Source of the DNA: Thiorhodovibrio litoralis
GTDB taxonomy: Bacteria; Pseudomonadota; Gammaproteobacteria; Chromatiales; Chromatiaceae
Direction of reading: 5' to 3'
NCBI RefSeq assembly: GCF_033954455.1
Contig: NZ_CP121473.1
Location: forward strand, 4,078,501-4,142,500
Length of the DNA stretch: 64,000 nucleotides
Position numbers and translations under genes: made by a program. This document shows, piece by piece, positions 1 through 64,000 of the stretch. The notes under the pieces were generated by a model. That model made no database searches and had not been told where the DNA came from. It saw only the letters and a program-made list of their open reading frames with translations. Positions within the stretch are counted from its first letter, which is position 1. Each line of letters begins with the position of its first letter.

Positions 1-2714
1 TGGCAGATGGTGCAATGGTCGGCGATGTCGTTCATCTCGGCGAAATGCCGCTGGGACAGACCGCGACGGGTCTGCTCCTCGTACAAAAAAGCCTCGATAA
101 TCAAGCCGGTGCCGAGAATCTTGTTGCGCGGCGAGTAGGACAGATTGGCGCGCGGCACATGGGTCATGCACTTGGGCTTGCATTTGCCGCAGCGCAGACA
201 GTGCTTGACGTCATCGTTCAGCGCGCCGAGCTCGGTTTCCTCCAGAATGATGGCCTCGCGCTCAACCAGCCGCAGCGAGGGGGTGTAAGCAAGCTCCAGT
301 CCGCTACCGGCAAGCAGCTTGCCGGGGTTGAAGCGCCCATTGGGGTCGACCCGCTCCTTGTAGGCGGCAAAGGCGGCGAGCCGGTCGGGCTCCAGATAGC
401 GCACCTTGGTGAGCCCAATGCCATGCTCGCCGGAGATGACACCGCCCAGGTCGGACGCCAACGCCATGATGCGATCGACGATGCGGTCGGCCTCATGCAG
501 CATCTCGTAGTCGGCGGAATGCACCGGAATGTTGGTGTGCACATTGCCGTCGCCCGCGTGCATGTGCAGGGCGACGAACAGCCGCGAGTCGCGAATCTTG
601 CGGTGAATGCCGGCGAGATGCTCGCGCACCGCCGAGAGCTCCTGGCCGGAGAAGAGCTCATTCAGCCGATTGGCGACCTCCTTGCGATAGCTCTGGCGCA
701 GATCGCGGCGCAGCAGCATGGCGAGCAGGGTGTCGTTTCGATTGCTACCTTGATCGCGATCAGGACGCACCAGCCCACGTTCCTTTTCACGCAGCAGGTC
801 GAGGTGGTTCGCGGCCGGTTCATCCAGTGCGGCCAGGATTCGCTGCCAGCGCGCGCGTGCCTCAGCGACCGCCTCGCGCGCCGCCTCGCACTTGGCGGCG
901 AGAATGGCCTGGCCCTCGGCCGAGTCTTCATGATCCAAGGGCGCCGCCTGGGGCATGGGGCCAGACAGATAGTCCAGCACCGCCGCCATGATGCGGTCTT
1001 TGTTCTCGATGGACTGCTCGATATTGATGCGCTCGATGGCGCGACTGTAGTCGGCCAGGCGCTCGAGCGGGATGACCACGTCCTCGTTGATCTTGAAGGC
1101 ATTGGTATGGCGCGAGATGGCCGCGGTGCGGGCGCGGTCGAGCCAGAAGCGCCGGCGCGCCTCGGGGCTGGTGGCGATGAAGCTCTCGCCATCGCGCGCG
1201 GTGACGCTTTCGCGCACGGCCGCAGCCGCAGCTCCCAACGCCGCATCGTCATCGGACACCAGATCGGCGAGCAGCACCATCTTGGGCAGCTCGCGCCGCG
1301 CGGCCTTGGTGGAATAGTTCACCGCGCGGATGTAGCGCTCGTCGAGATGCTCGAGCCCGGCGATCTGGACCTTGGCCAGGCCATCGATCATGTCCTTGAT
1401 CTCGACGATGGCCGGCACCGCGCGCTCCAAATCGGCGCCGAAGAATTCCAGGCACAGCGTCAGGGTATGCGCCGGCATGCGATGCAGAATGAAGCGCGCC
1501 GAGGTGATGATGCCGTCGCAGCCCTCCTTCTGCACCCCGGGCAGATTACACAGCGCCTTATCGGTCACATCCTTGCCCAGACCGGCCTTGCGGAAGCTAC
1601 TGCCCGGCACGTCGATCAGCTCCGGCTCGCCGATGGGCGTTTGGCCATCGGTGCCGAAGCGCTGGACGCGAAAGCGCACCCGCTCGGCATCCTGCAACTT
1701 GCCCAGGTTGTGCCCGAGGCGCTCGACCGTCAGCCACTGGGCCTCGGGCGTGACCATGCGCCAGGAGGCGAGATTATCCAGCGCAGTGCCCCAGATGACG
1801 GCCTTCTTGCCGCCGGCGTTCATGGCCACGTTGCCGCCGATGCAGGAGGCGTCCTGCGAGGTGGGATCGACCGCGAAGGCAAGCCCCCGGGATTCGGCAC
1901 GCTCCGCCACCCGGCGCGTCACCACCCCGGCGCCGCAGTGCACCGTGGCAACCGGCTCAGCAACGCCAGGCAGCGCGATGGTCTCCACCTGCGACACCGC
2001 ATCGAGCTTCTCAGTGTCGATCACCGCGGTGCGCGCGGACAAGGGCACACCCGAGCCGGTGTAGCCGGTGTTGCCACCATGGGCAATCAGCGACAGTCCA
2101 CAGTCGATGCAGGCGGCAACAATGGGCGCGACCTCGGCTTCAGCATCCGGGCTGATGACCACAAAGGGCAGCTCCACGCGCCAGTCGGTCGCGTCCGTGG
2201 CATGGGAAACCCGTGCCAGGCCGCCGAACTGGATATTGTCCTTGCGGGTGATGCCAGCCAGGCGCTTGTCGATGCGCGCCCGCAGGGCCAGGTCCTGCGC
2301 GAAGCCCTCATCAAAACGCCGCACCGCAGCGCGCCCGGCCGTCAGCAGCGCGGCGGCTTTTTGGTTATCGTTCAGGCGCTGCTCGAACAAATCCAGGCGC
2401 TGTCCCAGCCCCTCGATCAACTGCCGTCGGCGCCTGGCGTTGTCCAGCAGATCTTCTTGCAGATAAGGATTGCGGCTGACAACCCACATATCGCCCAACA
2501 CCTCAAACAACATCTGCGCTGAACGTCCGGTACGGCGCGAGCCACGCAGTTCCTCGATCAGTCGCCAGTTGGCCTCACCAAGAAAGCGAATGACGATCTC
2601 GCGATCGGAGAAAGAGGTGTAGTTGTAGGGGATCTCACGGATGCGATGGGCCTGCTCGGGCGGAGCGGCTGGCGGAGAAGTAGGCGGCGAAATGGGCGTT
2701 GCAAGCTGAGTCAT
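1..2714 (-). CDS. DUF3683-type FAD-linked oxidase with C-terminal Fe-S clusters (partial, runs off left edge)
   Basis: Translation from the ATG at 2714 stays open to base 1 (about 904 codons), so the C-terminus is missing. In order: a Pro-rich start; a DUF3683-like N-terminal domain (about residues 25-125, beginning [14 protein letters not shown]); a PCMH-type FAD-binding domain ([11 protein letters not shown] near 210, [10 protein letters not shown] near 290); a FAD-oxidase C domain with [10 protein letters not shown] near 760; and a ferredoxin-like CxxCxxCxxxC motif ([11 protein letters not shown] near 840). A further HCTIC at the very edge suggests a second cluster. Family members are about 1,280 residues and related to D-lactate/glycolate dehydrogenases that pass electrons to the quinone pool; the substrate is unknown. 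It diverges from the EF-hand gene. Family confidence is high, substrate confidence nil. Confidence 0.85.
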
Positions 2715-3039
2715 GCGGTCGGCTGTCTGTCGCGGAACAAAGACGAATTCTAACGCGCCGCGACCGGAACCCTGCAATGCGATCCGGCAGGCCGCGTGCC
2801 CATTTCGCCCCGATCTCCCCCGGTTAACTGACCACAGGCGCGCGCGAGTTAAGTTTGCGGCCCGAGCCCGCGCGCATTACTCTGTCGCGGCGATGGCCAT
2901 TGCGCGCGCACTCGAGCGGCCTGTGGCCCCAAGCTCTGGCAAGATGGCGGCAAACCGAGTCTGCCGCATTGTTTTGAAACCAGTGCCCAATCATTACTTT
3001 GTTCTATCTGACAGTTTTTCATTTCGCTACACAGGAGTC
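2715..3039. other. Divergent intergenic region
   Basis: These 325 bases separate the minus-strand oxidoreductase from the plus-strand EF-hand gene and must hold both promoters. The plus frame is open through it, but the residues before 3040 look like translated non-coding DNA and precede a clear signal peptide. A TTGAAA at 2974-2979 followed by TACTTT at 2995-3000 is a weak sigma-70-like pair with a short 15-base spacer. Nothing else is recognised. Confidence 0.4.
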
Positions 3040-3597
3040 ATGTCGATGCGCATTCAACGTCCAGTCCCAGCGCTGCTTTCCCTGTCTCTCGCGTCCGCCC
3101 TGTTCGCCGGACCGGCATTGGCCCAGGACCCGGCCGGTCCTGATGCCTCCAAGACCCCAACCGAGGCCTTCATGAAGGAGCTCGACACGAACAAGGACGG
3201 CCAAGTCTCACTCGATGAAGTCAAGGCGCCCCAGACCGCCCGCTTTGGCGAGACCGACGCCAATGGCGACGGCGCAATCACCACCGAGGAAGCCAGCACA
3301 GCCTTCACCAAGCAGGTACCACCTGAAATGATGAAGCAGATGCAAGAGCGCGGCATGCCCGATCCCGGCGAGACCTTCATCAAGAATCTTGACACCAATG
3401 GCGACAAGAGCGTCAGCACCGATGAATTCGTGCAACCGGCGGTCGAATCCTTCAGCCGCATGGACAGCAACAGCGACGGCGTCGCCAGCGAAGAAGAAGC
3501 CACCGCCTTCTTCGACGAGCTGGAACAGGAAATGCGCAAGCGCATGGAAGAAATGCAGCGTCAGCATCAGCAGATGCAGCCGCCCGCGCAGGAATAA
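3040..3597 (+). CDS. Secreted EF-hand calcium-binding protein
   Basis: The 185-residue product starts at an ATG with AGGAG a few bases upstream. A Sec signal peptide ends around PALAQD (about residue 29). Four canonical calcium loops follow: DTNKDGQVSLDE, DANGDGAITTEE, DTNGDKSVSTDE and DSNSDGVASEEE, arranged as two pairs with a Met/Gln-rich linker; the tail is Gln/Met-rich. It is probably a periplasmic or exported calcium buffer or sensor; its partner is unknown. A GC-rich inverted repeat (3618-3624 with 3638-3644) lies just downstream but has no T-run, so a terminator is not certain. The frame extends upstream to 2713, but that part would precede the signal peptide and is rejected. Confidence 0.85.
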   Translation: MSMRIQRPVPALLSLSLASALFAGPALAQDPAGPDASKTPTEAFMKELDTNKDGQVSLDEVKAPQTARFGETDANGDGAITTEEASTAFTKQVPPEMMKQMQERGMPDPGETFIKNLDTNGDKSVSTDEFVQPAVESFSRMDSNSDGVASEEEATAFFDELEQEMRKRMEEMQRQHQQMQPPAQE

Positions 3598-3682
3598 CTA
3601 AATCTGGCACCAAAGGTCCGCGGTCGCCGCAAGAGCAACCGCGGTAATCAATCACTACCGGATCGCAGGAACACACCCCCAC

Positions 3683-4723
3683 ATGATGCAAGCACGCGCA
3701 TTTCGCATTCATCAGGACGCCGACGGTCACCGCGCCGGGATCGAAGACCTGGAGATTGCGGCCCCGGAACCGAACGCCGCCGCCCCTGCAGCTCAAGACG
3801 CGGGAAGCGACCCGTCGCGCGATGACGTGCTGGTGCGGGTGACGCATTCCTCGGTCAACTTCAAGGATGCGCTGGCCGGCACCGGCAAGGGCAAGATCCT
3901 GCGACGCTTCCCGCTCACCGGTGGCATTGATGCCGCCGGCATTGTGGAGCAGTCGGTCCACCCAGATTTCAAGCCTGGCGATGCGGTGGTGGCCACCGGC
4001 TGGGGGCTCAGTTTCGACCATGACGGCGGCTATGCCGACTACCTGTGCGTGCCGGGAGCCTGGCTGACTCCGCTGCCTCCGGCGCTAGACCCCGCTGCAA
4101 GCATGGTGCTGGGCACAGCCGGATTCACGGCTGCCCTGGCGGTGGATCAGATGCTGCGCAATGGCCAGGAGCCGAGCATGGGGCCGATTCTGGTCACCGG
4201 GGCCAGCGGCGGCGTCGGCAGCCTGGCCATCGCGATCCTGGCCAAGCTGGGTTTCGAGGTCGCGGCAGTCTCTGGCAAAGCCGATCTGCATCCTTGGCTG
4301 CAAAGCCTTGGGGCCAGTCAAATTATCGCGCGCGACCAACTCCCTGGCGGCGAGCGCCCGCTGGAGAAAGCCGTGTGGGGCGGGGCCATCGACAATGTCG
4401 GCGGGGCCATGCTGGCGCAAATCACCCGGACCCTGGCTCCCAATGGCTGCATTGCCAGTATTGGTCTCGCCGGCGGAACCGAGCTCAACACCACGGTGAT
4501 GCCCTTTATACTGCGCGGCATCAAGCTGCTCGGATGTAATTCGGTGGACGTGCCTGCCACGCTGCGCCGCGAGCTATGGCAAAAACTGGCAGGCGAGTGG
4601 CGGCCGGATCACACCAAGGTCCACACCGAAACCATTGGTCTTGAGGGCCTGCAGGACGTGTTTGAGCGCATGCTTGCGGGCCGCATCCATGGCCGCATTC
4701 TGGTCGAGCTGCAAGCTGCCTGA
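3683..4723 (+). CDS. acuI: AcuI/YhdH family NADPH-dependent quinone/acrylyl-CoA reductase
   Basis: This 346-residue MDR-superfamily protein has an N-terminal GroES-like domain and a C-terminal Rossmann domain with nucleotide motif VTGASGGVGSLA near residue 170. The segment SSVNFKDALAGTGKGKI and the closing GRILVEL are typical of YhdH/AcuI, which reduces acryloyl-CoA to propionyl-CoA with NADPH (DMSP or 3-hydroxypropionate routes). It is about 20 residues longer than E. coli YhdH because of an Ala/Pro-rich insertion near residues 30-45. Two adjacent ATGs (3683, 3686) could start it. It is flanked by the EF-hand gene and yhbY and shows no obvious operon partner. Confidence 0.85.
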   Translation: MMQARAFRIHQDADGHRAGIEDLEIAAPEPNAAAPAAQDAGSDPSRDDVLVRVTHSSVNFKDALAGTGKGKILRRFPLTGGIDAAGIVEQSVHPDFKPGDAVVATGWGLSFDHDGGYADYLCVPGAWLTPLPPALDPAASMVLGTAGFTAALAVDQMLRNGQEPSMGPILVTGASGGVGSLAIAILAKLGFEVAAVSGKADLHPWLQSLGASQIIARDQLPGGERPLEKAVWGGAIDNVGGAMLAQITRTLAPNGCIASIGLAGGTELNTTVMPFILRGIKLLGCNSVDVPATLRRELWQKLAGEWRPDHTKVHTETIGLEGLQDVFERMLAGRIHGRILVELQAA

Positions 4724-4829
4724 AGCTGTTACCGCCGGCGTGATGATAGCGCCAAACAGGCGGTTTGAAATTGCCGCCAGGACTTTACCCCCAATGGACT
4801 TACATCACGGAAAAGCCACAACATCTACC

Positions 4830-5135
4830 ATGCCGCCGATCACAACCAAAGAACGCCGCTGGCTGAAACAGCAGGCGCATCACCTGAAGCCCGTGGTCAT
4901 GCTCGGTCAGCATGGACTGACCGAGGCCGTGATGCGCGAAATCGAGCTTGCGCTCTCTCACCACGAACTGATCAAAACCAAAATTGCCGCCGGCGACCGC
5001 GAGGAGCGGGACAAGATCATCGCCGCAATCACCCAGGAAACCCACGCCGAGCTGGTTCAGCGGGTGGGCAATACGGCCAGCTTTTACCGCCACAACCCCG
5101 ACAAAGCCCAACCGCTGACCCTGCCTGCAAGCTAG
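4830..5135 (+). CDS. yhbY: YhbY family CRM-domain RNA-binding protein
   Basis: A 101-residue protein made almost entirely of one CRS1-YhbY (CRM) domain, with the signature VVMLGQHGLTEAV (GxxG-type loop), ELIKTKIAAGDREER and a C-terminal NTASFYRHN. E. coli YhbY associates with pre-50S ribosomal particles. The start at 4830 gives the standard N-terminus (PPITTKERRWLKQQAH); the frame is open further upstream to 4635 but that part overlaps the acuI 3' end and has no family similarity. It converges with tatD, with only six bases between the stop codons. Confidence 0.9.
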   Translation: MPPITTKERRWLKQQAHHLKPVVMLGQHGLTEAVMREIELALSHHELIKTKIAAGDREERDKIIAAITQETHAELVQRVGNTASFYRHNPDKAQPLTLPAS

Positions 5136-5141
5136 CCGCAC

Positions 5142-5930
5142 TCAGTCGACTGAGGAAGCTGCGAGAAACAGGCGCTCGAAATTGCGCGTGGTGACTTCCG
5201 CGACTTCCGCAAGCTCAAGACCACGAATTTCGGCGATCTTCTCGGCCACCAGAGATACAAAGCGCGGTTCGTTTTTCTTGCCCCGGTGCGGCACCGGAGC
5301 CAGGTAGGGGGAATCGGTTTCGATCAACAGCCGCTCCAGCGGCACGCGCCGGGCAACATCCCTGAGCTCCTCAGCGCTTTTGAAAGTCACAATGCCCGAG
5401 AAGGAGATATAGAAGCCGAGATCCAGCGCCGCCCGCGCCATATCCCAATTCTCCGTGAAGCAGTGCATGACCCCACCGGCTGCGGAGGCGTCCTGCTCAC
5501 GCATGATGGTGATGGTGTCCTCACGCGCGTCGCGACTGTGGATGATCAGTGGCTTGCCGCAAGCCCGAGCGGCCTGGATGTGGTTGGCAAAGCGCTGGCG
5601 CTGCCAGTCGAGATCGCCCTCGTTGTAATGATTATCCAGGCCAGTCTCGCCAATGGCGACGATGCGCGCGTCCTCTTGCGCCAGCCCGACCAGTTCTTCA
5701 ACCGACGGCTCGCGGCCCTGCTGTTCATTCGGATGCACACCAACGGAAACCATCACCTCGGCATAGGGCTCGACCAGCGCACGCATCGCGGGATAGTGCT
5801 CAAGATCAATGCCGACCGAGAGCATGCGCTGAATGCCGGCGTCACGGGTCTGCGCCATCAGGGCGGCAAAATCCCCGTCGTAAGCGCTGAGATCGAGGCG
5901 ATCGAGATGACAATGGGAGTCGACAAACAT
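5142..5930 (-). CDS. tatD: TatD family metal-dependent deoxyribonuclease
   Basis: 262 residues from the ATG at 5930, giving the family N-terminus FVDSHCHLDRLDL. Metal-binding motifs in order are DSHCHLD, GETGLDNHY, IHSRDA, HCFTE and ETDSPYL, as in TatD/YcfH TIM-barrel hydrolases that act as 3'-5' nucleases or D-aminoacyl-tRNA deacylases. The frame is open upstream to 6125, but that overlaps pilZ and is unrelated. It is the last gene of the tmk-holB-pilZ-tatD block, 31 bases downstream of pilZ, and probably co-transcribed. Confidence 0.93.
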   Translation of the reverse strand: MFVDSHCHLDRLDLSAYDGDFAALMAQTRDAGIQRMLSVGIDLEHYPAMRALVEPYAEVMVSVGVHPNEQQGREPSVEELVGLAQEDARIVAIGETGLDNHYNEGDLDWQRQRFANHIQAARACGKPLIIHSRDAREDTITIMREQDASAAGGVMHCFTENWDMARAALDLGFYISFSGIVTFKSAEELRDVARRVPLERLLIETDSPYLAPVPHRGKKNEPRFVSLVAEKIAEIRGLELAEVAEVTTRNFERLFLAASSVD

Positions 5931-5961
5931 GGGTGATGGTCCGATAGCCCCGGGGCTCGCC

Positions 5962-6318
5962 TCACATGGTATGGGTGCTGCGGTCGGACTCGAGCGCACC
6001 GGCGAGGTATTCCTCGATCTTGCGCCGGGCGATGCCTTTGTCCTGATCACTGAACTGAATGCCGACACCGACGGCGCGATTGCCCTCGGCACCGACCGGA
6101 GTGATCCAGATAATCTTGCCGGCAACGGGAATGCGCTCGGACTCGGTCATCAATTGCAGCAGCAAAAACAGCTCATCGCCGAGCTGATAGCGTTTGTTCG
6201 TCGGTATGAAGAGCCCGCCGTTTTTGACAAAGGGCATATAGGCGGCATAAAGCGCATTCTTATCCTTAATGGCAAAGCTGAGAATGCGTTGTCGCCCGGA
6301 TTTTTTCTCGCCTTCCAT
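5962..6318 (-). CDS. pilZ: PilZ-domain protein (type IV pilus assembly PilZ-like)
   Basis: 118 residues. The PilZ fold is recognisable from ILSFAIKDKNALYAAYMPFV, NGGLFIPTN, a central YQLGDELFLLLQL strand and VGVGIQFSDQD. Its place between holB and tatD matches pilZ of Pseudomonas, needed for type IV pilus biogenesis. Like that group it lacks the N-terminal RxxxR motif of c-di-GMP-binding PilZ domains, so c-di-GMP binding is doubtful. The ATG at 6318 has CCAGGA just upstream and is preferred to an upstream GTG at 6351. Confidence 0.88.
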   Translation of the reverse strand: MEGEKKSGRQRILSFAIKDKNALYAAYMPFVKNGGLFIPTNKRYQLGDELFLLLQLMTESERIPVAGKIIWITPVGAEGNRAVGVGIQFSDQDKGIARRKIEEYLAGALESDRSTHTM

Positions 6319-6392
6319 ATCCTGGTCCTGGGATGCGTCCCATAGCGGCACTGAGCACCTGATACCGGCCCGATCAAGCCAAGGACATTGCC

Positions 6393-6456
6393 GGCTGATC
6401 TAGCTCCTGGCTGATCTAGCTCCTGGCTGATCTAGCTCCCGGCTGACCTGGCCCGT
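6393..6456. repeat. 16-bp tandem repeat, about 3.5 copies
   Basis: The unit GGCTGATCTAGCTCCT occurs at 6393-6408, 6409-6424 and 6425-6440 (last copy with minor changes), followed by a degenerate fourth copy. It lies in the short pilZ-holB intergenic space, upstream of pilZ on the coding strand. Confidence 0.9.
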
Positions 6457-6490
6457 TAGTCCCAAGCGCTCACTCAAAAAGCATAACACG

Positions 6491-9575
<3,085 letters not shown>

Positions 9576-9624
9576 CGCCGCCCGCCAAAGCAAGACCACC
9601 GCCAGCCGTTGCGATTCACGACCA

Positions 9625-10863
9625 TCAAGCCTTTGCGAATATCAGTGTTCCGTTGGTGCCGCCAAAGCCGAACGAATTGCTGAGCGCATACTGTATCGGC
9701 ATTTCGCGGGCCTGGTTGGGCACCACATCCAGATCGCAGTTGGGATCAGGGGTTTCATGATTAATGGTCGGCGGAGCGACCTGATCGCGCAGAGCCAGCA
9801 CAGAGAAAATGGCCTCGACACCACCGGCCGCGCCAAGCATGTGTCCGGTCATCGACTTGGTTGAGCTCACGGCCACGTGCTTGGCGTGATCACCCATCGC
9901 CAGCTTGACGCCCTTAACCTCGGCAATATCGCCTGCCGGGGTGGAGGTTCCGTGAGCGTTGATGTAGTCGATTTGCTCGGGATTCAGCCCGGCATCGGCC
10001 AAGGCCAGTTTCATGCAGTTACAGGCGCCCAGGCCATCCTCTGATGGGGCGGTCATATGGTAGGCGTCGGAGTTCATGCCCATGCCAACCAGTTCGGCAT
10101 GGATGGTGGCGCCCCGGGCACGCGCCATTTCGTACTCCTCAAGCACCATGATGCCGGCACCGTCGCTCAGCACGAAGCCGTCGCGATCCTTATCAAACGG
10201 GCGACTGGCCCGCTGAGGATCATCGTTGCGAGTGGAGAGAGCGCGCGCGGCGGCGAAGCCGCCGAGACCAACCGGCGAGGTCGCCATTTCAGCACCACCG
10301 GCGATCATGACGTCCACCATGCCGTGACGAATCATCAGAGCCGCTTCGCCGATATTGTGCGTACCGGTGCTGCAAGCGGAAACGATGGAGTAGTTCGGCC
10401 CTCTGAGGCCATACTTAATCGACAGGTTACCAGCCACCATATTGACGATGTTGGCCGGAACGAAGAAAGGCGAAATCTTGCGTGGTCCGCCGCTTAGATA
10501 GGCGCCGTAGTTGTTTTCGATTCCGGTAATGCCACCGATCCCCGAACCAACCGCGACACCGATGCGGGCGCGATTTTCATCAGTGACCTCAAGCCCGGAG
10601 TGGATGATCGCCTGGGTGCCCGCGGCCATGCCGTAATGGATGAAGGCATCCATCTTGCGCAGCTCTTTCTTCGAGACATACTCGGTCGCGTCGAAGTCGT
10701 AAATGGGACCGCCAAAACGCGTGCTGAAGGGCGCCACATCGAAGTGCGTAATGGTCTGAATGCCGCTGCGGCCATTCAGGATGCTGTCCCAGGCGGAGGC
10801 GATATTGAGCCCGACGGGGGAAATAATACCCAAGCCGGTAACGACGACCCTTCTACCTGACAT
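9625..10863 (-). CDS. fabF: 3-oxoacyl-ACP synthase II
   Basis: 412 residues. Thiolase-fold condensing enzyme with nucleophile Cys164 in [13 protein letters not shown] and the two active-site His in [11 protein letters not shown] and [14 protein letters not shown]. It elongates acyl-ACP with malonyl-ACP, including C16:1 to C18:1. It follows acpP in the fatty-acid cluster. pabC, which often sits between fabF and mltG, is absent; mltG starts 49 bases downstream. Confidence 0.95.
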
Positions 10864-11014
10864 GTATCACCTCTTCACTTGCTCCTGCTTAACCGATGCT
10901 CTTCATAGTGCGGCACCACCCCGGAGGGTGAAGCTGCTGTTTCAAGTCCAAGACGCCCCAAGGGATCACGCCTCCGTGACGGACGGCCCCAAAGAGCGAC
11001 TGGCGAGTCGCAGC

Positions 11015-11251
11015 CTAGCCCAAATGGGCGTTGATGTAATCAACCGCCTGCTTGACGGTCGTGATTTTCTCGGCGTCCTCGTCCGGAATTTCAGTCTCGA
11101 ATTCCTCTTCAAGTGCCATGACCAGTTCGACGGTATCGAGCGAATCGGCACCAAGATCGTCAACGAAGGAAGCCTCCGAAGTGACTTCTTCTTCCTTGAC
11201 TCCCAACTGTTCGACAACAATTTTCTGGACTCGCTCTTCAACGCTGCTCAT
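11015..11251 (-). CDS. acpP: Acyl carrier protein
   Basis: 78 residues, acidic, with phosphopantetheine site Ser37 in [13 protein letters not shown]. The sequence is close to canonical AcpP from start ([17 protein letters not shown]) to end (VDYINAHLG). It carries acyl chains for the Fab enzymes, PlsX and lipid A synthesis. It lies between fabG and fabF as in most gammaproteobacteria, with about 100-150 base spacers on both sides. Confidence 0.97.
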
Positions 11252-11349
11252 TGTTTGACAAACCTCCAGTGAATGAAACCCCCAAGGGTCGAGGGTCGCG
11301 GTATTTTAGAGACAAAACCCCAAGGTTGAAAGCCGAAAACCGCGGCTCC

Positions 11350-12090
11350 CTACCCCATTAGCATCCCGCCATTGACATGCACCGTCTCGCCGGTAATGTA
11401 CCCGGCCTGCGGCGACGCCAGAAAGGCAACGGCGGCGGCGACTTCCTCGGCCTGGCCAAGACGACCGAGCGGAATGTTCGCGAGCAGCGCTTCGCGGTGC
11501 GATTCTGGCAGGGAACTTGTCATGTCGGTGTCGATAAAGCCCGGCGCCACGCAGTTGACCGTCACGCCGCGCGCGCCAATCTCCCGCGCCAGCGACTTGG
11601 AAAAACCGACCAACCCAGCCTTGGCAGCGGCATAGTTGGTCTGCCCGGCATTCCCGCTGAAACCCACCACCGAGGTGATATTGATGATCCGGCCATGGCG
11701 CGCCTTGGTCATCGCGCGCATGCAGCGCTTGGTCAGGTGAAAAACGGCGCTCAGATTGGTAGCGATGATCGTATCCCACTCCTCGTCTTTCATGCGCATC
11801 ATCAGGTTGTCCCGGGTGACGCCGGCATTGTTGACGAGAATCGACGGGGGGCCGCCGAGCTCCGAAGCGATGCGATCGAGCGCCGCATCCATGCTGGCCG
11901 TGTCTGTCACATTCATGCACAGACCAAGCGCTTGAATGCCTTGATCGTTGAGCTCTTGCTGAATCCGCCCCGCGCCATCTTCGGTGGTGGCCGTCCCGGC
12001 GACACGCGCGCCGGCTTGACCAAGGGCCAGAGCAATGGCGCGACCGATGCCGCGACTTGCCCCAGTCACCAATGCAATTTCGTTCTCCAT
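11350..12090 (-). CDS. fabG: 3-oxoacyl-ACP reductase
   Basis: 246 residues from the ATG at 12090, which has a strong GGAGGGG Shine-Dalgarno sequence. SDR fold with TGASRGIG (residues 9-16), NNAGVTRD, catalytic Ser, then YAAAK, and VAPGFIDTDMT. It reduces beta-ketoacyl-ACP with NADPH. An upstream in-frame start (12126) reads into the tandem repeat and is rejected. Confidence 0.95.
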   Translation of the reverse strand: MENEIALVTGASRGIGRAIALALGQAGARVAGTATTEDGAGRIQQELNDQGIQALGLCMNVTDTASMDAALDRIASELGGPPSILVNNAGVTRDNLMMRMKDEEWDTIIATNLSAVFHLTKRCMRAMTKARHGRIINITSVVGFSGNAGQTNYAAAKAGLVGFSKSLAREIGARGVTVNCVAPGFIDTDMTSSLPESHREALLANIPLGRLGQAEEVAAAVAFLASPQAGYITGETVHVNGGMLMG

Positions 12091-12108
12091 ACCCCTCCGC
12101 CTCTTTGT

Positions 12109-12205
12109 ATCAGATCCGCAGGCCATCAGATCCGCAGGCTATCAGATCAGCAGGCTTTCAGATCCTCAGCCTGTCAGATTAGCAGCAGGTCTCAGATCAT
12201 CAGCG
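12109..12205. repeat. 16-bp degenerate tandem repeat upstream of fabG
   Basis: The unit ATCAGATCCGCAGGCC/T is repeated about six times, near-perfect at 12109-12156 and decaying toward 12205. It fills most of the fabD-fabG junction. Confidence 0.85.
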
Positions 12206-12265
12206 TAGCTGCTTGCCATTTCGCGCCTAACCGAACCACACCGGCATAGGCCAACCCGTGAGTGA

Positions 12266-13204
12266 TCAACCGACATCAGCCATGGCTGCCTTGAGCGTTT
12301 CCGCGTCCACCACAGGGATAGTTGGGCGCGTTTTGTCAATTCGCTTACCAAGGCCCGCCAGCACCTTGCCCGGCCCGCTTTCGATCAGGCTCTCGACGCC
12401 CCGATCGCCAATCGCCTGGATGGTCTCAACCCAGCGTACCGGCCGATACAATTGTTGCGCCAGCAGACCGCGTAGCTGCGCCACATCCTCAGCCACCGAC
12501 ACGCTGGCATTGTGAATCACCGGAATCTCCGGCAGTCGCATCGGGCACTGGTCAAGCGCGGCCTGCAATTGCTCCGCGGCCGGGCGCATCAGCGCGCAGT
12601 GCGAGGGCACGCTGACCGGCAACAGCAAGGCGCGCTTGGCGCCAAGCGCCTTTGCCTCCGGCAAGGCCCGCTCCACCGCCTCGCGCTCACCAGCGATCAC
12701 GACCTGGCCGGGGGAATTAAAATTCACAGCCTCTAGCACCTGATCACCCGCCTGCGCGGCACACAGAGTCACAACCTGCTCATCGGCAAGCCCGAGAATA
12801 GCAGCCATGGCACCAACACCGGCAGGCGTGGCCTCCTGCATTAAACGCGCACGCTCGGCCACCAGACGGGCGGCGTCGGTCAGCTCCAGCGCGCCGGCAC
12901 AGACCAGGGCACTGTATTCACCCAAGCTATGTCCGGCCATGACCTCAGGCATCGGGCCGCCACTGTCACGCCAGCAGCGCCAGACAGCGACGCCGGCAGC
13001 TAGCATAGCCGGCTGGGTATTCTGTGTCTGATCAAGCTCCTCACCAGGCCCGGCGCTGACGAGCGACCAAAGGTCTCGACCCAGCACCTCAGACACCTCG
13101 GCAAAGGTCTCACCCACCAGCGCAGAAGAAACCGCCAGGTCGCTTAGCATACCGACGGATTGCGAACCCTGCCCAGGAAATACAAAAGCCAGTCGCTTGC
13201 TCAT
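12266..13204 (-). CDS. fabD: Malonyl-CoA:ACP transacylase
   Basis: 312 residues. Typical start AFVFPGQGSQSVGM, nucleophile Ser93 in GHSLGEYSAL, and the catalytic His in VPSHCALM. It transfers malonate from CoA to ACP. It is transcribed with fabG-acpP-fabF; the upstream junction with fabH is unusually long and contains an inverted-repeat element. Confidence 0.95.
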   Translation of the reverse strand: MSKRLAFVFPGQGSQSVGMLSDLAVSSALVGETFAEVSEVLGRDLWSLVSAGPGEELDQTQNTQPAMLAAGVAVWRCWRDSGGPMPEVMAGHSLGEYSALVCAGALELTDAARLVAERARLMQEATPAGVGAMAAILGLADEQVVTLCAAQAGDQVLEAVNFNSPGQVVIAGEREAVERALPEAKALGAKRALLLPVSVPSHCALMRPAAEQLQAALDQCPMRLPEIPVIHNASVSVAEDVAQLRGLLAQQLYRPVRWVETIQAIGDRGVESLIESGPGKVLAGLGKRIDKTRPTIPVVDAETLKAAMADVG

Positions 13205-13505
13205 TGCCCAATCAATCGTTGCATAAATTCAATCAGTAAAAAATCAGATTTGCCCACGCCTCATGCCACCAGGCGCGCTCCGATTCTTAATCTTTATCTA
13301 CAGCCATGCCAAATGAGCTTTCGGTTTCGGGCCGGTTGACGGGCGCGGGGGTTTCAGCGGCAGGACGCCGCTGGAAAGCCTACAAGGATGTATTCACGGC
13401 GTCCCCCGCGCCCGTCAACCGGCCCGAAACAAACCAAAAATGCGTTTTTTCATACTAGCCCTGGCCCGCATCGATCTAGTCGCCTCGCTCGAATAGCACA
13501 GCGGG
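13205..13505. other. fabH-fabD intergenic region with palindromic element
   Basis: About 300 bases without a gene in an otherwise tightly packed operon. It holds the 28-bp inverted-repeat element at 13324-13430 and an A/T-rich stretch with T6 at 13445-13450. No ORF is recognised. Confidence 0.7.
13324..13430. repeat. Perfect 28-bp inverted repeat with 51-bp centre (dispersed palindromic element)
   Basis: The left arm 13324-13351 is the exact reverse complement of the right arm 13403-13430. The central 51 bases contain a smaller hairpin (CAGCGG near 13355 pairing with CCGCTG near 13368). A diverged copy of one arm is at 30648-30690, so this belongs to a repeat family rather than being a private hairpin. 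It could fold in mRNA of the fab operon and attenuate or stabilise it; a U-tract of the expected terminator form is not evident on the coding (minus) strand. Confidence 0.9.
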
Positions 13506-14462
13506 CTAATAGCGCAACAAGACCGAGCCCCAGGTGAAGCCGCCACCAAAGGCTTCCATCAACAGGGTATGCCCACGCTGGATGCGACCATCGCGCACGG
13601 CATCATCAAGCGCCAGCGGGATCGAAGCCGCCGAGGTATTACCGTGCTTGCCGACCGTCACCACCACCTGCTCCATATCCAGGTCCAGCTTGCGCGCGGT
13701 GGCCTGGATGATACGCAGATTCGCCTGATGAGGAACCAGCCAGTCGATGTCCGAGCGCTCCATGCCATTGGCATCCAACGCCTCATCGACAATCCGTCCA
13801 AGCGTGGTCACAGCAACGCGAAAGACCTCATTGCCCTTCATTTCCAGATAAGGCGAGCCCGTGTTCCCATTGCCAATTCCAGCCGGAACCTGAAGCAAGG
13901 ATTTGTAGCTTCCGTCCGCGTGCAGATGGGATGAGATAATGCCGGGTTCCTCCGCCGCCCTGAGCACCACGGCCCCGGCCCCATCGCCAAAGAGCACACA
14001 AGTAATGCGGTCGGTCCAATCGATGATGCGCGACATGGTCTCAGCACCAACCACCAAGGCCGTGCGTGCAGCACCGGTGCGAATAAACTTTTCCGCCACT
14101 GAAAGCGCGTAGACAAAACCCGTGCACACCGCCTGCACGTCGAAAGCCGGGCAACCGTGAATATCGAGCCGATGCTGCAGCAGACAGGCGTTGCTCGGAA
14201 AGAGCTGATCGGGCGTTGTGGTGGCGACGATAATCAGGTCGATCTCATCCGCGGCGATGCCGGCGGATTCGATCGCGCGGCGCGCAGCCACCTCGGCCAG
14301 ATCGACGCAGGTCTCACCCTCCTGCACAACATGGCGTTGTTCGATACCGGTGCGCTCGCGAATCCAGCTATCGGTCGTGTCGACCATCTGCTCAAGATCA
14401 CGATTGGTCAACACCTTTTCCGGCAGACAACTGCCGGTGCCGAGAATTTTTGCGAATGCCAT
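13506..14462 (-). CDS. fabH: 3-oxoacyl-ACP synthase III
   Basis: 318 residues. Catalytic triad: Cys113 in [11 protein letters not shown], His in VPHQANLRI, Asn in [10 protein letters not shown]. It condenses acetyl-CoA with malonyl-ACP to start fatty-acid synthesis. Its ATG overlaps the plsX stop by one base (TGATG), so translation is coupled to plsX. Confidence 0.96.
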
Positions 14463-15571
14463 CAGGCAATTGCCCTCGAGCGCATGCCGGAGTCATTCGC
14501 GGTCGCCGCTTCATTCGGCATTTGATGGGCGCCCTCGACAGCTGGGGCGCCAGCCGGCTCGGGCACCACGAAATGCGCAACCACCTCATGCTCGAGGCGC
14601 TCGGGGATATTGGTCTGGATTTCCTTGCGTGCGATGTGGATCGCGTTCTCGAAGGCAAGCACATCGGCACCGCCGTGGCTTTTGATGACGATGCCACGCA
14701 ACCCGAGAAGACTGGCGCCATTGTAGCGGCGCGGATCGACTTCCTGCCGAAACGCGCGCAGCACCGGCAGGGCGATCAGTCCGGACAGGCGTTTGAGCAG
14801 GTTCCCGTTGAACTGCGCCTTGAGCAGATGAGCCAGCAGGCGCGCGACACCCTCGCTGGTCTTCAGCGCGATATTGCCAACAAATCCGTCACACACCACC
14901 ACATCGACATCGCCAAGGTAGATATCGTCTCCCTCGACATAGCCAACAAAGTTCAGTGTGCTTTTGCTGAGCAATTCATACGCCTTGCGCACTTGCTCAT
15001 TGCCTTTGATCTCTTCTGCGCCAATGTTCAGCAAGCCCACGCGCGGTGCCTTCACGCCATCGACGGCACGCACCAACTCGCTGCCCATGACCGCGAATTG
15101 AAACAGATGCTCGGCCGTGCAGTCCACATTGGCGCCGAGATCGAGCATGTGAGTGCGGCCATTGACCGCCGGCACCGCGGTCATGATCGCCGGGCGATCG
15201 ACATGCGGCAGGGTCTTGAGCACAAAGCGAGCAGTCGCCATCAGGGCGCCGGTATTGCCCGCGCTGACACAGGCATGCGCATGTCCCTGCTTGACCAGGT
15301 CCAGCGCCACGCGCATGGACGAATCCTTCTTGTTTCGCAGTGCCTTGGAAGGCAGCTCGTCCATGCCAACTTCCTGCGAGGCAGGGTGCAGACTCAAACG
15401 GGGATGTTTCGCCTTGTTTCCCAACAAAGGCCGCAGGCGTTCCTCGCGACCGACCAGGATGAGCGACGTGTCAGGCGCCTTATCGAGAAATTCAATGGCC
15501 GCCGGCACAACGACCTCGGGGCCGTGATCGCCTCCCATGGCATCGAGGGCAATGATGTGGCTCGAGCTCAA
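14462..15571 (-). CDS. plsX: Phosphate acyltransferase PlsX
   Basis: 369 residues, family start [19 protein letters not shown], and [10 protein letters not shown] and [16 protein letters not shown] motifs. It converts acyl-ACP to acyl-phosphate for PlsY. It precedes fabH as usual. The C-terminal 25 residues (after [10 protein letters not shown]) are an Ala-rich extension without recognised function. Confidence 0.95.
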
Positions 15572-15655
15572 CTCAAGGTTCCTCGATTGCTGTTAGAAGA
15601 TAACGAAGGCTCGATCAAACCAAGCAAGAAGGGGTGGATAAGAAGCAAAAGGCAA

Positions 15656-15688
15656 ATCGGATCGCTATCGGATCGCTATCGGATCTTT
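15656..15688. repeat. 11-bp tandem repeat
   Basis: ATCGGATCGCT at 15656-15666 and 15667-15677, with a partial third copy to 15688, in the rpmF-plsX junction just upstream of plsX. Confidence 0.85.
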
Positions 15689-15785
15689 GGCGCCGGTAAA
15701 CCGTCTGCCAGATAGATGACGATAACAGCCAGGATGCCGCCGCAGCGGCACAGCTCCACCCCGCCGGATGATCCCCGGGGACTGC

Positions 15786-15965
15786 TCAGTCAGTTGTTTT
15801 ATCGATGATTTTGCGCCCGCGATAAAAGCCATCGGCGGTCATGTGATGACGGCGGTGAATCTCGCCCGTGGTCCCGTCTTCCGACAAGGTGGGCTTGGAA
15901 AGCGCGTCGTGGGAACGGCGCATGCCGCGCTTCGATGGGGTTTTTCGATTTTGTTGAACAGCCAT
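15786..15965 (-). CDS. rpmF: 50S ribosomal protein L32
   Basis: 59 residues from the ATG at 15965, preceded by CTGGAG. Standard L32 start [20 protein letters not shown] and ending in [15 protein letters not shown]. Located between yceD and plsX as in most gammaproteobacteria. Upstream in-frame starts exist but add non-family residues. Confidence 0.96.
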
Positions 15966-16091
15966 TGGAATCTCCAGAAAAATAAAGCGTAATCGTCCGA
16001 TTACCGGCACAGACAACTGCCAGGTTCATCGAACGGACTGCAAAACATCAGGCCGAGCCCGCACGAAAACTCGCTCGGCCCGCTAAAAATA

Positions 16092-16667
16092 TCAGGAGCG
16101 ATCCGCTTTCCAGTCGGCCAGAACGGCAAAGGGCGACTGCACATCGGAGGCTTCTCGCGTCTGCTCGTCTACCGACGCTAACACCGCAGCCGAAGACATC
16201 AGCATGTCCGTTTGCGGGTTGGCCATGGGAGAATCCGACTCTTCGCACCGCAGATGCCGCGCAATCGCAGGGATCGCGAGCAGCACCTCGTCCTCGATCA
16301 GCACCTGCGGCCGCAGCAGCGTCTCCTCAAGCATCAGCGGGTCATAGCATTCCGGCAGCCTCGCTGCTTCATCAAGGCCCTGCACCAGCGCCAAAACCGA
16401 CTGCTCATCGACAGGCCAGTCCATCTCCTGCAGACAACGCTGGCACCGCAGACGAAGCACACCATTGGTAGATACTTGAACGACGGCGCGACGCGCATCG
16501 TCCCGGCCAAAATGCAAGCTGTAGCTGAGTTCTCCCACTGACTCGGCGACCAAAGCCCGCAACCGCGGCAGTGCGTCAACTGCGAGACTGCCCGCATACT
16601 GCTGAGCTTGCGCAACGGCCCGCCACGGGTCGATTAAATCGGGCAAATCGGGCCAATCGTTCGACAT
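16092..16667 (-). CDS. yceD: YceD family 23S rRNA accumulation protein (DUF177)
   Basis: 191 residues from the ATG at 16667. The DUF177 region has the CxxC pair in LRCQRCLQEM and a conserved acidic segment ending in EDEVLLAIPAIARH. In E. coli YceD affects 23S rRNA processing. It lies directly upstream of rpmF, the usual partner. The C-terminal tail after residue 165 is variable. Confidence 0.9.
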   Translation of the reverse strand: MSNDWPDLPDLIDPWRAVAQAQQYAGSLAVDALPRLRALVAESVGELSYSLHFGRDDARRAVVQVSTNGVLRLRCQRCLQEMDWPVDEQSVLALVQGLDEAARLPECYDPLMLEETLLRPQVLIEDEVLLAIPAIARHLRCEESDSPMANPQTDMLMSSAAVLASVDEQTREASDVQSPFAVLADWKADRS

Positions 16668-16752
16668 CAGCCGCGCAGTATAGTCCGCTGCTCCAGCCCA
16701 GGTCAATATCTGAGTTTGTTCAGAGACTTAAAGAAAACCGACAGCGCGTCGC

Positions 16753-17886
16753 CTAAGTCCCAGTCAGGGCCAGCAAAACCCCGGCGGCAACGGCGGAACC
16801 GATCACGCCGGCGACATTAGGCCCCATGGCATGCATGAGCAGGAAGTTTTGATGATTTTCCTCGAGCCCGACGCGATTGACGACGCGCGCAGCCATGGGG
16901 ACAGCTGACACGCCGGCGGCGCCGATCAGCGGATTCACCTTGCCGCCGGTAACGCGATGCATGATCTTGCCCATGAGCACACCAGCAGCGGTACCGATTG
17001 AAAAAGCCAGGGCGCCCAGTGCCAGAATCCCCAGGGTCTCGAGGGTGAGGAACATATCCGCCGACAGCTTGGAACCGACCGCCAGGCCAAGCATGATGGT
17101 GACGATGTTGATAATTTCGTTCTGGGCGGCGCGGCTCAGGCGCTCGACCACGCCGCACTCGCGCAGCAAATTGCCGAAGGTGAGCATGCCGATCAGCGGT
17201 GCCGCCGACGGCAGCAGCAAGGCGCACAGGAGCAGCACCACAAAGGGAAACAGCATGCGCTCAAGCCGCGACACCGGCCGCAATTGCTGCATGACCACCC
17301 CACGTTCTTCCTTGGTGGTGAGCGCACGCATAATGGGCGGCTGAATAATGGGCACCAGCGCCATGTAGGAGTACGCCGCCACGGCGATGGCGCCGAGCAG
17401 ATCAGGCGCCAGACGCGAGGCGAGAAAAATCGCCGTAGGTCCGTCAGCCCCGCCAATGATGGCGATAGCCGAGGCATCTTGCAGGGTGAAGTCAAAGCCG
17501 GGCACGAAATTCAGCGCCACCGCACCAATCAGCGTGGCAAAAATGCCGAACTGCGCGGCAGCACCGAGCAGGAGCGTCGAAGGGCGCGCAATCAGTGCGC
17601 CGAAGTCCGTCAGGGCACCGACCCCCATGAAGATCAGCAGCGGAAAGACTCCGGTCTCGACCCCCACGGCATAGATCTGGCCGATCATTCCGTCGTGCCC
17701 ACCGATGTTTGCGACAGGGATGTTGCTCAGCAGCGCGCCGAAGCCAATCGGAACCAACAACAGCGGCTCGAATTTCTTCGCGATCGCGAGGTAGATCAAT
17801 ACCCCGCCCACGGCCATCATCAACACCTGCCCCCAGGCCATGTTGGCGAGGCCCATGGACTCCCAGAGTTTGAGCAGTTCTTCCAC
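16753..17886 (-). CDS. oadB: Sodium-translocating oxaloacetate decarboxylase beta subunit
   Basis: 377 residues if started at the GTG at 17886, five bases past the oadA stop; this gives the family start [14 protein letters not shown]. It is a multi-spanning membrane protein with the Na+-site loop [13 protein letters not shown] (conserved Asp) and a conserved Tyr in [11 protein letters not shown], ending with [19 protein letters not shown]. It couples carboxybiotin decarboxylation to Na+ export. The frame is open upstream through oadA, but those residues are unrelated. Confidence 0.93.
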
Positions 17887-17890
17887 GAGG

Positions 17891-19705
17891 TTATCCCAGC
17901 ACCACCAGCGGCGCGCCAAGCGACACTGAGTCGCCATCCTTAGCGCGAATCTCGATCACCTTGCCGGCGCTCGGCGCGCGCACCTCGGTTTCCATTTTCA
18001 TCGCCTCGAGCACGACCACAACATCGCCAGCAGCAACCGTCTGACCAACACTGACTGGAACCTTGACAATGTTACCCGCCAGCGGAGACTCGACGACATG
18101 CTGCTCGCCCCCCGCAGCCGGCGCTGGAGCCGCTGCCGAGGAGGCCGGGGCAAGATGCTCCACGGCGCCCGCAGGAGACACCCGCACATCGTAGCCCTTA
18201 CCATTGACCTCGACCCGGTAGGCTTCCGGACCCGAGATCGAACCGGCGCCCCCTGCCCCGGACGCCGCAGCGCCAGAATCAGCCGCCTTCGCCGCATCGC
18301 GCTGATCGAGCTCCCAGGGGGGCACTTCAAAGGCATCCGGGTTATCGCGATTCTCGAGGAATTTTAGCCCCACCTGCGGGAACATCGCATAGGTGATGAC
18401 GTCGTCGACCACCGCGTCGGCCAGGCGAATGCCGCGCTCTTTGGCGAGCTTTTTCAACTCGGCAGTGAGTTTGCTCAATTCCGCCTCGATCAGGTCCGCC
18501 GGGCGGCAAGTCACCGGCTTGGCGCCTTCGAGCACCCGCGTCTGCAAGTCCTTGTTGACCGGCGCCGGGGTGGAGCCATAGGTTCCTTTCAGCACGCCGG
18601 CCGTCTCGCCGGTGATGCTCTTATAGCGCTCACCCATCAGCACATTCAGCACCGCCTGGGAGCCGACGATCTGCGAAGTGGGCGTAACCAGCGCGATATA
18701 GCCCAAGTCCTCGCGGACTTTAGGGATTTCCGCCAACACCTCATCGAGGCGGTCGGTCGCACCCTGCTCGCGCAGCTGGTTTTCCATGTTGGTAAGCATG
18801 CCGCCCGGCACCTGGGCGACCAGGATGCGCGAGTCCACGCCTTTGAGCGCGCCCTCGAAACGGGCGTATTTCTTGCGCACCTCGCGGAAGTAGGCAGCGA
18901 TTTCCTCGAGCAGATTGATGTCTAGCCCGGTATCGCGCGGAGTTCCCTGCATGATGGCAACCACGGACTCGGTCGGCGAATGGCCGTAGGTCATGCTCAT
19001 CGAGGAGATGGACGAGTCGACCATGTCGATGCCGGCCTCGGCAGCCTTGAGGATGGAAGCGGTGCTGAGCCCGGTGGTGGCATGGCACTGCATGCCGATG
19101 GGCACCGAGCAGGTTTCCTTCAGGCGCCCAATGAGCTCTTCTGCCACATAGGGGCGCAGCAGCCCGGCCATGTCCTTGATGGCGATTGAATGACAGCCGA
19201 GATCCTCGAGCCGCCGGGCGAGATCGACCCAGTAGTCGATGTTGTGCACCGGGCTCACAGTGTAGCTCAGCGCGCCTTGGGCATGGGCGTCGGTCGCCAA
19301 GGCCGCCTTGACCGGTCGCTCGAAATTGCGGATGTCGTTCATGGCATCAAAGATGCGGAAGACATCAATGCCGTTCACGACGGCGCGCTCGACGAAGGCA
19401 TCGACTACATCGTCGGCATAATGGCGGTAGCCGAGCAGATTCTGGGCGCGCAGCAGCATCTGCTGGCGCGTGTTGGGCATGGCAGCCTTGAGCTTGCGCA
19501 GGCGCTCCCAAGGGTCCTCGCCCAGGTAGCGGATGCAGGCGTCGAAGGTCGCGCCGCCCCAGGACTCGAGTGACCAGAACCCGACCTGGTCGAGCTTGGC
19601 GGCGATGGGCAGCATGTCATCGATGCGCATGCGCGTCGCGAGCAGCGACTGGTGCGCGTCGCGCAGCACCACATCGGTGATGCCGAGAGCTTTGTTCTGG
19701 TTCAT
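17891..19705 (-). CDS. oadA: Oxaloacetate decarboxylase alpha subunit (carboxyltransferase + biotin carrier)
   Basis: 604 residues from the ATG at 19705. HMGL-like carboxyltransferase ([13 protein letters not shown] near residue 20, metal-site region [10 protein letters not shown]), then PYC_OADA domain, an Ala/Gly linker, and a C-terminal biotinyl domain with EAMKMETEV (biotin Lys about 570). It transfers the carboxyl group of oxaloacetate to biotin for decarboxylation by OadB. oadG lies 117 bases upstream and oadB starts five bases downstream. Confidence 0.95.
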
Positions 19706-19822
19706 GGGGAAATCTCGCAACAGTTTCCGTCAGTCATAGGAAAGTCGGCGCGCAAGCATCCGGGAATCAGGACCCGCCCACCCGCAATGATGCATCCGAC
19801 ACGAATCGGCCAGGGCCGCAGC

Positions 19823-20077
19823 TCAGCCAGGGTGCCGGGCCCGGTAGCGCGCCACCGCGGCAGCAATCACGGCAACCACATCCGCATCATCCGGCGCCGC
19901 CCCGGCACCGCCTGCCATCGCGCCAACCGGAGCGTCCTGCAACTCCGCTGGCGCAATGCGCGCCGCAAGCCAGGACATGCCGCGTAAACAAACCACCAGC
20001 AGCATCAGAAAAGCAAATACTATGCTCATGCCAATCAGCATCAAGCGCAAGCTTTCGCCAATCATTCCGGCTTCCAT
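19823..20077 (-). CDS. oadG: Oxaloacetate decarboxylase gamma subunit
   Basis: 84 residues: one TM helix near the N-terminus (LMLIGMSIVFAFLMLLVV), an Ala/Gly/Pro linker and a charged C-terminal helix (DADVVAVIAAAVARYRARHP) typical of OadG, which holds the A and B subunits together and binds Zn2+. The His-rich tip seen in some OadG is reduced to a single C-terminal His. First gene of the oadGAB operon. Confidence 0.88.
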   Translation of the reverse strand: MEAGMIGESLRLMLIGMSIVFAFLMLLVVCLRGMSWLAARIAPAELQDAPVGAMAGGAGAAPDDADVVAVIAAAVARYRARHPG

Positions 20078-20139
20078 GCGCGTTCTCCTTTTGGCTGCAT
20101 GTTCATAACGTCAGGCTCGTGTTGTGAGGCCAATGTTCT

Positions 20140-20178
20140 GGGGTGATGTGCTGGGATGATGTTATGGGGTGATGTCCT
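20140..20178. repeat. Degenerate 13-bp tandem repeat
   Basis: Three imperfect units based on GGG(G/A)TGATGT in the oadG-purA junction, just downstream of the purA stop. Confidence 0.65.
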
Positions 20179-20182
20179 AGGG

Positions 20183-21511
<1,329 letters not shown>

Positions 21512-21540
21512 TCAGGATGCGACCTGATGCGTGCAACAAG

Positions 21541-21577
21541 CCCATTGCTCAAGCTCATTGCTCAATCTCAGCTCAAT
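21541..21577. repeat. 13-bp tandem repeat upstream of purA
   Basis: CCCATTGCTCAAG at 21541-21553, CTCATTGCTCAAT at 21554-21566, and a shortened third copy to 21577, within the hisZ-purA junction. Confidence 0.8.
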
Positions 21578-21610
21578 AGAGCATGCCACCGCGCGATCGT
21601 GCCGCGCCAA

Positions 21611-22825
21611 TCAACGCTCGCCGGGACTGACCGGCACCAATTCCCAACGCCCGTCGCGGCGCTCGAGCTGGTGCGTCACGCCGAGATCGTCCGGCCTCCC
21701 TTGCTGCCCCGGCAACCAGTTCAGCACGCGCCGACCGGAGGCTCGCAGCTCTTCCACCCTCGCGCGCAGCTCGGGGTCGCGCTCATTCGGCGCCAGTACG
21801 GCGCCCGTGACAGTTTCCGACGCGGCTGATCCCGCTCGCGCCAGCGCGAGGCCGATCAGCCCTTTAAGATCTGTACTAAAGCCAACTGCCGGGCGCGCGT
21901 GACCGAAGAACTCGCCAATGGCGTCGTAGCGCCCGCCACGCGCGATTTCGAGCCCCCAACCCGGCACGAAGGCCGCAAACACCACACCGGTTTTGTAGGT
22001 GTAGCCGCGCAGCTCGCCGAGATCAAAATGCACCGGCACATCGGGCAGCCAGGCGCGCAGCTCGCTTGCGATCAAGCGCAAATTCTCAAGCGCTTGGTGC
22101 ACCCCGTCGCGCGCGGGCCCCAACAAGCGGCCGGCGCGTTCGAGCGCATCGTCACCGTTGAGCTCGACCAGCGCAAGCAGCATGTCCGCCACGGCTGGCT
22201 CCACACCGGATTCTTCGAGCAGCGCGGTCAGCTCGGTGCTGGCCTTGCGCTGCAGGATACCAAAGAGCGCCAGCTCCTGCTCCCGCGAGAATCCTGCCTG
22301 CTCGGCCAACCCGCGGAAGATGCCGACATGGCCGAGATCGAGATAGGCGGAATCAATCCCGGCCGTCTGCAGTGTCATCAGCAGCAGCCTCAGAATCTCG
22401 ACATCGCTCTCGGCGCCGGCATGACCGTAAATATCGGCACCGATCTGCATCGGGCTGCGGGTGCCGGCAAAGCCGTCCGAGCGCGTATGCAGCACCGTTC
22501 CGAGATAGCACAGTCGCGTCGGTCCCTCGCGTCGCAGTTGATGGGCGTCGATACGCGCCACCTGCGGGGTCATGTCGGCGCGGACACCAAGCAACCGGCC
22601 ACTGAGCTGGTCGGTCAGCTTGAAGGTTTGGAGATCAAGATCGCGCCCGGTGCCAGTCAGCAGGCTCTCGAGATAATCGATGAAAGGCGGGATGACCAGA
22701 TCGTAGCCCCAGGCATCGAACAGATCGAGCAGACAGCGCCGCAGCCGCTCCATCTCGCGCGCCTGCGGCGGCAGGATCTCCTCAATACCGGTGGGCAGCA
22801 ACCACCTTTCCTGATTGAGTTTCAT
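21611..22825 (-). CDS. hisZ: ATP phosphoribosyltransferase regulatory subunit HisZ
   Basis: 404 residues, class-II aminoacyl-tRNA synthetase (HisRS-like) fold without tRNA-binding domain. Diagnostic stretches are WLLPTGIEEILPPQA, GVRADMTPQVARIDAH and GGRYDAIGEFFG. HisZ activates the short form of HisG, so a short hisG is expected elsewhere in the genome. It is located between DUF2065 and purA, its usual gammaproteobacterial position. Confidence 0.93.
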   Translation of the reverse strand: MKLNQERWLLPTGIEEILPPQAREMERLRRCLLDLFDAWGYDLVIPPFIDYLESLLTGTGRDLDLQTFKLTDQLSGRLLGVRADMTPQVARIDAHQLRREGPTRLCYLGTVLHTRSDGFAGTRSPMQIGADIYGHAGAESDVEILRLLLMTLQTAGIDSAYLDLGHVGIFRGLAEQAGFSREQELALFGILQRKASTELTALLEESGVEPAVADMLLALVELNGDDALERAGRLLGPARDGVHQALENLRLIASELRAWLPDVPVHFDLGELRGYTYKTGVVFAAFVPGWGLEIARGGRYDAIGEFFGHARPAVGFSTDLKGLIGLALARAGSAASETVTGAVLAPNERDPELRARVEELRASGRRVLNWLPGQQGRPDDLGVTHQLERRDGRWELVPVSPGER

Positions 22826-22839
22826 GGTCGGGTACTGAG

Positions 22840-23025
22840 TTAGTTGACGAAATACAGCATCGCGACGCCGCCTGCCATGCTCATCAGGCCGGCGACGCGC
22901 AAACTGCGATTGGTCTGCTGCGAGACATCGAGCATCATCCGTCGCATCGCCTCGGGCGCCAGGAAGGGCATGACGCCCTCAATGACGAACACCAACGCTA
23001 GCGCAACCAGCAAGTCATGCCACAT
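22840..23025 (-). CDS. DUF2065 small membrane protein
   Basis: 61 residues with two TM helices (LLVALALVFVIEGVMPFLAP and VAGLMSMAGGVAMLYFV). DUF2065 proteins routinely sit between hflC and hisZ in gammaproteobacteria; function unknown, possibly linked to the HflKC-FtsH membrane complex. Confidence 0.88.
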   Translation of the reverse strand: MWHDLLVALALVFVIEGVMPFLAPEAMRRMMLDVSQQTNRSLRVAGLMSMAGGVAMLYFVN

Positions 23026-23073
23026 GACACCAGACCCCAGGGCGAGCGACGATAACGACCGGCGTGCGCCGCA

Positions 23074-24000
23074 TTAGCGCACGCGCAGCAGACTCTCGTC
23101 CGAAGCCTGTGAACTGCCCGGGGCGGCGACCTGTCCGCGCTGATTGTTGAAGTAACGGAAAAACTCCGAGTCTGGCGCCAACACCATGGTCGTGTCCTTG
23201 CCCAAGAAAGATTTCCGGTAGGCATCCAGACTGCGGTAGAAGGCATAGAACTCGCGGTCCTGCTCAAAGGCATCCGCATAGACCTGCGCCGCCTTGGCAT
23301 CTCCCAGACCACGGGTTTCTTCTGACTCCTTATAGGCATCGGCAAGAGTGACCGTGCGCTGGCGGTCCGCATCGGCGCGGATGCGCTCAGCGGCCTCGTG
23401 ACCCTTGGCGCGCAGATCGCTTGCCACCCGCTCACGCTCGGCGCGCATGCGGTTGTAGACGGACTCGCTAACCTCGGGTGGCAGGTCAATTTTCTTCACC
23501 CGCACATCAACCACCTCGACGCCCAACTCTGTGGCCTGGGTGTCGAGTTTACTGGTCAGCACCTGCATCAGTTCCAGGCGGTCTTCCGAGACCACCTCCT
23601 GAATGGTGCGTCGGCCAAACTCGTCACGCAGGCTGGTGTTGATGCGCTCGGCCAGCAGGCGCGCGGCGCGGGCACTGTCGCCGCCGGTGGAGCGGAAAAA
23701 CTGCGCCGCATTATTGATGCGCCATTTGGCATAGGAGTCGACGATCACGTCTTTCTTCTCGATAGTGAGAAAGCGCTCAGGCTGGGAGTCGAGCGTGCGG
23801 ATGCGCGCGTCGAATTTGATCACCTTGTTCAGCACCGGCACCTTCCAGTGCAGACCCGGCTGATATTCCGACCCGACGATTTCACCCAGGCGCAGTTTGA
23901 TCGCGATCTCCCACTGATAAACGATAAAGGCTGAAGCGGCGACCGCCCCGACAAGCACCAGGACGGCGACGCCCGAGAGGAGTTTCATGCGGTCCGTCAT
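23074..24000 (-). CDS. hflC: FtsH protease modulator HflC
   Basis: 308 residues, N-terminal TM helix, then SPFH/band-7 domain (YQWEIAIKLRLGEIV, RAERERVASDLRAKGHEAA). With HflK it forms the periplasmic cage around FtsH. Its start overlaps the hflK stop by one base (TGATG). Confidence 0.95.
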   Translation of the reverse strand: MTDRMKLLSGVAVLVLVGAVAASAFIVYQWEIAIKLRLGEIVGSEYQPGLHWKVPVLNKVIKFDARIRTLDSQPERFLTIEKKDVIVDSYAKWRINNAAQFFRSTGGDSARAARLLAERINTSLRDEFGRRTIQEVVSEDRLELMQVLTSKLDTQATELGVEVVDVRVKKIDLPPEVSESVYNRMRAERERVASDLRAKGHEAAERIRADADRQRTVTLADAYKESEETRGLGDAKAAQVYADAFEQDREFYAFYRSLDAYRKSFLGKDTTMVLAPDSEFFRYFNNQRGQVAAPGSSQASDESLLRVR

Positions 24001-25166
24001 CAGCGGGTCCTCCGTTCGCGATTCACATTGCGCATCGGCCGTTGGGCCGTCGAGCTGCTCGTGTCGCTACTCGAGGCGCTCGACAAGCCGCCGGTTGAGG
24101 CCTTGCCGCCACCTGCGCCCGTGTTTTTCATCAGTTGATCCAGCGGCAGATACATCAGGCTATTGCTGTCGGGAACATCAATCAGCACCTTCTGGCTGTC
24201 GCCGATGACATCCTCCATTGCAGCCAGATACAGACGCTCACGCATCACCTCAGGTGCCTTGCGATACTCCGTCAGCACCGCGAGGAAGCGCGAACTCTCA
24301 CCCTCGGCCTCAGCAATGACTTGATCGCGATAAGCCTTGGCATCGGCAATCACCCGGGCCGCTTCACCGCGCGCCTGCGGCAGAATCTGATTGGAGTAAG
24401 CCTCGGCCTGGTTCTCGGAGCGTTCCTTGTCCTCGCGCGCCTTGATGGCGTCATCGAAAGCCTCTTTGACCTGCTCCGGCGGCTTGGCTGGCTGCATGTT
24501 GACAGAGGTGACCAGGAGCCCGGTCTTGTACTCTTTGATCAGGGCCTGGACGCGCTCGCGGATGGTCGCCGCCACGGCGCTACGGCCCTCGGTCAGGATG
24601 AAGTCGAGCTTGCTGCCACCGATGGTCTTGCGCACCACGGTTTCGGTCGCATCGCGCAGGGTTTTCTCGGGATTCTGATCCTGGAACAGGTAATTGGACG
24701 CATCTTCGATGCGCGACTGCACGGTCAGCTCGACATCGACGATGTTTTCGTCCTGAGTCAGCATCAAGGCTTTATGGCTAAAGGAGGAAATCTCGTCAAC
24801 ATTGACAATCTCGACCTGCTCAACCGGCCAGGGCCAGTGCCAGTGCGGGCCAGGCTGGGTGGTTCTTTCATAGACACCAAAGCGCAGCACCACACCGCGC
24901 TCGGCCGGATCGACAATGTAGATGCCAGTGGCGAGCCAGAGCACCAGGATCACACCGATCACGATACCGATGGCCCATTTGCCCAGTTGTCCGACCGGAC
25001 CGCCCGAGCCTCCCCCACCGGAACCGCCGGCATCACCGCCGAGCAGCCCCTTGATCTTATCCTGCAAGTTGCGCACGATCTCATCGAGATCGGGCGGCCC
25101 GCCCTGGTTCCCCTGCTGGGGACCCCAAGGGTCTTTGCCTCCGCCTCCAGGCTCGTTCCAGGCCAT
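24000..25166 (-). CDS. hflK: FtsH protease modulator HflK
   Basis: 388 residues from the ATG at 25166. Gly/Pro-rich cytoplasmic N-terminus (AWNEPGGGGKDPWGP), one TM helix (IGIVIGVILVLWLATGIYIV), band-7 domain (DPAERGVVLRFGVYE) and a Ser-rich tail. Upstream in-frame codons to 25388 are not family sequence and overlap the hflX 3' end. Cotranscribed with hflC. Confidence 0.95.
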   Translation of the reverse strand: MAWNEPGGGGKDPWGPQQGNQGGPPDLDEIVRNLQDKIKGLLGGDAGGSGGGGSGGPVGQLGKWAIGIVIGVILVLWLATGIYIVDPAERGVVLRFGVYERTTQPGPHWHWPWPVEQVEIVNVDEISSFSHKALMLTQDENIVDVELTVQSRIEDASNYLFQDQNPEKTLRDATETVVRKTIGGSKLDFILTEGRSAVAATIRERVQALIKEYKTGLLVTSVNMQPAKPPEQVKEAFDDAIKAREDKERSENQAEAYSNQILPQARGEAARVIADAKAYRDQVIAEAEGESSRFLAVLTEYRKAPEVMRERLYLAAMEDVIGDSQKVLIDVPDSNSLMYLPLDQLMKNTGAGGGKASTGGLSSASSSDTSSSTAQRPMRNVNRERRTR

Positions 25167-25296
25167 AATTACTCCGTCTGGGATAGTCAAGTTAGGTGGT
25201 GCACCGCGACCGTCGAGCGGGCATTTTAGGTATTCCGGCCTCGGGGAACAATGCGCGAGGCAACCGCGAAAGGAAAAATCTTGCGCCGAGCGCTCA

Positions 25297-26670
25297 TCAG
25301 CAGGCGGCGTCGGCCGGTGTCTCGGCGCCTGATGCGCGCCCATCAGCTGTGCGCCCATCAGCAGCGCACGCGTCAGCTGCGAGCCCATTATTGGGGCGAC
25401 CGCGGCGCTTTAGCTCCCGCTGCAGTCGTTCGGGGTCGATCATAACCGCCATGGTCGAGCCGCCGTCAGGCGTGGCTTCTTCATCCAAGATCCGGCCATG
25501 CCGGTAGAGCCAGGCGCGCAGGGCGCCTTCGCCCGGGCCGAGCTCGAGCCGACAGCTCTCCACCTGACCGCGAAAACGCTCGGCCAGGGCATCAATCAGC
25601 AATTCCATGCCGGCGCCTGTCTGCGCCGACAGCCACACCGTCGTGACCTGTCCCGCTGCATCCCGGTCCACCCGCGGGGCATGGCCATGGTGCCCGTCCG
25701 CTTCGAGCTGGTCGATCTTGTTCATCACCCGCAGACGCGGGATGTCCTCAGCGCCGATTTCGGCCAGCACCTGCTCGACATCCTGCTCGCGGCGGTCGCG
25801 CTCGGGCGTCGCGGCGTCGATCACGTGCAAGAGCAACGCCGCCGAGCGGGTCTCCTGCAGGGTAGCGCGGAAGGCCGCGACCAGCTCATGCGGCAGATGG
25901 GAGACAAAGCCGACGGTGTCCGCCAGCACCACCGCCGGTGCATTGGGCAGTTCCAGCCGGCGCAGCGTCGGGTCCAGGGTCGCAAAGAGTTGGTCGGCCT
26001 GAAACACACCGGCCTCGGTCAACCGGTTGAACAGGGTCGACTTGCCAGCGTTGGTATAGCCCACCAGAGACACGGTTGCGATCTCGGCGCGGTCGCGCGC
26101 CTGACGCCCTTGGGCGCGCTGGACCTCGATGCGCTCGAGGCGTTTGTTCAAGGCAACAATCCGCTTGCCGAGCAGCCGCCGGTCGGTCTCGAGCTGGGTC
26201 TCGCCCGGCCCGCGCAGGCCGATGCCACCTTTTTGGCGTTCCAGATGGGTCCAGCCGCGTACCAGGCGCGTCGACAGGTGCCGCAGCTGCGCCAGCTCCA
26301 CCTGCAGCTTGCCCTCGAAAGAGCGCGCGCGGCGGGCAAAAATATCCAGAATCAGCCCATTGCGATCAACCACCCGACACGACAGGCGGCGCTCCAGATT
26401 GCGCTCCTGCGCCGGGCTCAGCGTATGGTCAAAAATGACCAGCTCGGCACCAGATGCAGCCACCTGCTCGGCCAACTCGGCGGCTTTGCCCTGCCCGATA
26501 AAGAACCGCGGATCGGGTGCCTCGCGCGTTCCGGTGGCATAGCCGACCTCGCTAGCGCCCGCGGCCTCGACCAGCAGGCGGAATTCATTCGCGGCATCGG
26601 CATCCAGCTTGCTGCCGATGGCCAGCTGCACCAAAAGGGCACGCTCGCCCGCATCAGGGCGCTCAAACAT
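25297..26670 (-). CDS. hflX: GTPase HflX
   Basis: 457 residues. HflX N-terminal domain, then G domain with G1 GYTNAGKSTLFNRL, G3 DTVGF and G4 NKID. It binds 50S/70S ribosomes and rescues stalled ribosomes under stress. The C-terminal tail (last 30 residues) is Ala/Asp/Gly-rich with repeated ADGR units derived from a short DNA repeat at about 25325-25385, unlike typical HflX. Confidence 0.94.
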   Translation of the reverse strand: MFERPDAGERALLVQLAIGSKLDADAANEFRLLVEAAGASEVGYATGTREAPDPRFFIGQGKAAELAEQVAASGAELVIFDHTLSPAQERNLERRLSCRVVDRNGLILDIFARRARSFEGKLQVELAQLRHLSTRLVRGWTHLERQKGGIGLRGPGETQLETDRRLLGKRIVALNKRLERIEVQRAQGRQARDRAEIATVSLVGYTNAGKSTLFNRLTEAGVFQADQLFATLDPTLRRLELPNAPAVVLADTVGFVSHLPHELVAAFRATLQETRSAALLLHVIDAATPERDRREQDVEQVLAEIGAEDIPRLRVMNKIDQLEADGHHGHAPRVDRDAAGQVTTVWLSAQTGAGMELLIDALAERFRGQVESCRLELGPGEGALRAWLYRHGRILDEEATPDGGSTMAVMIDPERLQRELKRRGRPNNGLAADACAADGRTADGRASGAETPADAAC

Positions 26671-26694
26671 CGCGACCCAACATCATGCCCGGCA

Positions 26695-26949
26695 TCATTC
26701 GACGTCGGACTCGTCGGACTCGGCATCCTCTTCTGAAGACCATTTGATGTTACGCGTCGGCACCACGGTGGAGATGGCATGCTTGTAGATCATCTGGCTG
26801 ACGTTGTTCTTCAGCAAGACGACGAACTGATCGAAAGACTCGACCTGTCCCTGCAATTTGATGCCATTGACCAGAAAAATCGAGACCGGCACGCGCTCTC
26901 TGCGCAGCGCGTTCAAAAATGGATCCTGAAGACTGTGTCCTTTCGACAT
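26695..26949 (-). CDS. hfq: RNA chaperone Hfq
   Basis: 84 residues: Sm1 core ([20 protein letters not shown]), Sm2 YKHAIST, and a short acidic tail ([14 protein letters not shown]). It mediates sRNA-mRNA pairing. It is located between miaA and hflX as usual. Confidence 0.97.
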
Positions 26950-27111
26950 AGTTTGAAATTCTCTTGTTGTTGTGCGGTCGTCACATCAACGCCCGATTAC
27001 GAAGCGCCCGCGCGCGCCAGCCCGCGCCGAGTTAATCGGTTACGTTATCACAGAGCCGCCGGTGCGTGGTCAACTCCATCACCTTAAGAGTCAAAGGAAT
27101 CGAGATCAGCG

Positions 27112-28155
27112 CTAGCCGATTCCCGCCGCGGCCAAGGTGTCCAGCGCCCGATCGAGCAGCCCCGGCCCCTCGGGCAGCCACAGACAGTCGCTTTCCGCGC
27201 GCAGCCAGGTCAGCTGCCGCTTGGCCAGCTGCCGCGTCGCAGTAATTGCCAGCTCGCGCATGCGGGCGAAATCGTAATCCCCGTCGAGATGGTGCCACAT
27301 CTGTCGATACCCCACCGAACGCATCGCGGGCAAACCGGGATGCAGATCACCGCGCGCCCGCAGGCGCTCCACCTCGGCAACAAAACCTGCCGCCAGTATG
27401 GCATCGAAGCGCTCGGCAATGCGCTCGCGCAACACCTGACGCTCCGTTGCGGGCGTGCTCGACTGCCTTTTTTCCTGGCCTTTTTGCTGGCCTTCTTCCT
27501 GGCCTCTTGCCTGGCCGCCTGCCTGCGCGGGCGCCCTGACAAGTTTCACGACGAGATAAGGCAACTCTTGAGCCGCAGCCTGCGCCCAATGTTCACTGAG
27601 CGCGCGCCCGGTGGTCAGATAGACCTCAAGCGCGCGCTGGATGCGTTGCGGGTCATTCGGGTGAATGCGCGCCGCACTGGGGGCGTCGAGCACCGCCAGC
27701 CAGCGATGCAGCCGTGCCGAGCCCAAGCGCTCGAGCTGGCGGGATAAATCCCGGCGCAGCTCGGGGTCGGCCTGCGGCAGTGGCGCCAGCCCGCGCGTCA
27801 GCGCGCGAAAATAGAGCATGGTGCCACCTACCAGCAGTGGCACCCGGCCCGCGCACGTGATCTCCGCCATCGCCTGCAAGGCATCAGCGCGGAAGCGCGC
27901 GGCAGAGTAGACCTCGCTTGGATCGCAGATGTCGATCAGCCGGTGCGGCACCCGCGCGCGAATCTCAGGCTCAGGCTTGGCTGTGCCGATATCCATGCCC
28001 CGATAGACCAGCGCCGAGTCGACGCTGATGATCTCGCACGGCAGGCGCTCGACCAAATCCAGGGACAGGGAGGTTTTGCCAGAGGCCGTGGGGCCCATCA
28101 GGAAAATCGCCGGTGGCAGGCTGTCCCGATCCGCAGGACTCTCCCCAAGGCTCAT
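27112..28155 (-). CDS. miaA: tRNA dimethylallyltransferase with low-complexity insertion
   Basis: 347 residues from the ATG at 28155. P-loop [31 protein letters not shown] and [11 protein letters not shown] are canonical; MiaA adds the isopentenyl group to A37 of tRNAs reading UNN codons. Between the core and the helical region (about residue 215) there is an insertion rich in Gln/Gly/Glu/Lys ([18 protein letters not shown]) encoded by a 12-bp tandem repeat; the flanking parts of the family fold are intact. Confidence 0.93.
27463..27522. repeat. 12-bp tandem repeat inside miaA
   Basis: Five units based on CTGGCCTTCTTC (27463-27474 divergent; 27475-27522 four clearer copies). Multiple of three, so the miaA frame is kept; it encodes a Gln/Gly/Lys-rich linker. 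Confidence 0.85.
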
Positions 28156-28225
28156 GGTTGCGCCGGTCCCTGACAATGAACCCGTGAAATCAATGCAAGT
28201 TCACCGCCGTTTGCGCTCGCGTTTT

Positions 28226-30400
28226 TCATCGCCCGCGCAGAAACAGACGGTCGAGCTCTTGCTGGGAGAGCTTTACCCAGGTCGGGCGCCCGTGATTGCA
28301 TTGATCTGCCCGCTCGGTTGCTTCCATGGATCGCAACAGAGCATTCATCTCCGGCAGAGTCAGCCGGCGATTGGCGCGCACCGAGCCATGACAGGCCATG
28401 GTCGCCAGCAAGGCATTGGCCTGCTGCTGCAAACGCGCGCTCTGGCCATGCTCGGCGAGATCGGACAGAACATCCCGCAGCAGCTGCTCGACATCCGCCC
28501 CTTGCAGCATGGCCGGAATCTCCCGCACCGCGATCTGTTCCTCGCCCAGGCGGCTGACCGTGAGGCCCAGCGCCTGCAAGTCGGCATCATGCGCTTCGAG
28601 CAGATCCACCTCGGCGCGACTCAGCCGCACGCTAACCGGCACCAGCAACGGCTGGCGACGCACCTGACGGTCCGCCTGCCAGGCGGTTTTCAGACGCTCG
28701 TAGCACACCCGCTCATGGGCGGCGTGCATGTCCACGATCACCAGGCCATCGCGTGCCTGCGCCAGCACATAGATTCCGTTGAGCTGCCCCAGCGCGAAGC
28801 CCAAGGGCGGCACCTCACCTGCGTCATCTTCACCTTTGCCGTTGGCGAGACTGCCGCTGCCGAACGCCGAATTTGGGGCATCAGCCCCGCCTCCTGCCAA
28901 CTCTCCCTCCGGCCCGCCCGACGTGCCGACTCCAGCCAACGCCTGCTCCGCCGCGGACCAGGGCTGCTGCCAGGCGAAATTGGCGGCATAAGCACCGCTC
29001 GATTCCCGCAAGGGCAGCGACCGCTGTGCGCCACCGCTCGGACCGCCGGTCGTCGACATGGACGCAGCTTGCCCGTTAAGGGCCGTTGCTGCGTCAGATG
29101 CAGCATGGGGCGATGTCCCAGCAGGGTCACTGGGTGACGATGCCAAAGCCGCACCACTCGAGTGCTCTCCCGAGAAGCGCTGATCCCCTGCCCGATTCTC
29201 CCCCTGGCTCACTGCGGGCTGTGCGAGCCCGTCCGGTGTCGCACCTTCCGCCATGGAGCCGCCCACGAGGGTGCCCCCCGCGAGCCGGCGATGCAGGGCG
29301 CGAAAAATAAAATCATGCACCTGCCGCGCCTCACGAAAGCGCACCTCCTGCTTGGCGGGGTGGACATTGACATCAACCTGGCGCGGATCAAGCTCAAGAA
29401 AGAGCACATAAGCCGGATGACGACTGTGATGCAGCACATCCTGATAGGCCTGGCGCACCGCATGGGTCACCAGCTTGTCGCGAATCATCCGGCCATTGAC
29501 ATAGAAGAACTGCCGGTCCGCCTGCGAGCGACTGAAGGCCGGCTGCGCCACCCAGCCGAACAGGCGCAGCCCGATGGCCTGCTCATCCACCAGCAAAGAG
29601 GCGGAAACAAAGTCCCTACCCAGGGTTTGTTCGAGTCGCTGCTGGTGAGTGTCGCCGATGGCCCCTTGCGCAAAGCCCTTGCCAGAACCAGGGCCGGCAT
29701 CATCTGCGTGCATCTTGGGGTGCGACACGGAATGGGAATCGCCCGACTCACCGTCACCCTGTTCGCGCGGCACACCGACATTGGCCCCATCCTTGGCGCG
29801 CAAATCCAATACCGAGCGCCCATTGTGCTCAAGCCGAAAGCCGACTTCCGCATGCGCCAGCGCTAAGCGCCGGATGAGCTGCTCGATATGGCCCAGTTCG
29901 GTCTTCTCGGTGCGCAGGAACTTGCGCCGCGCCGGGGTGTTGAAAAACAGATCCTGCACTTCGATACTGGTGCCAGGTGCGTGCGGCGCCGGTTCCACCG
30001 CGGGAATCTGGTCGCTGCCATCAGCAGTGATCGCGAATCCGTGCTCCGCATCCGACGGCCGCGAGACAATCCGCAGCCGCGCCACCGAGGCCATGCTGGG
30101 CAGCGCCTCACCGCGAAACCCCAGGGTCGCGACTGATTCCAGATCGGCCAGCGAGGCAATCTTGCTGGTGGCATGGCGCGATACCGCCAGCGGCAGTTCC
30201 TCCGCCGACATGCCACAGCCGTCATCGCGCACCAGGATGCGCTTGGCGCCGCCGCGCTCCAGCTTCACCTCAATCTGGCGCGCGCCGGAATCCAGACTGT
30301 TCTCCACCAGTTCCTTGACGATAGATGCCGGGCGCTCAATCGCCTCGCCGGCGGCGATCTGGTTAATCAACTGAGGTGGCAGCGGCCTGATCCGTGTCAT
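28226..30400 (-). CDS. mutL: DNA mismatch repair protein MutL (endonuclease-type)
   Basis: 724 residues. GHKL ATPase N-terminus (IAAGEAIERPASIVKELVEN, GFRGEALPSM), a long Ser/Ala/Gly linker (about 360-520), and a C-terminal domain with the endonuclease metal motif DMHAAHERVCYE and CNHGRPTW. These motifs occur in MutL proteins that nick DNA themselves (as in Pseudomonas) and are lost in E. coli, which uses MutH. The length is above average because of the linker. Confidence 0.95.
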   Translation of the reverse strand: MTRIRPLPPQLINQIAAGEAIERPASIVKELVENSLDSGARQIEVKLERGGAKRILVRDDGCGMSAEELPLAVSRHATSKIASLADLESVATLGFRGEALPSMASVARLRIVSRPSDAEHGFAITADGSDQIPAVEPAPHAPGTSIEVQDLFFNTPARRKFLRTEKTELGHIEQLIRRLALAHAEVGFRLEHNGRSVLDLRAKDGANVGVPREQGDGESGDSHSVSHPKMHADDAGPGSGKGFAQGAIGDTHQQRLEQTLGRDFVSASLLVDEQAIGLRLFGWVAQPAFSRSQADRQFFYVNGRMIRDKLVTHAVRQAYQDVLHHSRHPAYVLFLELDPRQVDVNVHPAKQEVRFREARQVHDFIFRALHRRLAGGTLVGGSMAEGATPDGLAQPAVSQGENRAGDQRFSGEHSSGAALASSPSDPAGTSPHAASDAATALNGQAASMSTTGGPSGGAQRSLPLRESSGAYAANFAWQQPWSAAEQALAGVGTSGGPEGELAGGGADAPNSAFGSGSLANGKGEDDAGEVPPLGFALGQLNGIYVLAQARDGLVIVDMHAAHERVCYERLKTAWQADRQVRRQPLLVPVSVRLSRAEVDLLEAHDADLQALGLTVSRLGEEQIAVREIPAMLQGADVEQLLRDVLSDLAEHGQSARLQQQANALLATMACHGSVRANRRLTLPEMNALLRSMEATERADQCNHGRPTWVKLSQQELDRLFLRGR

Positions 30401-30485
30401 CTAACGATGGAAACAGAAAGGCCGGCGTCTGACAACCGCGTCCAGCAAGTTCCCAGCAAACTTCGAGCAAACCCTTGAGTCTACT

Positions 30486-30599
30486 CCGAAAAGTCAAAAA
30501 TCGCATATATTAGAGAATCCTTATGCGTATAACGCATTGGTTATGAGAGTAATTCATTGATAAGAAAACTCTAATATAGGCCCGGTATTGGCTTTTCGG
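30486..30599. repeat. 114-bp imperfect palindromic element
   Basis: The left 39 bases (CCGAAAAG ... TATATTAGAG ... CTTAT) match the reverse complement of the right 40 bases with about three quarters identity; the exact outer blocks are CCGAAAAG (30486-30493) and CTTTTCGG (30592-30599). The inner part holds another small hairpin, ATGCGT-ATA-ACGCAT. It resembles a MITE or a large cruciform; no TA or longer target duplication is evident at its ends. Confidence 0.8.
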
Positions 30600-30647
30600 A
30601 GGGGACTCACCCTTAAAGCATTGAGGTGCGAACTGGAGCCGCTTGAG

Positions 30648-30690
30648 CCCCCTGCGCCCGTCAACCAGCCCAAACCGAAAACGCATTTTT
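30648..30690. repeat. Diverged arm of the 13324 palindromic repeat family
   Basis: The segment CCCCCTGCGCCCGTCAACC, followed by a Lys-codon-like A-rich stretch and CGCATTTTT, matches 13403-13451 with scattered mismatches. Only one arm is present, so it is a half-element. Confidence 0.75.
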
Positions 30691-30714
30691 GATGGCTACA
30701 ACAGCACCCGCGAC

Positions 30715-32082
30715 TCAACCCTCTGGAATTTGCAGCACCTGACCGACGCGGATGTGATCGCCATTGAGCTGATTGAGCGAGCGCAGCGAGGGCAGGCTGA
30801 CCTGGTAGTCGCGGGCGATGTCGAGCAGGGTATCTCCCGGCTCGATGATGTGGCGGACAACATTGGAACGACCACCGTTTTTCATCGCAAACAGCGTCTG
30901 CGGCGGCGGGTGCGAATTGAAGTAATGCTTGATCCCGCTGAGGATGGCTTCAGCAACTTTCTGCTGAAAGCCTGGGGTGCGTAAGCGCTTTTCTTCTTCG
31001 GGGTTGGAGATAAAGGCTGTTTCGACCAGCATGGACGGGATGTCTGGTGCCTTCAGCACCGCGAAGCCGGCGGACTGAATACGACTCTGGTGCATTTTCC
31101 CAAGGTGCCCAAGCTGCTCAAGCACCGGCTTTGCTGCTAGCAAACTGTGCTCCATCGTCATGTTCTGCGTCATGTTCATGAGCACGCCAGCGACTTCTTG
31201 GTTGCTCTTGCCGAGATCGATCCCGGCCAGCAGGTCCACTTCATTTTCCTTTTTAGCCAGCCATTTGGCCGCCTCGCTGGTAGCGCCGCGCTCGGACAGG
31301 GTAAAGACGGAGGAGCCGCGCACGCTGCGATCGCGAAACGCATCGGCGTGAATCGACACGAACAAATCTGCGCGATGCTTGCGGGCAATGCGAATGCGCT
31401 CGCCCAGAATCACGAAACGATCGCTATCACGAATCATGGCCGCGCGCATCCCAGGCTCCTTGTCCACCAGACGCGCAAGATTGCGCGCGATCGAGAGGGT
31501 CACATCCTTCTCACGCGTGCCGTGCGCACCGATGGCTCCGGGATCCTTGCCGCCGTGGCCGGCATCGATGGCGATGACGACATCGCGCGCCTTGAGCTTA
31601 ACCGAACGCTGTTTGACCGACGGATGGTCGCTGAGATCGCGGGAAGCGGCTGCCAACGCATCCTGACGGGCCTCGAGTTCCGACTTGGGCGTGAGATCGA
31701 CCACCAGGCGATAGCCATGGCGCCCGTCAGGCTGCAGGCAGAAGCTTTTAACCCGCACCTTGCGCTTGAGATCGAGCACAATTCTGAGGCTTTCTCCGGG
31801 ACGCTCCCCGCTGCGAATGCGAGCCAGCAGAGGGTTGCTCGCGGTGGGCTGACGCAAGGAGCCGGCAAGACCGATTCCAGCTAGGTCGAGAACCAGCCGG
31901 TCGGGTGAGTCGAGCGTGAAGATATTGTGCTCAACCACAGGCCCGGAGGTATCCAGCACCAAGCGCGTCATCTCATCCTGACTTGACAGGCGCGCGCCCA
32001 GAAGCTCCACCCGAGGGCTGGCGCTTGAGCTCAGTGACAGAAGACTGATCAGCAGGACAGTAATGACAAGGCGATATTTCAT
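30715..32082 (-). CDS. amiC: N-acetylmuramoyl-L-alanine amidase (AmiB/AmiC type)
   Basis: 455 residues from the ATG at 32082 with a signal peptide (about 1-22). An AMIN domain follows (about 25-130), then zinc-dependent Amidase_3 with AIDAGHGGKDPGAIG, SIHADAF and VETAFISNPEEEKRL (metal ligands and catalytic Glu), and a C-terminal LysM (about 408-455). It splits septal peptidoglycan during division and needs an EnvC/NlpD-type activator. In this mutL-adjacent position the E. coli gene is amiB; AMIN plus LysM architecture fits either name. Confidence 0.92.
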   Translation of the reverse strand: MKYRLVITVLLISLLSLSSSASPRVELLGARLSSQDEMTRLVLDTSGPVVEHNIFTLDSPDRLVLDLAGIGLAGSLRQPTASNPLLARIRSGERPGESLRIVLDLKRKVRVKSFCLQPDGRHGYRLVVDLTPKSELEARQDALAAASRDLSDHPSVKQRSVKLKARDVVIAIDAGHGGKDPGAIGAHGTREKDVTLSIARNLARLVDKEPGMRAAMIRDSDRFVILGERIRIARKHRADLFVSIHADAFRDRSVRGSSVFTLSERGATSEAAKWLAKKENEVDLLAGIDLGKSNQEVAGVLMNMTQNMTMEHSLLAAKPVLEQLGHLGKMHQSRIQSAGFAVLKAPDIPSMLVETAFISNPEEEKRLRTPGFQQKVAEAILSGIKHYFNSHPPPQTLFAMKNGGRSNVVRHIIEPGDTLLDIARDYQVSLPSLRSLNQLNGDHIRVGQVLQIPEG

Positions 32083-32243
32083 GGTGCCCCCCGCGGGAAG
32101 CCTCGGACTCCAAAGTCGCAATCGTTTCGACGCCGGTGTCTAGAAGCATAGCAAGTGGCACTAAAATTGTCTAATTTTCCCGATATTTGCCAAGCTTTTC
32201 TCAAAGTTGCATAAAGTATGCGCCCAGTGAGGCACCGAAGCAC

Positions 32244-32789
32244 TCAAGAGCCCGTTGCCGCCAGGCCGCGGACTGCAGCGGCGGCGACCTCCCGCCATGG
32301 CCCACGCCCGCTCAATGACAGCGCACGACCCGGCGACTGCATGACGATCTCAATGCGCAAGTCCGGCGATGGCAGCAGCCCGGCGCCGCGCTCGGGCCAT
32401 TCGATCAGCAGCAGACCGCCCTCGCCCAGCAGTTCCTGCCAGCCGAGATAATCGAGCTCTTCGGGGTCGGCCAGGCGATAGAGATCGAGATGAAACACGC
32501 GCTTCAGTCCCAAGTCTGTCTCGATGTCGTAGGGCTCGATCAGGGTATAGGTGGGACTGCGCACCGCACCCTCGACACCCAGTGCGCGCAGCAGGCCGCG
32601 CACCAGGGTGGTCTTGCCAGCACCGAGCTGCCCGTGCAGGAATATGATCGCACCGCCTTCGGAGCCAATCGGGGCATCGCCTGCAACCTCTATCTCCGAA
32701 CAGGAGCCCAGCCAGGGCGAGAGTGAATCCGCAAGCCGTTGTCCAGCGCGCAACATTTGCTGTTCATCAGGGATGTAAATCGCCGTCAT
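32244..32789 (-). CDS. tsaE: tRNA threonylcarbamoyladenosine biosynthesis ATPase TsaE
   Basis: 181 residues from the ATG at 32789, overlapping nnr by four bases. Walker A GQLGAGKTTLVRGLL, SPTYTLIEPY, FHLDLYRL and LLIEWPERG are the family signatures. It works with TsaB and TsaD in t6A37 synthesis. The C-terminal 30 residues are variable. Confidence 0.95.
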   Translation of the reverse strand: MTAIYIPDEQQMLRAGQRLADSLSPWLGSCSEIEVAGDAPIGSEGGAIIFLHGQLGAGKTTLVRGLLRALGVEGAVRSPTYTLIEPYDIETDLGLKRVFHLDLYRLADPEELDYLGWQELLGEGGLLLIEWPERGAGLLPSPDLRIEIVMQSPGRALSLSGRGPWREVAAAAVRGLAATGS

Positions 32790-34363
32790 TGCCCCCTCGC
32801 CTCCACGAAACGCCATTGCGCGCGCAGAGCTTGAATCAGGTCAGAGGCCAGCAGACCGCGTTCGCCGTCCCTTGCCGCCCAGTCGGCTGCGGCGGCATGC
32901 AGACAGACGCCGGCGGTGGCGGCTTGTTCAAGATCACGCTCATGGATCGGATGCTCGATCGAATTGGTGATCGGCTTCTGAGCCAGTACCTGCGCGAGCA
33001 AGCCGCCGATGATGCCGGTCAGGGCATCCCCCATGCCACCACTGGCCATACCGGGATTGCCCGCGCTGCACAGTGCCGGCGCTGACTGCCCTGGCCCGGA
33101 GACCAGCGTCCCCGCGCCTTTCAGCACCGCCACGCCACCGTAACGCTGCTGGAGCGCATTCACGGCGGCGAAGCGGTCTTGCGCGATATCCCCCGTCGTG
33201 CAACCCAGCAGGCGCGCGGCCTCGCCTGGATGCGGCGTCAGTATCCAATGCTCGCGCTGCAGCGGCCGCTCGGCGAGCAGGTTCAGCGCGTCCGCGTCCA
33301 GCACCAGCGCGCGCTGCGCGATGACCTCGTCTCGCATCAACTGCTCAAACAGTGCCCTGCCCCATTGATCGCGCCCAAGACCTGGCCCAAGTGCGACCAC
33401 ATTCACCCGCTCGAGCAGGGGCACGAGTTGATCGGGCGAGCGCACCGCGGCGACCATCAGTTCCGGGCGGGTCAGATTGAGCAGCGCGGCGTGCTCCGGG
33501 TGGGTGGCGACCGTCACCAGTCCAGCACCGGTGCGCAGCGCCGCCTCGCCGGCTAGGCGCGCAGCACCACTCATGCCCGGCGCGCCGCCGACGACCAGCA
33601 CATGACCGCAACGGCCCTTGTGCGCAGTGCGCGGCCGAGGCGAAATCCGCGCGGCTTCCTTCGGCCAGTCCGTGCGCCGCGCCGCGGCGACTTGACTCGC
33701 ATAGACGGCAGCGGGAACATCCAGCGCATCGAAAAGTATCCGACCCGTGCAATCCAGCGCATCGCCGGTGAACAGCCCCTGCTTCAGGCCGATGAAGCTC
33801 AAGGTAGCCGTTGCGCGAATTGCATCGCCCAAAATACAGCCAGTATCGGCGCACAGCCCGGAGGGAATATCCACCGCCAGCACCGGAGCACGGCTCGCGT
33901 TGACGCGTGCGATGGCCGCGGCCATGTCGCCTGTGACTACCCGGGCCAGGCCGGTGCCCAGCAGGGCATCGATGATCAGCTCGCTGTCCTCGGGCCACTC
34001 GGGCCAGGCCAGCACCGAGCCGCCTGCCTCGGCATAGGCGGCAGCGGCTGTTGCCGCCGCGCCGCTTAGGCGTGCATGATCACCGAGAGCAATCACGCGC
34101 GCACGACGGCCGGCCTGCAGCGCCAATCGCGCCACCACATAGCCGTCGCCACCATTGTTGCCGGGGCCGGCCAGCACGGCGATGCGCTCAGCTCGCGGCC
34201 AGTCGCGCTCGATCAGCTGCCACAGCGCAGTACCAGCGCGTTCCATCAGAGTTGCGCCAGGAATGCCGAAACGCTCGATGGCGCAGGCATCGAGCGCGCG
34301 CACCTGTTCGGCGCGGTAGAGGGCATAAGGGAGGCGATCCTTCTTCGGCATCAGGCGAGTCAT
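32786..34363 (-). CDS. nnr: Bifunctional NAD(P)H-hydrate epimerase / ADP-dependent dehydratase
   Basis: 525 residues. YjeF_N epimerase half with GPGNNGGDGYVVAR, then the carbohydrate-kinase-like dehydratase half with GMSGAARLAGEAALRTGAG, TPHPGEAARLLG, LKGAGTLV and MASGGMGDALTGIIG. It repairs hydrated NAD(P)H. First gene of the long minus-strand block and divergent from queG. A Met at residue 5 is an alternative start. Confidence 0.95.
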   Translation of the reverse strand: MTRLMPKKDRLPYALYRAEQVRALDACAIERFGIPGATLMERAGTALWQLIERDWPRAERIAVLAGPGNNGGDGYVVARLALQAGRRARVIALGDHARLSGAAATAAAAYAEAGGSVLAWPEWPEDSELIIDALLGTGLARVVTGDMAAAIARVNASRAPVLAVDIPSGLCADTGCILGDAIRATATLSFIGLKQGLFTGDALDCTGRILFDALDVPAAVYASQVAAARRTDWPKEAARISPRPRTAHKGRCGHVLVVGGAPGMSGAARLAGEAALRTGAGLVTVATHPEHAALLNLTRPELMVAAVRSPDQLVPLLERVNVVALGPGLGRDQWGRALFEQLMRDEVIAQRALVLDADALNLLAERPLQREHWILTPHPGEAARLLGCTTGDIAQDRFAAVNALQQRYGGVAVLKGAGTLVSGPGQSAPALCSAGNPGMASGGMGDALTGIIGGLLAQVLAQKPITNSIEHPIHERDLEQAATAGVCLHAAAADWAARDGERGLLASDLIQALRAQWRFVEARGQ

Positions 34364-34577
34364 TCTTTGCGTATTCCTCAGCGCTCGAATCTTGTCAATA
34401 TGGGGAACAGACAGCTCAAAATATGGCCATCACACATTCGTTTCCGGTTTTGGGAATCAGTATGATGCCACTGCGAACGCATGCAAGGCCTGAACATTGA
34501 AACACGAGCAGACGGATTCTCGAGAACTGCGCAAACCCGATCCACCAACGCCATCACAGCGGGAAAGAGAGGCCCGA

Positions 34578-35669
34578 TTGACCCCCGAAGCGCTCACTGA
34601 GCACATCAAAATCTGGGGCCGAGAGCTCGGCTTTCAGCAGCTCGGCATCGCCGGCTGCGATCTGAGCGGCGCGGAGTCCCACCTGCGCGACTGGCTCGCA
34701 CGCGGTTGGCATGGGGAAATGGACTACATGGCCCGGCACGGCAGCAAACGCAGCCGCCCAGGCGAGCTACTACCGGGCACACTGCGGGTAATCTGCGCGC
34801 GTATGGATTATTTACCGGAAGCGCTGGAGGACATCCATACATCCTGTGATCACCCCATCCAGGCCTTCATCTCCCGCTATGCGCTCGGGCGCGATTATCA
34901 CAAGGTCCTGCGCGCGCGGCTGAAACAGCTCGCCCTTCGCATCGAGGCTGAAATCGGCACCTTCCAGTGGCGCCCGCTGGTCGACTCAGCCCCCGTCATG
35001 GAAAAACCACTCGCGCAAGCGGCCGGCCTGGGCTGGATCGGCAAGCACACTAACCTGATCCATCCGCGCGCCGGCTCCTGGTTCTTTTTGGGCGAGCTCT
35101 ATGTCAACCTGGCCCTACCGGTCGACGAGCCCCTGCCCAGCCACTGCGGGCGCTGCAGCGCGTGCATGGATGTCTGCCCCACCGGCGCTATCGTCAACCC
35201 CTACCAACTGGACGCACGCCTGTGCATCTCTTATCTGACCATCGAGCTGGCCGGCGCCATCCCGCAGCCGCTGCGCCCGCTGATCGGTAACCGAATTTAT
35301 GGCTGCGACGACTGCCAGCTGGTCTGCCCGTGGAACCGTTTTGCCCGACTGACCACCGAGGCCGACTTCCGCCCGCGCGAGGGACTCGACCGCGCCAGCT
35401 TGATCACTCTGTTCGCTTGGGATGAAACTGAATTCTTGCAGCGCACCCAAGGCAGCGCAATGAGGCGCATCGGTCACCAGCGCTGGCTGCGCAATATCGC
35501 CGTCGCACTCGGCAACGCCGAACCCGACGCAACCGTGGTCCAGGCGCTTCATGCCCGCTGCGACCATCCCAGCGCGCTGGTCCGCGAGCATGTCACCTGG
35601 GCGCTGGAACGCCAGCAGCAGCGGCGCCGGTCGACGACGGCAGCACCGAATATCCACAAAAACCAGTGA
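34578..35669 (+). CDS. queG: Epoxyqueuosine reductase
   Basis: 363 residues if started at the TTG at 34578, which has AGAGAGG upstream and gives a family-like lead (TPEALTEHIKIWGRELGF). Another TTG at 34497 would add 27 Pro/Arg-rich residues; no in-frame ATG exists before the domain. Two [4Fe-4S] motifs (CGRCSACMDVCPTGAI and CDDCQLVCPWN) and the HEAT-like C-terminus match QueG, a cobalamin-dependent enzyme of the last queuosine step. Confidence 0.9.
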   Translation: MTPEALTEHIKIWGRELGFQQLGIAGCDLSGAESHLRDWLARGWHGEMDYMARHGSKRSRPGELLPGTLRVICARMDYLPEALEDIHTSCDHPIQAFISRYALGRDYHKVLRARLKQLALRIEAEIGTFQWRPLVDSAPVMEKPLAQAAGLGWIGKHTNLIHPRAGSWFFLGELYVNLALPVDEPLPSHCGRCSACMDVCPTGAIVNPYQLDARLCISYLTIELAGAIPQPLRPLIGNRIYGCDDCQLVCPWNRFARLTTEADFRPREGLDRASLITLFAWDETEFLQRTQGSAMRRIGHQRWLRNIAVALGNAEPDATVVQALHARCDHPSALVREHVTWALERQQQRRRSTTAAPNIHKNQ

Positions 35670-35682
35670 AGGAGTCCCGCCC

Positions 35683-37161
35683 ATGACCGATCTGCTCAGC
35701 CTCTCGCGCGCCGCCCGTCTTGCCGGCGTCAGTCGCGGCACCCTGCAGGCGCAGATCCGCCGCGGCCAGATCGACACCTTCGAGGGGCAGGTGCGGGTGT
35801 CGGATCTGCTGCGCATCTACCCCAGCGTCAGCCTGGAGCACAGCGGCATGCTCGAGGAAGTCGAGCAGATCAAAGCAAATGCGATCCCGCGCGAAACCGA
35901 TCAGGACCACCACTTACCTAGCCCGGAGGTGCTGCTCTCGCGCCTGCGCGCGCTCAGCGACGCCCTGTCCGAACAGCTAGGCCGCGCCAATGGGCTCCAG
36001 CGTCTGGTCGCCGACCTGCGCGAGCAACTGACGCAAGCCATCCCCGAGCGCGACACCCGCGAGCGCCTGCTCGGCTGGCTGGATGCGCAATGCGCCGCGC
36101 TGGCCGAGGCACCGGAGACCGAAGCCCGCCGCCGGCTGTTCGCCAAAGACAACTTCCTGCGCCTCATGGCGGCGAGCGTCAAGGTCATCCCGAGCGGGCA
36201 TGAGTTCTTCGTCGAGGGCTCCGAGCCCATCCTGGATGCCGCAGTGCGCGCCGGGCTGCGCATCAACTACGGCTGCACCAATGGCAATTGCGGCTCCTGC
36301 AAGGCGCGAATCATCTCTGGCGAAGTCTGGAAGTTGCGCGAGCACGACTATGTGCTCAGCGCCCGCGAGCAACAGATGGGCTACATCCTCGCCTGCTGCC
36401 ATACGGCGGTGACCGACCTGGTCGTAGAAGCCGCCGAGGCGCATTCCACCGCCGACCTGCCGCACCAGGAGATTCGCGCCCAGATCCGCAAGATCGCGCG
36501 CCAGACCGATGATTTAATGCAAATCCAGGTGCAGACACCCCGCACCCAGACCTTGCGTTTCATGGCCGGCCAGTCAGTTCAGTTGCGACTCGACGACGGC
36601 TCCGAGACCACCCTGCCGATCGCCAGCTGCCCCTGCAACGGCCGCAATCTCTACTTCTATGTGCGTCGAAGCCCCGATGCCTTCAGCGAAGCCATTTTTC
36701 ACCAGGGACTCAACCGCGCGCCCGTGCTGGTCAGCGGCCCTTATGGGGAATTCGTCCTGCAAGAGAGCAACCCAACCCCAGCGGTTTTCATTGCCTTCGA
36801 CGACAGCATCGCGCCGATCAAAAGCCTGCTCGAGCACGCGATTTCCATCGACACCGCAGCCAGTTTTCATCTGTATTGGTCGACCACGGGAACTGACGGC
36901 TTTTACCTCGAAGGCTGGTGCCGCGCGCTCAAGGACGCATTGGATAACTTTTCCTTCACCCCGCTGATCGACGCCAATGCCGAGGATCTGCTCGCGCTGA
37001 TCCGGGCCGACTTGCCTGAACCCGGCAACGCCAGCTATTACCTGGCCGGAAGCTCGGCGCAACTCGCAACCATGGAGCACGCCCTGCAAACCCTCGGACT
37101 GACGGATGGCCAGATCGCCACTCTGGAGCCAATCAGCCAGCCCCTCACCGGTGTCCAGTGA
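35683..37161 (+). CDS. HTH-[2Fe-2S]-ferredoxin reductase fusion protein
   Basis: 492 residues starting at an ATG 14 bases after the queG stop with GGAG upstream. Residues 4-48 look like a MerR/excisionase-type winged HTH (AARLAGVSRGTLQAQIRRGQ). Residues 80-150 are helical, possibly coiled coil. A plant-type [2Fe-2S] ferredoxin domain follows with Cys198, Cys203, Cys206 and Cys238/239 (GCTNGNCGSCKARI, ILACCH). The rest resembles an FAD/NAD(P)H ferredoxin reductase (AGQSVQLRLDD, VLVSGPYGEF). It could be a redox-sensing regulator or an electron-transfer enzyme with a vestigial HTH; the electron partner is unknown. Confidence 0.75.
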   Translation: MTDLLSLSRAARLAGVSRGTLQAQIRRGQIDTFEGQVRVSDLLRIYPSVSLEHSGMLEEVEQIKANAIPRETDQDHHLPSPEVLLSRLRALSDALSEQLGRANGLQRLVADLREQLTQAIPERDTRERLLGWLDAQCAALAEAPETEARRRLFAKDNFLRLMAASVKVIPSGHEFFVEGSEPILDAAVRAGLRINYGCTNGNCGSCKARIISGEVWKLREHDYVLSAREQQMGYILACCHTAVTDLVVEAAEAHSTADLPHQEIRAQIRKIARQTDDLMQIQVQTPRTQTLRFMAGQSVQLRLDDGSETTLPIASCPCNGRNLYFYVRRSPDAFSEAIFHQGLNRAPVLVSGPYGEFVLQESNPTPAVFIAFDDSIAPIKSLLEHAISIDTAASFHLYWSTTGTDGFYLEGWCRALKDALDNFSFTPLIDANAEDLLALIRADLPEPGNASYYLAGSSAQLATMEHALQTLGLTDGQIATLEPISQPLTGVQ

Positions 37162-37316
37162 TACCAGAATAAGAGACAACAGAAACCTCTCCTTCTTCAC
37201 GCACTGCGTTTGGCAAGTCGTGGCCGCGCAGTCGTGTTCCAGTTGGGAAATGGTGCTGCTATTCGGATCAGCCCGGGCTCGGTTTTCACATACCACAGCA
37301 GACTTCTGCGTCTGGC

Positions 37317-39356
37317 TTAGGGTGCTTTTTGTTCGGTAAAGCGCTCATTCAGCGGCTGGGGCCGTCCGAGCAGATAGCCTTGTCCGTAGTCGATGCCGAT
37401 CTTGCGCAGCGCGGCGAGCTGCTCTTCGTTCTCGACGAACTCGGCGATGGTGCTCTGCTTGCGCAGCCGGGCGATCTGGTGGATGTAACTGACGGTTTCG
37501 TAGTCGACCGGGTCGCTCAGCATATCGCGGATGAAGCTGCCGTCGATCTTGATGCGATCAAAGGGCAGAGATTTCAGATATTCAAAGGATGACAGCCCGG
37601 TGCCGAAGTCATCGAGCGCGACCTGCACTCCGAGGGTGCGGCAGCGGGCGATAAAATCCGACGCCTGCGGGAGGTTGCCGACCGCCGAGGTCTCGGTGAC
37701 TTCTACCACCAGTTTGTGCCAGGGAAAATCCCGTCGCGCTAGGGTGTCGCCGAACCAGGCCTGGAAGTCCGGATGCGTCAATGTGCTGCCGGAGAGGTTA
37801 ATGCTCGCGAACCCAAGCTCGGCAAGATGTGCTGGGTTTTCCTCCATGGCGGCGAAAAAGGCAGCAAAGACGTGCTGGTCGATGGCGCTCATTAGCTGAT
37901 AGCGCTCTGCCGCCGGCAAGAAGAGACCGGGGGACAAGAGTTCGCCGTCGCCAGTGCGCAGGCGCAGCAAGATTTCGTAGTTGTTTATCGATGATGCGCT
38001 GTCATCGGCGAGTGGAATGATCGGCTGTGCGAACAGTTCGAAGCGGGCCGGCCCTTGCCTTAGAGCTTCCTTGATGGCGCTAGCGGCGAGTCGTTCGGCG
38101 CTCTCGCGCTGCTGGCGTTCGGCATCCGCGCGATGGCAATGCAGCTGCTGGTGTCCGCGCAGTTGTGCTTGTTTCAGCGCCGAGTTGGCGGCGGCGATCA
38201 GATCGTCGCGGTTGTATTCAAAGGGTCGGAAAGCGACCAGCCCCGCGCTTGCCGTGACATCGAAAGCCGATTGCTCCCAGCGGAAGCGCAGCTCGCCGAT
38301 GCGCTCGAGCAGCATCCGGGTTTGCGCGCGCGCCTGCTCCTCGTCACAGTCTGGAAGCAGCGCGAAGAATTCATCCCCACCGATGCGCGCCAAATCTGCG
38401 GGCGCCGGCCAGTGATCGCGGCATAGCTGTGCAACTTGCCGCAGCAGGTGATCGCCGGCCAGCTGGCCAGCGCTGTCGTTGACCAGTTTGAAAAGATCGA
38501 GATCCAGCTCTACCAGAACCTGCGTGGGGCTGGGGCCGTCGTTCTCGCTCTCGCTCCCATAGCGGTCACCGTCAAGCGCCCGCTCGAGAGCGACATAAAG
38601 GCCGTGACGGTTGAGGAGTCCGGTCAGGGTGTCATGATGGCTGAGATAACGCAGCTCCTCGGTCGCGCGCACAATCTGATCGATCATGGCGTTATATCCG
38701 GCATAGAGTTCGCCGACTTCATTGCGGGCCCGGGTTTGCACCAAGGTGAAGCGGTTGGCGCGCGGGTCGTTGGCGCGCATGACCCGCGCCAGCGCGCTGA
38801 AAGGTCGGGTGTAGAGGCCGCCGATCCCGAAGGCGAGCGCCAGGCCGATCAGGAGCGCGAGCGAGTAAAGCACCAGCAGTGACAGGACGCGCTCTTTGAG
38901 ACCTGTGTGATAACGACCGAGATCGAGCGCATAGCAGCCGGTGCCGAACGTGCCGGCGCCGGCCTGGAGCGGCTCGCACAGCGACAGATGGGTGGCGCTG
39001 AGCTCAGGAGTCGGCAAGGCGGCTGGCTTTGCGGGCAGGGCGAAGGTCGCGCCTGGGCGCTGGTAGCGATAGACGGGCTGCGCTTCGGTGCCGAAGAGCA
39101 CCAGGGCATCGAGAGCCGCAAAGCCGGCGAGGCGAAAGGACAGCTCGGCTTGGCGGTCGATTGATGGCTCGATCACCACGCGGATCAGATCTTGGCTCAA
39201 CGCGCGGTGCAGTGTGGACGCCTGTTCGAGTGCCATCTCACGACGGTCGCGGACATCGAGCCAGAAGGTCAGCAACAGTACGAGCAGTGCGACCAGCGTA
39301 AGCAGTGCGCCGACCAGCACGATAAGCTGGGTGCGAATGCGCAGCTTTTCCCACAT
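37317..39356 (-). CDS. Membrane GGDEF-EAL cyclic-di-GMP protein
   Basis: 679 residues. TM1 (about 10-32), periplasmic sensor region, TM2 (about 157-180), HAMP-like linker, GGDEF domain (intact GGDEF at 326-330, no RxxD inhibitory site just before it), and a C-terminal EAL domain. The EAL signature itself reads EIL (NYEILLRL), but downstream catalytic elements are present (EVTET, DDFGTGLSSFEYL, KIDGSFI, GQGYLLGRP). Diguanylate cyclase activity is plausible; phosphodiesterase activity is uncertain. The rhodanese gene lies 44 bases upstream and is likely cotranscribed. Confidence 0.9.
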   Translation of the reverse strand: MWEKLRIRTQLIVLVGALLTLVALLVLLLTFWLDVRDRREMALEQASTLHRALSQDLIRVVIEPSIDRQAELSFRLAGFAALDALVLFGTEAQPVYRYQRPGATFALPAKPAALPTPELSATHLSLCEPLQAGAGTFGTGCYALDLGRYHTGLKERVLSLLVLYSLALLIGLALAFGIGGLYTRPFSALARVMRANDPRANRFTLVQTRARNEVGELYAGYNAMIDQIVRATEELRYLSHHDTLTGLLNRHGLYVALERALDGDRYGSESENDGPSPTQVLVELDLDLFKLVNDSAGQLAGDHLLRQVAQLCRDHWPAPADLARIGGDEFFALLPDCDEEQARAQTRMLLERIGELRFRWEQSAFDVTASAGLVAFRPFEYNRDDLIAAANSALKQAQLRGHQQLHCHRADAERQQRESAERLAASAIKEALRQGPARFELFAQPIIPLADDSASSINNYEILLRLRTGDGELLSPGLFLPAAERYQLMSAIDQHVFAAFFAAMEENPAHLAELGFASINLSGSTLTHPDFQAWFGDTLARRDFPWHKLVVEVTETSAVGNLPQASDFIARCRTLGVQVALDDFGTGLSSFEYLKSLPFDRIKIDGSFIRDMLSDPVDYETVSYIHQIARLRKQSTIAEFVENEEQLAALRKIGIDYGQGYLLGRPQPLNERFTEQKAP

Positions 39357-39400
39357 ATCGGGTTCCTCAGACCGGGTTTTCGTTGATGACCGTTATGCGG

Positions 39401-40291
39401 TCAAGGCCCGACGATTGGCAGACCGGAATCGTTGCCCCATTCCAGCCAGGAGGCGTCATAGTTGGCGACCTGATAGCCGAGTTCGCGCAGTGCGAGATAG
39501 TTGACGGCGGAGACCCGCCCGATGTCGCAATAGAGCACCAGATTGCGCTCCTTGGGCACCTCGGCATAGATTTGCGCGAGTTCATCGAGGTTGCGCAATG
39601 CCGAACCGTCGGGTGCCTGCGCGAGATTCCCATGAACAGGTATGTTGATGGCCGAGGGTATATGACCGAAGCGCTTGGCCTTAGAAACCTTGCCGAGATA
39701 GGCATCCGGGGAGCGCGCGTCGATTAACTGCTGTTGCGGATCGGTCATCGCCAATTGGGTGGTGAAGCGGGTGGCAATGCGCCTGGGGTCGACCTCGGCA
39801 ACATAGTCGCTGCGCGCGGGCTTTGGGGTATCCGTTGCGACAGGAAAATCGCGCGCCTGCCAACCGGCAAAACCCTTGTCGAGCAGACGGACATGTTTTA
39901 GCCCATAGACCTCGAGAGTCCAGAAAACCCGCGCGCTGCTCAGCAGGCTGCCGTCGTCATAAACGACAAGGGTCGCGTCCGGACGCACGCCGAGTTCGCG
40001 CAGCAATTCCTGCATCACCGGCGGCTCGACGATGCGTCCGTCGCGGCCGCGGTCGCGGTAGGTTGCGAGCTCCGGCAGATTCACCGCGCCGGGCAGATGG
40101 CCGGCGGCATAATCCGCAGGCGCGCGGGCATCGACCAGAACCATATCCGGCTGTTGCAGATGATCGTTCAGCCACTCGGGGGTGACGCGCAGGGTTTCGG
40201 CCGCAGCAGGCAGGGCCCAAAGCAACAGAACTGACAACGCAAGGGCGAGACCGCCGCGAATGCTGTGGTGAAAAAGCCTGTTCATTTTCAT
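39401..40291 (-). CDS. Periplasmic double-rhodanese sulfurtransferase
   Basis: 296 residues from the ATG at 40291 (AGAGGG upstream). Signal peptide (about 1-29, ending AAAE). Two rhodanese domains: the first has Asp where the catalytic Cys would be (VVYDDGSLLSSA), the second carries Cys in LYCDIGRVSAVN. This is the usual inactive/active arrangement of thiosulfate:cyanide sulfurtransferases. In a sulfur-oxidising background it may handle periplasmic persulfide sulfur; that is inference. Confidence 0.85.
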   Translation of the reverse strand: MKMNRLFHHSIRGGLALALSVLLLWALPAAAETLRVTPEWLNDHLQQPDMVLVDARAPADYAAGHLPGAVNLPELATYRDRGRDGRIVEPPVMQELLRELGVRPDATLVVYDDGSLLSSARVFWTLEVYGLKHVRLLDKGFAGWQARDFPVATDTPKPARSDYVAEVDPRRIATRFTTQLAMTDPQQQLIDARSPDAYLGKVSKAKRFGHIPSAINIPVHGNLAQAPDGSALRNLDELAQIYAEVPKERNLVLYCDIGRVSAVNYLALRELGYQVANYDASWLEWGNDSGLPIVGP

Positions 40292-40308
40292 GCCGTATCC
40301 CTCTGAAT

Positions 40309-40340
40309 AGATTGGCCCATGGTGAGATTGGCCCAGTGAG
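40309..40340. repeat. 16-bp tandem duplication upstream of the rhodanese gene
   Basis: AGATTGGCCCATGGTG (40309-40324) followed by AGATTGGCCCAGTGAG (40325-40340), 18 bases upstream of the rhodanese start codon. Confidence 0.8.
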
Positions 40341-40483
40341 GCTGCTAGCCCGTTGAGATGACAGGTCGCAGACTCTGCTCGGGAAGAGCAAGGAACCAAA
40401 TATACAGGAAGGGTGATGGCTTGTTTCCGGCCAATTCGATTCATGCTGAGCCACTTAGGCACCGCCTCCAGTCGTTGTTGTTC

Positions 40484-43400
40484 ATGAAACCAATCAAGAT
40501 CCTGCTCTGGACCGCCGTGCTGGTTGGTCTTCTCTTGATCGCTGTTGCCGCGCTCCTGCCCGGCTTTCTGGAGAACCATCGGGCGGCGCTGGCTACGGCT
40601 GCCAGCGAAGCGCTGGATCGGCCCGTGAGCATCGCGGGTCCCGTGGCTTTGGTCTGGTGGCCGGGGCCCTCCATCGCGCTGGATGGACTGCGCATCGAGA
40701 ACCCGAGCTGGGCAATGGGGGAAGCCTTCCTGACTGCGCGCCGGGTCAAGGTTCAGATTGATCTCGCCGCGCTGTTGCATCGGCGCATTGAGTTCGCGCG
40801 GGTCGTCGTGGAACAGGCGGAACTGCATCTGGAGACCGGATCGCAGGACCGGAATAACTGGAGCTTCGGCACACTCGGCGCGGGCGGTTCAAACGCCTTC
40901 GACTTTCGTCTCGATGCCCTTGAGATCCGCGATTCGGCCGTCTCCTTCCAGCCTGCTGAGGCGCCGCCGCGGTCCGTTGCGATCAGTCGGTTCGATCTCC
41001 AGGGCTTGGGAAGCCCAAAGTTGAGTCTGACCGCCGCCGTCACCGCGGACGACATCGAGATGGAAATCACCGCGGAGTCCGACGCGGGGGAGCACCCGAG
41101 TCGGGACCGCTGGCCGTTCAAACTCCAGGTGGCGACCAAGGACGCGACCTTGCAGGCGGAGGGCAGCTTGCTATGGGAGCGCACCGAGCCGCGGCCGCGG
41201 ATCACGGGCGATCTGCGCCTGACGAACATCGACCTGACCCGTCTTGCGGGCGATGGCGATGCATCGCCTGCACCTGCACCTGCACCTGCACCTGCACCTG
41301 CACCTGCAACTGCATCGGCTTCGGCACAGGCGCGGTCCGCGCCGGATCAAGGCAGGTCTGGGCAAGGTGCGCCCCCGGGATGGCTTGACCAGCCATTTTC
41401 GCTCGCGTTTCTCCAGACCTTCGATGCCGATCTGTTGCTCAAGTTCGAGCAGATTGCAGCCGGGCAGGTCGTGGCGACAGACCTGCAGGGCCATATCCTG
41501 CTCGACGACGGCCGCCTGAGACTCGAAGACCTCGCGGTCTCGCTGACCGGTGCTGCGTTGACCGGTGAAGCAACTGCCGCTCTGGCAGACGACCCGCCGA
41601 CGATCGATCTCTCGCTGGCAGCGGAGCAGGTGCAGTTGCCGCAGGCGCTCTCGTTTCTCTCCGCGCCGCCGAAGATCGAGGGCAGGCTGCAAGCCGTCGC
41701 GCTCAAGGCCGAGGCGCAAGGTCATACGCCCGCCGCGCTGATCGCATCACTCGACGCCGAGATCACGGCCGCCGTGGCGAGACTGAGACAGCCCGGCGGG
41801 CCGACGGATCAGGCCGTGCTGGGTGGGATCAAGCTCTCCAGCGCGCCCGGCGCGCCGGTGCGCTTGCGGGCCGACGTTGCGATCGGCCACCAAGCATTCA
41901 GTGCGGACATCGTCGGTGGTCCGCTGGCCGATCTGCTCCGGGGTGAGGGGGCTTGGCCGAGCATCGAGTTCGTCGTGGCCGGCGAGTTCCAAGGAGATGC
42001 AGCGCAGCTTCGCGGGAAAGTCGGTCCGCTGAGCGCGCTGCTCGGCGATCGCAGCCTGGCCGTGCAGGACCTGAAGGCCAGCGTCGGCGACAGCGATCTC
42101 ACTGGGGATCTGTGGATCGACTTCGACGCCAGGCCACGCATACGAGCAACGCTCGCGTCGCGCTCCCTTGACCTGACGTCATCTCAGTCCGCACGCGCCC
42201 GCACCGCCAACAGCGCCCGGTCGTGGATGCAGACGCCGCTGCCGTTCGCGGCCCTGCGGCAGCTCGATGCCGACCTGACCCTGCAGGCCGACCTGATCAA
42301 GACCGATCAGGTCCAATTAAAAGACCTTGCGGCGCATGCTCTGCTCGACAACGGCCGCTTGCAACTGGAATGCCTGCGTCTCGCGTTGCCGGGAACGACC
42401 ATCACCGGAGAGGCGGCCGTCGATGCCAGCGCAACCGTGAAAGTGCCAAGGATGACGCTGTCGCTGGCTGCCGAGCGCATCGACCTGCCCCAAGCGCTTT
42501 CGTTCCTACCCAAGCCGCCGGCGATCGACGGATCGGTCGCCGCGATCGCGCTCAGTGCAAAGGCGCGCGGAGCAACTCCCGCGCTGCTCATCGAGACCCT
42601 GGCCAGCGAAGTGACCGCCGACGGGGCAAGGCTGCGGCTGGCAGCCCGAAAAGGCGGCCCGCAAGACGGCCCCCAAAGCAATCAGTTCACCGAGATCAGC
42701 ATTGACCAACCGCGGCTCGCCATCGACGCTGGCCAGCCCGTCAGGTTGCGGACCAACCTAACAGTCGAAGGGCAAAGACTCAGTATCGACCTCACCGGTG
42801 GCGGGCTTGCCGACTTGCTGACCCAGGCGCAGCCTTGGCCGAAGATCAAGATCAGCGTCAGCCGCGAGTTGTACGACAAAGCGCTCGAGATCCGTGGCCA
42901 TGTCGGCCCCCTCGGCGCGTTGCTCGCGGCGCGCGACCTCAACATCGACCTGAGCTTGCAGCAGCCTGAAGTCACGGCCAGCGTGCAGGGCATGCTTCCC
43001 TCGCTCGATACCTTTGAAGGCAGCACGGTCAACCTCCAGGCCGCCGGGCCGAACCTCTCGGCGCTGGGACTGTTGGCGGGATTGGAACTGCCGGGCGATC
43101 AGCCGTTCGACGTCCGGGCGCATCTCGCGGTTGGCACCCAACGCCTGGACGTTCAGTCGCTGGCCGCCACAGTCGGCGACAGCGACCTGCGCGGGGATGT
43201 TCGGCTCCGTTTCGGGGACAAGCTACAGGTCGCGGCGACGCTTGCCGCGAGCGCTCTCGACCTCACCCCTTATCTGGCGCGCGGCAATGCCGGTCCAGCG
43301 CGGGGCAATCTAAGCCTATCCGATCAGTTGCCGTTGGGGTTGCTGCACACCCTCGACGGCACGCTCGACCTCAGAGCGGACCATCTGCGTAGCGGGGACT

Positions 43401-43579
43401 TTGGTGTTGACGACGCCAGCCTGAACGCGATCCTGGACGACGGCTACCTGCATCTGTCGACCAAGGCCCTGCAGGAGCGCCTGAACTTGACCCTGGCGCT
43501 CCGACCGATAGCGGACCAATGGCAGCTCGATCTCAGTCACAGCGGCAAGCTCGATTTGGCGTGGCTCATTGCGGACTAG
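40484..43579 (+). CDS. AsmA family protein, large N-terminal part (ends at in-frame TAG)
   Basis: 1031 residues from the ATG at 40484 (KPIKILLWTAVLVGLLLIA: one TM anchor), followed by the AsmA N-terminal domain (ALDRPVSIAGPVAL, PGPSIALDGLRIENPSW) and long beta-rich repeats. Two homologous blocks (LPQALSFLSAPPKIEG and LPQALSFLPKPPAIDG) show internal duplication. A Pro-Ala linker lies near residue 265. AsmA-like proteins help move phospholipids to the outer membrane. Translation stops at TAG 43577-43579, yet the same frame continues directly into the family C-terminus. Confidence 0.85.
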   Translation: MKPIKILLWTAVLVGLLLIAVAALLPGFLENHRAALATAASEALDRPVSIAGPVALVWWPGPSIALDGLRIENPSWAMGEAFLTARRVKVQIDLAALLHRRIEFARVVVEQAELHLETGSQDRNNWSFGTLGAGGSNAFDFRLDALEIRDSAVSFQPAEAPPRSVAISRFDLQGLGSPKLSLTAAVTADDIEMEITAESDAGEHPSRDRWPFKLQVATKDATLQAEGSLLWERTEPRPRITGDLRLTNIDLTRLAGDGDASPAPAPAPAPAPAPATASASAQARSAPDQGRSGQGAPPGWLDQPFSLAFLQTFDADLLLKFEQIAAGQVVATDLQGHILLDDGRLRLEDLAVSLTGAALTGEATAALADDPPTIDLSLAAEQVQLPQALSFLSAPPKIEGRLQAVALKAEAQGHTPAALIASLDAEITAAVARLRQPGGPTDQAVLGGIKLSSAPGAPVRLRADVAIGHQAFSADIVGGPLADLLRGEGAWPSIEFVVAGEFQGDAAQLRGKVGPLSALLGDRSLAVQDLKASVGDSDLTGDLWIDFDARPRIRATLASRSLDLTSSQSARARTANSARSWMQTPLPFAALRQLDADLTLQADLIKTDQVQLKDLAAHALLDNGRLQLECLRLALPGTTITGEAAVDASATVKVPRMTLSLAAERIDLPQALSFLPKPPAIDGSVAAIALSAKARGATPALLIETLASEVTADGARLRLAARKGGPQDGPQSNQFTEISIDQPRLAIDAGQPVRLRTNLTVEGQRLSIDLTGGGLADLLTQAQPWPKIKISVSRELYDKALEIRGHVGPLGALLAARDLNIDLSLQQPEVTASVQGMLPSLDTFEGSTVNLQAAGPNLSALGLLAGLELPGDQPFDVRAHLAVGTQRLDVQSLAATVGDSDLRGDVRLRFGDKLQVAATLAASALDLTPYLARGNAGPARGNLSLSDQLPLGLLHTLDGTLDLRADHLRSGDFGVDDASLNAILDDGYLHLSTKALQERLNLTLALRPIADQWQLDLSHSGKLDLAWLIAD
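41267..41308. repeat. 6-bp tandem repeat in asmA
   Basis: Seven copies of CCTGCA encoding a Pro-Ala linker. Hexamer length preserves the frame. Confidence 0.95.
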
Positions 43580-43582
43580 CGA

Positions 43583-44188
43583 ATGCGCGCACTGTCGAGA
43601 CTGCCGATTTCCATCGAGCTGCGTCTGCGCGGTCTTGGTGACTCTCTCGAGGCGTTGCTCGGGTCCGCGAACGGGCGAGTCGAACTTGCGATAGGCGCCG
43701 GGCGGTTCAACAAGAAAGCCGCCAAGCTGCCCCTCGGCGCAATCATCGTGACACTGCTGGATGCAGTGAATCCGCTGAGTCAGCAGGGTAAGTTCCAAGA
43801 GCTGCAGTGTGCGGTATTGCAGTTCGACATTGCAGATGGCATTGCAACCAGCACCCGGGGGCTCGGGCTGCGAACCGCCGCGCTCAACGTGCTCGGCAGC
43901 GGGGCGCTCAACCTGCGCACCGAGCAGATCAGACTCCGCTTCAAGACCGCAAAACGCAAGGGCTTCGGATTCAACCTATTGGGGATCGCGGACAAGTTCA
44001 TTTATATCAACGGAACGGTTCGCAAGCCGCACGTCGCCGTCGATCCCGGTCAATTGTTGATCGACGGCGGCGCTGCCTGGGCCACAGGCGGCCTAAGCAT
44101 CCTGTTTGACCAGATCTTGACGCGGCTCACGGCAACCAACGACCCGTGCGAAACCGTCCTGCGGCGAGGGGAGAGGGGAAGCCGATAA
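43583..44188 (+). CDS. AsmA family C-terminal part downstream of the TAG codon
   Basis: 201 residues in the same frame as the preceding gene, separated only by TAG CGA. It has the standard AsmA C-terminal features: FDIADGIATSTRGLGLRT, LNVLGSGALNLRTEQIRLRF, a KGFGFNLLGIADKFIYINGT stretch and a final DPC. No Shine-Dalgarno sequence precedes the ATG at 43583, so it is probably expressed only by readthrough or not at all. Alternatives: a recent nonsense mutation, or a sequencing error. Confidence 0.7.
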   Translation: MRALSRLPISIELRLRGLGDSLEALLGSANGRVELAIGAGRFNKKAAKLPLGAIIVTLLDAVNPLSQQGKFQELQCAVLQFDIADGIATSTRGLGLRTAALNVLGSGALNLRTEQIRLRFKTAKRKGFGFNLLGIADKFIYINGTVRKPHVAVDPGQLLIDGGAAWATGGLSILFDQILTRLTATNDPCETVLRRGERGSR

Positions 44189-44434
44189 ACCTATCCATCA
44201 CGGACACAGCTCGGGCGGCGGAACTGATTATGTCCTTGACGAGGACCTCGGCAAAGGTCTTTGGCTGGGTCGTGGTGCCGATGAGCGCCCTGGGGTTGAC
44301 CCATCTGGTTGTCATCGCTAGGCTGATCTTTCGGCGGTGCGGAACACTCTGGACCCCGTGGGTTTTCTCCCCGTTCTAAGTTAGCCCTCCCACCGTTCTC
44401 GACTCGCGCCGAAGTTCATGTTCACGATGCCTTT

Positions 44435-45508
44435 ATGAAATATCGACTGAATCCAATTTGGCTATTGCTCGCGGCGCTTTGCATCCTGTCATTTCCTTCC
44501 ACCCTTTTCGCCTTCGATGCCGGAATGCCCAACCCGCCGGCTTCTCCCACCCAGGTTCAGGTCGGCATGTTTGTGGCCGACATCATCGACATGGACGAGG
44601 TCAACGAAACCTTTGAGGTCGAATTGATTCTGGTCGGAACCTGGCTGGACCCCCGCTTGGCATTCGACCCTGCTGAGGAAGGGACAAGCAAAAAGATCTT
44701 CCAGGGAATCTTCCAGTTCAACGAAGTCTACAGCGCTTGGTGGCCGCAGTTCCTCATTATCAATGAGATCGGCTCCGGCGATATGAATGCGGTCAAGATC
44801 GAAGTCTATCCGGATGGCAAGGTGCGCTACCTGGAGGAGCGCAACGTCACACTTGAAACACCGATGGATCTGCGAAAATTTCCTTTTGACGTGCAAACCC
44901 TCAAGGCGTTCTTCATCCCTTTCGGTGATAACAAGCAACAGGTTGAATTACAGGTCGATCAGCGCGTACTCGGAGCCACAGAGGAATACTCGGAAAAGGA
45001 ACATCACGTCCAGATCGCGGAATGGCGCCTGCAAAATGTCGATATCAAGTCCAGCACGACCGACTATCGTTATTTCGGTGACAAGGAAGAGGTTTCCCAG
45101 GTCGAGCTGGCCATTACCATGAAACGGAATTCAGCCAATATTATCTGGAAGGTCATCTTTCCGCTGATCATACTCGTCGCCATGATGTGGACCGTTTTCT
45201 GGCTCGATATCGACAGCCTCACCGATCGCCTCAATATCTCCTTCATCGGCATCCTCACCATCGTCGCTTACCAGTTTCTCATCGACGGCACCATGCCGCG
45301 CATCTCCTATTTCACCTTCACCGACGCTCTGCTGCTCTATTCGTTCGTCATCATGGCGGCGACCATTCTTCAGAGCCTGCTGGTGTTTGACTTGGCCAAA
45401 CGCGGAAAGACGGCGGCGGCCCATCGCGTCGATACCATCTCACGCTGGGCCTTTCCTGTCGTTTATAGCTTGACCCTCATTTGGAGCTATTACTACTACA
45501 TTCATTGA
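44435..45508 (+). CDS. Bacterial pentameric (Cys-loop-type) ligand-gated ion channel
   Basis: 357 residues. Signal peptide (about 1-26), a beta-sandwich extracellular domain with the conserved FPFD motif (149-152) and ERNVTLETPMDLRKF, and four TM helices: M1 about 237-256 (with Pro243), M2 about 262-283 (SLTDRLNISFIGILTIVAYQ), M3 about 295-318, M4 about 335-356. The M3-M4 loop is very short and no Cys-loop disulfide pair is present, as in GLIC/ELIC. The ligand or pH response and ion selectivity cannot be read from sequence. It is a single gene with its own likely promoter; neighbours give no clue. Confidence 0.9.
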   Translation: MKYRLNPIWLLLAALCILSFPSTLFAFDAGMPNPPASPTQVQVGMFVADIIDMDEVNETFEVELILVGTWLDPRLAFDPAEEGTSKKIFQGIFQFNEVYSAWWPQFLIINEIGSGDMNAVKIEVYPDGKVRYLEERNVTLETPMDLRKFPFDVQTLKAFFIPFGDNKQQVELQVDQRVLGATEEYSEKEHHVQIAEWRLQNVDIKSSTTDYRYFGDKEEVSQVELAITMKRNSANIIWKVIFPLIILVAMMWTVFWLDIDSLTDRLNISFIGILTIVAYQFLIDGTMPRISYFTFTDALLLYSFVIMAATILQSLLVFDLAKRGKTAAAHRVDTISRWAFPVVYSLTLIWSYYYYIH

Positions 45509-45532
45509 ACCGCATTGACCTGCATTGAATTG
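45503..45532. repeat. 10-bp tandem repeat at the channel gene 3' end
   Basis: CATTGAACCG, CATTGACCTG, CATTGAATTG in tandem, starting inside the last codons of the ion-channel gene. Confidence 0.8.
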
Positions 45533-45564
45533 GCAGCTCGGTAATCATCCGACCAAGCTCAATT

Positions 45565-45675
45565 ATGCAACTGCCGGCGCTGGCCTTCCACCTGTTGCCC
45601 TTTGAGGGATTGCAAGAATGGACCCCGAACTGGACCCTGGCCTATCTGATCTGGTGGCTTGTCTGGGGGACGTTC
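45565..45675 (+). pseudogene. BCCT-type transporter fragment
   Basis: Reading from ATG 45565, LPFEGLQEWTPNWTLAYLIW followed by WLVWGTFA resembles the conserved Trp-rich segment of betaine/carnitine/choline (BCCT) transporters. Similarity then stops and the frame passes into amidohydrolase sequence. Only about 37 codons remain, so it is a remnant. Family assignment rests on one motif region. Confidence 0.5.
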
Positions 45676-45874
45676 GCGCGCTTCATGCCGGCTGCCGAGG
45701 TGCTTGCCTGCGCGACCAGCGGCAATGCCGAGCTGCTCGCGCTTTCCGGACAGCGCAGCCCCTATCCGGGTCCCCTCGGCGTCGTCGCGGCGGGAGCGCA
45801 GGCTGATCTACTGGTCCTCGATGCTGATCCACTCACCGACATCGAGATCATTGGCGACCCCACGCGGATGAAGC
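45676..45874 (+). pseudogene. Amidohydrolase C-terminal remnant, part 1 (interrupted by insertion sequence)
   Basis: The frame encodes ATSGNAELLALSGQRSPYPG and AGAQADLLVLDADPLTDIE, the usual C-terminal region of metal-dependent amidohydrolases (imidazolonepropionase/prolidase-like). It is fused in frame to the BCCT fragment, lacks the metal-binding barrel, and is cut at 45874 by the IS copy. The last 41 bases of the gene continue at 48245. Confidence 0.7.
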
Positions 45875-45979
45875 CATACCATTACCCATATCTCCCCGCC
45901 CCAGCGTCGTCCGGGGCTGGACACAGCTCCCGAGTTCTGCTGAGATGCCCTTTCATCTTCAGCAAGGGGACGGGAGACC

Positions 45980-46861
45980 ATGGACCAAGCGATTCCAAGC
46001 CGTTTATGTGGGCGCCCTTTCAACGAGACCGACTTAGCGCGCATTCGCCAGGAGATCGCGCTGGCGCAGCCGCCGCTGCGCGCGGAGATCGCTCGGCGGG
46101 TGTGCCGCGCGCTGGAGTGGACCGATATCCAAGGCCGCCCCAAGCTCATGAGTGCCCGGGTGGGACTGCTGCGGTTGCATCGTGCCGGGCTCATTGTGCT
46201 GCCGCCACCGACCTGCGGCAATGGCAATGGGCGGCGCTTCGTCCCGCGCCCCGAGTCCCGGCCCGAACCGATCCCAGTGTCCGTCCCGCTGCGCGCGCTC
46301 AGCGGCTTGCGCCTGGCGCGCGTTGATGATCGAAGGGCCTCGCAATTATGGAACGGCCTGATCGAGCGCTACCACTACCTCGGCTACAGTCCCCTGCCTG
46401 GTGCGCAGCTGCGCTACCTGATCCAGTGGGATGGCGGTCTGCTCGGCGCCATCGGCTTTGGCGCGGCGGCCTGGAAAGTCGCTGCCCGCGACCGCTGGAT
46501 TGGCTGGACGCCCGCGCAGCGCCAAGCACACCTGGGACGGGTGCTCAACAACGCCCGCTTCCTCATCCTGCCCTGGGTGCAGGTCAAACACCTCGCCTCC
46601 AAGGTGCTGTCCTTGGCCGCGCGGCAAGTCAGTGTCGACTTTCCCGCCCGCTATGGCGAGCGTCTGGTGCTGCTGGAGACCTTTGTCGAGACCCCACGCT
46701 TTGCCGGGACCTGTTACCGTGCCGCCAACTGGCACGACTTGGGCGAAACCACCGGGCGCGGCAAGTGCGACCGCACCCATCGGGCCGCGCTGCCGCGCAA
46801 GGCGATCTATGTCTACCCGCTGGCGGCGGACTTCCGCGCCGCCCTGGGGGTGGTGGCATGA
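45980..46861 (+). CDS. DruA-like DUF4338 protein of the insertion sequence, copy A
   Basis: 293 residues, preceded by GGGAGA. The DUF4338 core contains YHYLGYSPLPGAQLRYL, NNARFLILPWVQVKHLASKV, ERLVLLETFVETPRFAGTCY and GRGKCDR, diagnostic of this family. DruA is the shared protein of Druantia anti-phage systems, but here the gene is part of an IS, coupled by ATGA overlap to the transposase, so a transposition role (accessory DNA-binding or target/immunity function) is at least as likely as defence. No other Druantia gene is nearby. Confidence 0.85.
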   Translation: MDQAIPSRLCGRPFNETDLARIRQEIALAQPPLRAEIARRVCRALEWTDIQGRPKLMSARVGLLRLHRAGLIVLPPPTCGNGNGRRFVPRPESRPEPIPVSVPLRALSGLRLARVDDRRASQLWNGLIERYHYLGYSPLPGAQLRYLIQWDGGLLGAIGFGAAAWKVAARDRWIGWTPAQRQAHLGRVLNNARFLILPWVQVKHLASKVLSLAARQVSVDFPARYGERLVLLETFVETPRFAGTCYRAANWHDLGETTGRGKCDRTHRAALPRKAIYVYPLAADFRAALGVVA

Positions 46862-48228
46862 TCGCGCTGGCCTCTGAACTGCAGGACATCTCTCTGGGCG
46901 ACAAGCGCCTGAATCATCGCGCCCAACAGGTGCTTGAAACCCTCGGCGCCAAGCCGACACAAAGTATTCCCGGGGCTTGCAACGGTTGGTATGAGACCCG
47001 GGCCGCCTATCGCTTTTTCGATCATCCCACGGTCACCGCCGAGCAGATCCTCGCACCCCATTTTGCTTGTACCGAAGAACGTCTGCGCGAGCATCCGCGG
47101 GTGCTGTGTATCCAAGATACCAGCGAGCTGGACTATACAACCAAAAAAGGCATTGTCGGTCTTGGGCCACTGAACTTTGAGAGCCGCTATGGGATGTACA
47201 TCCATCCCACCTTGGCGGTCACGCCCGAGCGCCTCGCGCTGGGGCTGCTGGATTTGCACACTTTTGTGCGCGAGCCCGGTAGCCTGGGCCAGGACAAAGA
47301 CTCGCGCCGCCCACTGGAGGAGAAAGAAAGCGTGCGCTGGGTCGATGGCTACGCGCGCGTCAATGCGCTGGCCGAGGAACTGAGCGACACGCGCTTGACC
47401 TATGTTGCCGATCGCGAGGGCGACATCTACGACCTGTTTGTTGAAGCGCCCATCCCCGAGAACAGCGCCGATTGGCTGGTACGGGTGCAGCATCGCGACC
47501 GCTGCTTGGCCGATGGCAGAAAGCTCAATGAGGCCCTGGACGCCGCTGCGGTGCTCACCGAGATCACCTTCGAGCGTCCCGCCACCAAGGGGGCCAAAGC
47601 ACGCCAGGTCAAGCAGGAGATCAAGGTGGTGCGCGTGACCCTGAAGGCACCCTGGCGCCCGGATCGCACCTTGCCCGATGTCACGGTCACGGCCTTGCTC
47701 GCCACCGAGGTCAATCCACCCGCCGGCGAGGAGCCACTCAACTGGCTGTTGCTGACCAATCTGGCGGTGCAGAGCGCCGAGGAGGCCATCGAGACGCTCT
47801 CCTGGTATCTTTGCAGGTGGCAAGTGGAGATTTTTTTCCGGATCTTAAAAAGTGGCTGCCGCATCGAGGAGCTGCAGCTCGAGACGCGCGAGCGCCTGGA
47901 GCCGGCGCTCGCTTTGTACATGATCATCGCGTGGCGGGTGCTGTACCTGACCATGCTCGGGCGCGAGTGCCCGGAGTTGCCTTGCGATGCGGTCTTTGCC
48001 GAGGAGGAATGGAAGGCGGTCTATCTGGTCACCCAGAAACAAGCGCCACCCGAGCAGCCGCCCTCGCTCGATACCATGGTGCGCATGGTCGCCTCCCTGG
48101 GCGGCTTTCTCAACCGCAAATCCGATGGGTTCCCGGGACCGAAGACGCTCTGGATTGGGTTGCAGCGCATCCCCGATTTTGTCATGGCGCTGGAGGCTTA
48201 CCGCAGCGTCAGGGATAGTTATGGGTAA
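46858..48228 (+). CDS. IS4-superfamily (Tn5/IS50-type) DDE transposase, copy A
   Basis: 456 residues from the ATG that overlaps the DruA-like stop. N-terminal Tn5-like domain (SLGDKRLNHRAQQVLETLG, CNGWYETRAAYRFFDHP). Catalytic triad placed as in Tn5: Asp87 (IQDTSELDY), Asp185 (VADREGDIYDLF), Glu324 within the exact Y-x2-R-x3-E-x6-K signature (Tyr317, Arg320, Glu324, Lys331). It appears intact and potentially active. Confidence 0.93.
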   Translation: MIALASELQDISLGDKRLNHRAQQVLETLGAKPTQSIPGACNGWYETRAAYRFFDHPTVTAEQILAPHFACTEERLREHPRVLCIQDTSELDYTTKKGIVGLGPLNFESRYGMYIHPTLAVTPERLALGLLDLHTFVREPGSLGQDKDSRRPLEEKESVRWVDGYARVNALAEELSDTRLTYVADREGDIYDLFVEAPIPENSADWLVRVQHRDRCLADGRKLNEALDAAAVLTEITFERPATKGAKARQVKQEIKVVRVTLKAPWRPDRTLPDVTVTALLATEVNPPAGEEPLNWLLLTNLAVQSAEEAIETLSWYLCRWQVEIFFRILKSGCRIEELQLETRERLEPALALYMIIAWRVLYLTMLGRECPELPCDAVFAEEEWKAVYLVTQKQAPPEQPPSLDTMVRMVASLGGFLNRKSDGFPGPKTLWIGLQRIPDFVMALEAYRSVRDSYG

Positions 48229-48244
48229 TGGTATGGGATGAAGC

Positions 48245-48285
48245 TCATCATGAAAGCCGGCGAAATCATCAAAGACGATGCGTAA
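48245..48285 (+). pseudogene. Amidohydrolase C-terminal remnant, part 2
   Basis: After removing the IS and one target duplication, the reading frame from 45874 continues TRMKLIMKAGEIIKDDA and stops at TAA 48283-48285, a normal amidohydrolase C-terminus (cf. the common pattern xVxKxGxIxK). This proves the exact IS insertion point. Confidence 0.8.
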
Positions 48286-49213
48286 ACTGCGCCGCTTCGA
48301 CACGGCTGAGGCGCGCTCGTTTCAGCATGTCTTTCGCCATGCGGAAGAAGGGATCGAGCTGCATTGGAACGCGCGCAACCATCGCAAAGGGCGTTCGCAC
48401 CCGCTGAAGACGGCCGATGGGGCCTATGCTGCGCGGGTCAGGTATCGCTTGTTTGCCCTTCAGTGGAGATCACTGTCCTGGTGGGTCGCAGCAGTCTTTA
48501 CCTTCGGCAGCCTTGTCTGGCTGATCAACGGTCTAGGGAGCGTTCTGCCGCTTTCCGATGCGCCTGTGATCAAGGCCGAGGTGCCCATTTGGACAGCGGT
48601 GCTCGGTGGTGGGATCTTTCTCATCGGCGCCTATCTTTCCTGGCTGGAGGTGCTGAACGCGCCGCGTTATGTGTTACTGTTCCGCGATGATGAGGCCGGG
48701 CATAGCCGCGCCCTGCACGCCGACAATCATCATCTTCGCTGGTTCGGGCTGCGACCGGCCAACTGGGGCTATTGGCTGAATCTGGCGCAGTTGCTTGGCG
48801 CGACCATCTTCTTCGTGCCCTGCGTGGTCGGCGCCCTGTTGGCGAAGCACCCTGCCATCAATGCCTTTGCCTGGTTCTGGCTGCCGCAGATGATTGGTGC
48901 CAGCTGGTTCATGATTGCAGCCTGGATGGCGATGCGTGAGGTGCAGCCAACCGCGCTAAGACCCGCCTGGAACTCGCTCGGCTGGTGGAGTGGCCTGTTC
49001 AATCTGCTGGGCGCCATCGGCTTTTTTCTCTGCGCCTGGTTCGGCTTCAAGTCCGATTTCGAGAACCCGATGCTCAGCAATGGTTCGACCTTTCTTGGCT
49101 CATGCTGCTTCCTGATCGCCAGTTATCTGATGCTGATCGAGATCATTAACCCCGAGGGTCCGGAAGGCCGACATCAGCCCCGATCCGCGCCAGGTGAGCC
49201 CTCTGGCGGATAG
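48278..49213 (+). CDS. Six-TM membrane protein of unknown function (YrhK-like pairs)
   Basis: 311 residues. A soluble N-terminus of about 65 residues, then six TM helices arranged as three similar two-helix pairs, each with Gly-rich turns (LINGLGSVLP...GGGIFLIGAYL; LLGATIFFVPC...MIGASWFMIAAW; NLLGAIGFFLCAW...FLGSCCFLIASYL). The pairs resemble YrhK-like two-TM units. The ATG lies inside the stop region of the amidohydrolase remnant, and the 3' end overlaps the convergent mechanosensitive channel gene by 40 bases. Function unknown. Confidence 0.65.
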   Translation: MRKLRRFDTAEARSFQHVFRHAEEGIELHWNARNHRKGRSHPLKTADGAYAARVRYRLFALQWRSLSWWVAAVFTFGSLVWLINGLGSVLPLSDAPVIKAEVPIWTAVLGGGIFLIGAYLSWLEVLNAPRYVLLFRDDEAGHSRALHADNHHLRWFGLRPANWGYWLNLAQLLGATIFFVPCVVGALLAKHPAINAFAWFWLPQMIGASWFMIAAWMAMREVQPTALRPAWNSLGWWSGLFNLLGAIGFFLCAWFGFKSDFENPMLSNGSTFLGSCCFLIASYLMLIEIINPEGPEGRHQPRSAPGEPSGG

Positions 49214-51051
49214 TCGAGCGTGTTGGTGATGCGCTTGCGGTAGGCTTCGTCCAGGTCCGGAAACGGCAACTCATGGGCCGCGGCCCACTCGCGCACGCGC
49301 TGCTCCGCCTCCGCGCCTGCGGTTGTGTCGAGCCCCCCGTCGCGGGCCATATAAAGGGTCTGCGCGGGCAGCGCAAAGCCTGTTCCGGCCTCCTTCACGA
49401 GCTTCATCAGCCGCAGCATGATGTCTTCTTGGACCGCGAGGAACTCCGCGTACACGCTGGTATCGACATAGGCGCGCAGATCAAGCGTCAGGGCGTTGTC
49501 GCAAAAGCCGAGAAAGCGCACCCGGATCGAGTCGGCGTCGGTGTAGGCGATCTTGGGATGACTGTGGAGTAGCTCGCGCAGCCTGGCAAGCAGGTAGCGT
49601 AATTGGTCGTCGCTGGTCTCGTAGCGCAGTGCAAAACGTTGCTGCAACAAGAACCTCTCGCAAGCACTGAGATTGACGATATTGCGCTCGGCCAGGTCAG
49701 CATTGGGGATGGTAATCACAGTTCGGTCGAACTGCCGGATCTTGGTCGAGCGCAGGCCGATGACCTCGATAGTGCCGACCGGATTCCAGCCCTGGCCGTG
49801 GCGCTCGTCGAAGCGGCAGAGGTCACCCACGCGGATCGGCCGGTCCGCAAACAGATTCAGCGCGCCGATGAAGTTTTCCAGCGTCGGGCGGGCTGCGAGC
49901 GCAATGGCCAAACCGCCGACCCCAGCGCCTGCCACCAGGCCGTAGACGGGGATGCCGAGGTCCTGCGCCGCAGTGAATAGCAGAACTAGGATAACCAATA
50001 GGGAAATGACCCGCGCGACCCACCGGACCAGGCTCGCATCCAGACTCCCGACGCTGATGAGCGGCGAGTCGACCAGCGCATCGGGGATCCACCGCGCTAG
50101 CAGCATCACCGTCCACACCAAGGCCAGGCCGCTGGCAAACTCGGCGAGGTAATCCGGCCAGGCGATCATGATGCCGGTGATCTGCACCTGATCATTGAGG
50201 AAGCCGCGCATCAGGTGCATGACGACCAGCACGGTCAGCGGCGTGATCAGGCGTCGCAGCAGGCTTCTGAGACTGGCATCCCAGGGCCGGCGGAGAACCC
50301 AACGCAGCACTGTCACGATGACGACCAAGGTCAGCGCCAGACTCGCCAGCAGCATGAACCATTTCCACACCACTTGCCCGGCGATGGGACGCTGCGCCCA
50401 CTCCGGAAGTTGTTCCATCCAGCGCGGCGGCAACATCCAACCGGAGAACCCGAGCGCGGTTGCCGTCAGGTCGTCGACGTCATTGAGGCGCGATGGGCGC
50501 ACATAGGGCAGCTCGCGCGCCTGCTCGGCATAGGTGCGAGCCGATTCGATCGTCTCCGGACTAAACAGGAACTCCCCGGCACGCCCCTCTTTTTCGACGC
50601 GCTGAATGACGATGCCCGTGCCCGGCAGGCGCCATCGCGCCGGTTGCTCCGGCGGGGTAACAGTGTTCGTGTCAGCCGCGACATCCGGGATCGCCTTAGC
50701 AGGCGGTAGCTCGACCCGCGCGATCACCTCCCAGAGCCAGATGATGGTCGCGGTGGCAATCTCATGCTGAGCCGCCGGTGGGACTCTGCTGAGGTCCATC
50801 AGATTCATGCCTTGATCCACCGCCAGCAGGAACGCCCGTTGGCTTCCTGCGCTCGGGGCCGCGCGATACTCGGCATAGCGCTTAGCGATCTCGTCGGTGA
50901 GTTCGAGAAAGCTGGTGAAGGTGGCCCGCGGCGAGGAGGTGTCGGGCGGACCCAGCATGCTGGCCGAAGCCCCCAAAGCACAGATCAGCAACAGCCATGC
51001 GGCAAGCCCCGCGCATACTGGCCTGGGTAGAATGATCACTTCAGGCTTCAT
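49174..51051 (-). CDS. Large MscS-family mechanosensitive channel
   Basis: 625 residues from the ATG at 51051 (AGGA eight bases upstream; 51060 is an alternative). Signal-like segment (VCAGLAAWLLLICALGASA), a periplasmic domain of about 200 residues, several TM helices, then the MscS pore helix and beta domain (GAGVGGLAIALAARPTLENF, DRPIRVGDLCRF, STKIRQFDRTVITIPNADL). C-terminal alpha/beta domain normal. Likely an osmotic release valve. In-frame codons upstream to 51189 lie in a tandem repeat and are rejected. Divergent from the Ntn hydrolase gene. Confidence 0.88.
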   Translation of the reverse strand: MKPEVIILPRPVCAGLAAWLLLICALGASASMLGPPDTSSPRATFTSFLELTDEIAKRYAEYRAAPSAGSQRAFLLAVDQGMNLMDLSRVPPAAQHEIATATIIWLWEVIARVELPPAKAIPDVAADTNTVTPPEQPARWRLPGTGIVIQRVEKEGRAGEFLFSPETIESARTYAEQARELPYVRPSRLNDVDDLTATALGFSGWMLPPRWMEQLPEWAQRPIAGQVVWKWFMLLASLALTLVVIVTVLRWVLRRPWDASLRSLLRRLITPLTVLVVMHLMRGFLNDQVQITGIMIAWPDYLAEFASGLALVWTVMLLARWIPDALVDSPLISVGSLDASLVRWVARVISLLVILVLLFTAAQDLGIPVYGLVAGAGVGGLAIALAARPTLENFIGALNLFADRPIRVGDLCRFDERHGQGWNPVGTIEVIGLRSTKIRQFDRTVITIPNADLAERNIVNLSACERFLLQQRFALRYETSDDQLRYLLARLRELLHSHPKIAYTDADSIRVRFLGFCDNALTLDLRAYVDTSVYAEFLAVQEDIMLRLMKLVKEAGTGFALPAQTLYMARDGGLDTTAGAEAEQRVREWAAAHELPFPDLDEAYRKRITNTLDYPPEGSPGADRG

Positions 51052-51363
51052 TCTTCGCATCCTAGTCGTCAGGTTTTCGCTCAATCCTGCAATTTCCGTT
51101 GTCTCGGGTTCGAGGGTAGTCTCGGATTCGAGGGTGATGCCGGCCTTTTCGGCCGACGCATTTTCGTTCGGCACCGCATCCGCGTACAATATCCACCCTG
51201 CTGATTAAGAATGCAAAGCGTCGCCTCAGGCTCTCCGCCTCGCATCCGGCCTTGCCCCCCAAATGAGGCGAACAGCTGCTGCGCCAGCTGCGTTGAGGCA
51301 TCGGTCAGATCTCGAGCGCGGAATCGGTGACACCACCGACATCGACACAGAAAGGAGATCTAA
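51052..51363. other. Divergent intergenic region with 18-bp duplication
   Basis: 312 bases between the mscS-type gene and the choloylglycine-hydrolase-like gene; must hold both promoters. It contains a tandem 18-bp duplication at 51101-51136. No other gene is recognised. Confidence 0.6.
51101..51136. repeat. 18-bp tandem duplication
   Basis: GTCTCGGGTTCGAGGGTA at 51101-51118 and GTCTCGGATTCGAGGGTG at 51119-51136 (two differences). Confidence 0.9.
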
Positions 51364-52467
51364 ATGTGCACATCGCTCGTCTATCGTGACGCAGCCGGAA
51401 AGGCCTATTTCGGGCGGACGCTTGAGCTCACGGTCGATCTGCCCTATCAGATCGCCTGGTTCCCCGCAGGCCACGAGATGCATTCGCAGATCGCCGATCA
51501 TCCGCCCCTGAGCGTCACCACCCGCTACGGTGTGCTGGCTATCACCATGCCGGCGCGCATCCCAACCAAGGAAGCTCCCATCGGCCCGGCCGATCTCAAG
51601 GTCTTGGAGGGGCTGAACGATCAAGGCCTGACCTTCAGTCTGCTGTCCTATCCGCTGGCAGCCGGGCCCGAGGCGCCGGTTCCGAGCGAGACGGCGGTGC
51701 TTTCTGCTTCGGATCTTGGGCTCTGGGCATTGGGCCAGTTCGGCTCCGTTGCTGAAGTGAAAGCCGCGCTCGCTACGCAACCGGTGATGCTGGAGGCTCT
51801 CGCCATGTTGGGTGGCGTGGTGTCGCCCTTCCATTATGTGGTCAACGACGCCACTGGCGCCTCCTTCGTCATCGAGTTCCACAAGGGCGAGATGTCGGTC
51901 TACGACAATCCCGTGCGGGTGATGACCAACGCGCCTCGCTTCGACTGGCATTTGACGAATCTCGACAACTACACCTTCCTCAGCAACCTTGATCGACCGA
52001 CCGCGAGCTTTGGCGACTACCAGGCAGTTCAGCCGGATTCGGGGGTCGCGACCTCGGGCTTGCCGGCCTCCAACACCTCGGTCGGGCGCTTCGTGCGCGC
52101 TGCGTTCTACGCGCAATACGCGGAGAAAGCCGACACGCCAGATAAGGCCGTGACGACGCTCGCTCATGTGATGAACAATTTTGACCGCCCGCGAGGGGTG
52201 ACGATCGATCTTCCCGAGGCCGGGAGCAGTCATCTCGAGGTGCAGGGGCTCGACGCGCCGGGCGCTGGTGCCGCCACCGAGTTCACCTGCTGGACGAGCC
52301 TCTCCGACCTGGACCGCAAGCTTTTCTTTCTGCGGTCTTACGACACCTGCAACTACACGCGCTTCGATCTCACGGCGCTCGCTGGATCAGACAAGCCGCT
52401 GGTGTCGTCGTTTAAGCGGTTTGGTGGCGATGCGGCAGATGGGACAGCGACCTTGAAGATGGGGTAA
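51364..52467 (+). CDS. Choloylglycine hydrolase family (Ntn) linear amide hydrolase
   Basis: 367 residues with a strong AAGGAGAT upstream. The mature nucleophile Cys2 follows the initiator Met (CTSLVYRD), with GRTLEL near residue 18 (catalytic Arg region), NDATGASFVIEFHKGEMSVYDNP, VMTNAPRFDWHL (conserved Asn) and TSVGRFVRAAF (conserved Arg). It belongs to peptidase family C59: bile-salt hydrolases, penicillin V acylases and N-acyl homoserine lactone acylases. No signal peptide. Substrate unknown; bile-salt cleavage is unlikely in a free-living host. It may form an operon with ytcA-mdtNOP, which starts five bases after its stop. Confidence 0.85.
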   Translation: MCTSLVYRDAAGKAYFGRTLELTVDLPYQIAWFPAGHEMHSQIADHPPLSVTTRYGVLAITMPARIPTKEAPIGPADLKVLEGLNDQGLTFSLLSYPLAAGPEAPVPSETAVLSASDLGLWALGQFGSVAEVKAALATQPVMLEALAMLGGVVSPFHYVVNDATGASFVIEFHKGEMSVYDNPVRVMTNAPRFDWHLTNLDNYTFLSNLDRPTASFGDYQAVQPDSGVATSGLPASNTSVGRFVRAAFYAQYAEKADTPDKAVTTLAHVMNNFDRPRGVTIDLPEAGSSHLEVQGLDAPGAGAATEFTCWTSLSDLDRKLFFLRSYDTCNYTRFDLTALAGSDKPLVSSFKRFGGDAADGTATLKMG

Positions 52468-52472
52468 AGCCC

Positions 52473-52757
52473 ATGCGCCTCGAAAGCACGGTCGTGAGGC
52501 GGATCAGCCTACTTGCACCCCTGTTGCTTGGGCTCCAAGGCTGCGAATTCGCGGCGAGCCCATCGCTACCCTTCTACGGTGCCTACTTTCCCTTCTGGCT
52601 GGTCTGCGCTGCCATTGGCGTTCTCGGCTCTGTGCTGGTCCGTGTCCTCTTGATACGTCTGGGGATCGACGAAGGCATGCCGTTGCGCACCCTCGTGTAT
52701 ATCGCGCTCGCCTGCCTGATCGCCTTTGCGATCGCGGCCCACGCATTTGGACGCTAG
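52473..52757 (+). CDS. ytcA: YtcA-like small lipoprotein
   Basis: 94 residues. Lipobox-like LLGLQGC (Cys about 24), then two TM helices (FWLVCAAIGVLGSVLVRVLL and LVYIALACLIAFAIAAHAF). The pattern FYGAYFPFWL is seen in YtcA, encoded directly upstream of mdtN in E. coli. Function unknown; context supports a role in the MdtNOP efflux system. Confidence 0.75.
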   Translation: MRLESTVVRRISLLAPLLLGLQGCEFAASPSLPFYGAYFPFWLVCAAIGVLGSVLVRVLLIRLGIDEGMPLRTLVYIALACLIAFAIAAHAFGR

Positions 52758-52760
52758 CGC

Positions 52761-53828
52761 ATGGCCAAGTCCGCCTATGCGCGAAAATACACGGTCGGCG
52801 GCATCATTATTGCCCTGGTGATCGTCATCGGCGCGGTCTTGGCAGGGCGCTTGTACGTTCACCGTGCCTCGAACAATCCCATGTCCGAGGATGCCGTGCT
52901 GACGGCGAGCCTGGTGAATGTCGCCGCCACCATCGCCGGGCGGGTCGTGACCATCGCGGTGACCGATAACCAGCGCGTCGCCGAGGGCGATCTGCTGTTT
53001 GCGCTCGATCCCGAGCCCTACAAGCTCGCTGTGGCGCAGGTCACGGCGGACCTGCGACTCGCCGAGGCGTCGCGCGACGCTCAGCGTCGGACCATCTCGG
53101 CCGAGCAGTCGAATGCCGTCGTTGCCTCCCAGCAGGTGGAGCGGGCCCGCGCCAACCTGGCGCTGGCCGAAGCGACGCTCGCACGACTCCTGCCCTTGGC
53201 GCCCAAGGGCTATGTGACGGCCCAACAGGTCGATGACGCTCGCACCGCCCGGGATGACGCGCAGACAAGCCTCGATCAAGCGCTGCGCCAGGCCGACGCT
53301 GCCGATGCCCTGGTCACCACGCTCGACGCCTCGGAGGCGCTGGTCGCCGCCCGGCAGGCGGCCCTGGCCATCGCCGAGCGGGAACTGGCGGCGACCGAAG
53401 TGCGTGCGCCCCATGACGGGCTGGTGGTCGGCCTTACCGTCTCGACCGGGGAGATCGTCGCGCCCGGTCAGTCGCTGTTCACGCTGATCGATACCGAGCA
53501 CTGGTATGCCTCGGCCACCTTCCCCGAGACCGAGCTTTCCCGCATCCTGATCGGCGACTGCGCGAGCGTCTGCGTGCTGGCCGATCGCTCGCGTCCCGTC
53601 GTCGGTCGGGTCGAGAGCATCGGTTGGGGCGTCATCTCTGAGGATTTGGTGAACCTGCCCCGCGGCGTCCCTTACGTTCCGAAGTCGCTCAAGTGGGTGC
53701 GCATCATCCAGCGCTTCCCAGTGCGGATCAGGCTTGAGAATCCACCTGCGAACCTGATGCGAGTGGGCGCGTCGGCGGTTGCGGTGGTGCGGCATGGCGA
53801 AGGTTGTGGAAGCGGCGCACCCGAGTGA
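52761..53828 (+). CDS. mdtN: HlyD/MdtN-type efflux periplasmic adaptor
   Basis: 355 residues. N-terminal TM anchor (about 12-33), lipoyl half-motifs (TIAGRVVTIAVTDNQRVAEGDLLFAL; EVRAPHDGLVVGL), an alpha-helical hairpin (about 90-200, AQQVDDARTARDDAQTSLDQ) and a beta-barrel with DRSRPVVGRVESIGWG. Fits membrane-fusion proteins that pair with FUSC-type pumps such as MdtO. Overlaps mdtO by 35 bases. Confidence 0.85.
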   Translation: MAKSAYARKYTVGGIIIALVIVIGAVLAGRLYVHRASNNPMSEDAVLTASLVNVAATIAGRVVTIAVTDNQRVAEGDLLFALDPEPYKLAVAQVTADLRLAEASRDAQRRTISAEQSNAVVASQQVERARANLALAEATLARLLPLAPKGYVTAQQVDDARTARDDAQTSLDQALRQADAADALVTTLDASEALVAARQAALAIAERELAATEVRAPHDGLVVGLTVSTGEIVAPGQSLFTLIDTEHWYASATFPETELSRILIGDCASVCVLADRSRPVVGRVESIGWGVISEDLVNLPRGVPYVPKSLKWVRIIQRFPVRIRLENPPANLMRVGASAVAVVRHGEGCGSGAPE

Positions 53829-55785
53829 CCTTGTCGGCGCGCCGCCGTCGCTCTGGCGCCAGGCGCTAGAGGACCTGCGGCCCTTCCCCGGCCGGGTCGG
53901 TATGACGTGGCGGGTTGCGCTGCTGTGCGCCCTGGTGACCGGCGCTGGCATGATGTTCGAGGTCCCCGAGGCGGCGATCAGTTGCTACCTGATCATCTTT
54001 TTGATGAAGCCCGACGCCGTGGTGAACATTGGCACCGGAATCGGCTTCTTGGTGCTGCTGCCTGGGCTCATCGCCTTTCTGGTCTGGGTGGTGAACCTGA
54101 CCAGTGGCTCGACGCTGCACATCATGGTGGCGATCGTCATCACCTCCTGCCTGTTGCTTTACCTCGGCGCGGCGACCCAACTCGGCGAGCAAGGCAGCGT
54201 GGCGGCGTTGATCATTGCCTTCGTGCTGACCTTGATCGTCAAGGCACCCTTCGGTGACGCGGCGACCTTCGCCTTGCGCGAGGCCTGGGCGATGGCCGCG
54301 CTGCCGATGATCTGGATGGTCGGCTTCAACTTGCTCCTTGGCTTTTCGCCCGTGATGCTGCTGCGCGACAAGCTTCGCGACAGGCTTGCCGCCGCCGCGC
54401 AGGCCTTGGAGACGGGTGATCGGGCAGCGTTGCGCGAATTGCTGCGTGAAGGGAACGCGCTCTTCGACCCGCAGGCGCTGGCGGCACGGCTGTTGGGGAT
54501 GGTTCCGCGCGCGGACGCACGGCAAATCGCGGCGGACGTGCGAGCCGGCTTTGCGCTGATGCTCGCGGTGTCGGCGCTGCCTGCGGATCTCGCCCCGGCG
54601 CGGCGCTGCGCGCTCGCGGAACAGATTCGCGCGGCCCATGACGCGCTCGGTAAGGGCGAGGCTCCGCCAGCGCCTCCCGCTGCCGCCTATCACCCGCCCG
54701 CAGACGCAGACACAGAAACATCCTCCGCCGAGCGCGCGGCATGGAGCGCGCTCCGCGTGCTCGCCGGCGCGCCTGAACCGGAGGTAGTGCCAGCACCGGC
54801 GATTCCGTTCGTCGCACCGGATGCGCTGCGCAATCCCGCCTACATCCGCTTTGCGCTCAAGACCACGGCGGCAGCGGTCATCTGCTTTCTCATCTATACG
54901 GCAATTGACTGGCAGGGCATCCATACGGCGATGATCACCTGCTATGTCGCCGCGCTCGGCACCACCGGAGAGACCGTGCACAAGCTCGCGTTGCGCATCA
55001 CCGGGTGCCTGATCGGGGCGGCCATCGGTGTTGCGGCGATCTTTTGGGTCATTCCTCATATCGATGGGATCGGTGCGCTGATGGTGCTGGTTTTCCTCGG
55101 CTGCCTGGTCGGCGCCTGGGTCTCGACTGGCCCCGAGCGCCTCTCCTATGCCGGTGTGCAGGTGGCGCTCGCGTTTCTGCTGACGGTGTTACAGGGCTTC
55201 GGCCCGAGTACCAGTCTGGATACGGCACAGGGCCGGATCTTTGGCATTTTGCTCGGCAATCTCGTCGTCTATCTGATCTTTACGCGCATCTGGCCGGCGC
55301 CCGTTGTCGACGAGGCCCGTGCCTTCTTCGCGCGTGCCCTCTCGGGGCTGGCGGGGATGGCTCGGCTTGCGCCCACCATGCGACCGAACGCCGTGAGCAG
55401 CGCTGCGGCGGTCGAATTGCTGGTCGGCAAGGGCGAGGAGGTGCTGCGCCTGCTGCCCTTCGAGCCCCGCGAGCTGAGACCGACGCCCGCAAGCGAGGCG
55501 GCGCTCCATGGTGCGTTCGCCGAGATCGAGGCGCTCAATCGCGCCATCTGGCTGGGCCGCGACGCGGACCTCGCGCAAACCGCTGAGCAACTCGACCTCC
55601 TCGCGGAACGGTTTCACGGACCCGGCGGAGAATCCGGGCTCCGCTCTGATCCCGATCCCGACGCTGGCCCCGGCCGCGGCCACGGCCCCGGTCCTTCGGC
55701 GTCCCCGGCTCGGCATGCCGGTTCAGTGTTTATCGCCGGCCCCTTCAGCCGCCAACTCGACCAACTCCAGGGAGCCGCGGAATGA
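53794..55785 (+). CDS. mdtO: FUSC-family MdtO-type efflux pump subunit
   Basis: 663 residues from the ATG at 53794. Two membrane blocks of five to six helices (about 35-185 and 355-500) separated by a soluble domain, the FUSC/aromatic-acid-exporter architecture. The N-terminal block has YLIIFLMKPDAVVNIGTGIG; the C-terminal block TAIDWQGIHTAMITCYVAAL. It exports toxic or aromatic compounds with MdtN and MdtP; the energy source is probably the proton gradient. The end overlaps mdtP by four bases. Confidence 0.85.
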   Translation: MAKVVEAAHPSDLVGAPPSLWRQALEDLRPFPGRVGMTWRVALLCALVTGAGMMFEVPEAAISCYLIIFLMKPDAVVNIGTGIGFLVLLPGLIAFLVWVVNLTSGSTLHIMVAIVITSCLLLYLGAATQLGEQGSVAALIIAFVLTLIVKAPFGDAATFALREAWAMAALPMIWMVGFNLLLGFSPVMLLRDKLRDRLAAAAQALETGDRAALRELLREGNALFDPQALAARLLGMVPRADARQIAADVRAGFALMLAVSALPADLAPARRCALAEQIRAAHDALGKGEAPPAPPAAAYHPPADADTETSSAERAAWSALRVLAGAPEPEVVPAPAIPFVAPDALRNPAYIRFALKTTAAAVICFLIYTAIDWQGIHTAMITCYVAALGTTGETVHKLALRITGCLIGAAIGVAAIFWVIPHIDGIGALMVLVFLGCLVGAWVSTGPERLSYAGVQVALAFLLTVLQGFGPSTSLDTAQGRIFGILLGNLVVYLIFTRIWPAPVVDEARAFFARALSGLAGMARLAPTMRPNAVSSAAAVELLVGKGEEVLRLLPFEPRELRPTPASEAALHGAFAEIEALNRAIWLGRDADLAQTAEQLDLLAERFHGPGGESGLRSDPDPDAGPGRGHGPGPSASPARHAGSVFIAGPFSRQLDQLQGAAE

Positions 55786-57362
55786 CGGATCGCCACGCTT
55801 TGTTTCACCGCTCCGGCGCTTCAGTTCTCGCTTTCGCTCTGGCTTTGACGCTGGCGCTGGTGCTGGCTCTGACGCTGGCTGGCTGCGCCTCCAACGCAGA
55901 GAACATGACCTCCGCTTCGCCCGACCAGCCCTGGACGCCTCGGGGCGACGAGGAGACAGACCTTTGGAGTCTTGCGCGCGCGGGTCAGTCAGCATCAGGG
56001 GCAGCGTCAGGGGACGGGCCTGCAAACTTCAGCATCCCCGCGGATGCAGCGCGCGCGCAGCTCACCCTGACCGAGGGAGTTGATCCGGACCGCACCTATC
56101 GCCTGCCTGAACTCATCGATCTCGCACAGCGCAGCAACCCGGCAACCCGCGCCGCCTGGCAACAGGCACGGCAGGCGGCGCTGGCGGTCGGCATGGTGGA
56201 GGCGACCTATCTGCCCGTCATTACCGCGAGTGTGATCGGCGGGTATCAAGATCTAACGACGCCGCTGCCGGACGTGCTGGGCGAAAGCCTCAGTTTCGAC
56301 ACCACCGAACAGGGTACCGCAGGAATTCTCGCGCTGCAGTGGCTGCTGTTTGACTTCGGCCAGCGCCAGGCACTCGCGACTGCGGCCAAACACACGGCGA
56401 TCGCGGCGAACATTCTCTTTAATGGCTCGCATCAAAAGCTGATCTTCGAGGTGTCACAGTCCTACTACCTTTATGGTGCCGCGATCCAGCGACGCGGCTT
56501 TGCCGAAACCGCGTTGCGCAACGCCGAAGCAGTCAGGACCGCCGTCGAAGCGCGCGAGGCCCAGGGTCTCGCCACCAGCGTGGAGACGGCACAGGCGCGC
56601 CAAGCCGTCGCACAGGCCGAATTACGTCGAGTCCAGGCGGACGGGGAGGAACGCGATGCCTACCAGAACCTGCTCGCCGCCGTGGGTGTGAATGCCGCGT
56701 TGAAGGTCGATGCGATGAGCGCGGCGCGGCGGCCGCTTCCTGCACCAGCCTCCGCACCGCTCGAGGCGACGATCCGACAGGCGCTGTCTCAGCGGCCCGA
56801 CGTCGCGGCGAGCTACGCGGCACTGCAAGCCAGCAAGGCCGGTATCAAGGCCGCGCAGGCCGGCTATCTGCCAAAGGTCTATGCCGGCGGCAACCTCGCC
56901 GCTGGCACGGGGAATTTCGATGTTTCCGGTCTGCCCACCATCGGTCAGCAGGGCTCAGGCAACGGTCTGCTGCTAGGGGTCACCGTGCCAATCTACGACG
57001 CCGGCCTGCGGGATGCTCGGGTCAGCGAAGCGAAGTCCCAGGCCAAGCTGGCCGCTGATGAGTTTCAACGAGTGCAAACCGCTGCGGTAACCGAAATCGT
57101 TGGAGCCCGCAATGCGCTGCGCACCGCGCTCGAATCGCACCGCGCCGCCACGGCGCTGGTCGGTGCCGCATCGACCACCTATGATGCCGCCTTGGCGGCT
57201 TACCGCAATGGCGTCGGCACGGTCGATGTGGCAACAGAGGCGGACACCGCGCTGCTCGATGCTCGCCAGGCGCAGGCAGAGGCGCATGCGGGCGCGCTAA
57301 TCGGCGCGGTGAACTTAGCCTTTGTCGTCGGCTCACTCACCTCGCGGGCAAGTTTGCCCTGA
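55782..57362 (+). CDS. mdtP: TolC-family outer membrane efflux lipoprotein (MdtP-type)
   Basis: 526 residues. Lipoprotein signal with lipobox TLAGC after an Ala-Leu-Thr repeat region (a short DNA repeat), then two OEP repeats typical of RND/FUSC outer-membrane factors (LAQRSNPATRAAWQQARQA; TIRQALSQRPDVAASYAALQ). It forms the trimeric outer-membrane channel of the complex. The ATGA overlap with mdtO shows translational coupling. Confidence 0.88.
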   Translation: MTDRHALFHRSGASVLAFALALTLALVLALTLAGCASNAENMTSASPDQPWTPRGDEETDLWSLARAGQSASGAASGDGPANFSIPADAARAQLTLTEGVDPDRTYRLPELIDLAQRSNPATRAAWQQARQAALAVGMVEATYLPVITASVIGGYQDLTTPLPDVLGESLSFDTTEQGTAGILALQWLLFDFGQRQALATAAKHTAIAANILFNGSHQKLIFEVSQSYYLYGAAIQRRGFAETALRNAEAVRTAVEAREAQGLATSVETAQARQAVAQAELRRVQADGEERDAYQNLLAAVGVNAALKVDAMSAARRPLPAPASAPLEATIRQALSQRPDVAASYAALQASKAGIKAAQAGYLPKVYAGGNLAAGTGNFDVSGLPTIGQQGSGNGLLLGVTVPIYDAGLRDARVSEAKSQAKLAADEFQRVQTAAVTEIVGARNALRTALESHRAATALVGAASTTYDAALAAYRNGVGTVDVATEADTALLDARQAQAEAHAGALIGAVNLAFVVGSLTSRASLP

Positions 57363-57414
57363 TGTGACGAGTTTTTCCGGCAATCGCCTAAGCGCCAAGC
57401 TTGAGGTCCATCGC

Positions 57415-58116
57415 ATGTTCAAAACTCATCGCCGGAATCAAACAACCAGCGGTTTCGTGCGCGACTCCGAGCCCAAGGCGCGTCCGATGCGTTTCGCCAT
57501 CCTGCTCTTCAGTCTGCTTGTTCTCGCTGGTGCCAGCGGCTTTGCGACCACTGGCATCGGCGAACTAGTTGGAAACATCGCTGCATCAGCCGTCCTGCTC
57601 GCCGGGCTGGCCTCGATGTACCGCAAGAGAATTCTGCTCATTGTCGGCTGCGTGCTTTTGGTGCCAGCACTTGCCGCCCGCTGGACCTTTTTCTGGCTTC
57701 AGGCCTCGGCGCTGGCACCAGTATCCATCCTGTTCTCGCTGCTCTTTACCGCCTTTAACGCGGGCGCGCTCTTCGTCTACATCCAGCGCCGCGGATCACC
57801 AACCAACGACACGGTTTACGGCGGCATCTGCGTCTACATCCTGCTCGGCTACTGCTTTGCTCTGGTGTTTATGTTGCTGGAGACATTTTCACCAGGCCCC
57901 TTCTATTACGCGCATGCAGCCCCGGTTGGCCACGACCAGGTCCAGGGTCAACTGATCTATTTTAGCTTCGTCACCCTGACCACCGTCGGCTTCGGCGACA
58001 TCACACCATTGACGCAGCCGGCAAAGTCGTTGGCGATGATCGAGGCCGTTGTCGGACCGATGTTCGTTGCCGTATTCCTCGCCCGCCTGGTTGGCATCCG
58101 GACCTCGAGCCATTAG
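57415..58116 (+). CDS. Two-TM potassium channel-type ion channel
   Basis: 233 residues from the ATG at 57415 with GAGG upstream. Several hydrophobic helices, and a C-terminal pore block with selectivity filter TTVGFGDI followed by the last TM (VVGPMFVAVFLARL). This Ion_trans_2-type filter fits a K+-selective channel. There is no RCK/TrkA domain, so gating is unclear. Upstream in-frame codons to 57322 overlap mdtP and are rejected. Confidence 0.85.
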   Translation: MFKTHRRNQTTSGFVRDSEPKARPMRFAILLFSLLVLAGASGFATTGIGELVGNIAASAVLLAGLASMYRKRILLIVGCVLLVPALAARWTFFWLQASALAPVSILFSLLFTAFNAGALFVYIQRRGSPTNDTVYGGICVYILLGYCFALVFMLLETFSPGPFYYAHAAPVGHDQVQGQLIYFSFVTLTTVGFGDITPLTQPAKSLAMIEAVVGPMFVAVFLARLVGIRTSSH

Positions 58117-58216
58117 TCGCCAACATGCACCCCAAGGCGGTATACACGCATCTTCCCGACCAGCACAGCCTGGATCATGACCACGTTCAGGTTGTGAAGG
58201 ATAAAAAAGCGCGGCA

Positions 58217-58684
58217 TCAACCGGACTTTGCCTTTGTCATCAACCAATGGGGCACGGTTAAGTCCCAGCGAATCGCAGCCGCGCGCAGCGCGAAGATGAT
58301 GCCGATGCAGCCGATTGCTGCGGCAGATCGATGGTCCGGGACCCAGGCTAGCAGCGCAACGTAGAGGGTGCAGCCAATCAGCACTGGTGTTGCATAAAGC
58401 TCGCGCGTTATCAAGAGCGTCTGGCGGCCCGCCAGTACGTCCCTGAGCAGACCGCCGCCAATGGCCGTGACGATGCCCAGAATGATCGGGGCGAGCGGGC
58501 GACCGAAGTCCATGGCCCAGGACTTGTCGACGGTCTGAATCGCAAACAAGGCGGCGCCGAAGCCGTCGATGTAAGGAAATAAAAGGTACCATATATGATC
58601 CGCCCCGCGATGCAAGAGGAAAATTGCTGATTTGGTAGAAGGAAACGTTGCAGCCATATATCCGGCATCGATATCGGGATCCAT
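58217..58684 (-). pseudogene. Truncated TRIC/UPF0126 (YicG-like) membrane protein
   Basis: The minus frame from about 58570 to 58217 encodes the second half of a UPF0126/TRIC channel (DGFGAALFAIQTVDKSW, VTAIGGGLLRDVLAGRQ, RELYATPVLIGC, IIFALRAAAIRWDL). The first TRIC repeat is missing; upstream codons (58570-58684) are unrelated. A functional TRIC protein needs both repeats (about 205 residues), so this is a decayed copy. Confidence 0.75.
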
Positions 58685-58975
58685 GTGGTCCCCGTGCCCT
58701 GATGGAATGCGCGTACCTCGCCGTCCTCAATCAGGATCACAGTCTCAGCGTAAGCTGGCTTTGGAACCTTTCGGGTTTTCAGCAAGGCGGTCGTACCTTT
58801 CATGCCATCACAGTGAAATTCACTCTTCGCAACTCGTGGTGTGGAACTCGGTTATCGCCCGTTCAAGGGCCATACCATTACCCATATCTCCCCGCCCCAG
58901 CGTCGTCCGGGGCTGGACACAGCTCCCGAGTTCTGCTGAGATGCCCTTTCATCTTCAGCAAGGGGACGGGAGACC

Positions 58976-59857
58976 ATGGACCAAGCGATTCCAAGCCGTT
59001 TATGTGGGCGCCCTTTCAACGAGACCGACTTAGCGCGCATTCGCCAGGAGATCGCGCTGGCGCAGCCGCCGCTGCGCGCGGAGATCGCTCGGCGGGTGTG
59101 CCGCGCGCTGGAGTGGACCGATATCCAAGGCCGCCCCAAGCTCATGAGTGCCCGGGTGGGACTGCTGCGGTTGCATCGTGCCGGGCTCATTGTGCTGCCG
59201 CCACCGACCTGCGGCAATGGCAATGGGCGGCGCTTCGTCCCGCGCCCCGAGTCCCGGCCCGAACCGATCCCAGTGTCCGTCCCGCTGCGCGCGCTCAGCG
59301 GCTTGCGCCTGGCGCGCGTTGATGATCGAAGGGCCTCGCAATTATGGAACGGCCTGATCGAGCGCTACCACTACCTCGGCTACAGTCCCCTGCCTGGTGC
59401 GCAGCTGCGCTACCTGATCCAGTGGGATGGCGGTCTGCTCGGCGCCATCGGCTTTGGCGCGGCGGCCTGGAAAGTCGCTGCCCGCGACCGCTGGATTGGC
59501 TGGACGCCCGCGCAGCGCCAAGCACACCTGGGACGGGTGCTCAACAACGCCCGCTTCCTCATCCTGCCCTGGGTGCAGGTCAAACACCTCGCCTCCAAGG
59601 TGCTGTCCTTGGCCGCGCGGCAAGTCAGTGTCGACTTTCCCGCCCGCTATGGCGAGCGTCTGGTGCTGCTGGAGACCTTTGTCGAGACCCCACGCTTTGC
59701 CGGGACCTGTTACCGTGCCGCCAACTGGCACGACTTGGGCGAAACCACCGGGCGCGGCAAGTGCGACCGCACCCATCGGGCCGCGCTGCCGCGCAAGGCG
59801 ATCTATGTCTACCCGCTGGCGGCGGACTTCCGCGCCGCCCTGGGGGTGGTGGCATGA
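58976..59857 (+). CDS. DruA-like DUF4338 protein of the insertion sequence, copy B
   Basis: 293 residues, identical in predicted sequence to the copy A product at 45980, with the DUF4338 core motifs (NNARFLILPWVQVKHLASKV, LLETFVETPRFAGTCYRAAN). Overlaps its transposase by four bases. Confidence 0.85.
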   Translation: MDQAIPSRLCGRPFNETDLARIRQEIALAQPPLRAEIARRVCRALEWTDIQGRPKLMSARVGLLRLHRAGLIVLPPPTCGNGNGRRFVPRPESRPEPIPVSVPLRALSGLRLARVDDRRASQLWNGLIERYHYLGYSPLPGAQLRYLIQWDGGLLGAIGFGAAAWKVAARDRWIGWTPAQRQAHLGRVLNNARFLILPWVQVKHLASKVLSLAARQVSVDFPARYGERLVLLETFVETPRFAGTCYRAANWHDLGETTGRGKCDRTHRAALPRKAIYVYPLAADFRAALGVVA

Positions 59858-61224
59858 TCGCGCTGGCCTCTGAACTGCAGGACATCTCTCTGGGCGACAA
59901 GCGCCTGAATCATCGCGCCCAACAGGTGCTTGAAACCCTCGGCGCCAAGCCGACACAAAGTATTCCCGGGGCTTGCAACGGTTGGTATGAGACCCGGGCC
60001 GCCTATCGCTTTTTCGATCATCCCACGGTCACCGCCGAGCAGATCCTCGCACCCCATTTTGCTTGTACCGAAGAACGTCTGCGCGAGCATCCGCGGGTGC
60101 TGTGTATCCAAGATACCAGCGAGCTGGACTATACAACCAAAAAAGGCATTGTCGGTCTTGGGCCACTGAACTTTGAGAGCCGCTATGGGATGTACATCCA
60201 TCCCACCTTGGCGGTCACGCCCGAGCGCCTCGCGCTGGGGCTGCTGGATTTGCACACTTTTGTGCGCGAGCCCGGTAGCCTGGGCCAGGACAAAGACTCG
60301 CGCCGCCCACTGGAGGAGAAAGAAAGCGTGCGCTGGGTCGATGGCTACGCGCGCGTCAATGCGCTGGCCGAGGAACTGAGCGACACGCGCTTGACCTATG
60401 TTGCCGATCGCGAGGGCGACATCTACGACCTGTTTGTTGAAGCGCCCATCCCCGAGAACAGCGCCGATTGGCTGGTACGGGTGCAGCATCGCGACCGCTG
60501 CTTGGCCGATGGCAGAAAGCTCAATGAGGCCCTGGACGCCGCTGCGGTGCTCACCGAGATCACCTTCGAGCGTCCCGCCACCAAGGGGGCCAAAGCACGC
60601 CAGGTCAAGCAGGAGATCAAGGTGGTGCGCGTGACCCTGAAGGCACCCTGGCGCCCGGATCGCACCTTGCCCGATGTCACGGTCACGGCCTTGCTCGCCA
60701 CCGAGGTCAATCCACCCGCCGGCGAGGAGCCACTCAACTGGCTGTTGCTGACCAATCTGGCGGTGCAGAGCGCCGAGGAGGCCATCGAGACGCTCTCCTG
60801 GTATCTTTGCAGGTGGCAAGTGGAGATTTTTTTCCGGATCTTAAAAAGTGGCTGCCGCATCGAGGAGCTGCAGCTCGAGACGCGCGAGCGCCTGGAGCCG
60901 GCGCTCGCTTTGTACATGATCATCGCGTGGCGGGTGCTGTACCTGACCATGCTCGGGCGCGAGTGCCCGGAGTTGCCTTGCGATGCGGTCTTTGCCGAGG
61001 AGGAATGGAAGGCGGTCTATCTGGTCACCCAGAAACAAGCGCCACCCGAGCAGCCGCCCTCGCTCGATACCATGGTGCGCATGGTCGCCTCCCTGGGCGG
61101 CTTTCTCAACCGCAAATCCGATGGGTTCCCGGGACCGAAGACGCTCTGGATTGGGTTGCAGCGCATCCCCGATTTTGTCATGGCGCTGGAGGCTTACCGC
61201 AGCGTCAGGGATAGTTATGGGTAA
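59854..61224 (+). CDS. IS4-superfamily (Tn5/IS50-type) DDE transposase, copy B
   Basis: 456 residues, identical to copy A, with Asp87, Asp185 and Glu324 and the YREK signature intact. Confidence 0.93.
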   Translation: MIALASELQDISLGDKRLNHRAQQVLETLGAKPTQSIPGACNGWYETRAAYRFFDHPTVTAEQILAPHFACTEERLREHPRVLCIQDTSELDYTTKKGIVGLGPLNFESRYGMYIHPTLAVTPERLALGLLDLHTFVREPGSLGQDKDSRRPLEEKESVRWVDGYARVNALAEELSDTRLTYVADREGDIYDLFVEAPIPENSADWLVRVQHRDRCLADGRKLNEALDAAAVLTEITFERPATKGAKARQVKQEIKVVRVTLKAPWRPDRTLPDVTVTALLATEVNPPAGEEPLNWLLLTNLAVQSAEEAIETLSWYLCRWQVEIFFRILKSGCRIEELQLETRERLEPALALYMIIAWRVLYLTMLGRECPELPCDAVFAEEEWKAVYLVTQKQAPPEQPPSLDTMVRMVASLGGFLNRKSDGFPGPKTLWIGLQRIPDFVMALEAYRSVRDSYG

Positions 61225-61274
61225 TGGTATGTTCAAGGGCTGGTTAAACGTGATTGTTCGTCGCCGGTGTGGCG

Positions 61275-62344
61275 TTACGCCGTCACGGCCGCCGGCTTCG
61301 TGAGCGCGCCGCGCGACGGGTCGAAGGCCTTGCCAGTGGTGATCACCGCCCAGGCGATGCGCGCGAGCTTGTTAGCCATCGCAACAATGGCGACGTTGGC
61401 ATGACGACGCTGCTTGAGATCGCGAGCCCAGTGACTGAGGGCGTCCTCCTTTTTCTCAACCCAACGCATCATCGCGCGGGCGCCATGGATCAAGAGTTGG
61501 CGCAGATACACATCTCCGCGCTTGCTAATGCCAAGCAACCGCGCTTTCCCGCCGGTGGAGTGCTGTCGTGGCACCAGTCCAAGCCAGGCCGCCAGCGCCC
61601 GGCCGTTGTTGAACAACTCCCACTGATCGCCCAGGGTAGCGAGCAAGGCGGTGGCTACCAAGGGGCCGATGCCGGGGATCGTCCTCAACAGCTGGGCCGA
61701 CTCGCTGGTGTCGGCGACAGTCTTGATTTGCGCATCGAAGTGAACGACGCGCGCATCGAGGTGACGGAGTTCTTCAAGGAGTCCGTGCAGCTCGGCACGA
61801 AAGCGCTCGCTCAGTCCATTCTCGGCGTCTTCAAGGATTTCAGGAAGCCGACGCATGGCCGCCGCGCGTCCTTGCGGCATGACGATGCCGTATTCGGCCA
61901 ACAGCCCACGCGCCTGATTGACCAGCGCGGTGCGCTGACCGATGACCTGCGAGCGCATGCGGTGGATGGCCTGAATGTCTTGTTGCTCAACGCTCTTGAT
62001 CGGCACAAACCGCTGCCGGGGCGTTGGGCCGCTTCGCAGATCGCCTCGGCATCGGCGGCGTCGTTTTTGTTGGTCTTCACAAAGGGCTTCACATGCTGCG
62101 GCGCGATTAGCACCACCTCATGGCCAAAACCTTGGAAGGTGCGTGCCCAGTGATGCGCGCTGCCGCAGGCTTCCATGGCGACATGACACGGCGGCTGCTG
62201 GGCAATAAAGGCACTCAAGGCATGGCGCGCGAGCTTGCGGCTGAAGACCACCTCGCCTTGGGCATCAACGCCGAAAACGTGGACGCTATTCTTGGCCAAA
62301 TCGATCCCGATGGTGGCGACGGGTTGTTTGCTAAACTTCTTCAT
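61275..62344 (-). pseudogene. IS110-family transposase, frameshifted
   Basis: From the ATG at 62344 the frame gives the DEDD RuvC-like N-terminus (IGIDLAKNSVHVFG, MEACGSAHHW, KTNKNDAADAEAICEAAQRP) and then shifts into unrelated sequence. The neighbouring frame supplies the missing part (RFVPIKSVEQQDIQAIHRMR) and the Transposase_20 C-terminal domain (LRTIPGIGPLVATALLATLG, KARLLGISKRGDVYLRQLL). A single-base loss near 62012-62018 explains the break. Without a programmed shift signal this copy is inactive. It begins 43 bases after IS copy B ends. Confidence 0.85.
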
Positions 62345-62452
62345 GGGTCTGCTCCCTTCTTGATAGACGATAGGTGGGTTTGTTTTCCATCGCCTATTTT
62401 GCCCGCTTCGGGCTCGTTGTAGGAGCGGGGCGGACCATCCCATTAGGGTCAA
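61275..62452 (-). mobile_element. IS110-family element, ends not resolved
   Basis: Bounded inward by the frameshifted transposase and outward only approximately, because IS110 elements have no terminal inverted repeats or target duplication. The 62345-62452 stretch upstream of the gene contains the small hairpin GCCCG-CTT-CGGGC (62401-62413) and could be its left-end non-coding region. Confidence 0.6.
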
Positions 62453-62566
62453 TTTAATTCCAATTAAGTCAATGAAAATCTAGCTTGCCAAGGTACAAGG
62501 TACTTTCGCCTTTTTGAGCGGGATCGGCTTAAAAGAAAAACCGGGGACGCACTGAATAAACAAAGA

Positions 62567-62857
62567 TCAACCAGGATTTGTCCAGTCCTCTCGCCCATGA
62601 CGCACGCGCAGGATGAAAATGTCATACTTGCGAATCCTGTAGATTACGATATGTGATCCAGCAGGATGAATGCGGCACGCAGGACTCAACTCTGACCGCT
62701 CTGGCGCGGCAAGAGGGTTTTCTGCTAAAAATTCGCATGCCTGATGCAGCCGTTGGTGATAGCGCCTGGCTTGGTCGAGACCGAATTCGGTCGCGCCTGC
62801 GATGTAAATCTGGAGCAAGTCTTCTTCGGCCGCTTCACTGAGGACGTAAGGCTTCAC
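62567..62857 (-). CDS. ParE/RelE-family toxin
   Basis: 96 residues. ParE fold signature: LSEAAEEDLLQIYIAG (first helix), LAENPLAAPERSELSP, GSHIVIYRIRKYDIFILRV and final GREDW. It likely inhibits gyrase or cleaves mRNA; the subfamily cannot be settled here. Its start overlaps the antitoxin stop by four bases, as in classic TA operons. Confidence 0.85.
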   Translation of the reverse strand: MKPYVLSEAAEEDLLQIYIAGATEFGLDQARRYHQRLHQACEFLAENPLAAPERSELSPACRIHPAGSHIVIYRIRKYDIFILRVRHGREDWTNPG

Positions 62858-63102
62858 TGTGGCGCAGCTAGCCTCGCAAGCGCTTCGGCCTCAATATCCT
62901 GCATGGAACGCCGTCCTTCTCTGCGCGCGCCTGCTTCATCGATCAACGCTTGCACCCGTGCAATTTTTGCGGTGCGCTCCTGATCGCGCCGAATTAACTC
63001 GCGCACATACTCGCTACCGTCGCTGTATTGACCGGAGCGGGAGCATTCATCGATCCAAGCGATCATCGTATCCGGTAAAGATAGATTCATTGTTGCCAAC
63101 AT
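62854..63102 (-). CDS. ParD-family antitoxin
   Basis: 82 residues from the ATG at 63102 (GAGGTG just upstream; an internal ATG at 63090 is possible). Ribbon-helix-helix motif NLSLPDTMIAWIDECSRSG, YSDGSEYVRELIRRDQER, then a C-terminal toxin-binding arm. It neutralises the downstream toxin and probably autorepresses the operon. Confidence 0.85.
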   Translation of the reverse strand: MLATMNLSLPDTMIAWIDECSRSGQYSDGSEYVRELIRRDQERTAKIARVQALIDEAGARREGRRSMQDIEAEALARLAAPQ

Positions 63103-63565
63103 GTCACCTCTATCAGTCGATCCGGATTGTCATTCTTTCCGCCGCTGTTGTGGGGATTGAGAAGCATGAAGTTAAACAAGGATTTCAATGCACTGTCAAG
63201 GTGCGTGGGCAAAAATCCAGACAGCTCGTCGTAACTAGCCGCCACCAGATTGTGGCGCTGGAAGCGCCGCGGCGCAAAAATAATTATGCCTGGATCGTTT
63301 TGTTTTCTATCCAGTAAAAGCAATTCGACCCCTGGTTGCTGGCTGGCCAACGACATTCTCTGGCACGCCTAGCCGGCGTTGATCGCCGAGGCGGCAGCGG
63401 TGCTGGTGAATCTGCGTACCCTGTCGTGGTTGGGTAGGTCGGTGCCAAGCACCGGATGAGGAGACACCGGAGGCGGTCGCCGCGCTTGAGAGGGCTGGAT
63501 TTTGGTCAACGTACAGACCCCACCTCTTTGCTCAAAGCACTGACGTCAAACTCTGTCCTATACTC
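63103..63565. other. Gap right of the toxin-antitoxin pair
   Basis: About 460 bases with no recognised gene. A minus-strand 89-codon ORF (63087-63356) overlaps the antitoxin start but matches nothing I know; composition is less GC-rich than flanks, suggesting acquired DNA. Confidence 0.4.
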
Positions 63566-64000
63566 ATGCCATCCTTTGGTCATGGCATCACGGCGCTGAC
63601 GCTCACGCCACTGGAGCTGATCGACCATCTCGCGGCACTCATCCCCCCGCCCAGGCGCCACCGCCATCGCTACCATGGCGTGCTCGCGCCAAACGCGCCG
63701 CTGCGTGCGGCAGCCGTCGTCTTGGGGCGTGACCTGACCGACGACCCGAGCGCCTGCGCCGAGCTCGCTGCACCCCGTCGCGCACCGGCCCCGAACGCTC
63801 GCTCCCCGGCGCGCTATCTCTGGGCCATGCTGCTGGCGCGGCTGTTCGAATCCCTACCACTGGTCTGCCCCAACTGCGGCGCGGACATGCGCATCATTGC
63901 CTTCATCACCGAGGCCGTGCCCGTCGAGCAGATCCTCACCCACATCGGTGAGCCACCGCGTCCACCCCCGATCTCGCCCGCCTGCGGACCGCCCGCCTGG
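63566..64000 (+). pseudogene. IS91-family transposase C-terminal fragment (cut by right edge)
   Basis: Open from ATG 63566 to the window end. TPLELIDHLAALIPPPRRHR, YHGVLAPNAPLRAA and LVCPNCGADMRIIAFITE are the conserved C-terminal region of IS91/IS801-type Y2 transposases (zinc-ribbon segment at the end). The N-terminal HUH/Tyr catalytic domain is absent upstream, so it is a truncated element. Confidence 0.8.

Follow-up and report, generated by a model that had tools for sequence, protein, structure and literature searches.

A Tn5-like insertion sequence of Thiorhodovibrio litoralis couples its transposase to a DruA-family protein with a predicted Mom-like activity

The window analysed here is a stretch of 64,000 nucleotides from Thiorhodovibrio litoralis (NZ_CP121473.1, positions 4,078,501 to 4,142,500). 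Two copies of an insertion sequence (IS) lie in it on the plus strand, copy 1 at 45875-48235 and copy 2 at 58871-61231, and they are base-for-base identical over 2361 bp. Both have perfect 16-bp inverted ends (CATACCATTACCCATA; in copy 1, 45875-45890 on the plus strand and 48220-48235 on the minus strand). Each copy is flanked by its own 9-bp target duplication, GGATGAAGC for copy 1 (45866-45874 and 48236-48244) and TTCAAGGGC for copy 2 (58862-58870 and 61232-61240). The distance of 10 kb given in the initial annotation is corrected here: the starts of the copies are 13.0 kb apart, and 10.6 kb lie between the copies. Only two genes were supported between the inverted ends, both on the plus strand: a druA-like gene encoding 293 aa (45980-46861 in copy 1, 58976-59857 in copy 2) and a transposase gene, tnp, encoding 456 aa (46858-48228 in copy 1; 59854-61224 in copy 2, identical to copy 1, from which its start was taken). 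The stop codon of druA and the start codon of tnp overlap by 4 bp, ATGA, at 46858-46861, and the same overlap is present in relatives. No structural RNA was detected at the gathering threshold within 44000-62500 of the window.

The transposase matched the IS4 model NF033590 at 421 bits (cut-off 160) and contained the Pfam domains Tnp_DNA_bind, DDE_Tnp_1 and Dimer_Tnp_Tn5. It carries D87, D185 and Y317-R320-E324-K331, which in meaning and spacing we take to be the Tn5-type transposase motif. With these domains, the inverted ends and the 9-bp duplications, the element resembles the IS50 (Tn5) group of the IS4 family. The usual IS4/IS50 form is a single-gene element of about 1.5 kb. Unlike this form, the window IS has an additional overlapping druA upstream and a length of 2361 bp, compared to 1.42-1.59 kb for its sisters without DruA, a departure which we hold inessential to IS4/IS50 membership. 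The product of the first gene matched PF14236 (DruA) at 165.8 bits (cut-off 27). The initial annotation was thus right in describing a Tn5-like IS in two identical copies with a DruA/DUF4338-like gene coupled to the transposase.

Copy 1 was inserted near the C-terminal end of a reading frame (45565-45874 plus 48245-48283) whose N-terminal part is apparently absent and which resembled amidohydrolases only weakly (19.3 bits, with a cut-off of 25). Directly upstream of copy 1, at 44435-45508, there is a homologue of pentameric ligand-gated ion channels (Neur_chan_LBD, Neur_chan_memb). Other channel genes near the copies are MscS at 49174-51189 and Ion_trans_2 at 57322-58116.

In the single-contig genome of 5.47 Mb, 20 uninterrupted copies of the element were found. 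Seven of them were identical to the window copy, 12 differed from it by 1-9 SNPs, all in tnp and none in druA, and one (L020) was 91% identical. The target duplication was exactly 9 bp in 16 copies and 10 bp in three, and one copy had none; the frames of druA and tnp were open in all 20. A 21st copy (L041, genome positions 4461000-4471000) is split by a full copy inserted within it, and the inner and outer elements both have exact 9-bp duplications (GGACTATAC; ACCCTTACC). These results support the recent activity that had been proposed for this active-looking IS.

All but one of the SNPs among the 19 near-identical copies fell at element positions 1673-1955, and for about 350 bp in this stretch L020 hardly differed from the window copy, perhaps because of gene conversion. 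Decayed relatives were present in one genome of the same genus (L199, L202), with a late stop in druA and shortened transposase frames. Thiodictyon and Lamprocystis were among the genera with matches, and both of the plasmid records that matched (two of 72,556 at E≤1e-5) were from Thiodictyon.

The neighbours of other DruA proteins were then compared. One genome per species was scanned with an alignment of 16 DruA sequences, which gave at least 584 relatives; the best 80 were kept, which are those most like the window DruA, so this sample favours the IS type. A transposase similar to the seeds was located no more than 500 bp away, in the same orientation, at 76 of the 80 best loci, or at 75 after L117 was dropped as circular and counted as a miss, its neighbour being unconfirmed by Pfam. 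Some seeds came from the same loci, and for nine such neighbours Pfam confirmed that they are transposases. The loci at which no transposase was found were L086, L087 and L163, while L102 was cut at a contig end. After redundancy was reduced (less than 70% shared 4-mers, leaving out L102, L114 and L168; 56 genome loci of 58), a transposase was fused or lay within 500 bp on the same strand at 52 of 56 loci, compared to 6 of 222 control positions from the same loci, which were scored with the same transposase seeds only. Random neighbours of DUF4338 genes, which the initial annotation had named as grounds against its proposal, were therefore not what was found. The partners in the 52 pairs were 38 IS66 transposases, 10 of IS4/IS50, one of the DDE_5 type, presumably linked to IS701, and three other DDE_Tnp_1 types. 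By record title, paired DruA proteins occurred among others in Acidobacteria, Planctomycetota, Firmicutes, Spirochaetaceae, Nitrospira, Verrucomicrobia and Proteobacteria, and many of these records were metagenome bins.

The Chromatiaceae, the family of the window genome, were surveyed in 60 stretches hand-picked among the roughly 124 rows that belong to other genomes, with repeated copies reduced and weak partial matches mostly left out. Fifty of them had a transposase, and in 15 of these the two were joined in frame according to an ORF test (two of the 15, both with IS66, are putative). The remaining stretches comprised three contig ends, six with no transposase (one of defence type, L185) and one that was not IS-type. 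Pfam found DruA followed by the Tn5 DNA-binding and dimerisation domains in single chains at L074, L075 and L161, by the Tn5 DNA-binding and DDE domains in the cut L070, by the ISAs1-associated and DDE domains in L084, and by another DDE_Tnp_1 in L072. In the own genome, further PF14236 genes were found in transposon settings. Three of them precede a transposase of the ISAs1 type (one was checked by Pfam), and two of these three elements are 2807 bp long with inverted ends and 9-bp duplications. In another set of three, L047, the one that was checked, continues into the ISAs1-associated domain as a fusion, and one more PF14236 gene follows an IS66 transposase split over two frames, in an element of 2713 bp with an 8-bp duplication. 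These results indicated that DruA-family proteins are recurrent partners of transposons, fused or adjoining, as had been suggested.

Insertion sequences with passenger genes are a known kind. The DruA elements differ from them in that members of a single gene family turn up repeatedly, overlapping the transposase gene or fused to it, in IS66, IS4/IS50, ISAs1 and other DDE elements. The literature was searched for DruA and DUF4338, as well as for IS passenger genes and transposon-encoded DNA modification, and neither search gave an account of a coupling between DruA or DUF4338 and transposases among the matches listed. At NCBI, one fusion is named 'ISAs1 family transposase' and an unfused protein 'DUF4338 domain-containing protein'; transposon genes can be mislabelled when PF14236 proteins are called 'Druantia DruA'.

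In four DruA fusions of the ISAs1 type (L226, L227, L047 and L243), the chain stops shortly beyond the associated domain and a different frame encodes the DDE part. The two frames have a short overlap in L226 and L227, and the break is possibly a programmed frameshift.

That the pair moves as a unit was indicated by a scan of 117 elements for ends (L147 was left out, as its match belongs to another IS). Inverted ends with exact duplications enclosed DruA and transposase in 44 of 117, and none were found in 72; by rough probability, such a match would not be expected by chance. Ends were found in 11 of 27 IS4/IS50 elements, nine of which had 9-bp duplications, and in 28 of 70 IS66 elements, where they were of the GTAA type with an 8-bp duplication in all but one (read a base off). 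Two of six unfused ISAs1 elements had ends with 9-bp duplications, and three other DDE_Tnp_1 elements (L098, L129 and L211) had ends with duplications of 8 or 10 bp; the scan found nothing in any of the seven ISAs1 fusions or in the DDE_5 element. In the Accumulibacter IS66 element L135 (2716 bp), the 566-aa transposase and DruA were the only frames above 150 aa on that strand. A 4-bp junction overlap was counted in 33 of 53 non-redundant pairs, with either DruA or the transposase first, and this count leans towards 4 bp since the start codon nearest to such an overlap was used.

When 120 DruA proteins were placed in a tree, the partner type required 25 changes, compared to a mean of 64 after shuffling. 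Four short rows were skipped (L213, L221, L228 and L235), and the change counts are inflated by L201, which has two elements and was wrongly labelled, and by rows at contig ends scored as having no partner; long branches make some of the joins unsure. Seven IS4/IS50 rows with the transposase upstream formed a supported clade among IS66-type rows, and the window DruA belonged to a supported set of 18 rows apart from that clade. These separate IS4/IS50 groups indicate that DruA and transposase were brought together, or together again, on more than one occasion.

Loss of the partnership seems to have occurred as well. Two sister elements of 1590 and 1576 bp, whose transposases are 71 and 69% identical to that of the window, lack DruA but have 9-bp duplications and inverted ends; a more distant relative (47%) of 1419-1420 bp lacks DruA as well. 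A tblastn search detected DruA in none of nine stretches around DruA-less transposases, four of which had inverted ends and 9-bp duplications (L273, L275 and, from a single genome, L276 and L277), and in the transposase tree the DruA-less rows were interspersed among the DruA-bearing ones. DruA is therefore dispensable for transposition as such, and accessory; a role as an obligatory subunit of the transposase was rejected on the ends and duplications of the sisters.

That the sisters manage without DruA would also suit a neutral hitchhiker, a gene copied by chance with the transposase. The dN/dS of five pairs with the window element was 0.18-0.34 for druA and 0.14-0.31 for tnp, and a sixth pair was saturated. 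By these codon comparisons, druA is under purifying selection similar to that on the transposase, with dN/dS well short of 1. Together with the open druA frame in every uninterrupted copy and the pairing with several IS families, this makes a hitchhiker extremely improbable.

A phage origin of DruA was considered as well. When an IS-type DruA of the own genome (L042) was compared with 50,697 phage records, nothing matched at E≤1, and the window protein had no relative in viral_contigs. With alignment A2, four loci were found in viral_contigs, two of them the ends of one contig; three were beside an IS66 transposase and one was at a contig end. A phage origin was rejected on these grounds.

To investigate what the protein might do, its structure was modelled. 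Sequence profiles gave no significant match to solved structures, either for DruA (best E 0.095) or for its N-terminal domain (best E 0.17). In the AF2 model (mean pLDDT 89.6), residues 1-81 (46222 being the last position of the segment that starts at 45980, plus strand) form a domain of three helices, and residues of about 105-289 (46292-46846, plus strand) a GNAT domain. The N-terminal domain was alignable in 44 sequences, and its three modelled helices suggest that it may be DNA-binding-like. The best solved structure in a VIA-align structural search was Mom of phage Mu, a methylcarbamoylase (PDB 8bv8), 2.8 Z units above the next in the list. In the viral structure library, an uncharacterised Faunusvirus protein ranked first and phage Mom fourth.

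The two proteins share the GNAT fold, and the His-Tyr pair, the essential serine and a tyrosine are aligned. Mom is inactive when S124 is changed, and the counterpart of S124 in DruA is S207. Residues H132, Y133 and Y246 are aligned with H58, Y59 and Y159 of Mom, and R193 is one alignment column off R111. These residues are invariant over 59 DruA sequences, except for E237, aligned with D149 of Mom, where E or D occurs in only 53 of 59. For residues other than S124, the roles are putative and partly judged from invariance. By computation, the modelled DruA thus has a Mom-like GNAT fold with the essential serine of Mom and residues invariant in both families. Unlike Mom, DruA has the extra N-terminal domain and scores below the Pfam cut-off for Mom (PF25680; 11.5 bits, cut-off 27.1), although 25 of the 59 relatives matched PF25680 at E≤0.01. 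With a score below the cut-off, we infer that DruA works like Mom rather than that it is Mom. In DruA proteins with ISAs1 partners, Pro takes the place of Tyr133 in 7 of 10 and Gly that of Asn250 in 8 of 10; the chemistry of some copies may therefore be altered or lost. Mom, like DruA, belongs to a transposing element; mom overlaps com, annotated as its own translational regulator, while druA overlaps the transposase gene.

By analogy with Mom, which modifies adenine, DruA may acylate DNA bases. GNAT enzymes have many substrates, and activity of DruA on DNA is only a prediction. The other GNATs in the structure list were mostly protein, polyamine or aminoglycoside acetyltransferases, and the gene overlap and the fusions would bring an enzyme and a protein substrate together; DruA might then control transposition by acylating its partner transposase or a host factor. 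We consider this unlikely, since the nearest structure, by 2.8 Z, is a DNA modifier whose essential serine is conserved, and the partners (IS66, IS4/IS50, ISAs1 and the DDE_5 type) are unrelated and offer no obvious common protein substrate. DruA could also be a transposition factor without enzymatic activity, whose N-terminal domain and GNAT scaffold aid target choice, end pairing or action in cis. The recurrent pairing and fusion with transposases across IS families and the compact helical N-terminal domain of the model would agree with such a role, yet the invariant Mom-like residues argue for catalysis and the sister elements do without DruA, and we regard it as distinctly unlikely.

We give an even chance to the reading that this IS4/IS50 element encodes, besides its transposase, a coupled and accessory Mom-like acyltransferase that would act on DNA bases and leave a mark that aids the element. 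The anatomy of the IS, the gene overlap, the selection on druA and its recurrence in several IS families, fusions included, were established by computation, and the fold, the other IS families, the fusions and the DruA-less sisters go beyond the initial annotation. Most likely, translation of druA would feed that of the overlapping transposase gene, and the enzyme would transfer an acyl group to bases near the site where the transposase works. The mark, presumed to benefit the element, could shield transposon DNA that has just been excised or has just arrived against restriction and against repair nucleases, much as Mom does for Mu. Alternatively, it could tune the recognition of the ends and the response of the host. 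Dam methylation controls Tn5 and Tn10 in this manner. In the usual view, an IS has little beyond a transposase between two ends, and a DNA-modifying partner would add self-marking to this. The unusual second gene thus proves to recur, under selection and with a Mom-like fold, beside or within transposases of several families, and its predicted activity makes the function of the PF14236 domain testable and would link transposition, phage anti-restriction and a domain of defence systems.

A wider sample of the phylum is less one-sided and speaks against this Mom-like reading. The DruA domain was found in 14 of 397 genomes, the window genome included, and of 15 stretches outside the own genome only three had a transposase, while seven were not IS-type and five had none or were at a contig end. 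The seven, and the presence of PF14236 in defence settings, the own genome included, could indicate a defence or immunity gene carried as cargo and spread by the IS. Four defence-type DruA proteins that were checked, one of them in the own genome, with 384-1264 aa compared to 293 aa for the IS protein, scored 386-701 bits with the PADLOC DruA model, while the IS protein reached 23.5 bits over 88 residues. In an uncertain alignment of four sequences, the defence-type proteins also lacked the Mom-like His, Arg and Ser. DruE helicase and the other Druantia genes were absent between the inverted ends, nor was any other defence gene present there, and the pairing with transposases persists across IS families and as fusions. 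The missing phage matches of L042 speak only against a phage-borne origin. The spread of a Druantia-like defence, which the initial annotation had raised, was accordingly rejected as the main reading, and a cargo role is very unlikely. What the Druantia and DndF-type defence proteins have in common with the IS protein is PF14236; a passage of PMC10853773 presents DUF4338 as a GNAT domain found fused in DndF. More tentatively, and somewhat short of an even chance, we propose that a class of simple ISs in several unrelated DDE families and several bacterial phyla encodes its own DNA hypermodification enzyme, overlapping or fused to the transposase, of which the defence DruA would be a relative. 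Such transposons would mark DNA chemically in the course of their life cycle, in the way that Mom does for phage Mu.

Near 240 kb in the own genome (L051, 7449-17227), there is an operon encoding a 1230-aa DruA-SspF-like fusion together with proteins of 447 and 1580 aa. It is likely a defence system related to DndF/SspF, and the fusion is in keeping with what that passage of PMC10853773 describes for DUF4338 and DndF.
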